From assembly GCA_963681505.1 (NCBI GenBank), contig OY811971.1:5431408-5495407 (forward strand): DNA of 64,000 nt. Direction: 5' to 3'. Each line of letters opens with the position of its first letter. Within the stretch, counting starts at the first letter, position 1. The stretch comes from Eunapius fragilis. Its lineage: Eukaryota > Porifera > Demospongiae > Spongillida > Spongillidae. Under the pieces are notes generated by a model that did not search any database, was not told where the DNA came from, and was given only the letters and a program-made list of their open reading frames with translations. This document shows, piece by piece, positions 1 to 64,000 of this stretch. A program made the translations under genes and the position numbers.

Positions 1-759
1 TCGTTGCCGTGAGGGTTGCGAGCCGCGTTCCATTGTCTTTTCCATCTTCTCCATCCGCACAGACAGCGACTGGAGGAGTCGCAGGAGAGTTTCCTGTTCA
101 GGGGCTGCTGCAGGCGACGCAGACCCAGGATTCGGTACCACCGTGACGGCAGACACTCGAGTGTCCTTTTTTCCCCGAAAGAGGTAGGACTCGGTCTCCA
201 GCGTGCAGGCCACAGCATCATCTAAAGTCTTAGGCTGCCTCTGTCGAACTGCAAAGGCAACCTGGGGATTAGTAAGCTCACCGAGAAAACGCTCGATAGT
301 GAGCAATTCCTTTGCTTTATCCTCAATTTCAGGGAGCGCCTTACATGTATCTGCCAGGACCCGCAACTCGTCCGCGAAGTCGCTCCAGGTCTCCTCCTTC
401 TTGCGTCCCCTCGCCTGAAACTCGACAAAATACAATGAACGCTTACTCTCAGGCTCAAAGCGTTTCTCCAGAGCTTCCCTCGCCGCCTCGTAGTCTGCTT
501 TCACCTCAGGACTTAGCCTTTTCCACGCCGTTTGAGCTTTGCCTGACAGTCGGACAGGCAACCAACGGAGCTTAGCCGCATCGTCCCAGTCGTTTAACAC
601 CGCCACTGCCTCAAAATGTTCTATCCAGTCTGTCCAACTCGTCGCCCCAGAAAACGCGTCTGGCGAAACCAGCGGCCGGCCATAACTCTTCATCTTTACA
701 GCAGTGGTACCCGCTCCATCTATCTCCATCTCCTCCTCCTTTGCGCTAGGTTCCGACAT
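1..759 (-). CDS. gag: Ty3/gypsy-type retrotransposon Gag, truncated by window start
   Basis: Reading the minus strand from the ATG at 759 to base 1 gives 253 codons with no stop, so the frame runs out of the window. The start context is MSEPSAKEEEMEIDG. It is followed by a tryptophan-rich core (WTDWIEHFEAVAVLNDW, then KLRWLPVRLSGKAQTAW), an aromatic and charged helix region (RSLYFVEFQARGRKKEETW), and a Gln-rich C-terminal part. This is the layout of Ty3/gypsy capsid-type Gag proteins. Gag would form the particle shell of the retroelement. The zinc knuckle, protease and reverse transcriptase would lie left of the window. I found no clear LTR or primer-binding site to the right of the start. 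The family call comes from pattern memory. Confidence 0.8.
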   Translation of the reverse strand, partial: MSEPSAKEEEMEIDGAGTTAVKMKSYGRPLVSPDAFSGATSWTDWIEHFEAVAVLNDWDDAAKLRWLPVRLSGKAQTAWKRLSPEVKADYEAAREALEKRFEPESKRSLYFVEFQARGRKKEETWSDFADELRVLADTCKALPEIEDKAKELLTIERFLGELTNPQVAFAVRQRQPKTLDDAVACTLETESYLFRGKKDTRVSAVTVVPNPGSASPAAAPEQETLLRLLQSLSVRMEKMEKTMERGSQPSRQR

Positions 760-819
760 GACGACTACGCCAAGTGTAACGACTCGCAATTTATATCACT
801 CTCGTTACTGACAAAATCT

Positions 820-1601
820 GATCATCATTTCAGCATACCAATTAAATACCCAACATATATGACGCAACATGGACCATCGTGCGCATGCGTGGTCAATTCA
901 GTCATAACATTTCCTTGCTTTTTACACCACCAATGTCATAATCAAATCCTATATCCCACCAACTTTCTCGTAGAGAATGTTTTTATTTACTTGTTTTCTT
1001 TACTTTTTTTTCATACCCATTTAAGACATTAGTCTCGTACCCAGACCGTCTAGTCTCGTACCCAGACCGTCTATGACGTAAGCGATTGTCGCTGTAAACA
1101 GTATAATCACTACGTCCATACGTATGGACGTAGTGATTATACTGTTTACAGCGATAATCGCTTACGTCATAGACGGTCTGGGTACGAGACTAACAAGACA
1201 TAGGAGGCTGATAGTCGATTGTTTATCTAAGTATTATATTATATAAAAGCGAGTCCTCCAGCCGATTCTGAAGCTATTGGTGAAATTTTCATCGCTTAGA
1301 AATGTTCCTGTCCTGAGTTATGCGTTGCCAAGAAGGAGAAGAAGAAGAATGAGAAGACGACCCGCCCCTTGTTCCGAGACTGGGTACGAGGACGGGCAGT
1401 ACACTCTTGTTCTCAACAACCACGCGGTTCAGCGACATGAAACAAAAACGAAACTACTCATTTTTGACTTCTAGATCGATTGCTAAAACAAGCTACACGA
1501 TCCGATCGTCGGGAGTGTTGTTACAGACGGGTCGCGTTTTTTTAATGACATTCATAGTCGGGGTCAAATCCTATATGGAAGTTTCTAACGAAACTTCCGA
1601 T
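820..1601. mobile_element. Hairpin-ended non-autonomous element (ORF-less copy)
   Basis: Blocks here match parts of the better-defined element at 46813-48274: TTTTTACACCACCA followed by CAAATCCTATAT (about 930-955), the block ending GTTTTTATTTACTTG (near 980-995), and the right end (about 1270-1601) with TTTTTTTAATGACATTCATA, GGGGTCAAATCCTATATG and a terminal hairpin GGAAGTTTCTAACGAAACTTCC. The protein-coding stretch of the longer copy is missing and a 142-bp palindrome sits in its place. The left boundary is not defined. Confidence 0.5.
1051..1192. repeat. 142-bp near-perfect palindrome
   Basis: The two 71-bp arms meet at 1121/1122 with no spacer. I count one mismatch (GATTGTCGC against GATTATCGC). 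The outer end TAGTCTCGTACCCAGACCG is also present as an extra direct copy immediately to the left (1030-1050), so one arm end is tandemly duplicated. Such a sequence can extrude a cruciform and is typical of a fold-back MITE. Confidence 0.85.
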
Positions 1602-1639
1602 TTCATTCATAAATATGGGCACAAAATGCGAGGGGGCTG

Positions 1640-2532
1640 AGTCCTCCCCTCCCCCCTACCGTCCAAAGTATATATGCCCCCCCGCTTTCTACGCCTATGC
1701 GGAGGGGCATACATAGTTTCAAATACTTGGGCGTGGCTAACTAAGGGGAGGGGTTCCAACTGTTCCGTTCGTACATATCATATCATGCATGCATGTACGT
1801 TGAGTTATTATTAATTATTTGTATTACATCATGTTAGCACTGCACTGTACTTCATGATTCTGCAAGAAGCGCAAATGAAGTCACACAGTCACACTAGTAC
1901 TTGGTGAGGTTTAAGAGGGGGGGGGGGGGGGGGGGGGGGGGGCAAACCTCCCTGTACTGAAAATCTATGTACATGTGTGTGAGTCATGGATGATGAATTC
2001 CAATGATGAGCGAGGGACTTCTTGAGTTCTCAAGGGCTGGGAAGTACCATTGAAATAAGCTTTTATAATAACCCCTGCCATATGATGCAATTAGGGTTTT
2101 GTTATTTTGTTGTCAGTGTGTTTTACTGCAACAAAAAGTGTTACAGGCAACATTGTTGCCTAGTGTATCACGGCCTCCAGCATAAACATGACATGTGCTA
2201 GATTGTTTCACTTTTCCTCGCCTGAAGTTACATCACCAACTTTTTAAAATACTAAACATACAACAAATCTGGTAGGTACATGTACAATGCTATTTGTATT
2301 TTAAAAAGCAACATGTCGCATCAAAATGGAAAAGAAAAACATGAGAAACTGGAGCAATGGTGAATCTTTTTTTATTAATTACTAAAAGGCATGGCACCAA
2401 TTTAAAGGATTTCATCACATGATAAATAAATTTATATCGCTTTCATATCTAAACCATCAATTCATGATATAAACGCTCTGAAAACAAGGCAACTTGAACA
2501 TTACACTAAGGCATACATCACACCTATAAGGT
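1640..2532. other. No gene seen; contains a 26-nt G tract
   Basis: AT-rich sequence with no coding frame I can support. A run of 26 G lies at 1917-1942. Nothing else structured is visible. Confidence 0.6.
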
Positions 2533-2835
2533 ACAAGATATAAAAATTTAATTAAAATAAAATTGGTGATGTAGGATTTGTAGACAGCAATTGAGTAAAA
2601 AGTAAGGAAACAAGGAATTACGGATATTAGGCATTCATTTAATTATAAATATTACAGACCTACATTTAGCACAGAATTTCAAGGAGGTAGATTTGCTAAA
2701 TAATGTAGGTCAGTAATATTTATAATTAAATGAATGCCTAATATCCGTAATTCCTTGTTTCCTTACTTTTTACTCAATTGCTGTCTACAAATCCTACATC
2801 ACCAATTTTATTTTAATTAAATTTTTATATCTTGT
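2533..2835. mobile_element. Fold-back MITE, arms about 140 bp
   Basis: The left arm (2533-2670) is repeated in reverse complement at 2695-2835, around a spacer of about 25 bp. The arms contain TTGGTGATGTAGGATTTGT and AAGTAAGGAAACAAGG. The sub-terminal motif GATGTAGGATTTG resembles GCATATAGGATTTG in the element at 46813-48274, which suggests one superfamily. No coding capacity. Confidence 0.75.
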
Positions 2836-3119
2836 TTCACACATTTTTATGCTAGGCGCTGTACATGTAAGCCGGGATCCGCCTGTGGTAATAATAAACA
2901 TGTATTATATCAGAGATACATGTATTGAATAATCGTGCCGTGTAATGCAAGATTACTTCGCATGGCGAGGAAGTATTCATCCCTGCGCAATCACATGCAT
3001 GCTCTTAACTAAACTGTTTTAACTTGGTCGGAAGATCGATACGGCGCAATCGGTAGCCCTGCTATATAGCATTCAAAAAACATTAGTTGTAATTATAAAT
3101 TTATAATAAAGCCTTCTAT

Positions 3120-3450
3120 ACGGCCGAGCTCCGAGAGGCCCCCAGTACGGATGGGGCCATATTCCCCATGGGGCTGGGGCCAGCGGTGGCGCAGGTGGGA
3201 GCAGCGGAGCAGGGGCCAGCGGTGGAGCTGGGGCAAGCAGAGCGTGGGCCAGCAGTGGCGCAGGTGGAGCTGGGGGCAGTGGCGGAGCTGAGGCCAGTGG
3301 AGCAGTGGCGGAGCTGGAGCCAGCAGAGCAGGGGCCAGCAGTGGCGCAGGTGGGAGCAGCGGAGCTGGGGCCAGCGGCGGATCTGGGGGCAGTGGCGGAG
3401 CTGGGGCCAGAGCTGGGGCAAGCAGGACCGGAGCAGGGACCAAGACCGGT
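3120..3450. repeat. GC-rich imperfect VNTR (GGGGCCAGCAGTGGCGCAGG type)
   Basis: Degenerate short repeats built from GAGCTGGGGCCAGC and AGTGGCGCAGGTGGGAGC. Several frames are open on both strands simply because of composition, giving Ala/Gly/Gln-rich or Pro/Leu-rich peptides. I do not call a gene, although a repetitive protein exon cannot be excluded. Confidence 0.6.
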
Positions 3451-3839
3451 ATCGGAGAGTAGGGAGGGCCCTCCTCACCCGAGTCAACAGCAAACAGATT
3501 CTCAGCTTCTTCTGCTGTAACCTACAAGGGTAATAATATATATTATATACATATAATGCCATGCATGCAAATCCTATGTACACATGCATACTTCTTCCAT
3601 ATCTTAAAGTAAAGAGTGAGTGAGAAAGTTGCTTTATATAAACCAAAACTGATCTAATACGAGGGAAGGATTAAATTATTGGAATGGCCTCCCATAATAA
3701 ATGTGTTGAACAAACCAACTATATATGCAGTGGTGGGGGTGGGGTTGAATTAAGACGGCCTGCATTTCAAATGGCTAGTGTTTGTGAAACTGCACACAAT
3801 CATGTGTAGAGAGAGGCCTAGGGTTGCTGCCACTTTAAC

Positions 3840-4985
3840 TTATGCATGGGTAAAAATATATAAACTACAATGATGTACTTGAGAACACAGGAATGTTCAG
3901 GTTTGCAGCCATAGAGATTTTAAGTCCACATGCTGGGACACCATACATGGAATCATGCAGGAAGTTAGTTAGTCCTGCAAAGCATAAATCTCTTATCCAA
4001 ATTGAAAGAGCTGCATGTAATAGGTAACTGGTTCCAGCTGAAAACAGGAGAACATCATGGAGGATGATTGGTGGTCCATGTGCATGTTTTAGCAGCCATA
4101 GAAGCTAGGTTTTAGACCACACACTGTGCCACCATATATGGAGGAAGGGGCAGGCTTGTGGTTTTATGAATGCAAAGTTGCAAGATAAATGTTGACACAG
4201 AGAAACATGTTCACATGCCATGCAGCTGTAGACTCCTTGACATATGAACACATACATGGGAGGGAGGCAAGCCTATTTTTAAGAGCAGTCTTGTATAGAG
4301 AACGTACATCAACTGATATAAGGATTGGATTGTGAGTTAAGCACAACATATAATTGTGTGAACTCATATTCCGGGGTTAGGGCCTATAGAGACAGATCCA
4401 TTAATTTACATGCAGTCAAGGTCACAGCTGCAACTCCATTTGCCATTTGATAATCCTGCAAAGCATAATGTCTTAGTCAGAGTGACAGCTCTTAAAAGAG
4501 CTGTAATTGGTTCCAGATGATGTACTGCAGAACCCAGGAAAGGATTGCTCCATGTTCAGGTTTGCAGCCACAGTATATGTGTCAAAGTTTAAGACCACAT
4601 GCTGGGACACCACACATGGAATCATGCAGGAAGTTAGTTAGTCCTGCAAAGCGAGGCAGATAGATAGCTCTTAAGAGTGGTGCATGTAATAGGTTCCAGC
4701 TGAAAATTAGAGATCATCATGGTCCTGCATGTTTTAGCAGCCATAGAAGCTATGGCACATACTGGGCCACCAAATATGGTATCCATACAGGAAGGAGGCA
4801 GGCATGTGGTTTTATAGACTGTACAGCTGTAAGATAAAATATTGTTTACACAGAGAACCTAGGGAACATGTTTTAGCAGCCATAGATGCTACATCCTGTA
4901 TGGCAAGGTTTAAAAGACACATGCTGGGCCACCATACTGTATATGGTATCCATTGACAGGCATGTGGTTTTATCCTTGCAAAAAT
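3840..4985. repeat. Diverged tandem duplication, unit about 650 bp
   Basis: The block GTTCAGGTTTGCAGCCA ... CACATGCTGGGACACCA ... GGAAGTTAGTTAGTCCTGCA occurs near 3895 and again near 4555. The block TGTTTTAGCAGCCATAGA ... GGCATGTGGTTTTAT occurs near 4085, 4730 and (partial) 4870. No coding frame is shared by the copies. Confidence 0.6.
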
Positions 4986-5189
4986 ATAATAGTCAACATT
5001 CACAGACATGTAGTGTGAATGTGGTATAAAAATCCCCTCCGAGAGTATCAAAGCTGGCAAGCATATACTCCAATGCAAATTGATCTGGCGTTATTCGTTT
5101 TCCTATCTCGCAGACGAACACACGCACACGATACAATACATCGTTCCCATGCGTGTAGGACATATTGCATCCAAACATTGCAAACACTC

Positions 5190-5462
5190 CTACCTCATAA
5201 TATTTCTTTTCCTGCAGTATTGGGCCTTAGCGGTCTCCTTCTTACTTTCCGGATCAAGGCAGTATTGGGCCTTCATGCTATCCTTCTTACTCTCATGATC
5301 GGCTTTGTAGCGCTTCCTGTCGCAAGTCTTCTTTTTTTCATGCGCTTCTTGAAAACTGTCACGCTCCTCAATATCTTGCGACTCGCCAACACAACAGTCA
5401 TCATTTAACTTTGCGATCTTCTTTGCACGATTCTTTTCTCTTCGCGATCGACGTGACGGCAT
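5190..5462 (-). CDS. Basic repeat protein, probable first exon of a mobile-element gene
   Basis: This 90-aa minus-strand ORF begins MPSRRSRREKNRAKK. It contains two imperfect charged repeats of the form YKADHESKKDS and CLDPESKKETAKAQY. I recall similar Y-K-A-D-P-E-K-K repeats at the N-termini of multicopy sponge and choanoflagellate mobile-element proteins. A broken relative with the same MPS start and YRAEPEKKR-type repeats lies at 47220-47640, inside an insertion defined by comparison with its neighbours, which supports a mobile origin. The frame ends at ATG AGG TAG, where GAG|GTAGGAG could be a splice donor, so this may be exon 1 of a longer gene now lost or unseen to the left. The molecular function is unknown. 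Confidence 0.45.
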   Translation of the reverse strand: MPSRRSRREKNRAKKIAKLNDDCCVGESQDIEERDSFQEAHEKKKTCDRKRYKADHESKKDSMKAQYCLDPESKKETAKAQYCRKRNIMR

Positions 5463-5828
5463 TTTGAAGAAAACAAACTAGACACGTCAAGCTTTTGGTA
5501 TACAACCGTGACAACAATTGAATAGTAACTGTAACGCATGCACTATATGAAATATAGAACGTGTTCAACCACACGTTCCCGCCCACTTTTATGTCTTCCA
5601 AAGGCCGATAAAATCTGTTGTGGGCTATGCTAACAAAACTAAGTTTGCTAGAGATTGAAATTTGTGTCAAGCATAACTCTCGTTACTAACATAATAAAAC
5701 AAATCCAACTCGACAATAAGTTTCTAACTTGTTGGTTCTAGTGCTTCCGCATAACGGCTAACATTACACTTCAATCGTGACAAAGATGCAATGCAATAAA
5801 CCTCTTATCCGAGCAAATCTTATCTTAT

Positions 5829-5863
5829 CAGATCCGGAAGAAGAAGAAGAAGAAGAAGAAGAA
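5829..5863. repeat. (GAA)n microsatellite
   Basis: About ten GAA/AGA units. A comparable purine tract occurs at the equivalent place in the copies near 1340 and 48021. Confidence 0.9.
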
Positions 5864-6247
5864 GGAGAAACTTTTTTTTAGGTTCGAGTGTGGGAACGAG
5901 AGAGCGTTATCTCTGTTGTCTGAGCTTTCTAAGCGTCGGCAGTTTGATTACATTGTAGGTAATTGTTGGCTGTATCCAAATACGCTCGCTAAAGTCCAAC
6001 TGATTCTACGGTGCATCGGCAATAGTGGAATCTGGTGTTTTGCTAATCGTATTCATCACACTTCAAATCCTACATAGGACCTACTAACGTAGGTCCTGAT
6101 ATTATTCCACAATCTTAGTCTTTCTGTAAAAAGAAATTATTATTAGCATATATGAGCAGTTTTATAATGCAGTAGAGAGATAATGAGAAGGAAGTATTTG
6201 TCATGTGTGTGTGTATGTGTGTGTGTACATTTGTGTGAGCTTTCTGG

Positions 6248-6745
6248 TCATACAAAGGTTCCTGTTGCAATTGCCTGGAACATTTTACCCTCCAGTTTGA
6301 ATGTCTCCATGGAGTCAAACGGCGGCGTTGAGCTGAGCAAAGGCTTGTCTATGGACACATCTTCCTCACTGTCATGCTCAAACTGCTGCCTTGAGTTGGA
6401 CTGGGAAAGTGTGTGGTGGGACCCTAGGGCCATCTTCACGCTGCCATCCTGTTGGAAGTCCTCGTTCAGCCTGTCCCTAGAGTACGCCCGGGAGCGCTTG
6501 GTGAACTCCTCGAAGGAGGGCGGGTTGATGTAGGCCGGGGCCTGCCCAAGCATGTAGGTGGAGCTCCCACCGGTGTGGGCTGTGTGGGTGCTCTCTGAAT
6601 AGGAGATGCCGTCTGTATCCAGCTGCTGCTGCTGTTGCTGTGGCATGCTGTTATGGAATGGCCCAGATGAACTCATGAAAGGGGTGGGAGGAGAGGGGGA
6701 GTGGAGGGAAGGAGGAGGGGGCACTTCGCGCTTATTCGTCTCCAT
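6248..6745 (-). CDS. Unrecognised P/Q/S-rich low-complexity protein (165 aa)
   Basis: The ORF starts METNKREVPPPPSLHSPSP and contains a QQQQQQ run and many Ser/Thr. It has a more ordered patch, YINPPSFEEFTKRSRAYSRD, followed by an acidic stretch (EHDSEEDVSID), and ends GTFV. Composition suggests an intrinsically disordered cytoplasmic or nuclear segment. I see no signal peptide or membrane helix. It may be a complete small gene or one exon of a larger minus-strand gene: a GTATGA that could act as a donor overlaps the last codons. The pyrimidine-rich stretch to the right (6775-6840) could be 5' UTR or promoter. I do not recognise the family. Confidence 0.45.
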   Translation of the reverse strand: METNKREVPPPPSLHSPSPPTPFMSSSGPFHNSMPQQQQQQLDTDGISYSESTHTAHTGGSSTYMLGQAPAYINPPSFEEFTKRSRAYSRDRLNEDFQQDGSVKMALGSHHTLSQSNSRQQFEHDSEEDVSIDKPLLSSTPPFDSMETFKLEGKMFQAIATGTFV

Positions 6746-6869
6746 TATTTATAGCGTTAAACATTCAGCACAGCACTCTCCCTATATCGCTCCTCCTTCC
6801 CTTCCTCCTCCTCCTCATTTGCCTTCCTTCTTTTCCCCCCCATTCTGACTCACTGGAACTTCTGCCCCC

Positions 6870-8130
6870 TCATTTCGAATCAGCCAAGAACATGAATGGT
6901 ATATGCAGCCAAAGTTAAAGTTATTATATTTATCACCAAAAAACCATCGTTTTTTGCTATTACGTATAGACCGTGTGTAGATTTGTACAACTTTCGTGGT
7001 ATTTTTAATTAGATCTGAAATAGATCTACACAGTGGTATGTTTTAATAGAACACTTTTCACCATTGGCATTCTAATAAATCATCAAAACAACCATTTTCA
7101 AAGTATGCACCATGTGCTTAATATAATTTGGTTGCAATAACAACACACCACGAATATGTTTCAAGAGGAGTTGGTATAATACAAAATCATCATAACTTCT
7201 TAATCTCTTATCCATAATACATCAATTATAGGGTTGTTCACTCATTTTAAGCACTTAATTTAAGGTGTAGGTGGTCTTAACCCACCTGAGTAGGTTACTT
7301 AGTATTAGGTTAGGTAGGGGGTTATACATGTAGGTTAGACAGTTTGGGGGTGATAGGTTAGGCAGTAGAAGGTTTTATATTTGGTACTAGTAAGGATTAG
7401 GTTTTACATGCTAATTAGGATGTGCACAAAACAGGGCATGTGTTATTTAAGATAAACATTTGGTTTGGTGTGTTTGATTATTTACTCTGACAAGAACAGT
7501 CATGATTAAATAAATATGTAAAGCCCCTACCAGGGTTGAACCACAGTACTGATACACCTTTGTGGGCATTGCCATTACTAAGCACCTCTAACACAACACT
7601 GTCTTATCCATCAAAAACATAAGCAATGGATAATGCTGATGTTACAGTCATGTGGAGTATAGATGGCGCGCGCTATATATTCGATCGCGCGCGCAGTTAA
7701 GGCCTGGGTATCCTGTACATTGACATTATTGAGTGAAACTTTTTAATTTGATGACCAGTAAATATAGCTCTTATATCCTTGGATAGCCCTGATTGAGACC
7801 TACATTTTGATATATACTATGACGCAATTACGTCACGTGATACTTCTAAGGGTGATTCAACTGAATTAAAACTTTAATAAAAAACGCGGTGATGATGCCA
7901 AGGTATTTATGATTCGTGGTTATACCAATTTGAAGATCATTACAACTAGAGTACATTTTCTGCTAGACGTATTGAAAATTCATCTGTGATCGGAAGATAA
8001 TGAAACTAAAGCCAATTCATCGCCGCCATTTTGTCCGCTTTGTTGCGATTATTTAGCATAGCAAAGCTGTTAGCTACTACGTCTAACGGCCAAATTGTTT
8101 GTAAGTGACTGTTAGATGGTACCGATTTTT
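6870..8130. other. Intergenic DNA, no gene seen
   Basis: AT-rich. Contains an irregular AGGTTAGG-rich stretch (7265-7380) and a GC-alternating palindromic patch, GCGCGCGCTATATATTCGAT (about 7668-7692). I see no coding frame. Confidence 0.6.
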
Positions 8131-8416
8131 AATATTCGCTGAAAAGGTTTCGCTTCATCACCGCGTTTTCTATAAACTTTATTAAATTCATTTCAGCGCG
8201 CGCCGTACGTTGATATGGGAACAGAAGAGCGCGCGTACGGCGGGATTTTCCCGCTGCTGTGGTGGGTGTATGAATGCGAAAAGAGTTTTGAAAGTACGAT
8301 CGAATTAGTTCTGAGCCTTTTGAATTTGCCCTCCGTCTATTCAGCATCCAGCGAACGTTACAGCTGACAAGGTACATTGTGCTACATGCATAATTGCCCA
8401 CAATAAGCATATTCAT

Positions 8417-9691
8417 ATGTACATGTACACGTACAGGTTGCCCCACGGTCCAATGAATAAGTTGTTTGTTGACTGTGGCTTTGCTCGGGTCGCCATCAGA
8501 GAACTTTCTGCAACCACACACACAGTAGGGAAGAAAGTGTGCAGGTCAAAAATAGACATAGTGAAGAGAGCAAACAGGTTCCAGTCCATTTTTCCTGATT
8601 TTGCTGCATCACCATACTATTCTGTTAAAAAAGGACAACACTTGAGCCAATTTAACAAGCACTGCAAAACGGTTATTCTAAGTTTTAATAGAAAGTGGTC
8701 TAAACAAACAGATCGTAAGGCCTACATGACAAACTTCTCAATATCCAAATGGATTGCCATGACAAAACAAGCCCAGTCTAAACACCGTCTTAGTAACTGT
8801 CCTGAGTGTGCTGGTACCTACCATAAACTCCAGGTAACATTTCCGGGAGCATCTTCTCACAGGATGACACTTGTGAAGACGGCAGAAGACTTGTGCAGAG
8901 GGTATCTGGAATCTGCAAAACAGAAGGGTTCAAGTGAGGCTAGTGCAACACAATGCCTTGTTGCAGGGCTTCAGAACACCTACGAGACTATCCAGCACAA
9001 GCCATTTGTGGAAGCCATTGTGAATGACTGCCCAGGTTTAGGAATTGAAAAGAAGCTAACACCTGTTCAGAAAAAGAAAAACAAGCGGAAAATTGTAAAG
9101 GAGTGTGTTCAGCACTTGGAGAAAATACAAGGCAATAGGGATGCTCAAATGGTGTTGGAGGAAGGATTGTCATTACGAAGCTACAACAGAATCCACCTAT
9201 CTCAGAGCTTTGAAAGCCCTAAACAAAAGGCAGAAAGAGGTATTAGTGAACATAAAAAGTTACACTCACCTTCTCAAGACAACATAGCATGGGACACAGC
9301 AGCTGTAATGAATGAACTTACTAACTGGAATTCAGGAAAAAAGATCAATTGGTCTGAACTGGCTAGAAAATACGGTGTACCTGGAAAAAACGGGGGTCAA
9401 GTAATAAAAGAGTACGCTAAAGGTTATGGAATCAACACATACAATCTTGATGGGTTACAGGAAAATAGAGTTCGTAGAGCAAAGTTACTTAAAATGCCTG
9501 GTAATGAAATATCAGTTCCTGTAAGCAGCACAGTTGAACAGGTAAAACAGAAGTGGACAAGTGACATTGCAAATGGAACTTACTCAATTGGTGAAACATG
9601 TGCTCCAAAAACATTGACAGTGATGCGTGCAACAGGTGGCAAGGTGATAGAAAAAAATGAGGTCATTCACAGTAGGAAAGTACCCCTATAA
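8417..9691 (+). pseudogene. Mobile-element-like protein, N-terminal part (frame-split from 9733-12048)
   Basis: The frame is 424 aa. Visible parts are a basic N-terminal region (KKVCRSKIDIVKRANRFQ), a possible Cys pair (LSNCPECAGTYHK), a Lys-rich linker (KKKNKRKIVKECVQ), and a helix-turn-helix-like block (INWSELARKYGVPGKNGGQV). It ends HSRKVPL-stop at 9691. The next frame is already open across this point and reads TEIRERWVRIHDSYM straight into the second ORF, so one small indel near 9690 most likely split a protein of about 1.2 kaa. The start may be 8417 or the next ATG at 8453. An intron ending GTACAG at 8436 is possible, and its donor would be near 8371. I remember multicopy uncharacterised proteins of this type in sponges and corals; the role is inferred to be mobile-element-encoded. 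Confidence 0.6.
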
Positions 9692-9732
9692 CTGAAATAA
9701 GAGAACGATGGGTTAGAATTCATGACAGTTAC

Positions 9733-12048
9733 ATGCGTTTGCAGTCAGATGATGAAATACATTTACTAACCAAAGATGAATGTGTGAAATGGCTCCATAG
9801 TTTACAGGAGCAAATATCTGACAATGAAGTAGAAATGAAGAACAGAATTAAAACACTTCAGAGGAATCGACATATAGCGATGTGGCATGACCATGACACT
9901 TTATTTGGTCATGGATACATATTCATTACAGTAAAAGTACTATATGACCCAGCAGTATTCTACACACAGGAAGAAGCAGCAGCTCGATTTCCAAATATAC
10001 ACAATATTCAAGCAATAATTGAAAAACCAGAAATCTTTATGATTGGTGTCTCCAGCTGTAGTCATGAAGAACAAGCAGCACTACTAAATGACAGAATTTC
10101 CTGTTTAAAAACAATGGATACACCAGTAACATCAGCAAAAGGAATTGCAGTGTTTGACACACTGCGATTCTTTTCCGGAGATGTACCTGCAAGAAACTTT
10201 GAACGTGGTGCACAACAAGGAGGAAACATTCGATGTGGTGGTTGTGGTGTTCAAAGTTCTATGACCAGTGATCTGGCACATTCCCTAGCACTGCCTTGGC
10301 GCTCACTGCAAGAACAACAAGACATAATTCTAGCAGGAGTATATGGAAAAATGCCACTACTTAAGCCAATTTGTGGCCTTAAAAAGGCTGAATTGCAGAA
10401 AGAACTCCATACCAGAGGAGTAAAAATACCCGATAAGATAACCAAAAAGGAATTGGAAGCGGACTTGCAGGGAATACTACGTGGCTTTGTTAGAGTTCCT
10501 ACACTTTTAATGACAAACCCTCAACAACGTCTCAAAGAATTACATTTAGAAAAATATTGTATCCTTGAGTGTGAACCTTTGCATGACATCAAAGGGCACA
10601 TACATAACTTACTAACTGAAATCAGTTCATACCTAAGTCCTGAAGTTGCCAAAGACTGTGAAGCCATCATCAACCAAACACTGCAAAAAGAAAAAAAAAG
10701 AGGATGTGATTATCGCCTCACAGCCATATTGTTAGTATTGCATCTCATTGCAAATGGTATTGAAACACCAGTAACGCATATCCTCCGAACACTTGTAGAA
10801 ATCACTGACATTATATACAGCCCTGAATGGAAGAGGTCTCCAAAAAGCATACTCCGTCTGTATAACTTAACCTGGTTGCACGGAACAGCGTGCATTGACT
10901 TGTTCCACCACCCCAAATATCTTACAGATGAAAAAATGTTCGGTGCATATTTTCATGCCCTAACAACTCATGCAGCCCAGCAGTATGAAATAGTATGTCT
11001 CAAATCAGTTAACGCTGAAAATGAAGAGAGGATGTTTTGCAATGCAGACAGAATAACTGCAACAACTTCCAACCGCCATCCTCAGCACGTAATTCAAAAT
11101 TTATTGCTACGGATGCAAGCCAAAGCCCTCAATAAACGTGACACAATAGAAGATCAAGATAATCACATTTCTAAATCTTCAAAACAGCTTCCAAAACCAA
11201 CAAACACAATCATCAACAAGGAGGTTATCAAAAGACACTCACATAGCTGGCAAGCACACCTGACACGAATATCACCTTACCTGAAAGCAGGAAAAGATAT
11301 CTGGTGGACTGATAAAGGAGAATTTTTTGAGTTTTTTGATGGCACTGATGAGCGTCAAACACGTCCACAAGGACCTGTCATGAAGCATTTTCGCAACACA
11401 AGTATTGAAGAGCTGGATGCTTTAAAAAGAAAGGAATTCAGAGAGCTGCTACATATAGACATACCTTTACCTGCTGTAACAATTCGGATGTACGATGAAT
11501 GCGGTGTCTGTGTCCAAACACTTGACAAAGAAACTCCTTGTGACAACCACTCAGAACAGGAGGCCTTAGCTGCTGCAGAACAGATGGATGAGAACAATGA
11601 ACCCCAGTTGCTATGTAATCATGAAGAGAATGATACAATGACAGACACAAGTACAAGCTTTTTAAGGGCATTACCAACTGTGGTTGATGGTTCACTTGAA
11701 GTTCCACCATCAGGAGGAGATATACTGCCTGCACAATCAGATATTGCAGTAAACCAATGCAATTCACAACAGTCATGTAAGTACAAAACAAAAACTGCAA
11801 ATAACATTGCCTATATAATAGGCCACACCGACGAAGTTGGAGCTCTTGATGAATTGCGCATCAAGATAAGAAGCATGAAAGGTAAAAAGAATGGCCATCT
11901 TACTGAACTAGGAATAAAACACCAGCATCTCCTAGTATTCTTAAAGAAGAAGGTTAAGAAGAGAAGTGAAGAATTAGACAAGACAATGAAAAATAAGGCA
12001 ATGAAGGTCTTGATGGATATTGAACAACAGCTATCTGGAAAGCGATAG
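9733..12048 (+). pseudogene. Mobile-element-like protein, main part (771 aa)
   Basis: Long intact frame continuing the protein at 8417-9691. In order: a domain with ARFPNIHNIQ, a zinc-knuckle-like IRCGGCGVQSS (about residue 158), a SAP-like helix pair (GLKKAELQKELHTRGVKIPD), the hallmark ECEPLHDIKGHIHNLLTE, RSPKSILRLYNLTWLHGTAC, ANGIETPVTHI, then an acidic linker and a Lys-rich C-terminal coiled coil. The EPLHDIK block recalls fungal and animal KDZ/Plavaka-type transposases, but I cannot identify a DDE triad, so transposase is only a guess. There is a single long exon with no introns and few lesions apart from the frame split near 9690, which suggests recent activity. I could not find terminal repeats. 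Confidence 0.65.
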
Positions 12049-12049
12049 T

Positions 12050-13080
12050 GTAGTATTAATGTATTTGTTCCAGAATATTGAGGCATATTCGCTAGTAGAC
12101 AATAATGTTTCAACACATCTAAACCTCTTCTAAAGGCTGCTATGCCTATAACAATGCATCACACCAAGCATACTCAAAATACAAGTGTGTAGTTGGGGCC
12201 AGTTAGGTTACCTGCACCATGCGCAGGTGACTTCTAAAAAGTGATTTCGACCTCTGCAGTGGGTCACCTGTAAACTATAGCATGCCAGCTAGGGGGGGCC
12301 CCCTTTCAAACCCGCAACAAATAATCATTAGTAACACAAACAAACAGCAAAGCAGTATCATTACGTTTTGTGCATGATATAATAAAACAGCGTTGGTGGC
12401 TTGGGCCGGAAGGAGTACCCCTCCCCTGCTTTAATTAACAAACCTGAAATCTTGGATCCTCCCCTTCAAGGGGAGGAGGGGAGAGTTAAGGTCCCTATAC
12501 AGCCATATCTTAACAACCTGGTACAGGAATGACTGCTGAACGGATATGTTCCAGAACGTTGCAACAAATTCAGTCCTGCTAGCCCTAGAAAATTTTTATT
12601 CTATTTTTTATTCTATTTGCAGGTTTCTAGGGATAATAGCTGAGCGTGTTATTCTACATACTGTGTGATTATTACCCAATGCTGAACAGCTATTTCTATA
12701 AATTGACTATAATCTCATTTCAGTTAAGCCACTTACACTTTAAAAGCATAAATTATACTAGCGTACACCTCTATTTTATTCTATTGCGTAGAATAAAAGC
12801 TACAAATTTTTACCATCTACGTATCCCCGTAATCGCACTGCCTTAGCTCCGCTACAGCTTCCGCTCTTACCATTTGTGTTTGGGATTCTATTTGTAGTGT
12901 GATGCTGTATACAATATCTGTGCACTGGATGTCTTAAAGAAACGTGGTTTTCACGATATTCTAAGTTAAAGTTTTTTTATTCTATTTTTTATTCTATTTG
13001 AGAGTTTCTAGGGTTATGTTGTTAAGAGGCCCTTCCAAATATGGGCTTTAAAACACAACTCATGAACATGTAAACATGTT
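12050..13080. other. No gene; paired T-rich direct repeats
   Basis: The block CTAGAAA ... TTTTTATTCTATTTTTTATT ... TTTCTAGGG occurs at about 12584-12632 and again, without its left end, at about 12963-13010. Its ends are CCCTAGAAA/TTTCTAGGG inverted repeats. No supported ORF. Confidence 0.55.
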
Positions 13081-13089
13081 TAAACAAGA

Positions 13090-13885
13090 TTATGGCAGCT
13101 GCATTTTGAATAAACTGCTCCACACTACACCCTCACTGACCACATCCATGGACCCTCTTAGCAGCAGTTCTGCATTAACCCCTCAACTTCTCACCCATGG
13201 ACCATATTAGCGGCAGTTCTGCTTTAACCCCACAACTTCCCACTCACCGACCACACCCATGGACCATCTTAGCGGCAGTTCTGCTTTAACCCCACAACTT
13301 CCCACTCACTGACCACACCCATGCACCTCATAGCGGCTGTTCTGCTTTAACCCCACAACTTCCCACTCACTGACCACACCCATGGACCCTCTTAGCGGCA
13401 GTTCTGCTTTAACCCCTCAACTTCCCACTCACTGACCATCTTAGCGGCAGTTCTGATTTAACCCCACAACTTCCCACTCACTGACCACACCCATGGACCC
13501 TCTTAGCAGCAGTTCTGATTAACCCCTCAACTTCCCAATCACTGACCACACCCATGGACGCTCGTAGCGGCAGTTCTGCATTAACCCCTCAACTTCTCAC
13601 CCATGGACCATCTTAGTGGCAGTTCTGCTTTAACCCCTAAACTTCCCACTCAATGACCACACCCATGGACCCTCTTAGCGGCAGTTCTGCTTTAACCCCA
13701 CAACTTCCCACTCACTAACCACACCCATGGACGCTCGTAGCGGCAGTTCTGCATTAACCCCTCAACTTCTTACCCATGGACCATCTTAGCAGCAGTTCTG
13801 CTTTAACTCCTAAACTTCCCACTCAATGACCACACCCATGGACCCTCTTAGCGGCAGTTCTGCTTTAACCCCACAACTTGTTACT
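13090..13885. repeat. Minisatellite, unit about 60-65 bp, about 12 copies
   Basis: Tandem copies of GACCACACCCATGGACC, then TCTTAGCGGCAGTTCTG, then CTTTAACCCC and ACAACTTCCCACTCACT. Some units are shortened. No frame is preserved across units. Confidence 0.9.
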
Positions 13886-14126
13886 TACTTATTGACTACA
13901 CCCAAACGAAAATGTGCATCCGCGCGTTAACGTACAGAGCGACCTCACACGTAGGAGTAGTCAGCTCATTCTGATCCATTCGTGATGGATATCGCAGGCT
14001 GCGCGACTGTTGAATTGTACAGTTAATTTGGTACGGATGAGCAGACTAACGTTTAATTCCATATCGCCGCGTCAACATCGGCAGGTACATAATTGGCATA
14101 GCGCTCAATCATTGCAATGTACTTAC

Positions 14127-14212
14127 TCCCGTGATGTCTGCCTTGATTCTAAGTAAATCAACTGCCGGAAAGTATTCGTCATCGGCCGTCTGTAATAGCA
14201 ATGGCAGTGGTT
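14127..14212 (-). CDS. Possible isolated exon, 86 nt
   Basis: On the minus strand a pyrimidine-rich acceptor (TTTCCTTTCTCCAG) and a consensus donor (GTAAGTACA) bound an 86-nt segment. One frame reads PLPLLLQTADDEYFPAVDLL. The phase does not join the last FN3 exon (14853-15066), because a direct junction makes TAA. It is therefore either a different gene, needs an intermediate exon, or is chance. Confidence 0.25.
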
Positions 14213-14852
14213 CTGGAGAAAGGAAATAGACAGTGAAGATTTTGTTTAATGAATGACTCCAATTAGTGCCCGCTCGTTTAACACTATTACAGATCGATAC
14301 TTATACTCCAGCCGACATATCTGCATCGACTAACAACGGGCTATTGTACAAACCAGACAATAGCACTCTTGGTAATAACATGGTCAACCATACAGTAGAT
14401 AGTATGCTAATCAAATTTTCATACGTGTATCCAACAAGTATGCACGTACATATACAGACTTACCAGTATCGGTGGCATGTGCATAAAGCTAGAGCTTAAC
14501 AATCGCGACTATAACAGGCGATATCCTCAAGTATACAACACGATGATGGCGGGGAGTATATTTGGCCGCATGTTTGGGAAGGGCAGATCAGCTGAGCTGT
14601 AAGCTGCTACAAGGGAGTGTGAGTGGGGCAAGAAGAGGAGGAGGGAGGGAAGGGGAGGAGGGGTCAGTAAGGAGGAGGGAAGGAGGGAGCAGCAAAGGGA
14701 AGTGGCAGAGGGGGATAATGAGGGAACAGAGATGAAAGGATGAGGGGAAGGGGAGGTGAGAGTGGTTTGTTGAGAAGGGAGCAGAAGGGATGCAAAGAAC
14801 AATGGTATAGGTTATTGGTGAGGGGATTAAGATAATTGCTGAGGTGACCTAC

Positions 14853-15066
14853 ATGATGTGATAACGCTGGAGAAAGGTCCCCTTCCAGCAGAGGTGTTGG
14901 CTGCCACCCTCACCTCATAGGAGTAGAGAGGTTTGAGGCCTGTGAGGTGGAACACTGTGGTGTTGCTACCCACATAGACCTCAGTGAAGGGCAAATTGGA
15001 GCCAGCCTCCCTGTATTGGATGCAGTAGTCTGTGAGCACTCCATTGGATCCTGATGCTGATGGAGG
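14853..15066 (-). CDS. Ig/FN3 gene, exon with FN3 second half
   Basis: The acceptor TGTCTTCATAG precedes PPSASGSNGVLTDYCIQYRE. The FN3 strands then show LTGLKPLYSYEVRVAANTSA and GRGPFSSVITS. It joins the exon ending KLTWV (17447) in phase 0. It ends in phase 1 at TCAT|GTAGGTCA. If unspliced, the frame stops 26 nt downstream, so this may be the last coding exon of a secreted form. Confidence 0.7.
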
Positions 15067-15390
15067 CTATGAAGACACAAGATGTAAAGGGAGAGACACG
15101 CACAGAGACAGTGAGTGTGAGAGGAGGGAGAGTGTGTGAGAGAGAGAGGGAGAGAGAGAGGGAGAGAGAGAGGGGAGAGAGAGGGAGGGATAGAGAGAGA
15201 GAATTGGGTGAGGGAGAGAGGAGGAGAGAGGTATATAGAGACAGGGTTACTATTAAGCAGAAACCAGACAATATAACATCATTATTAGACATATCATGAA
15301 ACGTGTGTGTGCACACAGCTTTACAAGGGAATGCATGGTCATTGGATGGTTGCTTTACATTGACATGCTTTGAAAGATGGTCCTTCTATA

Positions 15391-17312
15391 GAGGTGTATG
15401 GGTAGGTTTAGGTGCTGATAGAGGTGTATGGGTAGGTGTAGGTGCTGATAGAGGTGTATGAGTAGGTGGAGGTGCTGATAGAGGTGTATGGGTAGGTGGA
15501 GGTGCTGATAGTGGTGTATGAGCAGGTGTAGATGCTGATAGAGGTGTATGGGTAGGTGTAGGTGCTGATAGAGGTGTATGGGTAGGTTTAGGTGCTGATA
15601 GAGGTGTATGGGTAGGTGTAGGTGCTGATAGAGGTGTATGGGTAGATGTAGGTGCTGACAGAGATGTATGGGTAGGTGGAGGTGCTGATAGTGGTGTATG
15701 GGTAGGTGTAGGTGCTGTTAGTGGTGTACGGGCAGGTGTAGGTGCTGATAGAGGTGTATGGGTAGGTGTAGGTGCTGATAGAGGTGTATGGGTAGGTGGA
15801 GGTGCTGATAGTGGTGTATGAGCAGGTGGAGGTGCTGATAGAGGTGTATGGGTAGGTGTAGGTGCTGATAGAGGTGTATGGGTAGGTGTAGGTGCTGATA
15901 GAGGTGTATGGGTAGGTGGAGGTGCTGATAGAGGTGTATGGGTAGGTGTAGGTGCTGTTAGTGGTGTACGGGCAGGTGTAGGTGCTGATAGTGGTGTATA
16001 GGTAGGTGTAGGTGCTGATAGAGGTGTATGGGTAGGTGTAGGTGCTGATAGAGGTGTATGGGTAGGTGGAGGTGCTGATAGTGGTGTATGAGCAGGTGGA
16101 GGTGCTGATAGAGGTGTATGGGTAGGTGGAGGTGCTGATAGAGGTGTATGGGTAGGCGCTGATAGAGGTGTATGGGTAGGTGGAGGTGCTGATAGAGGTG
16201 TATGGGTAGGTGTAGGTGCTGTTAGTGGTGTATGGGTAGGTGTAGGTGCTGTTAGTGGTGTACGGGCAGGTGTAGGTGCTGATAGTGGTGTATAGGTAGG
16301 TGTAGGTGCTGATAGAGGTGTATGGGTAGGCGTAGGTGCTGATAGAGGTGTATGGGTAGGTGGAGGTGCTGATAGTGGTGTATGAGCAGGTGTAGGTGCT
16401 GTTAGTGGTGTATGGGTAGGTGTAGGTGCTGATAGAGGTGTATGGGTAGGTGTAGGTGCTGATAGAGGTGTATGAGCAGGTGTAGGTGCTGATAGTGGTG
16501 TATGGGTAGGTGTAGGTGCTGATAGAGGTGTATGGGTAGGTGTAGGTGCTGATAGTGGTGTATGAGCAGGTGTAGGTGCTGATAGAGGTGTATGGGTAGG
16601 TGGAGGTGCTGATAGTGGTGTATGGGTAGGTGTAGGTGCTGATAGAAGTGTATGGGTAGGTGGAGGTGCTGATAGTGGTGTATGAGCAGGTGTAGGTGCT
16701 GATAGAGGTGTATGGGTAGGTGTAGGTGGTGATAGTGGTGTATGGGTAGGTGTAGGTGGTGATAGTGGTGTATGGGTAGGTGTAGGTGATGATAGAGGTG
16801 TATGGGTAGGCGTAGGTGCTGATAGAGGTGTATGGGTAGGTGTAGGTGCTGATAGAGGTGTATGGGTAGGTGTAGGTGCTGATAGAGGTGTATGGGTAGG
16901 TGTAGGTGCTGATAGTGGTGTATGGGTAGGTGTAGGTGCTGATAGAGGTGTATGGGTAGGTGTAGGTGCTGATAGAGGTGTATGGGTAGGTGTAGGTGCT
17001 GATAGAGGTGTATGGGTAGGTGTAGGTGTTGATAGAGGTGTATGGGTAGGTGTAGGTGCTGATAGAGGTGTATGGGTAGGTGTAGGTGTTGATAGAGGTG
17101 TATGAGCAGGTGTAGGTGCTGATAGAGGTGTATGAGCAGGTGTAGGTGCTGATAGTGGTGTATGGGTAGGTGTAGGTGCTGATAGAGGTGTATGGGTAGG
17201 TGTAGGTGCTGATAGAGGTGTATGAGCAGGTGTAGGTGCTGATAGTGGTGTATGGGTAGGTGTAGGTGCTGATAGAGGTGTATGGGTAGGTGTAGGTGCT
17301 GATAGTGGTGTA
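15391..17312. repeat. 30-bp minisatellite, about 64 units, in an intron
   Basis: Unit GAGGTGTATGGGTAGGTGTA plus GGTGCTGATA, with a few variants and one 24-bp unit at 16141. It lies in the intron between the exons at 17447-17811 and 14853-15066, whose phases join without it. Because the period is divisible by three, the minus strand stays open for 612 codons (15588-17426, repeats of TYTYPYTSIS). I treat that frame as a by-product. Confidence 0.95.
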
Positions 17313-17446
17313 TGTGTACAGGTGTATATGCAGGATGTACAGGTGTTTACATGTATGTGTAGGGGCAGATTGAGGTGTAAGTGTCATAGTGTGCTTGAAA
17401 ACCCACATATTGTTTGGTCCAATCACGCATACGAGCTAGCGCTTAC

Positions 17447-17811
17447 CACCCAGGTTAACTTTGTTTCCGTAGAGCTGATGGGCGTGGTCACCAGACCGGA
17501 GGGCGCCTCCCATGGTGCAGCCGTTGGGGTCATCACGGCAAACACTTTGCTCCCCACTGAGGTGCCGCCATTTTGCAGGGCCACCACCTGGACGTCGTAC
17601 CAAGTGAAGGGTGCCAGGGAGCCGACCGTCGCCACGGTGATGGCGTAAGGGGACACGACGCTCCCGTTGGTCCAGCCAGCTGACCTCTGCACCCTCACCT
17701 GCACGAGGTACCCACTTAGCCGGGCAATGACCCCGCTGTAGATCCAACTGACTTGGATGGCCGTGGAGTTGAGAGCAATGGCAGCCGTTATGATGGCACC
17801 TACTGGTGTGG
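17447..17811 (-). CDS. Ig/FN3 gene, FN3 exon
   Basis: The acceptor ATTACACAG starts ATPVGAIITAAIALNSTAIQ. FN3 hallmarks follow: VSWIYSG, LSGYLVQVRVQR, LAPFTWYDVQVVALQNGG (the Y-x-V-x-V-x-A pattern), then the start of the next FN3 (APSGLVTTPISSTETKLTW). The donor is GTG|GTAAGC. It enters in phase 1 from the GC-AG donor of the upstream exon and leaves in phase 0. Confidence 0.75.
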
Positions 17812-18344
17812 CTGTGTAATGATGGGGGAGGGGATAGGAGGGAGGATGTTAGAGATAGGAGTAGGTGGAGGAATGGTGAGGGTAGGGGCATTATGAGGAA
17901 ATGGTTGTGTTTTGAGGGAGTGAGCGGAAGAGGGGGAAGGGGGAGGTAAGGAAGGGGGAGGGTGTCATAGGAGGACATGTTCTGGGAGGGGGAGGGGCAG
18001 AATTAAGCCTCTGCATGTAATGACTGTGCCTGCTGGAGTGGCTGCATGTTGATGGAGTGGTGGAGGAACAAGGCAAAGGGGGAGGAGGGGAAATGGGAGG
18101 AGGTAGGGAGAAGGGGACCAGGAAGGAGGAGGGGGAGGGTCTCAGTTAGGCCTAGCGTGGGGAGGGAGGATGCTTTGGGGGAGGGGCAGAATTAAAATCA
18201 TCTGCAGGTAGACACACCTCTCCTTGTTTGTGTGCTGATACATGTATTCACACGGGGGCTCAAACTAATTCATTACAAATGAAGGCAAGTGTGTATGTCA
18301 TGTGTATGTGTGCATGCATATCAGTATGTGTATATGAATGTGTA

Positions 18345-18353
18345 TATGTGTAT

Positions 18354-18405
<52 letters not shown>
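18345..18405. repeat. (GT)n microsatellite at intron start
   Basis: About 23 uninterrupted GT units with flanking TGTATG. It starts a few bases inside the intron downstream of the exon at 18411-18728. Confidence 0.95.
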
Positions 18406-18410
18406 CTTGC

Positions 18411-18728
18411 CTGACACTGTGAGGAGACAAGCAGCAGTAGGCAGAGCAATAGGAGGGAAGAAGGAGTTGACCAGCTGGGTGTAGACCGTACACTGGTACA
18501 AGCCAGCGTCTGATGACTGCACAGGGCTGATGGTGATGCTCCCTCCAGCCCCACCAGGTGTGGCATAGGAGAGACGTCCACCCACGCTCAGGGGCAAGCC
18601 ATCCTTGGTCCAGTTGTACAGCAGCTGTGCGTTGGAGATGGGCGTGGTTGCCGTGCAGGGGAGGGTGGCTGTGTCGCCGATTTGGATGGAGAGGTTGCTA
18701 GGAAGTGACTGCGTGATCACAGTTTGTG
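18411..18728 (-). CDS. Ig/FN3 gene, Ig exon with GC-AG donor
   Basis: Reads AQTVITQSLPSNLSIQIG, DTATLPCTATTPISNAQLLY, NWTKDGLPLSVGG, then the second Cys region SDAGLYQCTVYTQL. The donor is CAG|GCAAGC, a GC-type 5' splice site lying directly against a long (CA)n tract. The phase from the previous exon (G+CA) is consistent. Confidence 0.75.
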
Positions 18729-18859
18729 CTGTGTGTAGGTGTGTGTGCAAGTATACATACAAAACTATTGAAAGGACTTTGATAAATAATATTGTGATCA
18801 TTATCATTATTATTTACAAGTGTCAAGGACGAAAATTAATTTCTGAGCACATATCTTAC

Positions 18860-19162
18860 CAATGGCTGAGAGGTTTGCGCTGGATGTCACACTACCCAGG
18901 GCACCTGCCTGGTCCTGGATCTGGTTAGTAGCCACACACGAGTACTGTCCTGTGAACGAGGCATCCAGTGTGTTAATGGTGAGAGTCCCTCCAACATTGT
19001 CAATACTGTAGGAAGATGAGCTCACAAGGATGACGCCATCCTTGTACCATTGGTAGGTCGGACGGGGGGCCCCCTGGGCCCTGCAGGTAAATTTAAATGG
19101 CTGTCCAATGAAGCCAATTGCATTTGACAAACCGACTCCATTGGTAAATGTAGCAGACAGGG
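18860..19162 (-). CDS. Ig/FN3 gene, Ig exon
   Basis: Reads LSATFTNGVGLSNAIGF, IGQPFKFTCRAQGAPRPTYQ, WYKDGVILVSSSSYSID, then LDASFTGQYSCVATNQIQD. Both Cys, the Trp and the G-x-Y-x-C are present, so this I-set-like domain is intact. The phase (A+CC) joins the exon at 19229-19487. Donor G|GTAAGATA. Confidence 0.8.
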
Positions 19163-19228
19163 CTGTTCATGAATAGATGTGCATATTTTTTTTAAAAAGA
19201 AAAAGTATTATAAATGGCCCAGACTCAC

Positions 19229-19487
19229 TTAGTATGGTGATGCTTCCAGCTGCACTGACGTTTGCTACTGGATTGTAAACAAAGCACTGGTAGATGCCTG
19301 TGTCTGTCAGAGTTGGTAAGGGTACGACAAGGGTGCTGGTGGAAGCACTCAGCCTCAGACCATTGCGGTACCACAGCCATTGAAGATCATCACCAGAGGC
19401 ATTCCAGCTGATGCTGAATGGAGACCCATACTGGAAGCTCCTTGGTACAAGGGAAAGGCTTTTGGTTGGCGTACAGCAGCGGATGAT
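19229..19487 (-). CDS. Ig/FN3 gene, Ig exon
   Basis: Reads KSLSLVPRSFQYGSPFSISW, DDLQWLWYRNGLRLSAS, then LTDTGIYQCFVYNPVANVS. The first-strand Cys is replaced: the usual C position reads S in FSISW. Donor A|GTGAGTCT. The entry phase does not match the upstream exon end, which may reflect an unrecognised acceptor or a lesion. Confidence 0.65.
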
Positions 19488-19545
19488 CTAAATAAATACA
19501 TGTACATGTACTTATTTTAAAAATATTAATTTTTGTAGTACTCAC

Positions 19546-19876
19546 TTCTGATGGTAAGGGTGCTGGAGGAGCTGATGGCCACACTGGTACAGGTATAAAT
19601 GCCTTGGTTTCCAGTGTTGACATTTGACACTACTACATGTACATCCACGTGTGACATGCCCATGTATCCGTATGTCTGTATGTTGGCTGTACAGGCCCGT
19701 GTCCCTGATCTCTGTCTCATTGATGACAACCGTTCACATAGTACCCCCAATGGTGAGAGGGGTACCATTCCTGGTCCACCTGTAGGAGACCTCAGTGCCC
19801 ACACATGGAAGTGTGGCTGTCTCCCCAGTTATGACAGAGAGGTTGCTCTGAGCAAACTGTGTTATCCTTGTCTCCT
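19546..19876 (-). CDS. Ig/FN3 gene, Ig exon with in-frame TGA and frameshift
   Basis: Reads EETRITQFAQSNLSVITG, ETATLPCVGTEVSYRWTRNG, then GGTM followed by TGA. The same frame continues TVVINETEIRDTGLYS, then the sensible frame jumps to CTANIQTYGYMG and later NTGNQGIYTCTSVAI. The jump fits loss of one copy of an 8-bp direct repeat (CTGTACAG). The exon seems to hold one Ig and the tail of another. Acceptor TTATTATCAG, donor AA|GTGAGTAC. Confidence 0.6.
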
Positions 19877-20093
19877 CTGATAATAAGAATACAGGTTAAC
19901 AACTGTTGTGCCATAGGCATCCCATTGTGAAAGACAACACACACATAAGTATATGTACCCAAATACATGTACCATACATGTACATGTACATGGATTTCAA
20001 ACAATCTGATTTGACAGATAACAGGAGCATAGCTGACAAAATCCATTTATAACATAAGGCACTGTTTGGGAGAAACAGTGTCTAATGGGAACT

Positions 20094-20420
20094 TAGCAAG
20101 TGCCCACTGGGACATCCACCCACATCAATAGGCTCTGCAGGGGCCCACTGGGACATCCACCCACATCAATAGGCTCTGCAGGGGCCCACTGGGACATCCA
20201 CCCACATCAATAGGCTCTGCAGGGGCCCACTAAGGGGTCCACCCACATCAATAGGCTCTGCAGGGGCCCAATAAGGGGTCAACCCACATCAATAGGCTCT
20301 GCAGGGGCCCACTGGGACATCCACCCACATCAATAGGCTCTGCAGGGGCCCACTAAGGGGTCCACCCACATCAATAGGCTCTGCAGAGGCCCACTAAGGG
20401 GTCAACCCACTTCAATAGGC
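20094..20420. repeat. 41-bp minisatellite, about 8 units
   Basis: Unit GGGGCCCACTGGGACATCCA then CCCACATCAATAGGCTCTGCA. An alternative first half, ACTAAGGGGTCC, alternates with ACTGGGACATCC. Lies in an intron of the Ig/FN3 gene. Confidence 0.9.
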
Positions 20421-20429
20421 TTTATCAAC

Positions 20430-21424
20430 AGCCCCCTACTGCATCACTTAGCACATGCATTCAGGTCCAGAAGCAGACCTGCCAATGACGCCTCTGGGGC
20501 ATGCATTTACAGTAAGCTCATACTCAGCATACACTATCTCAGTTCAGTCCAGCAGCTGACTTCTCATAGTAATCACCCTCCCACCAAACTCCCCATGCAC
20601 TATATTGTTGTGTACACTCGTGATTATACTGTGTATGCCATCTGCTGCTCTTACATGTATCTCATTAAAAATAGATTGGCGGTCCCCTGGGGGGCCACTG
20701 CTCAACACATGGCTACCCTAACCCTCCAGATCACACAGCTAATGCAACAACCTCTGCTGGGCTCTACTGTGCAATGGCCCGCACCCCATTCACCCTACAA
20801 TGGTTAGGGCATGGTGGTCTGCGCCTACCAAAGGCTAACCATACAGCCTGCACCCCTTTCACCCTATGATGGCTGTATCTGCTAGCCTAGGGTATGGTGA
20901 TCAGCTCTTGCTTCCCTTAGCTACCTCTAGCCATTTGGGTACGTGGTCTCACAGGGTGCTCTGCCTGACCACCCTTTCTACCGCATGCAGTCAATGGGAT
21001 GCATGCACTGGGCTAGCGTCCAGCGCACTTGCTAGGTGGGAATTAAACAAAGGCATCACCATGGGTCTCCTACATAGTGAGTACTATCACTAGTGTAATC
21101 ACAGCAGCATTGCTGGTTTGAACATAGATGTCCTTCTCATATCATTCTGTAATACAAGGCAACACACACACACACACACATGTTCACAAACAAAAACACA
21201 CAAATGTTCATACACATGCAGGTACACAAAATACGTACATGTACATTGCAAATGATTAAATGCACTTCATTTCCACTGTTAACTACACGTAACTCATGTC
21301 ATTCTGCTAACATGACTGCTGAAAAGCTTTAATGCAAGAGACATAGCACACATTAATATACATGATTAGGTTTAACAAACTCAGCTATGGCATCATTCTG
21401 ATATATCTCCATCAGGCCACGTAC
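20430..21424. other. Intronic DNA, no exon seen
   Basis: Intron of the Ig/FN3 gene between the exon tail at 21425 and the exon at 19876. The splice phases of those exons agree (ATA G + AG GAG). Short (CA)n at 21163-21180. I see no additional Ig coding. Confidence 0.5.
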
Positions 21425-21613
21425 CTATGACATAGACATCAGCAGATGTTGAGATGTCACCTATAATCCCCACTCCTGCAACCTCATTGGTCGCCCTGCA
21501 CATGTACCTCCCTGCATGGGAGCCATCAGTGGTTCCAATGTGCAGCCTTCCTGATGCACCGTCCACAGAGACCGAGGAGGAAGAGGAGATGGGGAGGAGG
21601 TCCTTGAACCACC
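21425..21613 (-). CDS. Ig/FN3 gene, C-terminal part of an Ig exon
   Basis: Minus strand reads RWFKDLLPISSSSSVSVDG, GSHAGRYMCRATNEVAGVG, then ISTSADVYVIG with donor ATAG|GTACGTGG. The N-terminal half of this Ig (IGQPLQLTCTAAGAPPPTYR) lies immediately to the right but on the plus strand (about 21635-21690), inside the loop of a 35-bp inverted repeat. Re-inverting the loop would rebuild one normal Ig domain. Confidence 0.7.
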
Positions 21614-21725
21614 TTCAGACCAGGTGGTGTCCATTGGACAGCCTCTACAGCTCACCTGTACTGCCGCTGGAGCTCCACCCCCAACCTACCGGTGGTTCAA
21701 GGACCTCCTCCCCCTCTCCTCTTCC
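21579..21725. repeat. 35-bp inverted repeat with 77-bp loop (inversion)
   Basis: The left arm (21579-21613) and right arm (21691-21725) share GGTGGTTCAAGGACCTCCTC plus CCC(A/C)TCTCCTCTTCC, with one mismatch. The loop carries Ig coding sequence in the opposite direction to the rest of the gene. Confidence 0.85.
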
Positions 21726-22288
21726 ATGGGTTACATCAAAGTGATTGTGGAAGGTGTGTGTGTGTAACTTGTGTACTGTATATTGTGGAAGGAGGTTGGT
21801 GGTAGAAAAGGTGGTAGAGGAATGGTGTGGTATTGGGAGGAGTGGTGCACTTTATTAATAAACTGTTCATAGCATGCAATACCTTATTTTTCTGTGTTGG
21901 AATAAATTTTGATGTGGTTCTGAGGTGATGTACTGTATTTCAGACCCTGTGTACTGAGTACCCCTGCCACTGCCTATGGTCACACCTCAAGACCTCAAGA
22001 CAGCATTGCCAATCCTGGAGAAAATGTGGTTTTGGAGTGTCTTGTTGGAGGGCTGTAAGTGATGTGTGTGAGTGTGTGTGTGTGAAGCCTCCATCCCTGT
22101 GTTATTAATCCTTTCCTCTTCCCCAGTCCTGTCCCGTCTATCTCCTGGGTATACAAAACCAACAATGATGCAGCCACAGGCGATCAGGTGGCAACCTTCT
22201 TTGACGGTCTGAAGGTTTACCCCCGTGATAGATGGGACAGGACTGGGGAAGAGGAAAGGATTAATAACACAGGGATGGAGGCTTCAAA

Positions 22289-22333
<45 letters not shown>

Positions 22334-22841
22334 ACACACACACACTCATCACTTACAGCCCTCCAACAAGACACTCCAAAACCACATTTTCTCCAGGATT
22401 GGCAATGCTGTCTTGAGATGTGGCCATAGGCAGTGGCAGGGGTACTGAGTACACAGGGTCTGAAATATGGTACATGAACTCAGAACCACATCAAAATTTA
22501 TTCCAACACAGTAAAATAAATACAAGGTATTGCATGCCTTATTAATAAAGTGCATCACTCCTCCCAATACCACGCCATTCCACTACCACCTCCTCCCCCT
22601 CCACCACCACCTCCTCCTCCTTCTCCTCTACCACCTCCTCCCCCTCCTCTACCACCTCCTCCCTCCTCCTTTACCACATCCTCCCTATCCTCTACCTACT
22701 CCTCCCCCTCCTCTTCCTCTACCACCTCCTCCCCATCCTCTACCTACTTACCACCAACTCCCCCTCCTTCCACAATATACAGTACGCAAGTACACATGTA
22801 AACACACACACCTTCCACAATCACTTTGATGTACCCCATGG
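21724..22841. repeat. Large inverted duplication of Ig-gene DNA
   Basis: The left arm (21724-22142) is the reverse complement of the right arm (22227-22841), around an 84-bp centre. Both arms contain the end of an Ig exon (MGYIKVIVEG), an intron, the next exon (NPGENVVLECLVGG) and a donor. The right arm has grown by (CA)n and (CCT)n tracts. The left-arm exon copy (21944-22054, plus) has TGA where the right arm has TCA, and an 8-bp duplication, so it is the dead copy. The centre (22143-22226) continues the Ig coding on the plus strand (ISWVYKTNNDAATGDQ). Confidence 0.85.
22357..22459 (-). CDS. Ig/FN3 gene, exon with Ig first strand
   Basis: Reads DPVYSVPLPLPMATSQDSIA then NPGENVVLECLVGGL. It joins the upstream exon in phase (G+AC). 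Donor CT|GTAAGTGATG. Its natural continuation (PVPSISWVYKT) is found only on the plus strand at 22127-22226, so in the present order the exon cannot splice to its partner. Confidence 0.7.
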
Positions 22842-23123
22842 TCTCAGCGTTGAGCTGCCTCAGGGTGCTGTCCATAACGTAAGGGCTGCACACGTACACC
22901 TTGCCATTGTGGGAGGGCCCAGGAGCCTTGAGGAACAGGCTCCCGTTGCTCATGGACGCCGACTGGGCAATCTGACGAGCATAGCCCGTGGGCAGCATCC
23001 AGTTGACCATGGCCTGGGGGTAGCTCACGATGGTGCCACAGGATAGAGCCACGGGGACCCCCGCCGTGACTTTAATGGAATGGGGACTGGCAACATTTGA
23101 AGAGTAAGAAACAAAATTGAGGA
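22812..23123 (-). CDS. Ig/FN3 gene, Ig exon
   Basis: The acceptor CTCTCAATACAG follows a (CT)n tract that acts as the pyrimidine tract. The exon reads VLNFVSYSSNVASPHSIKV, TAGVPVALSCGTIVSYPQAM, VNWMLPTGYARQ, then GKVYVCSPYVMDS and MGYIKVIVEG. I chose this acceptor over TTGCCAG at 23087 because only it keeps phase with the preceding exon (G+TC). The Ig domain looks complete. Donor AAG|GTGTGT. Confidence 0.75.
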
Positions 23124-23127
23124 CTGT

Positions 23128-23163
<36 letters not shown>

Positions 23164-23588
23164 CATGTAAGACTGTTACACACCCCTAACACATGCAAGC
23201 ATTTTGAAATGTGCTCCATCAGTGGCAGACTAATGCACACAAGCTTCAGTAAGCACATTGGGCCTAAGCTACAATAGCTCTTTAAGAAATGTTCTATAAT
23301 TAGGAATTGTGATAAAATGATCCTAGTCAGTTATTTTTAAATGCCAAAATACTTGCAAGAATTTGTAGAAAAGCAGTCTATCACCACGAGCTGGGTGCCT
23401 ACACATATCCAAGGGCTTAAAGTCTCCAAGTACCTTGGTTACATGCATGTACACAACACACATAGACTACACACACACAAATCTCTGTACACACTCACAC
23501 ACACGCACAGCACGTACAGTTACACATCATGGATATACATATTATTCAGGCTTCTGCGTGTCCACGTGCTGTGCACATAAAGGTTCAC

Positions 23589-23718
23589 CTGCTACTTGAA
23601 CAAGGGCAATGACAGAAGTAACGGCTCCACCACTGCAAGTAGCCAGACACCTATAACTTCTAATAACTTCCACTTAATCCTGGCGTAAGTGCGATTATAT
23701 TTAACAGCCCGCTTATGC

Positions 23719-23752
<34 letters not shown>

Positions 23753-24351
23753 ACTTTTATCAATTGAATTGAAGAAATATTGAAATTTTTTTAGATATTA
23801 AATGTGAAGTGAAAATCAGCTGTCATTGCGACCGCCTTTTATAAATGTTCAAATCATGTTTAAATCTATAGTGAAAACCAGCTGTCATTGCTACCGCCTT
23901 TTTTTTTTACTACGATGGCTACATTACCTGTTCCCGCTCTGGCTCCAAAAACCCATTGCTCTCTACTAGTTCTTTAAAGGAGGGAGGGGTTCCCTCCCCC
24001 TCCCCTTTTAGTTTCATTTCATGGAGTGTTGGTTACTTAGTAAAAAGAAAGTGGAGATGGTGAGGGAGGGGAACCCCTCCCTCTTACAAAAAAATAGTAG
24101 TGCACTAAATAATTACGTAACGGCATCACGACGGTCTACTAGCTAACAATGATGGAAAATGCTAAGCAGAAACATAAACAGGGATACGGGACACATAGGG
24201 AACGTTTACACATGTATTTATGCGGAGACAAAGTTTTGGATACCCGGTATAGCTTTCATGACTTTGTAGCACATGACGTTAGGGCACTGTAGGTTTATTC
24301 GTATTCATGATACCGTAAATATTATGATACCGTAAATCGAATAATAAAAGT

Positions 24352-24401
<50 letters not shown>

Positions 24402-24581
24402 AACTGCATAAGTGCCCAACAGCCCTCCGTTTGCGGTCCTGGAAGCGTCAGATACGAGCGAACTATCGTTATGAACCCACTGAATGCCGGCTGCAGTTGC
24501 TTGCAGCAGCGCAAGTAAGAGACACGGCAGAACCCTGAATGTAGACTCCTCCTTGTGGGTGCGCAGTGAAGGTCACGGTTG
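23589..24581 (-). pseudogene. Ig/FN3 gene, first Ig exon, interrupted by a 707-bp insertion
   Basis: The acceptor TTACTATTTCAG opens ATVTFTAHPQGGVYIQG and SAVSLTCAAASNC. After a one-base shift it reads GIQWVHNDSSLVSDASRTA then NGGLL. There the element at 23711-24417 sits with an 8-bp target duplication. Beyond it the frame resumes NIIALTPGLSGSY, hits TAG through a 10-bp duplication (AGTTATTAGA), and finishes RCLATCSGGAVTSVIALVQV with donor G|GTGAACC. Removing the insertion, the 10 bp and one base restores a length divisible by three and the phases on both sides. Three independent lesions argue for loss of function. Confidence 0.7.
23711..24417. mobile_element. 707-bp MITE with C31/G49 tracts and 8-bp target duplication
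   Basis: Flanked by AACAGCCC at 23703-23710 and 24418-24425. Ends are inverted: GCTTATGCAGT then 31 C on the left, and 49 G then AAACTGCATAAGTGCC on the right. The inside carries GTCATTGCGACCGCCTTTT and TTCTTCAATTCAATTG-type blocks that recur in the array at 26761-28803. An 8-bp duplication fits hAT-type transposition. It splits an Ig exon. Confidence 0.85.
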
Positions 24582-24667
24582 CTGAAATAGTAAAACATTT
24601 ATAACCAAGTGGAATAATAACTATGAAAATAATATGCACGATAACTGTATAAGTGTATATAACTTAC

Positions 24668-24731
24668 CCCGCACAACATTCACCGTGAAACATATTACTA
24701 ACGCGAGACACCAAGCTCTGCTTTTGGACAT
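24668..24731 (-). CDS. Ig/FN3 gene, signal-peptide exon
   Basis: The ATG at 24731 starts MSKSRAWCLALVICFTVNVV followed by RG. This is a basic N-terminus and a hydrophobic core of about 14 residues, a textbook secretion signal. Donor G|GTAAGTTATA. Phase 1 matches the next exon exactly. It is the first coding exon, because a TATA-like element lies 22 bp upstream. Confidence 0.75.
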
Positions 24732-24750
24732 TTAGTTTCGTTCTCCTTAG

Positions 24751-24760
24751 CCTATATAGT
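24751..24760 (-). promoter_or_regulatory. TATA-like element of the Ig/FN3 gene
   Basis: The minus strand reads ACTATATAGG, 22 bp upstream of the ATG, which would leave a very short 5' UTR. A hAT relic begins about 7 bp beyond it, so any older upstream control DNA has been displaced. Confidence 0.35.
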
Positions 24761-25034
24761 GTACGCCAGGGCTGCCAAAGGTCAGCCGGCCTGTCAGGCC
24801 GGCCTGACAGGCCAGAGACCTGGCCTGACCTGTCAGGCCGGACCCGTGGCATGTCAGGCCGGACCACGCCCCTCATTGTGCCAATACATGCGTATAGTAT
24901 ATGACTGATTTGTACATGTACAGATCAAGCTTGCTTCTTGTTCAGAATTCAAATATTAATGTAGTGAAAATGATCGATTGTGAAATAATAATAATCACAC
25001 TGAGATGCGACTAAGAATGGAACAAGTTTATTAT

Positions 25035-25500
25035 TTATAGCACATTGAGCAATAGCATTGACTTATTTCTTTCGAAGCATCCATGCATTGTGCTCAGCAT
25101 AATTAATGCCTCCAGCCGTTGGGGAAGTACATGCAGGTTCCATCGCTGTCGCTCCTGGATCAAAATGGCTCTCCGCTCTCTGATGGAGCGCATGACGCTG
25201 GAATAGCCAGGTACATTTGAGCAAGCTTTGCAATAGTTGGAAATTGTGTGTTGTGCATTTTACACCATTCCAGGCGATCTAAAGAGGCCATGACATCTAC
25301 TGATCTGTTCTCCATTAGTCGAAGCCAAGCATCATATTCCTAGCTGTGTTACTTGTGAAGAACTGCTACACACATGCACATTGTTGTTCATCCTTGTAAT
25401 GCCGTTCAATGTGTCTAGACAAAGTGCAGTGTTCCCTGGAGAACGGCCTGTGGCAGTAATCACACCACGCTTTATCTGCGTAGGCCTACTCCTTTGATGT
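25035..25500 (-). pseudogene. hAT transposase relic (zinc finger and C-terminal dimerisation region)
   Basis: The minus strand reads AWCDYCHRPFSREHCTLSRH, which is a C2H2/BED-type finger (C-x2-C...H-x3-H). Later come WCKMHNTQFPTIAKLAQMYL, AIPASCAPSE and, after a frameshift, ILIQERQRWNLHVLPQRLE and ALIMLSTMHGCFERNKS before a TAA. The A-x-Y-L-x-I-P-A-x-x-A-P-S-E block is the hAT C-terminal signature. Most of the catalytic domain between finger and C-terminus is absent. Confidence 0.7.
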
Positions 25501-25655
25501 ATGGACCTTGAAAAAAGACCAGATAGCGGATGTGTTTACACTACTGACTACAGTACTAAACCTTCGCAATGGCGCGAATCTCACGAGTTCATCGGGATTG
25601 TATTCTCACAGATCCGGGTTTGAAACAGGTTTGAGCCACTGAGCAGAAGGTATAG

Positions 25656-26515
25656 CAGGGGCGGATGCAGGATTTTGGCGAGGGGGGGGTCCGATATGAA
25701 TAATTGATGAGGGGGAGGGGCGCGCGCGAAGCGCGCGAAATTTTTTTTGGTGCGCATTCCAAATTTTCCACAGATTGTACATGTAAGGGGGCCGGGGATT
25801 GGAAACTAAGGCAATCAACACCAATAAATGAGTGACACTCCGTTACATTCTGCCGGGTTTCCAGGCTATTGTAGTCTTATGGATTTAAATGGCTGTGTTG
25901 TTACATGCATGCGGTTTCCTTTGCTATTTGAACCACTTAAAATTTACCGAAAAATTGTTTTGTACACATTCCACAGATTGTACATTTAGGGGGATTAGAA
26001 ACGGAAACAATCACAACCAATAAATGCGTGCCACTCCGTTACGTTCTGATTTCCAGGCTATTGTGGTTTTGCGGATTTATACGGCTAGTGTGTTTCGTCG
26101 CAGATTTGCATTGTACGTTACATGCGCCGGCTTAGTTTCTTTGTTAAAATTTATAATTTAAAATTTAAATTTGCAATGGTCTTGCAGCAAGGTGCATTCA
26201 ACCTTGATGGGTACTAATAATAGAGCACGAATCAAAATAACTGCGGAAAAAAACGACCGTGGGTTAGCATTTTGGAATACAGTTATCTTACGTATAAATA
26301 CCAGCCTACAATGTATCTCGCAATTTACAGAACTAAAATATAGTACTAACCAATGAATAAGCAATAAGATAAGCTATTTAGCAACTTCACGAAGTGCACT
26401 CGTAGAAATGTATATCACACGTGCGACGCGTCATATGCTAATTATATTCATATTCAGGTTCGAGGGGGGGGGTCCAGACACCCTGGACCCCCCCCCCCCC
26501 CTGGATCCGCCACTG
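25656..26515. mobile_element. 860-bp MITE nested in the hAT relic
   Basis: Left end CAGGGGCGGATGCAGGATTT, right end (reverse complement) CAGTGGCGGATCCAGGGGGG. TATAG directly flanks both ends (25651-25655, 26516-26520). No intact ORF. CAGTGGCGGATCCAGG-type ends are familiar from animal hAT-related MITEs. Confidence 0.75.
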
Positions 26516-26760
26516 TATAGGAATCGTAGAAACCGACAGACACGCTTCGTTGAATAACAACGCAATAACGTAACACAATAAAATTAATGATTGACATTTA
26601 TAAACTATAATATCTACTAATTTGGCCTGCCAGGCCGACCTGTCAGGCCGGACTGGCAGGCCCTCAGGCCAGACCCCTAGCGTACGTACGTACGTACGTA
26701 TGTACGGACGTACGTTCGTACGTACGGACGTACGTACGTACGATGGAAATTATAGTCTAA

Positions 26761-27278
26761 CTAGCGTGTCCCCGTGAAAAATCACGGGCTGATTATTCGT
26801 CTCGCTGTTATTCGTCTCGCTATTCATTTGCCAGATGAACAGTTGGTCTACCTCCTAGCTCCTCTTTTTTTACCGGCTGTTTTACCAAATGTTGTATATA
26901 TAAAATTATAATCTATCACCCGTTCTAACATACGGTTACTACTCAACCTCTATTACATGCCCGCGCAATTATTTAGTAACTACATGGTCTCGGCCTGTAC
27001 CATGAGACTTGACAGTGAACCACAATAGCGTTGCATTTATTATTTCGGCACTTATGCAGTTTCCCCGCCCCCCCCCCCCCCCCCCCCTCCCCCCCACTTT
27101 GAATTCAAGAAATATTGAAAAAAAAATTTAGATATTAAATGTGCTGTGGAAACCAGCTGTCATTGCGACCGCCTTTTGTGTGGGAGGTGGTCGTTCCTAT
27201 TGGTAGCTAGGTACGCGTACATACCTAGCAACCAATAGGCGCTAGGCCGAGTATATAAATGAGTTACGCGGACGTACG
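26761..27278 (-). mobile_element. Helitron-like unit, reverse orientation
   Basis: Same unit as the three that follow but inverted, meeting the next unit head to head at the palindrome near 27278 (ACGCGGACGTACGTACGTCC). Its 3' end (minus) is a CCCGTGA-TTTTT-CACGGG hairpin, GACACG and CTAG. It contains a C-rich tract at 27068-27095. Confidence 0.55.
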
Positions 27279-27746
27279 TACGTCCGCGTAACTCATTTAT
27301 ATACTCGGCCTAGCGCCTATTGGTTGCTAGGTATGTACGCGTACCTAGCTACCAATAGGAACGACCAGCTCCCACACAAAAGGCGGTCGCAATGACAGCT
27401 GGTTTCCACTTCACATTTAATATCTAAAAAATTTTCAATATTTCTTGAATTCAAAGTTGGGGGGAAGAATAAATGCAACGCTATTGTGGTTCACTCTCAA
27501 GTCTCATCGTATACAGGCCGAGACCATGTAATTACTACCTGACATAATTGCGTGGGCATGTATAGAGGTTGCGTAGTAACCATATGTTAGAACAGGTGAT
27601 AGATTATATGTGCAACATTTAGTAAAACAGCCGGTAAAAAAAGAGGAGCTAGGAGGTAGACCAACTGTTCATCTGGCAAATGAATAGCGAGACGAATAAC
27701 AGCGAGACGAATAATCAGCCCGTGATTTTTCACGGGGACACGCTAG
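27279..27746 (+). mobile_element. Helitron-like unit 1
   Basis: Starts in the TACG/TCCGCG palindrome and ends with the hairpin CCCGTGATTTTTCACGGG, then GACACG, then CTAG. A hairpin about 6-10 nt before CTRR is the 3' hallmark of Helitrons. No coding. Confidence 0.55.
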
Positions 27747-28283
27747 TCTAATACTATAATTTCCATCGTACGTACGTACGTACGTCCGTACGTACGTACG
27801 TCCGTACGTACGTACGTACGTCCGCGTAACTCATTTATATACTCGGTCTAGCGCCTATTGGTTGCTAGGTATGTACGCGTACCTAGCTACCAATAGGAAC
27901 GACCACCTCCCACACAAAAGGCGGTCGCAATGACAGCTGGTTTCCACTTCACATTTAATATCTAAATTTTTTTCAATATTTCTTGAATTCAAAGTCGGGG
28001 AGGGGGCGAAACTGCATAAGTGCCGAAAGAATAAATGCAACACTATTGTGGTTCACTCTCAAGTCTCATCGTACAGGCCGAGAACATGTAGTTACTATCT
28101 GGAAATTGCGCGGGCATGTTATAGAGGTTGCGTAGTAACCGTATGTTAGAACTATATATGCAACTTTTGGTAAAACAGCCGGTAAAAAAAAAAAGAGGAG
28201 CTAGGAGGTAGACCAACTGTTCTTCTGGCAAATGAATAGCGAGACGGATAATCAGCCCGTGATTTTTCACGGGGACACGCTAG
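27747..28283 (+). mobile_element. Helitron-like unit 2
   Basis: Begins TCTAATACTATAATTTCC directly after the preceding CTAG (5' TC as in Helitrons) and ends hairpin-GACACG-CTAG. Contains GGCGGTCGCAATGACAGC and the GAAACTGCATAAGTGCC motif shared with the MITE at 23711-24417. Confidence 0.6.
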
Positions 28284-28803
28284 TCTAATACTATAATTTC
28301 CATCGTACGTACGTACGTACGTCCGTACGTACGTACGTCCGCGTAACTTATTTATATACTCGGCCTAGCGCCTATTGGTTGCTAGGTATGTACGCGTACC
28401 TAGCTACCAATAGAAACGACCACCTCCCACACAAAAGGCGGTCGCAATGACAGCGGGTTTCCACTATCTAAATTTTTTCAATATTTCTTGAATTCAAAGT
28501 GGGGGGAACTGCATAAGTGCCGAAACAATAAATGCAACGCTATTGTGGTTCACTCTCAAGTCTCATCGTACAGGCCGAGAACATAGTTACTATCTGAATT
28601 TGCGCGGGCATGTTATAGAGGTTGCGTAGTAACCGTATGTTAGAACATGCAGGTGATAGATTATATATGCAACATTTGGTAAAACAGCCGGTAAAAAAAA
28701 AGGAGCTAGGAGGTAGACCAACTGTTCATTTGGCAAATGTATAGCGAGATGAATAACAGCAAGACGAATAATCAGCCCGTGATTTTTCACGGGGACACGC
28801 TAG
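28284..28803 (+). mobile_element. Helitron-like unit 3
   Basis: Head-to-tail copy of unit 2 with the same TCTAATACTATAATTTCC start and hairpin plus CTAG end, followed by TTTTTAAAATAA. About 90 percent similar to its neighbours by eye. Confidence 0.6.
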
Positions 28804-28922
28804 TTTTTAAAATAATTATTGATTAAAATAACATGAATATACAGAAACAACACTTATTGATACAGTACAAGCATATAAATACATGACACAGACACATGAT
28901 ACGCACAAAACAAGTTGCTAGC

Positions 28923-29449
28923 CTACTGAAGCTCAGGAGGAGGTATGGACCTGGACAGGATCACAGTGGCATTGGCCCTGACAAGATTCATGCTCAACCT
29001 CCCGTACAGCTCATGGGATGACCACTGACTTTGACTTACCCAATGATATAGCCAAACGGGACCCAAGTTTAGAAAAGAAATCCCTAGCCGTCAAACCCCA
29101 CGCCCCATAGGACTCCGCAACAACTGGGACATACACCCAACCCAAATCAGCACACTTGCCCGTGTTGGCTTTAAGTTTTCTCTCCTCGGTAGCCTTAGCT
29201 GCTGCACCAGCCGTCACTCCCGCTTCCAGAAGGGTAAGAGAGTTAAGCGGAGAAGTGACGGATAGGTCCAGAGCCACAGGCTTACCCATGCACCAGTGAG
29301 GGATGAGGATGTCTGCTGAACGTGTGTTGCTGTGGTCGGGAGTAAGGTTATGGCGTACTTCTAAATGGACACTAAGATAGGCACGGCGACAGGACTCGGC
29401 CACAATGTCCCGAAGCCTGTTATGGCGATCCCAGCGAAAAAATCCTGGG
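28923..29449 (-). pseudogene. Retroelement-associated C-terminal domain (endonuclease-like), frameshifted
   Basis: The minus strand reads FFRWDRHNRLRDIVAESC, RRAYLSVHLEVRHNLTPD, SADILIPHWCMGKPVALDLS, VTSPLNSLTLLEAGVTAGAA, then LGWVYVPVVAESYGAWG. After a one-base shift at VVIP it continues ELYGRLSMNLVRANATVILS to a TAG at 28923. I recall this block as the C-terminal part of multicopy reverse-transcriptase-associated proteins in invertebrates. The D-(I)L-I...K-P-V-A-L-D-L-S pattern resembles a PD-(D/E)XK nuclease core, but that is inference. Confidence 0.6.
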
Positions 29450-29529
29450 CACGATCTTCCAAGGTCAAGATGGCAAGATTTTGGCGGCCAAATTCTTGGC
29501 ATCTTGACCCAAGATCTTTCCTCATGCAA

Positions 29530-29840
29530 GATCTTGCTTTCTTGCCCTTAGATCTTGCCTCCTTGCCCCTAGATCTTGGCCATGATCTTGCCCCTAGATC
29601 TTGGCCATGATCATGCCTCCTTGCCCCTAGATCTTGGCCATGATCTTGCCTCCTTGCCCCTAGATCTTGGCCATGATCTTGCCTCCTTGCCCCTAGATCT
29701 TGGCCATGATCTTGCCTGCTTTCCCCTAGATCTTGGCCATGATCTTGCCTCCTTGCCCCTAGATCTTGCCTCCTTGGCCCTCGGTCTTGGCCATGATCTT
29801 GCCTCCTTTGGGCACGATCTTGCACTAAGATTTAACCTAC
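29530..29840. repeat. 33-bp minisatellite (array A)
   Basis: Plus-strand unit TTGCCCCTAGATCTTGGCCA then TGATCTTGCCTCC. About nine units. The minus strand is open as ARSWPRSRGKE repeats that run toward the retroelement domain at 28923-29449. The same unit occurs inverted at 33935-34290. Confidence 0.9.
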
Positions 29841-29917
29841 AATTTGATCCTGCCCTCTTTGACACAAGAAATGAGCAAGGTTATTATATTTAACAAAAAG
29901 AAACATACATCACTCAT

Positions 29918-30295
29918 TTACTGTCCCTTTACTTTTGTTGTTACTTTGTCTCTGCACTTCTGATTGCAGGATTTTTGTTTGCTGGTAGCATTGTCTTTTT
30001 CTCCAAATTTATTTCTTAAACAATCTGTGGAGTGATATGCAGGCAACAGAAATGGGTAAAATATCTGGCGAGGTGGGGCATGAAAACAAATGCATCCATG
30101 CAAAAAATATAAGCTGCATTGGGACAATGGTGGCTTCAAACTTATCGTTGATTTTCCCACTGGGACAAACAATGCTTTCACCTCATCCTCAGTGTATAGA
30201 GTATCTAGTAGGTTGAGCGCTTTTTTAATTTTATATCAGTCCCTCTCAGATTCAATAAATTTACACCACTTTCCTATGTCAATGTATACATTCAT
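29918..30295 (-). pseudogene. BEN-domain-like relic
   Basis: The minus strand reads MNVYIDIGKWCKFIESERD, a TGA, then YKIKKALNLLDTLYTEDEVK and ALFVPVGKSTISLKPPLSQ before a non-conserved tail. The helix with A-x-x-L-L-D-x-L-(F/Y)-T-x-(D/E)-E recalls the C-terminal part of BEN domains, which bind DNA and occur in chromatin factors and mobile elements. Premature stop and no start context. A possible upstream exon (30319-30459, minus) has an acceptor TTTTTTGTAG and reads GIGGPTLACDVQKCNQHH. Confidence 0.35.
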
Positions 30296-30789
30296 TTTGT
30301 ACTGATATTAACTTTCAGTCAAAAAGTACTCTGGTGAGTGACTTGAATCTGATGGACCTGCTGGTTGCGCATCTGGCAGTATCTCCGTGGGAGCAGGGCT
30401 AGCTGGGTGGTGTTGATTACATTTCTGTACATCACAGGCCAGTGTGGGTCCTCCAATTCCTACAAAAAATGTGCCTAGTATTATATCTTTCACCCGTTAG
30501 AGGTACTTATACCTTTATTTGGTATTTGGCTGGCTGGCTGTTTGCGATAAGGTGTGCTAAAATACTTTCCACTGCAACCCGTATACGTCTCAGCTCATCA
30601 TTACATCCCTACAAATAAAGATAAACATGGTAACTGAAGTCATCGTATACCTGTATTTGAATTAATTACTGCATGAAAAGACCACAATATAATGCATATA
30701 CGAGAATACATACATAATAGTGCAATACATGGATACAATACAGCTTCCCAGTGTTTAAGGGGTGGGTTATTATTGCTCTATGAATGCAT

Positions 30790-31560
30790 ACATACGTATA
30801 CATCTACAAGCCTCAAACCACCCACACACCCTTCAAGCCTCAAACAACCCACACACAACAAGCTTTTGACACCCTACAAACCTCACAGACCCACACACAC
30901 TATAAGCCTTCGTCGCACACCCTACAAGCTCAACACACTGCAATGCTCGACACCTACACACACTGCAACCCTTCGACACTCTACAAGTATTTGACACCCA
31001 CACACCCTACAACCTTTTGACACACACCCTACAAGCCTCCAACCACCTAAGCCTCAAACACCCACACAAACTACAAGCCTTCAACACCTGTACCCTACAA
31101 GCCTTCAACACCCACACCCTACAAGCCTTCGACACCCACAACCTACATACACACACTGCAGCGCTCAACACCTACGCACACTGCAATGCTCACACCCACA
31201 CACACCTACAAGCCTTCAGCCTCCCAGACACGCAAGCCTTTGACACACACAAACAGCCTTCGACACACACCCTACAAGCTTCTTCCGACACCCACACACT
31301 TCAACCCTTCGACACCCACACACTTCAACCCTTCGACACCCACACACCCTACAAGCCCACACTAACACTACAAGCCTTTGACACCCACACACCCTACAAT
31401 CCTCCAACACAACATCCTATAAGCCTCAATACCCACACACACCCTCCTCCAAAAAGCCTCAATACTCATACACTACCTACCAGCCTCCAGCATCGCACAC
31501 CACACATACGCTTCCACTCACCAATACTAGACTTAGCACATCATACATGTACCAACCAAG
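30790..31560. repeat. Irregular CA-rich VNTR (CCTACAAGCCTTCGACACCC)
   Basis: Degenerate repeats of about 20-30 bp built from CCCTACAAGCCTTCGACACC and CACACACC. Open frames such as 31017-31574 (plus) reflect lack of T-starting stops and have no domain character. Confidence 0.85.
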
Positions 31561-31579
31561 TCAGCAGCACTTGAACACA

Positions 31580-32333
31580 ACCAACAACACTCCCCCTAAC
31601 TATACACACCATCCACAATTCATCAACGACATGGGTGCGGATTCTCAAACAGGAAACAGCATGCGCGCATCAATTAGAACATACCTCGAAATAATGTAGC
31701 TGCTGCTAACGTTTTTCGTTCACTAGCGTGAGAAAACCATATCTTTTATTACAAGAAACACTACAAAAGTCCACTTACTTCATATTCCGACTGAAGAAAT
31801 GGATCTTTGTGTCTCTGCTAAAGTAGTATCACATTGCGTATTTTGTAAACTCACGCGACCGTTACACAACCAGCGATCGTGACCAAACACGGATACCAAA
31901 ATATGCCCGGGAATGGCTGAATGTTACTTGCCGATACACATTTTGCTTTCTTCGGCTCCTATAGGCCTATGCATGTCGACCCTCGCCCGTTAAAAGTTAC
32001 GAAAAAATTTTACGGCCGTAAGGGTGCGCAATTGCGGATAATTTATCTGGCCGGTAATCGGTTAATGAAGTTCACAAGGTGTGTGTAGACCCTGTCAATG
32101 GTATGCGTGCCCGTACAATTACATATACATTGGTGATCCTAACATATAAACACTGATACATGAACTTGTATGGTCTGTTATGCAGATGTTGAAAGCACAG
32201 AAATGGACTGTGAACATCATTAAAGCATGATATCTGTATGCACGTATTATAGATAGTGCAACTGTCTTTATAATGCATTTTGTATCTTGTGTATGATATC
32301 TGTATACAACACTGGATGCCATCTAATATATCA
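31580..32333. other. No gene seen
   Basis: Unique-looking AT-rich DNA. No open frame with protein character on either strand. Confidence 0.5.
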
Positions 32334-33772
32334 ATATTGTCTATTTGCGCCCGTGTGCACAGGTGTGCATACTGTACGTACAGTGTGTACAGGTGTGCAC
32401 ACTTTATTTACACCTTCATATCTTTAACAGTTGCTGGATTCCTGTAGCAGATTTTACATCATTTTAAAGATGGGTCTTTGCAGAATGTGGGGAAATATAG
32501 AACATAAAAAACTGCACTTAAAACTCATAGTTTTTTTGGCCAGAAAAGCAATCAAAAATTCGTACGCACGTGACATTTAAAAACAAATATGGAGGTACTG
32601 TGAGTCTGTAGTTCAACGAGAGAGGCCAGAGTTCTTAAGACCCGCCCAGTGTCCACTTGCGCTTGGTTACCAAATGGCGTGTTAACGAAATCAATTAGCC
32701 CACTGTTGGTGCTAACAACGCAGCTCTGACTCACGAACGCGGAGCGACAGTCAGCTAGGGGCTGCAAACAGATTTAAAAAAACTCTAGGACGTGGCAGGG
32801 CAGTCAGTTAAAGGAACTGCAAACAGGTTCACAAGCTGTAGGATGTTGCAGGGGACTGCAAGCAGATTAAAATACTAGAGGACTTGGCAGGGCATAAAGT
32901 ATAGTGTAGTGCACACTGGTTCACAAGCTGTAGAACGTGGCAGGGCAGTCAGCCAGGGACTGCAAACAGGTATACAAGCTATAGAACATGGCAGGCCATA
33001 AATAGGAGCCATTGAGAGGACAGAGCAAGCAGTTCTTTCTGTCTTGTACATGTGTATGCGGGTAAGTATTTGCTGTTTGATGACAACGAAAGGCCAGCTA
33101 GCTCATTCAGTGTTTCAATGGTGGAATACTGCATCTTCAAGGGCTATCTTATGTACATGTTATGCCATTCAATGCTTGAGCAAATAGTAACAATTAAGGT
33201 CTGTAACCATGCTGCCATGTGCAGTATTAAAGTGTGCACAAGTGTACACACTGTATTGTCAAACTCAACAGAAAAAATAAAAAAGAACTTATTAAATTGA
33301 TTTCATATACAAGTAATAGAACGTACTGTCCTCTATCAGGAACATATTTCAAGTACACAAAATACATTATGGGTGTGGTGCATTTTACAGTGTGCACACC
33401 TGTACACAATTTAAAAAGCCAGGCCCGAGACACTGCTAGTGAAATACATGGAATTTCCTTACATTGCATTGGAATAGTAAAACTTATGTATGAACTTACT
33501 ACCCACTTTCATTTGCAGTCCACTAACTTTGACATGTGCCTTTTAGTGACAAAATTTTTGTAATAAAGCAGTAACTGAAGCTGCTCCATTATCATAGATT
33601 AAGCAGTATATTTCAGGACCAGAATTCTACTACACATCAGTGCATCACTGGGGAATAATATACATCAATTTTACAGCCACTGAGTTTAATGTGGGGTAAT
33701 AATGATTCGAATTGTAAATAAGGTAAAGTATGCACGCGTGTGCACACTTTCCGAAGCAAATAGACAATATGT
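32334..33772. mobile_element. 1.4-kb element with inverted ends
   Basis: Left end ATATTGTCTATTTGCGCCCG, then GTGTGCAC. The right end contains GTGTGCACACTTTCCGAAG then CAAATAGACAATAT in inverse order. The GTGTGCACA motif recurs at 33226, 33390 and 33740. Inside are three tandem copies of about 80 bp (GGCAGGGCAGTCAG ... CTGCAAACAGGTTCACAAGC, 32745-33000) and an unrecognised 109-aa plus ORF (33234-33563). Confidence 0.45.
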
Positions 33773-33934
33773 ACAGTGCGATAAATGTTCTGCATGCATG
33801 GGCGACAAATCAAAAACGGGTTTAACCACCATGCAAGGCATGCAAGCAGTCTGGTGAGAAATTACTTTGTTACTAAAGACATTGCATGGGATTTTGAAAT
33901 CAAGAATCACGAATCTTTTTCCATAATGGGTCAA

Positions 33935-34290
33935 GGAGGCTAGAGGAGGCAAGATCATGGCCAAGATCTAGGGGCAAGGAGGCAAGATCATGGCCAAGAT
34001 CCAGGGGCAAGGAGGCAAGATCATGGCCAAGATCTATGGGCAAGGAGGCAAGATCATGGCCAAGATCTAGGGGCAAGGAGGGAAGATCATGGCCAAGATC
34101 TATGGGCAAGGAGGCATGATCATGGCCAAGATCTAGGGGCAAGGAGGCAAGATCATGGCCAAGATCTAGGGACAAGGAGGCAAAATCGTGGCCAAGATCA
34201 AGGAGCAAGATCCTGGCCAAGATCTAAGGGCAAGGAGGCAAGATCGTGGCCATGATCTAGGGGCAAGGAGGCAAGATCATGGCCAAGATC
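33935..34290. repeat. 33-bp minisatellite (array B, inverted relative to A)
   Basis: Plus-strand unit AAGATCATGGCCAAGATCTA then GGGGCAAGGAGGC. About ten units, with outliers at 34690-34745. Flanked at 34315 by ATCCCAGCGAAAAAATC, the same sequence that flanks array A at 29430. Confidence 0.9.
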
Positions 34291-34739
34291 TTGTGGTGGG
34301 GATGTTGTCTATCCCAGCGAAAAAATCTTATCCATCTTGGCCATGATCTTGGCAATCTTGACCAAGATCTAATGCATCCTGACCAAGATTCAAGATTCTT
34401 GGCCATGATGTCTAAGATCTTGCCCAAGAAAATATTAAATAATTTCAAAATTGGACTAAAATTAATCCACAGCGATAGCAAATTGAGAGATTGTGTCACG
34501 GCAGACAACATATTCTTCACCAAAATCATATGACATACTCTGAAAGAATAATATTGTCCAAGATCATGGTCAGGATTCTTGTATGCAATCTTGACCAAGA
34601 CTCCATACAAGAATATTGAGAATGATCTTGCCTCCTGGCCCCATCATCTTCCTCCCATCATGGCTCCTTTGGGGCCTCCTTGCTCCTATATCTTGGCCAC
34701 GATCTTGCCTCCTTGCCTCTAGATCATGGCCAAGATCTT

Positions 34740-35160
34740 ACCTCCTTGCCATGTTGTGGCATGATGGCCAAGAGGACTGAGACTTTTTTCAGGATACAGT
34801 GCACATTGGGCATCACCAGAAGTGTCTAAACCTAGCCACCACTTGACAGCAACTTGGAATTGTGATGGTTCAAGGTGGAGCCCCTGGCGCTCACATGGTG
34901 GCATTGATAACCAGGAGGCTGCATGAGGTGACGAGATGGACAGCAAACGAGCCTTGTTTGCAACTGTAGAAGCTTCCACAAGGGAACTGAGAAGTTGGTT
35001 ATCGAGCTTCTCTGATAACTTGCCCTGCATGAGAGATAGCAGATGACAGGAAGTCCTCAAACTTAATGCTGTCCTCAGCAGGGACTAACCGATTAAACAT
35101 GCCCACTGCATCAGACAAATGTTGGGAAGAGTCTGGGGCTAATCCTGCGGAAGACAGAGA
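34740..35160 (-). pseudogene. Retroelement-associated protein fragment (N-terminal to the domain at 28923)
   Basis: The minus strand reads RLVPAEDSIKFEDFLSSAIS, then with a one-base shift KLSEKLDNQLLSSLVEASTV, LLSISSPHAASWLSMPP, LHLEPSQFQVAVKWWLGLD and LSPLGHHATTWQGG, after which the frame enters the 33-bp satellite. In related proteins I remember, G-H-H-A-x-T-C is followed by the block seen at 28923-29449. The two fragments may therefore be parts of one element family broken at the same place. Confidence 0.55.
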
Positions 35161-35592
35161 ATAAATAAAGGCAGCGCTTGCATGATGGGCAAGAGACCTT
35201 ATGGATTTTTATTTTTTTAATAAACAATACTGTGATCGCTTTCGGTCGCTTATTACGTCATTGCTTTGAACAAACCACTAGCTATGGTGTCTTGAAAAAC
35301 CTCTCAAAGCTCTTACTAGCCCCACTGTAGTAACTAAACAGCACACCACACAGGCAAATAAAACGTGCATGCTTCTTGACATCAGCTCAACACACCGAGA
35401 CATGTCCAACCGTAACTATTAACAAATGCATGATATTCACGCTAAAATGCTACAGTTCAAACATTTGAGCAGTTCAACATTTAATGTTCTACTATGGCTC
35501 CACTGCAATCCTCCAGTATTATTTGAATTCAAATTTAAAATAATTAACTATTGAAGTTTTAAAAAAAATTCACTGTTCTACAGTTCAATTCT
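35161..35592. other. 3' flank of the ankyrin-Roc-COR-Death gene
   Basis: No ORF. The minus strand has AATAAA-type sequences near 35205-35222, one of which could be the poly(A) signal. Confidence 0.4.
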
Positions 35593-35855
35593 TCACATTT
35601 CTATACTTTTAAGGACAAATACAAGTGTTGACCAGGTAACTGGCTTCACACCCTTTCCCTGAAGCCATTTTTTAAGTATGGCCATATTGATCCTTTCAGC
35701 ATTCTTCGTATGTTCCACTTCCAATGCTTCCACTATAGCTCCATTGTTGTCCTCCAGTAGAAATACTCCAAATTTATCATACTTCGCTCCAACCTGCACA
35801 GCCATGTTCAGTTTGCTAGCGGAGAAAGATAACAGCTCCATCATTGTGGGTGTTC
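35593..35855 (-). CDS. ROCO gene, last exon: Death domain
   Basis: The acceptor CTCCCACCAG opens GTPTMMELLSFSASKLNM, AVQVGAKYDKFGVFLLEDN, then AERINMAILKKWLQGKGV and PVTWSTLVFVLKSIEM-stop. The W-x-x-x...T-W-x-x-L-x-x-x-L-x-x-I pattern of the last helices is typical of Death domains, and a C-terminal position matches DAPK. Phase from the preceding exon is G+GA. Confidence 0.7.
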
Positions 35856-38800
35856 CTGGTGGGAGGAGCAACATGATCAATACTCAGTGATGGGAACATC
35901 TTGCCAATGTGCATCCCGACAAGTAACAAATTACCATGGTCACCATACACATGGCCCTTTGTACATGCTACCCTTCACACATTACTCTGCATGTGCATTC
36001 GTTGAATATAACCTATGCATATGACAGCCTATTTTCCAATTCCATACTAACCTTCTAAATCGGGTACAGTTTGACGGACCAGCTCAGACAACAGTTTGGA
36101 AGGAGATGAGAAGACCACAGAGATGGGCACTGTATGCAGACAAAGAAGAGATTTCTCATACATGCATTAGTAACAACACCTATCCACAGCTCACCTCCAA
36201 TAAGGTTTGGTAGACATGGCTCTATCTTCATCCATTCTCCAATCACAACATGTCGTTTGCAGGTAATATCCACAATGCTCTTATTCCCTTCAAGAAGGGC
36301 CTTCTTTAATGAGGACAGCTCTACCTTAGTGTCATCAGAGTGGTCTGAGCTGGCTTCAGGAGGACAGGAGACTATCTCCAACACATCTACATGTGGACAG
36401 AACTCTTGACAGGCCTTCTTAATGACTGCAAGAACAGAGTGTGCCAACTCTAGGTACTTGAGGTCTGTCCTGTCAGGCGAGGACATAGCCAAGGAGAGAG
36501 ACTGGAACATCTCGTCCATCTCAACAATGGTGGTCACCCCTGTCTCACTAAGCCACTTTATACCTCTTCTCCATACATCACAGCCACGATCAAAGGGGGC
36601 ATCGAGGGGTGAGGTTGGTGTTAAAGGCAATGCAAACTCAAAAGGCAGCCTTCGCAGGAGGACATGAAGAAAGCGTGTGGTATAAAATAGAATTTTTTTT
36701 GGAGAGTTGACTATAATGGACCAGCGAAAACTGCTATTGGAAACTGTGGCACTAATTGGTCTATCAACGTACACAAGTGCTGGGAAGAAAAAGAGGGAAC
36801 CAAGGTCTGGGCTGGGTAAGCCTGCAGGTGCCCCGTTTATAACAACTTCGGATAGGTCTACTTCATGACACAACTCAAAGTGAACCATAAACTTAGTTAT
36901 CATTTCAATGTTGTAGTCTTGAAATGCCTTTTGAAGAATGGCTCTGGGTATTATCCCAGTGTTACTAGCTAGTTGGGTATGTTGCTTAAGAGATGGATCT
37001 GCAAACAAAGCTCCATTGACCTCCTTAAGGATACACTCCTTCTTTAGAACTACCCAGCTTTTAAGGGGGTCATCTGATGGCATAAAGACAATAAAACCCT
37101 TATCTGCTAAGGTGTTAAGTAGTGGGATAACATTAGAGATGGCAGGATCAATGAGTTGATCTGGATCATCCTTCAGACATACCAGAAGGTCAAAGAGGGA
37201 TATGGCATTAAGATCAGGGGGTAGCTTCTCTTCAAAGAAGGCAAGCATCATGTGACACATCATGGAGATTGAAGGACACATATTAATGACATCTTTGTTG
37301 GTTGCATGCAAAAGCTCCATGAACTGATTCATGTTATCCCTATATATCTGTGTAAGATTTAGAGATACAACCTTTATTAACTTTTGATGACTAATAGCTG
37401 ATTCAGAAACCAAATGCAGATGAGCCATCTTCCTATTTCTCTCCTGTGGTGCTAATAGATCAGCATGCGTTCCCACGACTATGACGGATGGCTTTTGAGA
37501 ACATCTGTGACACACACCATCAATCATTGTAGACCAGTAGTGGACCTCCTTGGTGATGGTCTTTTCATCTTTCCGGATGTCTTGCAGGAGAAGGAAGGTG
37601 GCTGGACTTTCGAGGGAGATGGCCTCCAGACATGCACAGTGGCTGGAGAAGTATTGGTGGTGTCCTGCCAAGTCATAGATAATCATATTGCTGTAGGGAC
37701 TGTCAACTTGATGTGGAATGATCCCAGCAGTGAGTGGTTCTACCACATCTTGCCGTCCAAATAAACGCTGAAATATAAAGATATAAATTACCAGGAGCTA
37801 GAAAGTGTACAAGCCGTTATAAATAATGTAGTAATGTTCTCCTGCCCTTGTCAATATACAGAAAACATACTTTTTATGGATTCCAACAAGCGCGAAACAA
37901 TTTGTTTTTAACTCTTCTTTTCATTTCAACCACAATCTATGCTGTTCATTTGTCGGGCGTGGTTTGCATTTTCTTAATGATTTCATACCCTTATTTAGTC
38001 ATGTTTATACACACCTATCTCTTACATGGGAGTCTCTGAAAACTAAAATGAGTTGCTCATCTCATACCAGGTCTAGTTATATAAGATTAACCTCATTGTT
38101 CTCCAAATCCTTACTGTTCCTAACAACTGTAAGTGACCCACCCCCTCACCCCCAAAATAGAAATTCTAGGACATATAGGGGATTGGTGGAGTGTGTAACT
38201 TCAACTGCAGTAATTAATACAGCATATCACACCATTTTTACATGCAGAAGTATAATTTGGTGTGATGCTCAAGTCTTACAACATTCAATACCCCCAGGGG
38301 CTCTAAACAGCCACATTCTACAGGTAGGAGTGTTCAAATTGATTTGAATGTACATGTAGAAGGGCTCTACTTTTCCTTTTTGTTCTTTTAATCCATTAGA
38401 AATAATAGCTGTGTAAAGTGTATATCAGGTTTCCCACTCAATGATTTAGGCATTTAATGTTATGGGAGGCAGGCACCTAAATGATTGGCGCGAATAAAGC
38501 AGGAAACTGAGGACACACTTTGCAAAGCTTTATCCCCATAACGGAGAATTAATCTCATTTTACGTGATCAAGTAGTCAAACAATTGTGTGTAACTATACT
38601 ATCTGCTTTCATTGAAGACCCTTGCATGCAATTTGTTGTTCAGAAATAACATGTGTTCTCACCTTTGCAAGCCTGGTTGTTGTTGGTTTTGAAAGATTGA
38701 TGATGGCCTTCAAAAAAGATAACATTAATAACATTCTTCAGCCTGGGATGGGAATAACAAAGAGATAGTCCAACCCTTCCCCCCCTCCCCAAGTACCAAA

Positions 38801-41800
38801 AGCACCTTCAGGTTGGAGTGTTCAAATCACTTCAAATTTGGTATGTATGGAGAAGGGTATGTCGCTATTAATTTGTTCTGTAAGATGTATTTACTTTTTC
38901 TGTTAATGTTATATTCTTGTTAGGGTGTGTGATCGTTTTGAATAATATACATGCCCTAATTCTTGGGCAAAGTGCATGTACAGTTTCCCTCTATTTGTAC
39001 CAATGATTTAGGCAATTCAATACATGGGAGGTGGGTGGCTAAATCATTGACACACATGACAGTAAACAGTACATGCACTTTGCCTTTATTAAAACAGATT
39101 AAGAAATTAACTACCAAATTAATAGCAGTTTGAACGATCCAACCTGAAGATTTTGCTCATCAGAATACCTAAAATTAATGTACATGTCTCGAGTATTGGA
39201 TCATGTAATGTCGGTACTCCACACGAATAAGACACCGAAATGCACTTTCACCAATGGTAAAATGTGATTAAAAAAATAAGAACCTGACAACATATATATC
39301 CATTTCCTTTGGATGATATATAAATATATAATTCTACAAGGCCCATTTCTATACACACCTGTACTCATCTCACCGAAATGCACTTTCACTATTGGTAAAA
39401 TGTGATTTAAAAAATAAGAACCTGACAACATAAGATAATTATATCCATTTCCTTTGGATGATATATAAATATATAATTCTACAAGGCCCATTTCTAGTAT
39501 ATGTATGTACACACCTGTACTCCTCTCACCTGTGTCAATGTACTCTTCCCAGCACCAGAATTGCCACATAACACAACTTTATTGTACGAATCAGCAGAAA
39601 AGTCCTTGCACGTTTGCAGCATCTTGTTGAACACGCCAAGTGATCGGTACTTTGCGTCCATCATGGCTGTACGTCCTTCATGGTTCTTGATGTTCACATC
39701 AATATCAGGATGTGACAGGAGTACTCTTACAAAATCGGGTTTATCTTCACCAGCAGCCCAATGTAAAGCAGTGTTGCCCAGCTGGTAATAGGAACAATGA
39801 TGTCATGAAGTGAATATTTCCAGGTCATATACAAAACCTTTTGGTGTTGTGCACAACTAATAATGTTAATACACATGTCGATGTAATGAAACATTGCATA
39901 TGAAGATATTAGTGCATTGAATGTCTTCATGGTATAATAAAATCAAACACCCTTTTGTGGGCAAAATTTATGCATCAGTTCTAGTTTGCTGGGTCTAGAT
40001 CAGTCGCTAACAACATGTACCATTAATGACAAACTGAATTTACTAAAGGAAATCATTTATGGGCAGGTGGCAGATCATCTGACCTTGGATAGAAAGAATT
40101 GAGGTGAGTGACCTTGTTACTATTGGTCCAATTCAATGTTCAATAACAGATTGAACCACTCACCTTGGCAACCCACCATCACAAGTGTCCCTCACATCAA
40201 CCACTACCCTATGCTGTAGCAACCACTATGGCCAAAGCCACGCAGGTTTTTGGCCAGAAAATAAGTTATTAATGAAATAATTATTAATCAATTTGAAAAT
40301 TCATTGCAGGTGGTATGAATTCTGCTTCAGATCTAGAAACCGTAACTGCAGTGTTCCCGACACAATCCCAAGTGTCTCTCACATCCTCCACCACTAACCC
40401 ACAGCCACCTTCCCTACTACCCTGACACCATGGAGGTGACCCCCCCCCCCCCCCCCCGGCCCACATGCAATGGTACATTCATGTATACATGTACCTTCAC
40501 AACCCACTGATGTATGATTCAGGTGGAGGCCATTCAAATGACTGTTTATCCAATTATTCTGTTGTATACATTCTTACACATCTAGTGACTTTGTTTTCAT
40601 TTTAATTCCACACTAGCGTAGTAAGCCCGTAGATTGGTTGGGAGATGGGGGGAGGGGGAAGTTCAGGACAACAATAAGGGGGGAACCAATATGAGGTGGG
40701 CGTATAAAGGGGGCTATCCCCACATCACACATCTGGCAAGGGTGTATGGGGCTATGCTGTAAGCTCCTCCGCCACAGACCCCAGAAGCTTTGCAAGTAGT
40801 ATATACAGCATATCAAAACATAAGGAATTTATTTTTCATTCATGGACCCGTCTGCTAATGCCTAGCCTCAAACCCACACCCAAGTGTACATTGCTTACAG
40901 CATATACTAAAGATAAGACCAGAATGTCAGTGGTCCAAACATGCAGAGAGCTCATGCTAATTACATTCAAAGCCATTCCGGTTACAGAGACGAGCTTGAA
41001 GTTAGCAAGCGAGTTTGATAACGCTGCAACATCTGGGCATGTGTCTAAGCTACGGTAAAGCCATTTCAGAAGTGAATGAATCAATTGGAAGAAGAATGAA
41101 ACTCTGTTAAATCCACTGTTCAGTGTGTCATGTTCACAGGAGGTCATATTTCCTCTCCATGGCTCAAACAAAAGCCCCACATGCAGTTACAAGCCATACT
41201 TTCTCACTAGCAATGAATAATTTATTTTGATGGCAAGCAGAACTAACCAGGATGAGCAAGTGGGGGAGGGGTACAACCCAACCCACTAACATGTAACAAG
41301 GGGTAAACAGCAGTAAAGAGTGGAGGCCCTCCCACCTAGCTAGGGGGTATGGCCTGTAGTATATTGAGATACACATTGGTGCATGAGGTGGCCATACATG
41401 TATTGTGTACAAGTTGGCCACAGGAGAGGGGTGGTAACTGGTTTGTGGTCACTGCAAGCCAGGTGAACTGGTTGTGTAGAATACTATATATTGTATGTGT
41501 CTGCATGTGTGTGCAGTTGTTTGTCCCATGCAGGTGACCACAGGCTAGTGTGCTGTCCATGGCTGTACCACACATGATGTATGTGCACTTGTGTGCCATT
41601 TAGAGTTATATGCTTACATCTCTACAATGTATGCAAGTTTAGACTGTAACTGTGGGGTTGATGGCCAGCGGTGTTGGACATTGAGATGCACATTATGGTT
41701 GTGCATTGTATGTGTTAGCACCTCTTTTGTTCTGAAAAACAACTGGACCACTATATGTACATGTAATCACGATCACAGTGACACACCAAACGATAGTACA

Positions 41801-44800
41801 TGTACATGTAAGGATGATAGGGATGGTTGGTTTGGGAGGAGGCTTATGAAAGTACATGTACATGTAGCCATCTGGTACATGCAAGCAAAATACATGATTA
41901 CTACAATTCAATTGTAACTCACCTTGTTCTGACTGTTGACTTTTGCACCCTTATCCAGCAGCAGTTTAACAATCTCAAAATTTCCCCTTGATAATGCCAT
42001 CATCAGTGGTGACCATCCATACTGTAAATATAAGTACACATGATAGGAAGCACCATTTAGACTAACTGTGGGGTTGATGGCCAGCGGTGAATAACCACAG
42101 CCTCCTATTAAATAACCATTGGGGTAGCTTTTGTAACAACTGCAGTGATCCCGACACAATCCCAAGTGTCCCTCACAAGTGTCTCTCACATCCTCCACCA
42201 CAAACTCACAGCCACCTTCCCTACTACCCTGACACCCTGGAGGTGACCCCTCAGGCCCACATGCAATGGTACATTCATGTATACATGTACCTTCTCAACC
42301 CACTGATGTATGATTCAGGTGGAGGCCATTCAAATGACTGTTTATCCAATTATTCTGTTGTATACATTCTTACACATCTAGTGACTTTGTTTTCATTTTA
42401 ATTCCACACTAGCGTAGTAAGCCCGTAGATTGGTTGGGAGATGGCGGAGGGGGAAGTTCAGGACAACAGTAAGGGGGGAACCAATATGAGGTGGGCGTAT
42501 AAAGGGGGCTATCCCCCACATCACACGTCTGGCAAGGGTGTATGTGGCTATGCTGTAAGCTCCTCCGCCACAGACCCCAGAAGCTTTGCAAGTAGTATAT
42601 ACAGCATATCAAAACATAAGGAATTTCTTTTTCATTCATGGACCCGTCTGCTAAAGCCTAGTCTCATACCCACACCCATATGTACATTGCTTACAGCATA
42701 TACTAAAGATAAGGCCAGAATGTCAGTGGTCCAAACATGCAGAGAGCTCATGCTAATTACATTCTAAGCCATTCCGGTTACAGAGACGAGCTTGAAGTTA
42801 GCAAGCGAGTTTGATAACGCTGCAACATCTGGGCATGTGTCTAAGCTACGGTAAAGCCATTTCAGAAGTGTATGAATCAATTGGAAGGAGAATGAAAATC
42901 TGTTAAATCCACTATTCAGTGTGTCATGTTCACAGGAGGTCATATTTCCTCTCCATGGCTCAAACAAAAGCCCCACATGCAGTTACAAGCCATACTTTCT
43001 CACTAGCAATGAATAAATTATTTTGATGGCACGCAGAACTAACCAGGATGAGCAAGTGGGGGAGGGGTACAACCTAACCCACTAACATGTATCAAGGGGT
43101 AAACAGCAATAAAGAGTGGGGACCTTCCACCCAGCTAGGGGGTGTGGCCTGTAGTATATTGAGATACACATTTGTGCATGAGGTGGCTCTATTGTGTACA
43201 AGTTGGCCACAGGAGAGGAGTGGTAACTGGTTTGTGGTCACTGCATTCAGGTGAACTGGTTGTGTAGAATTCTATATATTGTATGTGTTTGCATGTGTGT
43301 GCAGTTGTTTGTCCCATGCAGGTGACCACAGGCTAGTGTGCTGTCCATGGCTGTACCACACATGATGTATGTGCACTTGTGTGCCATTTAGAGTTACATG
43401 CTTACATCTCTACAATGTATGCAAGTTTAGACTGTAACTGTGGGGTTGATGGCCAGCGGTGTTGGACATTGAGATGCACATTATGGTTGTGCATTGTATG
43501 TGTTAGCACCTCTTTTGTTCTGAAAAACAACTGGACCACTATATGTACATGTAATCACGATCACAGTGACACACCAAACGATAGTACGTGTACATGTATG
43601 GATGTAAACTGGTTGTGCTGAATACTACATGTGTACTGACACCATGGATGTGACCCCTCCGGCCCACATGCAATGGTACATACATGTATACATGTCACAA
43701 CCCATTGTTGTATGCTTCAGGTGGAGGCCATTCAGATGACTGTTAATCCAATTATTCTGTTGTATACATTCTTACACATCTAGTGACTTTGTTTTCATTT
43801 GAATTCCACACTAAATTTCTTCCCGTAGCGTAGTAAGCCCGTAGACTGGTCGGGAGATGGGGGGAGGGGGAAGTTCAGGACAACAATAAGGGGGGAACCA
43901 ATATGAGGTGGGCGTATAAAGGGGGCTATCCCCCACATCACACGTCTGGCAAGGGTTTATGGGGGTGTGCTGTAAGCTCCTCCGCCACAGACCCCAGATG
44001 CTTTGCAAGTAGTATATACAGCATATCAAAACATAAGGAATTTCTTTTTCATTCATGGACTCGTCTGCTAAAGCCTAGTCTCATACCCACACCCAAGTGT
44101 ACATTGCTTACAGTATCATATCATATACTAAAGATAAGGCCAGAATGTCAGCGGTCCGAACATGCAGAGAGCTCACGCTAATTGCGATCTAAGCCGTTCC
44201 GGTTACGGAGACGAGCTTGAAGTTAGCAACCGAGTTTGATAACGCTGTGACATCTGGGCATGTGTCTAAGCTACGGTAAAGCCATTTCAGAAGGGAATGA
44301 CTCAATGTGAAGGAGAATGAAAATCTGTAAAATCCACTGTTCAATGTGTCATGTTCACAGGTCATATTTCCCTCAAACAAAAGCCCCACAAGCAGTTACA
44401 AGCCATACTTTAGCAATGAATAAATTATTTTGATGGCAAGCAAAACTAACCAGGATGAGCAAGTGGGGGGGGGGGGGGGGGGGGGGGGGGGTACTACTCA
44501 ACCCACTAACATGTATCAAGGTGTTAACAGCAATAAAGAGTGGGGGCCCTCCCACCCAGCTAGGGGGTATGGCTTGTAGTATATTGAGATACACATTTGT
44601 GCATGAGATGGCTCTATTGTGTACAAGTTGACCACAGGAGAGGAGTGGTAACTGGTTTGCGGCTGCCGCAAGCCAGGTGAACTGGTTGTGCTGGATACTA
44701 AACTTTGTATGTGTTTGCATGTGTGTGCAGTTGTTTGTCCCATGCAGGTGACCACAGGCTAGTGTGCTGTCCATGGCTGTACCACATATGATGTATGTGC

Positions 44801-47800
44801 ACTTGTGTGCCATTTTGAGTTTTACTTTATTATATGCTTACATGTATGCAAGTTTAGACTGTAGCTGTGGGGTTGATGGCCAGCGGTGAATAACCACATC
44901 CTCTTATTAAATAACCATTTGGGGTAGCTTTTGTAACAACTGCAGTGTTCCTGACACCATCCCAAGTGTCCCTCACATCCTCCACCACAATCCTACAGCC
45001 ACCTTCCCTAGTACCCTCACACCATGGAGGTGACCCCTCAGGCCCACATGCAATGGTACATACATGTATACATTACCATCACAACCCACTGGTCTACTGT
45101 AAATCACAAGCCATCTGGACATGCAAGCGAAATCTGCTGAAAATGATTACTACAATTGATTTGAAACTTACCTCATTATGATAGTTGACATCTACACCCT
45201 TATCCAGCAGCAGCTTAACAACCCCACAATTTCCCCCCGACGATGCCTCCATCAGTAGTGACTCTCCATACTGTAAACATAAGTACACATCATAGGAAGC
45301 ACCATCAATACTCTATCATGTCAGCACACACATTGTGGTCCAAAAGCATGTACATCTACATGGACATGCACAACATCCTATATACACACAGATCATCACT
45401 TACTGTTTATACACTAACATGTATCAAGGGGTAAACAGCAATAAAGAGTGGGGTCCCTCCCACCCACCTAGGGTGTATGGCCACCGTTGGACTACTTGAT
45501 GATTTGATATGATATGATATGATTTTCATGAAGTGACAAACAGTATCAGGTATAGACTTATCACACCTTGCAGATGGAGAAAATACGCAACATTCATTGC
45601 ACATTTAAAAAAACTGCCAGTTGATATAACCATGCCGACTTCAGTACCACTTTTAATATTCATTGGCTGCTGAAAAAGATGAAGTGCTTTGTAATCCGAC
45701 CCCTTTTCTTGGTAGCTTGCCTCTCAATGCCCTGCCTACTTCTAGCTTACCTTCATTATACGAGGCTATGTGTACCTAATACCTGCCTTCACACTAACTT
45801 CCAGTCATAATAAGAGCTTCCACAGCTTGGGTACTCAGATTGTGTCCATCCCTCTACCACGGTAACATAGCAAGGTTACCCAGCTAGGGAGTATGGCCTG
45901 TTGTATATTGAGATACACATTTGTGCATAAGACGGCCCTATTGTGTACAAGTTGGCCACAGTACTGCCACTGGAAACCAGGTGAACTGGTTGTGCTGAAT
46001 ACTATATATTGTATGTACTTGCGTGTGTGTGCAGTTGTTATGCCCCATGCTGCTGACCACTGGCTAGTGTGCTGTCCATGGCTGTACCACATATGATGCA
46101 TGTGAAGGCCGGTAGATCACATTGGCGACGAGGGTAAACATCTGGAACAGCTAGAAGAAGGTACCACCCACCATGTGGAGCACCTGCCATTGCATAAGGT
46201 TCTCGGGAGGAGCTAGATGCGCTTAAATGAACGCCCACCATCAAGGTACACGTGAGCTAAAGTGACCCACATATCAATACCCTGATCTACAAAGATAAAG
46301 GGGGAAGGAGTGTAGTGTATTGAGATACACATTATGGTTGTGCATTGTATGTGTTAGCACCTCTTTTGTTCTGAAAAACAACAGGACCACTATATGTACA
46401 TGTAATCACGATCACAGTGACACACCAAACGAAGATACATGTACATGTAAGGATGATAGGGATGGTTTGTTTGGGAGGAGGCTTAAACACTGTCCATGAA
46501 GACCATATTAAATACGTCCCAACGCCAACATCCACTACATAGATCACAAGCCATCTGGTAAATCCAAGCGAAATACTTTAAACATGATAATTACTACAAT
46601 TTAACTATAACTCACCTTGTTCTGATGGTTGACCTCTGCCCCCTTATTCAGCAGCAGCAGCTTAACAATCTCAAAATGTCCCTTACGTGACGCCATCATC
46701 AGTGGTGACACTCCATTCTGTAAATATAAGTACACATCATAGGAAGCACCATCAATACTCTATCATGTCAGCACACACATTGTGGTCCAAAATTATGTAC
46801 ATCTACATGGACAAGTAAATAAAAACATTCTCTATGAGAAAGTTGGTGGCATATAGGATTTGAAGGCAATGGTGGTGTAAAAAGGAAGGAAACAAGGGTC
46901 TAGTAATAAGGAAAAATGGAATAGTCCTATATTTAGCACACGAACAACATACTATATCCTACATATAGAAATGTGCTAAATATAGGACTATTCCATTTTT
47001 CCTTATTACTAGACCCTTGTTTCCTTCCTTTTTACACCACCATTGCCTTCAAATCCTATATGCCACCAACTTTCTCATAGAGAATGTTTTTATTTACTTG
47101 TTTCATTGATTTTTATTCATACCCGATTATGAGCCGTATAGCATGTTAAGTAATCCATCTTGATATGAGAGGGAGGTTGTAAAGGTACGACATACCATTG
47201 AGTGACCTTAACTTTTTTCGCCGAGCGAGATGCACGTTCAGGACTATGGCAATATCGCTGTCTTTTTTCAGGATCTGCTCGATACCTTGCACGTCGAGAG
47301 GTCCGTTCCTTTTCAGGATCTGAGGGGGCTTTTAAGGGGCGGCCGAAATAGAAGAGAGGTTATTAATTGTCGCCCCAGCGCGATCGAACCCACAAACGCA
47401 TTTTGTATCGGGCCAGAAGCAGACAGCACCCTCTCCCCCACTAATCGCATCTCGATACCTTGCGCGTCGAGAGATCCGTTTCTTTTCAGGCTCTGCTCGA
47501 TAGTTTTCACGTTTGAGAGGCCCGCTTCTTTTCAGGCTCTGCTTTGTAGTTCCGCTCGGGCTGAATCTAATACGTCGTCTCTAGTTTTGAGGTACTATGC
47601 TCGTCGTTTGGCTTTCTCCTTATCCTGACGTGCATGAAGGCATTTTGAGAAAAAAAAACTTCACTAAGTTACAAAGAGCGTCAAACCTAAACGATAGAAT
47701 GATTATAGTACGCACGTGCACGTTATTAAAAATACATAACCGCCAAAGTTAATTACCACTACGTGTAGTGCCCAGACCGTACACATTTGATGTATACTGC

Positions 47801-50800
47801 TAGTACTTCGTATAAAGAGCGACGTAGGACCTATCCGAGTCGTGTCAGTGCAGTAAGCTATACGTGATTTGCTAACACAACCACCGATAAATGTCATGTA
47901 GCCTCGAGACGTTTTGACCACAGAAGCGAAAATGCCAGTAAATTCTGAAGCCATTGGTGTGATTTTCATTTCTTAAAAGTGTTCCTATCCCGAGTTATGC
48001 GTGGTCAAGAACAAGAACAAGAAGAAGAAGAAGAAGAACGAGAAATACGTGGGACTGGGTACGAGTTTCAAAAATTGTTTTGTTCTCTACAACCACGCGG
48101 TTTTGTGACATCAAACAAACACGAAACTGCTTGTTGTTGCCTTCTTGTACGACGACGATAACAAGGTAAGCCATCCGCTCGTCGGGAGTCTTGTTAGAAG
48201 CGGGTCGCGTTTTTTTAATGACATTCATAATCGGGGTCAAATCCTATATGAGAGTTACTAACGTAACTCTCGATATGCACAATATCCTATATACACACTT
48301 ACTGTTTCATTAACTGCATCACATGTACCTCAAGATTCATCTTCACACTACCTAAACTCCACTAATCATCAGGAGGCCTATTGAAGCCCCAGAAGATTAT
48401 GATGCTCACATTGCTCCACTATAGAGGTGATGCTGGCCCCTCCCACTCTGAGACGACCTTATTATGGAAACACAACTGGACCACTCTCTAGTGCTTAGTA
48501 CCAGTGTGATGGCTGTCTAACACAAGTGCTTTATGGTCACTGCAATATATTATCAAGGGGTAAACAACAATCAAGAATGGGGGCCCTCCCACCCAGCTAG
48601 GGGGTATGACTTGTAGTATAATGAGATACACATTTGTGCATGAGGTGGCTCTATTGTGTACAAGTTGGCCACAGGAGAGGGGCGGTAACTGGTTTGTGGT
48701 CACTGCAAGCCAGGTGAACTGATTGTGCTGAATACTACATGAATACACTGCATGTAGAAGAAGGTACCAGCCACCACGAGAGGGAGAGGGACAGTATCCC
48801 AGTACTCTGCACAACATGGAGGAAACGTCTCAGGAGAAAAACTGTCTCAACGTCGGTATCAGGGGATGTTTCAAAACAAGACCCGTGCCTGTGACCAAAC
48901 GAATTATGATGCAGAAAAGACTGCCAACAGTCTCAACGTGTGTGGAAGGGGCTACAAGTAAAGTGAGTCAGGGGACGTTGCAGAGTGTGCCTGCAATTGG
49001 ATAAGGTTCTGGGGAGGAGAGCGCCTACCACTGGATAAGGTTCTGGTGAGGAGCTAGATGCGCTTAAATGAATGCCCATCATCAAGGTACCCGTGAGCAA
49101 AAGTGACCCACATATCAATACCCTGATCTACAAAGATTAAGGGGGAAGGAGTGTAGTGTATTGAGATACACATTATGGTTGTGAATTGTATGTGTTACCA
49201 CCTCTTTTGTTCTGAAAAATAACTGGACCACTATATGTACATGTAATCACGATCACAGTGACACACCAAACGAAGATACATGTAAATGTAAGGATGATAG
49301 GGATGGTTTGTTTGGGAGGAGGCTTAAACACTGTCCATGAAGACCATATTAAACACGTCCCGACGCCAACATCCAGTACATAGATCACAAGCCATCTGGT
49401 ACATCCAAGCGAAATACTTAGAACATGATAATTACTACTATTCAACTGTAACTCACCTTGTTCTGATGGTTGACCTCTGCCCCCTTATCCAGCAACAGCT
49501 TAACAATCTCAAAATGTCCCCCTGATGACACCTCTATCAGTGGTGACTCTCCATACTGTAAATGTAAGTACACATCATAGGAAGCACCATCAATACTCTA
49601 TCATGTCAGCACACACATTGTGGTCCAAAATCATGTACATCTACATGGACATGCACAACATCCTATATACACACTTACTGTTTTAATAACTGCATCACAT
49701 GTACCTCAAGATTCATCTTCACACTACCTAAACTCCACTAATCATCAGGAGGCCTATTGAAGCCCGAGAAGATTATGATGCTCACATTGCTCCACTACAG
49801 AGGTGATGCTGGCTCCTCCCACTTTGAGACAACCTTTTTATGGAAACTCAACTGGACCACTCTCTAGTGCTTAGTGCCTGTGCGATGGCTGTTTAACATA
49901 TGTGCTTTACGGTCACTGCAATATATCATCAAGGGGTAAACAGCAATAAAGAGTGGGGGCCCTCCCACCCAGCTAGGGGTATGGCTTGTAGTATTTTGAG
50001 AAAAAATTTGTGCATGAAGTGGCTCTATTGTGTACAAGTTGGCCACAGGAGAGGGGCGTTAACTGGTTTGTGGTCACTGCAAGCCAGGTGAACTGGTTGT
50101 GCTGAATACTACATGAATACACTGCATGTAGTAGAAGGTACCAGCCACCACAAGAGGGAGAGGGACAGTAACCCAGTCCTCTGCACAACATGGAGGAAAC
50201 GTCTCAGGAGAAAAATTGTCTCAACGTCGGTACCAGGGGATGTTTCAAAACAAGATCCATGCCTGTGACCAAACGAATTATGATGCAGAAAAGACTGCCA
50301 ACAGTCTCAACGTGTGTGGAAGGGGCTACAAGTAAAGTGAGTCAGGGGACGTTGCAGTGTGTGCCTGCAATTGGATAAGGTTCTGGGGAGGAGAGCGCCT
50401 ACCACTGGATAAAATTCTGGGGAGGAGCTAGATGCGCTTAAATGAACGCCCACCATCAAGGTACACGTGAGCAAAAGTGACCCACATATCAATACCCTGA
50501 TCTACAAAGATTAAGGGGGAAGGAGTGTAGTGTATTGAGATACACATGATGGTTGTGCATTGTATGTGTTAGCACCTCTTTTGTACTGAAAAACAACTGG
50601 ACCACTATATGTACATGTAATCACGATCACAGTGACACACCAAACGAAGATACATGTACATGTAAGGATGATAGGGATGGTTTGTTTGGGAGGAGGCTTA
50701 AACACTGTCCATGAAGACCATATTTAATACGTCCCAACGCCAACATCCAGTACATAGATCACAAGCCATCTGGTACATCCAAGCGAAATACTTTGAACAT

Positions 50801-53800
50801 GATAATTACTACAATTCAACTATAACTCACCTTGTTCTGATGGTTGACCTCTGCCCCCTTATCCAGCAGCAGATTAACAATCTCAAAATGTCCCCCTGAT
50901 GACGCCTCTAACAGTGGTGACTCTCCATACTGTAAATATAAGTACACATCATAGGAAGCACCATCAATACTCTATCATGTCAGCACACACAGTGTGGTCC
51001 AAAATCATGTACATCTACATGGACATGCACAACATCCTATACACACACTTACTGTTTCATCACATGAACCTCAAGATTCATCTTCACACTACCTAAACTC
51101 CACAAATCATCAGGAGGCCTATTGAAGCCCCAGAAGATTATGGTGCTCACATTGCTCCACTATAGAGGTGATGCTGGCCACTCCAACTCTAAGACGACCA
51201 TTTTATGGAAACACAACTGGACCACTCTCTAGTGCTTAGTACCAGTGTGATGGCTGTCTAACACATGTGCTTTACAGTCACTGCAATATATTATCAAGGG
51301 GTAAACAGCAATAAAGAGTGGGGGCCCTCCCACCCAGCTAGGGGGTATGGCTTGTAGTATATTGAGATACACATTTGTGCATGAGATGGCTCTATTGTGT
51401 ACAAGTTGGCCACAGGAGAGGGGCGGTAACTGGTTTGTGGTCACTGCAAGCCAGGTGAACTGGTTGTGCTGAATACTACATGAATACACTGCATGTAGAA
51501 GAAGGTACCAGCCACCATGAGAGGGAGAGGGACAGTATCCCAGCCCTCTGCCCATCATGGGGGAAACATCTCAGGAGAAAAACAGTCTCAACGTCGGTAC
51601 CAGGGGACGTTTCAAAACAAGACCCGTGCCTGTGACCAAACGAATTATGATTCAGAAAAGACTGCCAACAGTCTCAATGTGTGTGGAAGGGGCTACAAGT
51701 AAAGTGAGTCAGGGGACGTTGCAGAGTGTGCCTGCAATTGGATAAGGTTCTGGGGAGGAGAGCGCCTACCACTGGATAAGGTTCTGGGGAGGAGCTAGAT
51801 GCGCTTAAATGAACGCCCACCATCAAGGTACACGTGAGCTGAAGCGACCCACTTGTCAGTACCCTGATCTACAAAGATTAAGGTGGATGGAGTGTAGTAC
51901 ATTGAGATACACATTATGGTTGTGAAATGTATGTGTTAGCACCTCTTTTGTACTGAAAAACAAGTGGACCACTATATGTACATGTAATCACGATCACAGT
52001 GACACACCAAATGATAGTACATGTACATGTAAGGATGATAGGGATGGTTGGTTTGGGAGGAGGCTTATGACAGTACATGTACATGTAGCCATCTGGTACA
52101 TGGAAGCAAAATACATGATTACTACAATTCAACTGTAACTCACCTCGTTCTGAGGGTTGACCTCTGCACCCTTATCCAGCAGCAGCTTAACAATCTCAAA
52201 ATGTCCCCCTGATGACGCCTCTATCAGTGGTGACTTACCATACTGTAAAAATAAGTACACATCATAGGAAGCACCATCAATACTCTATCATGTCAGCACA
52301 CACATTGTGGTCCAAAAGCATGTACATCTACATGGACATGCACAACATCCTATATACACACTTACTGTTTCATTAACTGCATCACATGTACCTCAAGATT
52401 TATCTTCACACTACCTAAACTCCACTACTCATCAGGAGGCCTATTGAAGCCCCAGAAGATTATGGTGCTCACATTGCACCACTATAGAGGTGATGCTGGC
52501 CCCTCAAACTCTGAGACGACCTTTTTATGGAAACACAACTGGACCACTCTCTAGTGCTTAGTGCCTGTGTGATGGCTGTCTAACTCATGTGCTTTACAGT
52601 CACTGCAATATATTATCAAGGGGTAAACAGCAATAAAGAGTGGGAGCCCTCCCACCCAGCTAGGGGGTATGGCTTGTAGTATATTGAGATACACATTTGT
52701 GCATGAGGTGGCTCTATTGTGTACAAGTTGGCCACAGGAGAGGGGTGGTAACTGGTTTGTGGTCACTGCAAGCCAGGTGAATTGGTTGTGCTGAATACAA
52801 CATGAATACACTGCATGTAGAAGAAGGCACCAGCCACCACGAGAGGGAGAGGGACAGTATCCCAGCCCTCTGCCCAACATGGGGGAAACGTCTCAGGAGA
52901 AAAACTGTCTCAACGTCGGTACCAGGGGATGTTTAAAAACAAGACCCGTGCCTGTAACCAAACGAATTATGATGCAGAAAAGACTGCCAACAGTCTCAAC
53001 GTGTGTGGAAGGGGCTACAAGTAAAGTGAGTCAGGGGACGTTGCAGAGTGTGCCTGCAATTGGATAAGGTTCTGGGGAGGAGAGCGCCTACCACTGGATA
53101 AGGTTCTGGGGAGGAGCTAGATGCGCTTTAATGAACGCCCACCATTGAGGTACACGTGAGCTGATATGACCCACTTGTCCGTACCCTGATCTACAAAGAT
53201 TAAGGTGGAAGGAGTGTAGTACATTGAGATACACATTATGGTTGTGAATTGTACGTGTTAGCACCTCTTTTGTACTGAAAAAAAATTGGACCACTATATG
53301 TACATGTCGATCACAGTGACACACCAAACGATAGTACATGCACATGTAAGGATGATAGAGATGGCTGGTTTGGGAGGAGGCTTATGAAAGTACATGTACA
53401 TGTAGCCATCTGGTACATGGAAGCAAAATACATGATTACTACAATTCAACTGTAACTCACCTTGTTCTGATGGTTGACCTCTGCACCCTTATCCAGCAGC
53501 AGCTTAACAATCCCCAAATGTCCTCCTGATGCCGCCTTCATCAGTGGCGACTCTCCATACTGTAAATATAAGTACACATCGTAGGAAGCACCATCAATAC
53601 TCTATCATGTCAGCACACACAATTGTGGTCCAAAAGCATGTACATCTACATGGACATGCACAACATCCTATATACACACTTACTGTTTCATTAACTGCAT
53701 TACATGTACCTCAAGATTCATCTTCACACTATCTAAACTCCCCTAATCATCAGGAGGCCTATTGAAGCCCCAGAAGATTATGGTGCTCACATTGCTCCAC

Positions 53801-56800
53801 TATAGAGGTGATGCTGCCCCCTCCAACTCTGAGACGACCTTTTTATGGAAACACCACTGGACCACTCTCTAGTGCTTAGTGCCAGTGTGATGGCTGTTTA
53901 ACACATGTGCTTTACGGTCACTGCAATATATTATCAAGGGGTAAACAACAATAAAGAGTGGGGGCCCTCCCACCCAGCTAGGGGCTATGGCTTGTAGTAT
54001 ATTGAGATACACATGTGTGCATGAGATGGCTCTAATGTGTACAAGTTGGCCACAGGAGAGGGGCGGTAACTGGTTTGTGGTCACTGCAAGCCAGGTGAAC
54101 TGGTTGTGCTGAATACTACATGAATACACTGCATGTAGAAGAAGGTACCAGCCACCACGAGAGGGAGAGGGACAGTATCCCAGCCCTCTGCCCAACATGG
54201 GGGAAACATCTCAGGAGAAAAACAGTCTCAACGTCGGTACCAGGGGATGTTTCAAAACAAGACCCATGCCTGTGACCAAACGAATTATGATGCAGAAAAC
54301 ACTGCCAACAGTTTCAACGTGTGTGGAAGGGGTCACAAGTAAAGTGAGTCAGGGGAAATTGCAGAGTGTGCCTGCCATTGGATAAGGTTCCTGGGGAGGA
54401 GCTAGATGCGCTTAAATGAACGTCCACCATCAAGGTACACGTGAGCTGAAGCGACCCACTTGTCAGCACCCTGATCTACAAAGATTAAGGGGGATGGAGT
54501 GTAGTACATTGAGATACATATTATGGTTGTGCATTGTATGTGTTAGCACCTCTTTTGTTCTGAAAAACAACTGGACCACTATATGTACATGTAATCACGA
54601 TCACAGTGACACACCAAACGATAGTACATGTACATGTAAGGATGATAGGGATGGTTGGTTTGGGAGGAGGCTTATGAAAGTACATGTACATGTAGCCATC
54701 TGGTACATGGATGCAAAATATGTGATTACTACAATTCAATTGTAACTCACCTCGTTCTGAGGGTTGACCTCTGCACCCTTATCCAGCAGCAGCTTAACAA
54801 TCTTAAAATGTCCCCTTGATGACGCCACCTCCAGTAGTGACTCTCCATTCTGTAAATATAAGTACACATCAAAGGAAGCACCATCAGTACTCTATCATGT
54901 CAGCACACACATTGTGGTCCAAAAGCATGTACATCTACATGGACATGCACATCATCCTATATACAAACAGATCATCACTTACTGTATATACACAAACACG
55001 TATCAAGGGGAACATTGCAGTTGTTACAAAAGCTACCCCAATGGTTATTTAATAGGAGGCTGTGGTTTTTCACCGCTGGCCATCAACCCCACAGTTACAG
55101 TCTAAACTTGCAGTGATGTAAGCATATAATAATGTAAAACTCAAAATGGCACATAAGTATATGATATGTGGTACAGCCAAGGACAGCACACTAGCCTGTG
55201 GTCACCTGCATGGGACAAACAACTGCACACACATGCAAACACACACTATATATTGTCAGTGTTCCTGACACCATCCCAAGTGTCCCTCACATCCTCCACC
55301 ACAAACCCATAACCATTTTCCCTACTACCCTGACACCATGTAGGTGACCCCTCAGGCCCACATGCAATGGTACATGTACATACATGTATACATGTACTAT
55401 CACAACCCACTGATCTACTGTAGATCACAAGCCATCTGGCATGAAAGTAAAATCTGCTGATAATGATTACTACAATTCAACTGTAACTCGCCTTGTTCAG
55501 ATGGTTGACCTCTGCACCCTTATCCAACAGCAGCTTAACAATCTCAAAATGTCCCCTTGATGACGCCTCCATCAGTGGTGACCATCCATACTGTAAATAT
55601 AAGTACACATCATAGGAAGCACCATCAATACTCTATTATGTCAGCACACACATTGTGGTCCAAAAGCATGTACATCTACATGGACATGCACAACATCCTA
55701 TATACACACAGATCATCACTTACTGTATATACACTAACACGTATCAAGGGGTAAACAGCAATAAAGAGTGGGGGCCCTACCACCCAGCTAGGGGGTATGG
55801 CCTCAGTTGGACTACTTGATGATTTGATTTGATATTATTTGATTTTCATTTATGGACATGATTTACACAAAGGCATGTAATGCATATATAAATGCACTGA
55901 TGTGCTGCCCTACTAAAAGGGGTAAGGTCTGCAAAAGGGAGACAAGTTCACTTTACATAGTCATGACTTAAATATTTGTTTGGAGGATGAAGTGACAAAC
56001 AGTATCAGGTATAGACTTATCATACCTCGCAGATGGAGAAAATACGCAACATTCATTGCACCTTTATAATAACTGTCAGTTGATATAACCATGCCGACTT
56101 CAGTACCGCTTTAATAATATTCATTGGCTGCTGAAAAAGTTGAAGTGCTTCTTAATCCGCCCCTTTTCTTGCTATCTTGAAGACACAGGACTTACATGTA
56201 GTTTAATGAGTTACCTCTTGTACCATATGGTGACAGGTTGATGTGGAAAAAGACTGGCATGATGTATCTCATAACACACTAATTGAAAGTAATGGACCTT
56301 AGTGATGGCTGGTTTGGGAGGAGGCTTAAACACTGTGGCTATGTTTTCTACAGCAGCTACAAATATAAACATGTGCTTTATGATCACTACAATATATTAT
56401 AGATCATCTTTGTACACTTGTGTGCTATTTTGAGTTTCACTTTATTGTATGCTCACATCTCTACAACACTTCTCTATAGCGGTGGGGCTAGGACCTAAGA
56501 CCATCTTTTAATGGGAACACAGCTGGACCTCTCTGCCTAGTGGTTAGTTCCCTGTGGAGGCTACTGAACTAGCCTTGTGGACACAAGAGGAATACAAGGT
56601 ATACCCACCCACCAGTCCCTTCCTGTCAATGACCTTGTGTGTGCATGTTCTCTTTTATACAATTATTACATGTACATGTAAGGATGATAGGGATGGTTGG
56701 TTTGAGAGGAGGCTTATGAAAGTACATGTACATGTAGTCATCTGGTACATGGAAGCAAAATACATGATTACTACAATTCAACTGTAACTCACCTTGTTCT

Positions 56801-56891
56801 GATGGTTGACCTCTGCACCCTTATTCAGCAGCAGCTTAACAATCTCAACATGTCCCCCTGATGACGCCTCCATTAGTGGTGACTTTCCATC
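35593..56891 (-). CDS. Ankyrin-Roc-COR-Death protein (DAPK-like ROCO), 5' incomplete
   Basis: Fifteen exons joined by consistent splice phases encode at least 1,067 aa: ten 33-34-aa ankyrin repeats, a further ankyrin leading into a Roc GTPase domain, COR, and a C-terminal Death domain. ROCO proteins are GTP-binding regulators that work as dimers. DAPK-type members (kinase, ankyrins, Roc-COR, Death) act in cell-death signalling at the cytoskeleton. No kinase exon is seen here, and the upstream end is not found before the satellite at 58.2 kb, so the protein may start with ankyrins or have a distant first exon. The ankyrin exons lie in tandemly duplicated introns and two of the introns carry insertions or inversions. 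All exons have open frames, so the gene looks functional. Domain calls rest on motifs, not searches. Confidence 0.8.
36052..36129 (-). CDS. ROCO gene, short linker exon
   Basis: 78 nt, acceptor GTCTGCATACAG, donor AAG|GTTAGTATG. Reads VPISVVFSSPSKLLSELV then RQTVPDLEG. It enters with G+TG and leaves with G, matching both neighbours. Reading through its upstream intron also gives an open frame, so the C-terminus ending LYPI would arise from intron retention. Confidence 0.7.
36195..37767 (-). CDS. ROCO gene, main exon: Roc (switch II, G4) and COR
   Basis: 524 codons. Starts RLFGRQDVVEPLTAGI, where the T of PLTAG is the switch I threonine. Then comes NMIIYDLAGHHQYFSSH (DxxG) and SVIVVGTHADLL (the THxD form of G4 used by ROCO proteins). 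The remaining 380 or so residues fit COR: ILKEVNGALFADPSL, CHEVDLSEVVING, LPSPDLGSLFFFPAL, then RFLHVLLRRLPFEFALPL and a beta-rich end. Acceptor TTTATATTTCAG, donor GGAG|GTGAGCTG. Confidence 0.85.
38663..38707 (-). CDS. ROCO gene, 45-nt micro-exon in Roc
   Basis: Acceptor ATCTTTTTTGAAG, 15 codons AIINLSKPTTTRLAK, donor AAG|GTGAGAAC, phase 0 on both sides. It links the Walker A exon to the switch I exon, giving GKSTLTQ-AIINLSKPTTT-RLAK-RLFGRQ, which is the right spacing for a GTPase alpha-1/switch I segment. Confidence 0.75.
39234..39505. repeat. 138-bp tandem duplication next to a splice donor
   Basis: CACCGAAATGCACTTTCAC ... AATAAGAACCTGACAACATA ... ATATAATTCTACAAGGCCCA occurs twice (from 39234 and 39372). 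The second copy ends just before the donor of the exon at 39530-39781. Confidence 0.85.
39530..39781 (-). CDS. ROCO gene, exon with last ankyrin and Walker A
   Basis: 84 codons in phase 0. Starts LGNTALHWAAGEDKPDFV (ankyrin G-x-T-A-L-H-x-A-A), then SHPDIDVNIKNHEGRTAM. A linker MLQTCKDFSADS leads to NKVVLCGNSGAGKSTLTQ, whose GNSGAGKST is a P-loop. Acceptor CCTATTACCAG, donor CAG|GTGAGAGG. Confidence 0.85.
40317..44850. repeat. About 1.2-1.8-kb intronic tandem copies, mostly lacking the ankyrin exon
   Basis: A block from TGCAGTG(T/A)(T/C)CC(C/T)GACAC through the antisense-like GATGGGGGGAGGGGGAAGTT segment to GTGACCACAGGCTAGTGTGC occurs three times (from about 40350, 42150 and 43635). Only the first copy is followed by an ankyrin exon (41923). 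The third contains a 28-nt G tract (44465-44492) where the others have GGGGGAGGGG. The first has an 18-nt C tract (40440-40457) where others have CCCCTCAGG. Confidence 0.8.
41923..42021 (-). CDS. ROCO gene, ankyrin exon (repeat 10)
   Basis: 99 nt, phase 0. Reads YGWSPLMMALSRGNFEIVKL then LLDKGAKVNSQNK. Donor AAG|GTGAGTTAC. One whole 33-residue ankyrin unit, adjacent to the Walker A exon in the message. Confidence 0.85.
45172..45270 (-). CDS. ROCO gene, ankyrin exon (repeat 9)
   Basis: 99 nt, phase 0. Reads YGESLLMEASSGGNCGVVKL then LLDKGVDVNYHNE. The most diverged of the set. Confidence 0.85.
46616..46717 (-). CDS. ROCO gene, ankyrin exon (repeat 8, 34 aa)
   Basis: 102 nt. Reads NGVSPLMMASRKGHFEIVKL then LLLNKGAEVNHQNK. 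One extra CTG (Leu) comes from expansion of a CAG/CTG run, keeping the frame. Confidence 0.85.
46811..47101. repeat. Fold-back with 129-bp arms
   Basis: Left arm 46811-46939, right arm 46973-47101, spacer 33 bp. Arms contain TATAGGATTTGAAGGCAATG, TAAAAAGGAAGGAAACAAGG and CTATATTTAGCAC. It forms the left part of the insertion at 46813-48274. Confidence 0.85.
46813..48274. mobile_element. 1.46-kb hairpin-ended element inserted in an ankyrin intron
   Basis: Sister introns read CTACATGGACATGCACAACA. Here the sequence leaves this text after CTACATGGACA (46813) and rejoins at TGCACAATATCCTATATAC (48275). Both ends have the inverted motif ATATAGGATTTGA near a small hairpin (TTCTCTATGAGAA on the left; GAGAGTTACTAACGTAACTC on the right). 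Contents are a fold-back, a broken basic-repeat ORF and a (GAA)n tract. Confidence 0.75.
47220..47640 (-). pseudogene. Broken basic-repeat ORF (relative of 5190-5462)
   Basis: The minus strand starts ATGCCTTCATGC (MPS as in the copy at 5462) and then shows, in shifting frames, NYKAEPEKKRAS, NYRAEPEKKRISRRARYR and RYRADPEKRQRYCHSPERAS. Several stops and frameshifts separate the repeats. Function unknown. Confidence 0.55.
49457..49555 (-). CDS. ROCO gene, ankyrin exon (repeat 7)
   Basis: 99 nt, phase 0. Reads YGESPLIEVSSGGHFEIVKL then LLDKGAEVNHQNK. Acceptor TACATTTACAG, donor AAG|GTGAGTTAC. Confidence 0.85.
50831..50929 (-). CDS. ROCO gene, ankyrin exon (repeat 6)
   Basis: 99 nt, phase 0. 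Reads YGESPLLEASSGGHFEIVNL then LLDKGAEVNHQNK. Confidence 0.85.
52144..52242 (-). CDS. ROCO gene, ankyrin exon (repeat 5)
   Basis: 99 nt, phase 0. Reads YGKSPLIEASSGGHFEIVKL then LLDKGAEVNPQNE. The Q-N-E end also occurs in repeat 3, suggesting gene conversion or paired duplication. Confidence 0.85.
53461..53559 (-). CDS. ROCO gene, ankyrin exon (repeat 4)
   Basis: 99 nt, phase 0. Reads YGESPLMKAASGGHLGIVKL then LLDKGAEVNHQNK. Confidence 0.85.
54751..54849 (-). CDS. ROCO gene, ankyrin exon (repeat 3)
   Basis: 99 nt, phase 0. Reads NGESLLEVASSRGHFKIVKL then LLDKGAEVNPQNE. Confidence 0.85.
55013..55250. repeat. Inverted intron block, about 240 bp
   Basis: GTTGTTACAAAAGCTACCCC ... CCATCAACCCCACAGTTACA ... 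GGTCACCTGCATGGGACAAA is the reverse complement of blocks found in direct orientation at 44700-44945 and 41520-41660. The flanks on both sides are in the normal orientation. Confidence 0.8.
55492..55590 (-). CDS. ROCO gene, ankyrin exon (repeat 2), GC donor
   Basis: 99 nt, phase 0. Reads YGWSPLMEASSRGHFEIVKL then LLDKGAEVNHLNK. The donor is AAG|GCGAGTTAC, a GC-AG site, while most sister exons have GTGAGTTA. Confidence 0.8.
56793..56891 (-). CDS. ROCO gene, ankyrin exon (repeat 1, most 5' seen)
   Basis: 99 nt, phase 0. Reads DGKSPLMEASSGGHVEIVKL then LLNKGAEVNHQNK. The acceptor is TATATTTACAG, so at least one further exon must lie upstream; I could not find it. Confidence 0.85.
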
Positions 56892-58173
56892 CTGTAAATA
56901 TAAGTACACATCATAGGAAGCACCATCAATACTCTATCATGTCAGCACACACATTGTGGTCCAAAAGCATGTACATCTACATGGACATGCACAACATCCT
57001 ATACACACACAGATCATCACATACTGTATATACACTAACACATATCAAGGGGTAAACTGCAATAAAGAGTGGGGTCCCTCCCACCCAGCTAGGGGGTATG
57101 GCCTCAGTTGGACTACTTGATGATTTGATTCGATATGATTTGATTTTCATTTAAGGACATGATTTACACAAAGGCAAGTAATGCATATACAAATGCACTG
57201 ATATACTGCCCTACTAAAAGGGGTAGTGTCTGCAAAAGGGAGTCAAGTTCATTTTACAGAGTCAATATTTGTTTGGTAGATGAAGTACCCATGTTTCCGA
57301 TGGAGGCCATTCCAATAATTGTTTATGCTATTATTCTGCTGAATACATTCTTACATATCTAGTGACTCTGCTTTCATTTGGAAATAAACTAAGGTGTTAA
57401 TTAAGATCATGATACTCTCAGTGCTCCTCTATAGGTGGTCTATCACACCAAGACCATCTTTTAATGGAACACAACTGGACCCCTCTGCCTAGTGGTTAGT
57501 TCCCTGTGGTGGCTATTGAACACGTCTGCTTTAGCCTTGTGGACATCAGGGTTAGATGTAAAGGTTGCCATAAATGACATTTATTCATTATCATAGCATG
57601 ATTAGCAGCTAACATAACATGTCATTACAACAATGCATCATCAACCACAGCACAAGCTAACCCCTAAGGATATAAAATAAGCAAATTCACTATGTCTATT
57701 ACGTTTTAATTGGCATAATTAGCGCCAATCTTCATCAATAATATGAATGCCATTTATGCCAACCACCCCTTGACGTGGATGAATACAAGGTATATCCACC
57801 CACCAGTCCCTTCCCTGTCAATGACCTTGTGTGTGCATGTCCTCTTCCATAAAACTACTTGATGATCTCATGACACACCAAAAGAACGTACATGTACATG
57901 CTGCCCCATGGCTCCTAAGCCTGCAGCTTGTATCTTGAATCATGGTCAGAGCCCTCGAACATATACATGACATATCTTTGGTGATTTCCCATGGCTCCAT
58001 GCAGTAATTGAGAATTACTGTAGACAGGGCACAACACACTCACTATTCTAATATCCTTAGATACCTAAAAGACCATTGCTCCTTTAACTGGTCCTTTACC
58101 CATGGTGACACATCTCCAAAAGGGGGTAGGCCCCAGACGGTGAATTCAGTTTGGATGAACACATGATGGGTCC
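56892..58173. other. Upstream intron/flank, no exon seen
   Basis: Begins with the usual intron blocks (to about 57360), then unique AT-rich DNA. I see no ankyrin, kinase or start exon on the minus strand. Confidence 0.5.
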
Positions 58174-58404
58174 ACCCCCACTGCTTACAGTCCTCCCCCA
58201 TTGCTTACAGTCCTCCCCCAATGCTTACAGTCCTCCCCCAATGCTTACAGTCCTCCCCCAATGCTTACAGTCCTCCCCCACTGCTTACAGTCCTCCACCA
58301 ATGTTACATTCCTCCCCCAATGCTTACTGTCCTCCCCCCAATGCATACAGTCATCCCCCAATGCTTATAGTTCTCCCCCAATGCTTACAGTCCTCCACCA
58401 ATGC
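58174..58404. repeat. 20-bp minisatellite, left part
   Basis: About 11 copies of TGCTTACAGTCCTCCCCCAA. Register and variants are the same as in the array that resumes at 60954. Confidence 0.95.
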
Positions 58405-58715
58405 TAGGTAACGGGGAATTTTTCCAAAAATGCTCAGAGGATAATAATATTACCATCATTAGAAATAGCAAAAAGAGGAGAGTTTAACAGTACTTCTTGC
58501 GTCACCCTAGCATATTCGATACCAGAGATACATATCCTCAAAGTGACAACGTCTTAAGTACAGCGGTTAATGCGTAATCGCAATAAAAACTGTGTCGGTT
58601 GTGTTATAACGAGGCATAACCCGGAGATTTTAATTTCAAACATTGCACATAAGTGATTCTGATATAGGGAAGACTTTTAATAGGCTCATCATTTAGTTTC
58701 CTCACTTTTATCTTT

Positions 58716-59539
58716 TCAAATTGTTAACATAAAAATTGACAAACAATGAAACACGCACAAAATCAAGCACAATAATATTATTATTCTATATTGAAGTACG
58801 TCATTTCCATCCCCAACAAACACTAAATCACCATTTAAATAGTCCACGAGTATTTCAATAACTGTAATTGTGTTATCAATTCCTTCTTCTTCTGATTCAT
58901 CAATAGTCCAGTATGTAATTGTTAGTTTTGGTAACTTTGCTTTATGGCTTATTTTTACAACATGCCCATTGTATATTACGTTGGTGAATATCTCATACCA
59001 CCTGTGATTTAAGTACATGTATATACCTAGCAGAGAATTTAAATCAGTAAAGGCTCTAGAAATGAATGTTTTCTGCTCATGTGTAATTTCAGGAAACTCA
59101 TCATTTAAAGTACTTATTTCATTAAATACAGAGGCCATTTTTTCCTCCACTTTCCTTCTCTCTCTCTGGTCAATGTTCTGATGCTTCTCCTTGTTCCTTT
59201 CGTCTTGCACTCGTTTTAGAGTTCCCTCACATTGGTGTTGAATTATTTTCAACTTTTTGTATGAATCCACGAGTTCTTTAACTACACTCCTTCTTGTAAC
59301 ACATTTCATACAGTCTGTTTTCAACGTCAAGGATATAGTACATACTGTTGCAACATTATTATGGTAACTGGTTCTTCTGGGATGAGACTCTTCATCAACA
59401 ATAGGGATTGCAAATTCTTCATTGAGAAAAAATGTTAGCTTGTACCAATTTCTAGAAAGCTTTTTCTTCATACTTTTAACTCTTCCAATTAATTTACATG
59501 CCTTCTTTTGTAAAGCATGTAACACTAATACGTCCTCTA
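58716..59539 (-). CDS. Unrecognised protein, exon 2 (coiled-coil, hydrophobic tail)
   Basis: The acceptor GCAACTCACAG opens EDVLVLHALQKKACKLIG, then RNWYKLTFFLNEEFAIPIVD and a Cys pair DCMKCVTRR. A charged coiled-coil follows (KELVDSYKKLKIIQHQCEG, ERNKEKHQNIDQRERRK), then IDESEEEGIDNTITVIEILV. It ends in a hydrophobic run RIIILLCLILCVFHCLSIFM that could be a tail anchor. The exon needs one base from exon 1, which the most open exon 1 frame does not supply, so an intron or a lesion is missing from this model. It lies inside the satellite insertion. No family recognised. Confidence 0.5.
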
Positions 59540-59609
59540 CTGTGAGTTGCAATGTATGTAGCAATCATATCCAACTATGTGGCAGTTACAATATGAACAG
59601 AACCCTTAC

Positions 59610-59891
59610 CTGGCTGACTACTGCAGTACCAGCTGTGCCTATGGCTGTCGTTGAATGGTTGACGTCTACGACTTCTTTGTCGATGGTATGATTGTCATGA
59701 TCATTAGCATCTGCTGAAACTCTTATTCTTTTTGGGTTGTGAACGAGCGCTGCAAGCGCCTTGATTTTGCTGCCTCTTTCAGATCTCGAGTTCATTGGCG
59801 ATGGCAAAGCAACTTCAGCTAATAAAGCCGTCATATCGCACCTGCATGCGGATAGGTCTCTTGGCTCCTGTCCCACTAGAGCTTGGTTCAT
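59610..59891 (-). CDS. Unrecognised protein, exon 1
   Basis: ATG at 59891 starts MNQALVGQEPRDLSACRC, continues KIKALAALVHNPKRIRVSAD and ends TTAIGTAGTAVVSQ with donor CAG|GTAAGGGT. An overlapping start at 59907 (MNPFADEPSSSGTGAKRP) looks more natural but meets TGA after 30 codons. Promoter and function unknown. Confidence 0.4.
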
Positions 59892-60063
59892 CAGCGAAAG
59901 GGTTCATTTGGGATGCCACGCTGCAATGGTACTGAAAAGAAGCCGTGGCGTTCGAAACGGAAAACTCGCCGTACATAGCTACATGTATCTCAAGCACGCA
60001 CACCAACACTGACGTCACGCGTGATCGTATACATTTACTGAAGAATCCAAACATTGAATACAA

Positions 60064-60940
60064 TTCTTAAAATTTTTCACTTTTATGCTTCTGCTGCAAT
60101 GTTTATCAATGTTAGCAAGTGCCCAATAAATTATAAAAAATTATATGGCTACTTTAGGGACCTTTGAGTAGTGTGACGTGATATTCATCTCTTAAGTCGA
60201 ATTAAATCGGCCATAGTGATGCTAAGCAGCGGTCATATCAAAATCCTTACAAAAACAAACCTGTCTTCAAAACGAATTGGACTTAATGGTTCAAGCATTC
60301 CATATATATAGCTCTTATAATGAGTTATCTATGCATCAAAAAATGAGCTCTTAAATCAAACTATTTGTTGAGTTGTAAGCCAAAAACCTAGTCCTGATGA
60401 TGCATTAATGTTTTGACCCTGAAAGTTCTGTCGCAAATTAGAATTCTGATATTTTTAGTGATGGAAACTCAAAAGGTATGATTTAAGATATTAACCATGA
60501 TGTTTTTTAAGATCCCCGTGTAAAGTACCATTTGATGTATTGGTTCAATGATGTTCAGTAACTGGTGCATCGTACAAGGACTAATCGTACAAGGACTAAT
60601 CTTTACAAAATTTCGTAAAAGGATAGATGATGAAATATCTAGAGGGGATAATGCTTAACTTGGAGGGGACACAGCGTTTAAGAGTCGAAAATCGTGGGTA
60701 GAAAATTGTATTCGATTTGAGCAACACTTACGAAATACGTTGCGCGTTTTAAAGCTTAAAAACTAGTCTGTCCTATTGCTGACGCATTCAGCAGTAGTTC
60801 TGAATGCATGATAAGCCATAATCAAGCTGAATGAAGCTACCAGATCGTTTTTACCAAATGGTGTCAACAGAAAAGTTTAAAATTGCGAACAGAAATTTTT
60901 TCATTTCACGTCTTGGATTTTACGGTCTAAAATCATAGAT
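60064..60940. other. No gene; right part of the insertion
   Basis: AT-rich DNA between the gene and the right terminal repeat. No supported ORF on either strand. Confidence 0.5.
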
Positions 60941-60953
60941 TCCCCAGTGCCTA

Positions 60954-63900
60954 CCAATGCTTACAGTCCTCCCCCAATGCTTACAGTCCTCCCCCAATGC
61001 TTACAGTCCTCCCCCAATGCTTACAGTCCTCCCCCAATGCTTACAGTCCTCCCCCAATGCTTACAGTCCTCTCCCAATGCTTACAGTTCTCCCTAATGCT
61101 TACAGTCCTCCCCCAATGCTTACAGTCCTCCCCCAATGCTTACAGTCCTCCTTCAATGCTTACAATCCTCCACCAATGCTTACAGACCTCCCCCAATGCT
61201 TATAGTCCTCCCCCAATGCTTACAGTCCTCCCCCAATGCCTACAGTCCTCCCCCAATGCTTACAGTCCTCCCCCAATGCTTACAGTCCTCCCCCAATGCT
61301 TGTATTCCTCCCCCAATGCTTATAGTCCTCCCCCAATGCTAACAGTCCTCTCCCAATGCTTATAGTCCTCCCCCAATGCTTACAGTCCTCCCACAATGCT
61401 TACAGTCCTCCCCCAATACTTACAGTCCTCCACCAATGCTTACAGTCCTCCACCAATGCTTACAGCCCTCCACCAATGCTTACAGCTCCCCCTATGCTTA
61501 CAGTCCTCCCTCAACGCTTATAGACCTCCCTCAGTGCTTACAGTCCTCCCCCAATGCTTACAGTCCTCCCCCAATGCTTAGAGTCCTCCCACAATGCTTA
61601 CAGTCCTCCCTCAATGCTTACAGTCCTCCCCAATACTTACAATCCTCCACCAATACTTACAGTCCTCCACTAATGCTTACAGTCCTCCCCCAATGCTTAT
61701 AGTCCTCCCCCAAAGCTTACAGTCCTCCCCCAATGCTTACAGTCCTCCCTCAATGCTTACAGTCCTCCCCAATACTTACAATTCTCCACCAATACTTACA
61801 GTCCTCCACTAATGCTTACAGTCCTCCCCCAATGCTTACAGTCCTCCACCGATGCTTACAGCCCTCCATCAATGCTTACAGCTCCCCCAATGCTTACAGT
61901 CCCCTCCCTCAATGCTTACAGTCCTCCCCCAATGCTTACAGTCCTCCACCAATGCTTACAGTCCTCCACCAATGCTTACAGCCCTCCCCCAATGCTTACA
62001 GTTCTCTCCCAATGCTTATAGTCCTCCCCCAATGCTTACAGTCCTCCCACAATGCTTACAGTCCTCCCCCAATGCTTACAGTTCTCTCCCAATGCTTATA
62101 GTCCTCCCCCAATGCTTACAGTCCTCCCACAATGCTTACAGTCCTCCCCCAATACTTACAGTCCTCCCTCAATGCTTACAGTCCTCCCCCAATGCTTACA
62201 GTCCTCCACCAATGCTTACAGTCCTCCACCAATGCTTACAGCCCTCCCCCAATGCTTACAGTTCTCTCCCAATGCTTATAGTCCTCCCCCAATGCTTACA
62301 GTCCTCCCACAATGCTTAAAGTCCTCCCCCAATGCTTACAGTTCTCTCCCAATGCTTATAGTCCTCCCCAAATGCTTACAGTCCTCCCACAATGCTTACA
62401 GTCCTCCCCCAATACTTACAGTCCTCCACCAATGCTTACAGTCCTCCACAAATGTTTACAGCCCTCCACCAAGGCTTACAGCTCCCCCAATGCTTACAGT
62501 CCTCCCTCAATGCTTACAGACCTCCCCCAATGCTTACAGTCCTACCCCAATGCTTACAGTCCTCCCCCAACGCTTACAGTCCTCCCACAATGCTTACAGT
62601 CCTCCACCAATGATTACAGTCCTCCCCCAATTCTTATAGTCCTCCCCCAATGCTTACAGTCCTCCCCCAATGCTTACAGTCCTCCCCCAATGCTTACAGT
62701 CCTCCATCAATGCTTACAGTCCTCCCCCAATGCTTACAGTCCTCCTCCAATGCTTACAATCCTCCACCAATGCTTACAGTCCTCCCCCAATGCTTATAGA
62801 CCTCCCCCAATGCTTACAGTCCTCCCCCAATGCCTACAGTCCTCCCCCAATGCTTACAGTCCTCCCCCAATGCTTAAAGTCCTCCCCCAATGCTTATAGT
62901 CCTCCCCCAATGCTTACAGTCCTCCCCCAATGCTTACAGTCCTCTCCCAATGCTTACTGTCCTCCACCAATGCTTACAGCCCTCCACCAATGCTTACAGC
63001 TCCCCCTATGCTTACAGTCCTCCCTCAATGCTTATAGACCTCCCCCAATGCTTACAGTCCTCCCCCAATGCTTACAGTCCTCCCACAATGCTTACAGTCC
63101 TCCCCCAATACTTACAGTCCTCCACCAATGCTTACAGTCCTCCACCAATGCTTACAGTCCTCCCCCAATGCATACAGTCCTCCCCCAATGCTTACAGTCC
63201 TCCCACAATGCTTACAGTCCTCCCCCAATACTTACAGTCCTCCACCAATGCTTACAGTCCTCCCCCAATACTTACAGTCCTCCCTCAATGCATACAGTCC
63301 TCCCCCAATGCTTACAGTCCTCCACCAATGCTTACAGTCCTCCACCAATGCTTACAGCCCTCCCCCAATGCTTACAGTTCTCTCCCAATGCTTATAGTCC
63401 TCCCCCAATGCTTACAGTCCTCCCACAATGCTTACAGTCCTCCCCCAATGCTTACAGTTCTCTCCCAATGCTTATAGTCCTCCCCCAATGCTTACAGTCC
63501 TCCCACAATGCTTACAGTCCTCCCCCAATACTTACAGTCCTCCACCAATGCTTACAGTCCTCCACCAATGTTTACAGCCCTCCACCAAGGCTTACAGCTC
63601 CCCCAATGCTTACAGTCCTCCCTCAATGCTTACAGACCTCCCCCAATGCTTACAGTCCTCCCCCAATGCTTACAGTCCTCCCCCAACGCTTACAGTCCTC
63701 CCGCAATGCTTACAGTCCTCCACCAATGATTACAGTCCTCCCCCAATTCTTATAGTCCTCCCCCAATGCTTACAGTCCTCCCCCAATACTTACAGTCCTC
63801 CCCCAATGCTTACAGTCCTCCATCAATGCTTACAGTCCTCCACCAATGCTTACAGTCCTCCTCCAATGCTTACAATCCTCCACCAATGCTTACAGTCCTC

Positions 63901-64000
63901 CCCCAATGCTTATAGACCTCCCCCAATGCTTACAGTCCTCCCCCAATGCCTACAGTCCTCCCCCAATGCTTACAGTCCTCCCCCAATGCTTAAAGTCCTC
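60954..64000. repeat. 20-bp minisatellite, right part, runs out of the window
   Basis: About 150 copies of TGCTTACAGTCCTCCCCCAA with variants (CACCAATGC, TCTCCCAATG, a shortened AGCTCCCC unit). Variants recur in the same order about every 1.1-1.2 kb (for example from 62390 and 63500), showing higher-order structure. Three units are 60 bp, so each plus frame stays open as MLTVLPQCLQSSPNAYSPPP repeats; I regard these as non-coding. Confidence 0.95.

Follow-up and report, generated by a model that had tools for sequence, protein, structure and literature searches.

A clustered family of ankyrin-ROC-COR genes with one repeat per exon in the sponge Eunapius fragilis, a probable repertoire of recognition receptors

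The ankyrin-ROCO gene of the window

A gene whose ankyrin repeats are each encoded by a separate exon lies on the minus strand of the window, a stretch of 64,000 nucleotides (C1:5431408-5495407) of the genome of the freshwater sponge E. fragilis (218,937,333 bases in 24 contigs). Seven Wnt matches in this genome, against none in 14 control genomes, accord with an animal source. The assembly, odEunFrag1.1 (GCA_963681505.1), is described as 218.91 Mb in 23 chromosomes, of which chromosome 1 measures 24.99 Mb, with a 28.5-kb mitochondrial genome (PMC12616128). An initial annotation had proposed ten ankyrin exons of 99-102 nt in phase 0, and all ten were located in the span it had claimed (Table 1). 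Nine are 99 nt long and one (E8) is 102 nt; each is open and in phase 0-0. The acceptor TTTACAG precedes every one of them; the donor of E2 is GCGAGT and that of E9 GTAAGT, and the other eight exons have GTGAGT. When concatenated, E1-E10 show ten matched stretches to the Pfam profile of the 33-residue Ank repeat (PF00023), at 300.3 bits (cut-off 21.1) and E = 4.3e-93.

The assignment of these exons to a ROCO protein by the annotation is also supported, in that a ROCO-like gene continues 3' of them with a P-loop and with Roc, COR-A and COR-B matches in the correct order, each below its Pfam cut-off (25.9 bits against 27, 24.5 against 35.3 and 21.5 against 27, respectively). The Roc match is full-length and there is weak similarity to the Roc chains of LRRK2 (E = 1e-4); in one paralog, COR-B (25.3) and COR-A (22.8) likewise score below the cut-off. 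The joined reading frame is open from E1 through the end of the last exon, where TGA follows. From the domain order and the P-loop, DLAGH and THAD motifs, we take the gene as a ROCO gene. Neither NACHT nor NB-ARC appears for it in the Pfam list at E up to 0.05, in which Roc and other P-loop families are present, and it does not qualify as an NLR (STAND) gene. The DAPK family is characterised by an N-terminal kinase together with a C-terminal Death domain. No kinase was found among the modelled exons of the window, which does not reach the start of the gene. The sequence pattern of the last 87 residues had led us to expect a Death domain, but Pfam returned none for the window gene or for one paralog at E up to 10, and an AlphaFold2 model of these residues (mean pLDDT of 58) is too weak for use.

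Elsewhere in the window, a neighbouring surface-receptor-like gene encodes fibronectin III domains as well as immunoglobulin domains, the latter with a best E of 2e-16, and a retrotransposon gag-like frame scores below the Pfam cut-off. Rfam gave no match in the window at the gathering threshold.

Table 1. Features of the window and related places (window positions unless a contig is named)
Feature	Position	Strand	Remarks
Retrotransposon gag-like frame	1-795	-	
Surface-receptor-like gene	17426-19166	-	Ig and fibronectin III domains
Last coding exon with stop	35593..35855	-	C-terminal domain of ~87 aa
Main Roc/COR exon	36195..37767	-	1573 nt, phase 1 donor; DLAGH and THAD motifs; COR-A/COR-B similarity under cut-off
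Roc-domain exon	38663..38707	-	45 nt
Exon with last, constrained ankyrin repeat and Roc P-loop (GNSGAGKST)	39530..39781	-	252 nt, phase 0
Ankyrin exon E10	41923..42021	-	99 nt
Ankyrin exon E9	45172..45270	-	99 nt
Ankyrin exon E8	46616..46717	-	102 nt, one additional Leu codon
Palindrome	46811-47101		~290 nt, in E7-E8 intron
Regular tandem array of 1.3-kb unit	48272..54968	-	contains E3-E7; spacings 1374, 1367, 1322, 1318
Ankyrin exon E7	49457..49555	-	99 nt
Ankyrin exon E6	50831..50929	-	99 nt
Ankyrin exon E5	52144..52242	-	99 nt
Ankyrin exon E4	53461..53559	-	99 nt
Ankyrin exon E3	54751..54849	-	99 nt
Ankyrin exon E2	55492..55590	-	99 nt, GC donor
Ankyrin exon E1	56793..56891	-	99 nt, phase 0
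Minisatellite	58170-58405		20-nt unit, in long first intron
282-aa open frame	58719-59564	-	
MTALL... exon	59610-59834		
Stretch of frames repeating the same words	~60930-64000		in long first intron
ROC-COR places with internal stops	C1:4461826, 4380055, 4220604, 5333168, 5769883; C6:6588814, 6690536; C7:7872852		

A multigene family

The window gene has many relatives, which the initial annotation had not noticed, nor had it seen the N-caps beyond the window or the amino-acid excess described below. With a two-repeat query, we counted by hand at least 143 similar ankyrin places genome-wide, at least 122 at C1 4.02-5.58 Mb and at least 21 elsewhere, these being lower bounds as 150 of 1777 candidates were scored. 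The Roc/COR exon as query gave 82 ROC-COR places across the genome, 17 of which, by our own count, lie at C1 4.05-5.56 Mb. Eight of the 82 carry internal stops (Table 1), and some family members may be dying.

We examined about 290 kb closely, namely the window, a further 25.6 kb on its upstream side and 200 kb from four other loci, the last 10 kb of which (at 4.44 Mb) holds no exon. A hidden Markov model (HMM) of the ten window exons matched 75 times in this sequence: 62 regular 99-nt exons, four further intact ones (90, 93, 96 and 102 nt), three matches for two damaged exons, five N-caps and one chance match on the opposite strand. Intact ankyrin exons hence number 66 of 68 and damaged ones two. 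Divisibility of the exon lengths by three is partly by construction, since the exon finder required in-frame splice sites, but the low damage count is not. Among the 62 regular exons, the acceptor is TTTACAG in 58 and the donor GTGAGT in 48, with GT in 59 and GC in three.

On C6, in a 69% identical ROCO paralog of which about 1 kb upstream of the P-loop exon was examined, an ankyrin exon of 99 nt, bounded by AG and GTGAGT, likewise stands by itself before the P-loop exon; the layout may therefore predate the C1 clusters. One repeat per exon is not a general rule in this genome, because other ankyrin genes hold their repeats within one long open frame of up to 3376 aa.

N-cap exons, cassettes and repeat number

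Ten exons of 99 nt with the approximate sequence ELNxRLLxAAxxGRTEEVxALLRQGA encode N-caps. Seven of these (class I) have in common an upstream sequence of ~370-450 nt, of which one copy is followed for 341 nt up to the edge of the examined stretch; three (class II) are preceded by an ankyrin exon 182-186 nt upstream. The closest N-cap to the window gene, at C1:5499852, lies ~4.4 kb past the window end; a further cassette, at C1:5520659, has five exons. Within the window, neither the putative first exon MTALL... nor the 282-aa open frame could be upheld as the 5' end of the gene: the best match of the former in the other fetched stretches was not below E = 0.3, and the latter found no match there better than that value. 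Because they are unmatched in those stretches and an N-cap lies outside the window, we place both in a long first intron.

Several observations concern these regions. The ankyrin exon 5' of each class II N-cap (L018, L026 and L033) carries KFNH near its end, and exon and cap seem to be a conserved pair that moves together. Each of the seven class I caps has, in its upstream block, an ATG immediately 5' of a GT donor, a possible start codon. The 282-aa frame has a hydrophobic C-terminus and no Pfam match near the cut-off, and may be a nested gene. The long first intron also holds a minisatellite with the 20-nt unit GTCCTCCCCCAATGCTTACA and a longer repeat stretch, both with strong G/C skew.

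The number of ankyrin exons between N-cap and P-loop exon differs among loci: nine in b401, counted from its last class I cap, 12 and an additional damaged one in b430, ten in the window cluster, seven (class II cap) or 14 (class I cap) in b414, and six (class II cap) in b435. The annotation had argued that whole repeats could be gained or lost without touching the frame, and the 6 to 14 intact exons at these five loci, a range that depends on the choice of starting cap, agree with that.

An array of this kind could also yield many proteins by skipping or choice of ankyrin exons, which would be compatible with a receptor function. Any subset of exons keeps the frame because the ten window exons are all in phase 0-0, and alternative splicing of LRR exons has been reported in brown-algal ROCO genes (PMC11378527). 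The largely uniform splice sites noted above nevertheless fit constitutive use, and we regard such a splicing pool as possible, if doubtful.

Three of the five clusters (b401, b414 and the window cluster) have two class I cassettes before a single effector, the effector of b414 being represented by the P-loop exon alone within the examined stretch. No Roc/COR pieces were found between the cassettes of these three clusters at E up to 1, bar one match in b401 (27 aa of P-loop, E = 0.27, opposite strand). The clusters might be variable-constant loci, in which one ROC-COR effector is shared by alternative first cassettes that are joined to it by splicing, with a choice among exons. Under such an arrangement, an N-cap with its run of ankyrin exons would make up a cassette, two or three of these would stand in line before a single effector, and the conserved block of roughly 370-450 nt upstream of most of them would be a candidate promoter. 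We think this rather unlikely; if true, a sponge could draw a whole repertoire of such proteins from one locus, which would amount to a combinatorial system of immune-type recognition or allorecognition in a lineage from the base of the animal tree.

Tandem duplication and exchange of exons

The annotation had attributed the spread of the exons to recent 1.3-kb tandem duplication with near-identical introns, which holds in part. A regular head-to-tail unit exists but is limited to five of the ten exons (E3-E7), whereas start-to-start spacing over E1-E10 ranges from 741 to about 3249 nt. Some intron stretches are indeed nearly identical, with mutual differences of 4-8% among units U3-U7; overall they are not, the 200-nt flanks of the window exons being 42% to 98% identical in pairwise comparisons. 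At 40.3-44.9 kb of the window, an intron stretch occurs in three copies without an ankyrin exon. The intron between E7 and E8 is lengthened by an extra stretch of ~1.4 kb, in which sits a palindrome (92% self-complementary) that looks like a fold-back mobile element.

As the mechanism of spread, tandem duplication is not supported in the form proposed. The introns of U3, U4 and U6 differ from that of U5 by 0.041, 0.040 and 0.070, respectively, and the intron of a remote unit at C1:5573469-5574792, ~90 kb away, differs from it by 0.041. Because this remote unit is as near to U5 as U3 and U4 are, recent tandem duplication is part of the story, and the sequences point to exchange among loci besides it.

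Flank and exon distances across the 62 regular exons are also uncorrelated (Mantel r = -0.15, P = 0.97, for acceptor and donor flanks; -0.03, P = 0.57, for acceptor flank and exon; 0.06, P = 0.28, for donor flank and exon), and distances at first and second codon positions correlate with those at third positions (0.25; P = 0.012). The nearest neighbour belongs to the same cluster in a proportion of 0.25 for acceptor flanks, 0.47 for donor flanks and 0.41 for exons, with 0.21 expected. In 105 pairs chosen for their near-identical flanks, exon distances still amount to 0.127 for first and second codon positions and 0.098 for third positions. Since exon and flank distances are uncorrelated, the exons appear to have been reshuffled and not only tandemly copied. 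Exons and flanks would thus have separate histories, as intronic crossing-over and conversion would produce; homogenised flanks are an alternative reading of the decoupling.

Selection on repeat positions

The 62 exons form 1891 pairs, which together give pN = 0.145 and pS = 0.109 (pN/pS = 1.33), a ratio that is not significant alone (codon bootstrap interval of 0.84-2.06, with 10.6% of replicates below 1). The P-loop, ROC-COR and C-terminal exons give pN = 0.044, pS = 0.137 and a ratio of 0.32 in eight comparisons of window exons with paralogs (five of the P-loop exon, two of Roc/COR, one of them partial, and one of the C-terminal exon). Silent change is thus similar in ankyrin and effector exons, whereas amino-acid change is threefold apart. 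The effector is, judged by these ratios, under purifying selection. All pN/pS values are from counting methods, which recombination disturbs.

The excess of amino-acid change is confined to certain positions. At hypervariable repeat positions 2, 3, 5, 10, 14, 17 and 32, pN/pS is 2.57, and at the remaining positions it is 0.80. Because these seven were picked after the fact, we cross-validated them. The top seven of the plus-strand clusters, which are the same seven, give 5.23 on the 13 exons of the window cluster (pS = 0.056), and the top seven of the window cluster (3, 5, 9, 10, 17, 29 and 32) give 3.53 on the 49 other exons (pS = 0.078), ratios that rest on few silent changes. Hypervariable positions 2, 3, 5 and 14 are, in the numbering that we assume, among the six randomised in designed ankyrin repeat proteins (DARPins), an overlap of four of seven with P = 0.011. 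At these six presumed positions, the 62 exons have a pN/pS of 1.76 and an entropy of 1.66, against 0.67 elsewhere (P = 0.0054). Relative to the set so numbered, sponge positions 10, 17 and 32 also vary, and positions 13 and 33 vary less (entropy of 0.76 and 0.94).

The pattern is uneven among clusters and genes. Overall ratios by cluster are 2.48, 1.43, 1.06, 1.30 and 1.03; the window gene alone (nine exons) has 0.91 overall and 1.40 at the presumed DARPin positions, where cluster b435 has 0.88. Of the 66 columns for first and second codon positions, 18 exceed a diversity of 0.25, as do four of 33 third codon columns, whereas no column among 100 on the acceptor side of the introns does so. The Kolmogorov-Smirnov test separates first and second codon columns from intron columns (P = 0.003), but a rank test does not (P = 0.61). 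In Fisher's tests on five of the ten pairs of window units, with counts back-calculated from rounded rates, exons changed more than introns in three (P = 0.0003, 0.0035 and 0.011), and the other two gave P = 1. As the flanks are possibly homogenised, the effector control and the third codon positions outweigh the introns as evidence.

This evidence bears on whether the family is a neutral tandem expansion with no recognition role, its introns homogenised by gene conversion and its exons drifting on a tolerant ankyrin surface. Such an origin would accord with the bootstrap interval that includes 1 and with the ratio below 1 of the window gene, and homogenised flanks would make exons appear faster than introns. 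Relaxed constraint, however, cannot make amino-acid change outpace silent change within one set of positions, as is seen at the hypervariable positions and in both cross-validations; nor does it suit exons and effector that are alike in pS and threefold apart in nonsynonymous divergence, or variable positions that are non-random on the fold in both DARPin comparisons. We judge neutral expansion unlikely. By the counting method, the hypervariable positions bear the signature of positive selection on a putative binding face; the global ratio is not significant.

Comparison with known systems

Ankyrin repeats also precede the Roc-COR module in DAPK1 and LRRK1/2, and a housekeeping scaffold of that type, in which repeat number is buffered and has no consequence for recognition, could explain this domain combination and the weak Roc similarity to LRRK2 chains. 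Nonetheless, 82 ROC-COR places, their clustering, the amino-acid excess and 6-14 repeats per locus would be unexpected for a scaffold, which makes this explanation very unlikely. The sponge family differs from DAPK1 and LRRK1/2 in its many copies and hypervariable repeats, as well as in the kinase missing among the modelled exons (of a gene with an incomplete 5' end) and a C-terminal domain that has no Death match.

Brown-algal LRR-ROCO genes, as far as described in PMC11378527 (within which Zambounis et al. 2012 is cited), form an expanded family in which every repeat has a separate exon, constant in length and phase, and the presumed binding face is under positive selection. The sponge genes resemble them in their apparent ROCO type, family expansion and apparent selection on the binding face, and in having one repeat per exon of fixed length and phase: the 66 intact exons among the 68 are single-repeat exons, 62 of them exactly 99 nt and in phase 0, and the last repeat shares an exon with the P-loop. 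The repeats differ, however (ankyrin, 99 nt, phase 0, in the sponge; LRR, 72 bp, phase 2, in the algae), and the sponge genes are clustered, whereas most ROCO genes are dispersed on different scaffolds according to the discussion of N. decipiens in that source (PMC11378527). Alternative splicing, a doubtful possibility in the sponge, is reported in the algae; N-cap cassettes are found in the sponge but do not figure in the available part of the algal account (PMC11378527).

In fungal NLRs, near-identical ANK, TPR and WD repeats vary in number (7 to >16 for ANK), the ANK repeats of one locus have five positively selected positions, and selected and polymorphic sites lie on the concave face with one exception, according to the part of the account available (PMC4986451). 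The sponge genes are similar in near-identical repeats, repeat-number variation and seemingly selected ANK positions. The fungal genes, however, encode NACHT/NB-ARC receptors and not ROCO proteins, their variation is between isolates rather than between loci of one genome, and one repeat per exon goes unmentioned in that part of the account (PMC4986451). DARPins, in which six positions per repeat are randomised (PMC6590788), also combine an N-cap with internal repeats that have variable surface positions (PMC8683736, PMC6590788), but they are an engineered library and the sponge genes a natural family.

Interpretation and significance

Given the exon layout, the family, the differences in repeat number among loci, the decoupling of exons from flanks and the position-limited amino-acid excess, we consider it probable that the window gene is one of a clustered sponge ankyrin-ROC-COR family of modular, fast-evolving recognition receptors. 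Each gene would combine an ankyrin exon for the N-cap with a series of interchangeable phase-0 exons of 99 nt, presumably spliced together as modelled, and with a constrained effector made up of the last ankyrin repeat, the Roc GTPase, COR and the C-terminal domain. Exchange within introns, by crossing-over and conversion, would allow whole repeats to be gained, lost or swapped with the frame intact, and selection would diversify the binding face, which we assign through the assumed DARPin numbering. Contact of a ligand with that face may then throw the Roc-COR GTPase switch and set off an intracellular response to self/non-self or pathogens. The receptor function is inferred from this pattern, which looks like that of an immune-type recognition repertoire, and convergence with brown-algal LRR-ROCO genes and fungal NLRs is the best reading of the likenesses.

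Among the literature matches listed, from a coverage that leaves most subscription journals outside, there was no report of one-ankyrin-per-exon ROCO genes or of clustered N-cap cassettes in sponges. An alternate haplotype (GCA_963681495.1) and RNA reads (ERR11641155) are listed for the E. fragilis assembly (PMC12616128), so first tests of the receptor interpretation need no new animals. If that interpretation is right, a near-basal animal shares the solution of brown algae and fungi, a binding face that recombination can lengthen, shorten and re-mix in frame, one repeat at a time, and sponge immunity or allorecognition would gain a concrete, sequence-defined candidate repertoire in which the ligand-touching residues are predicted.
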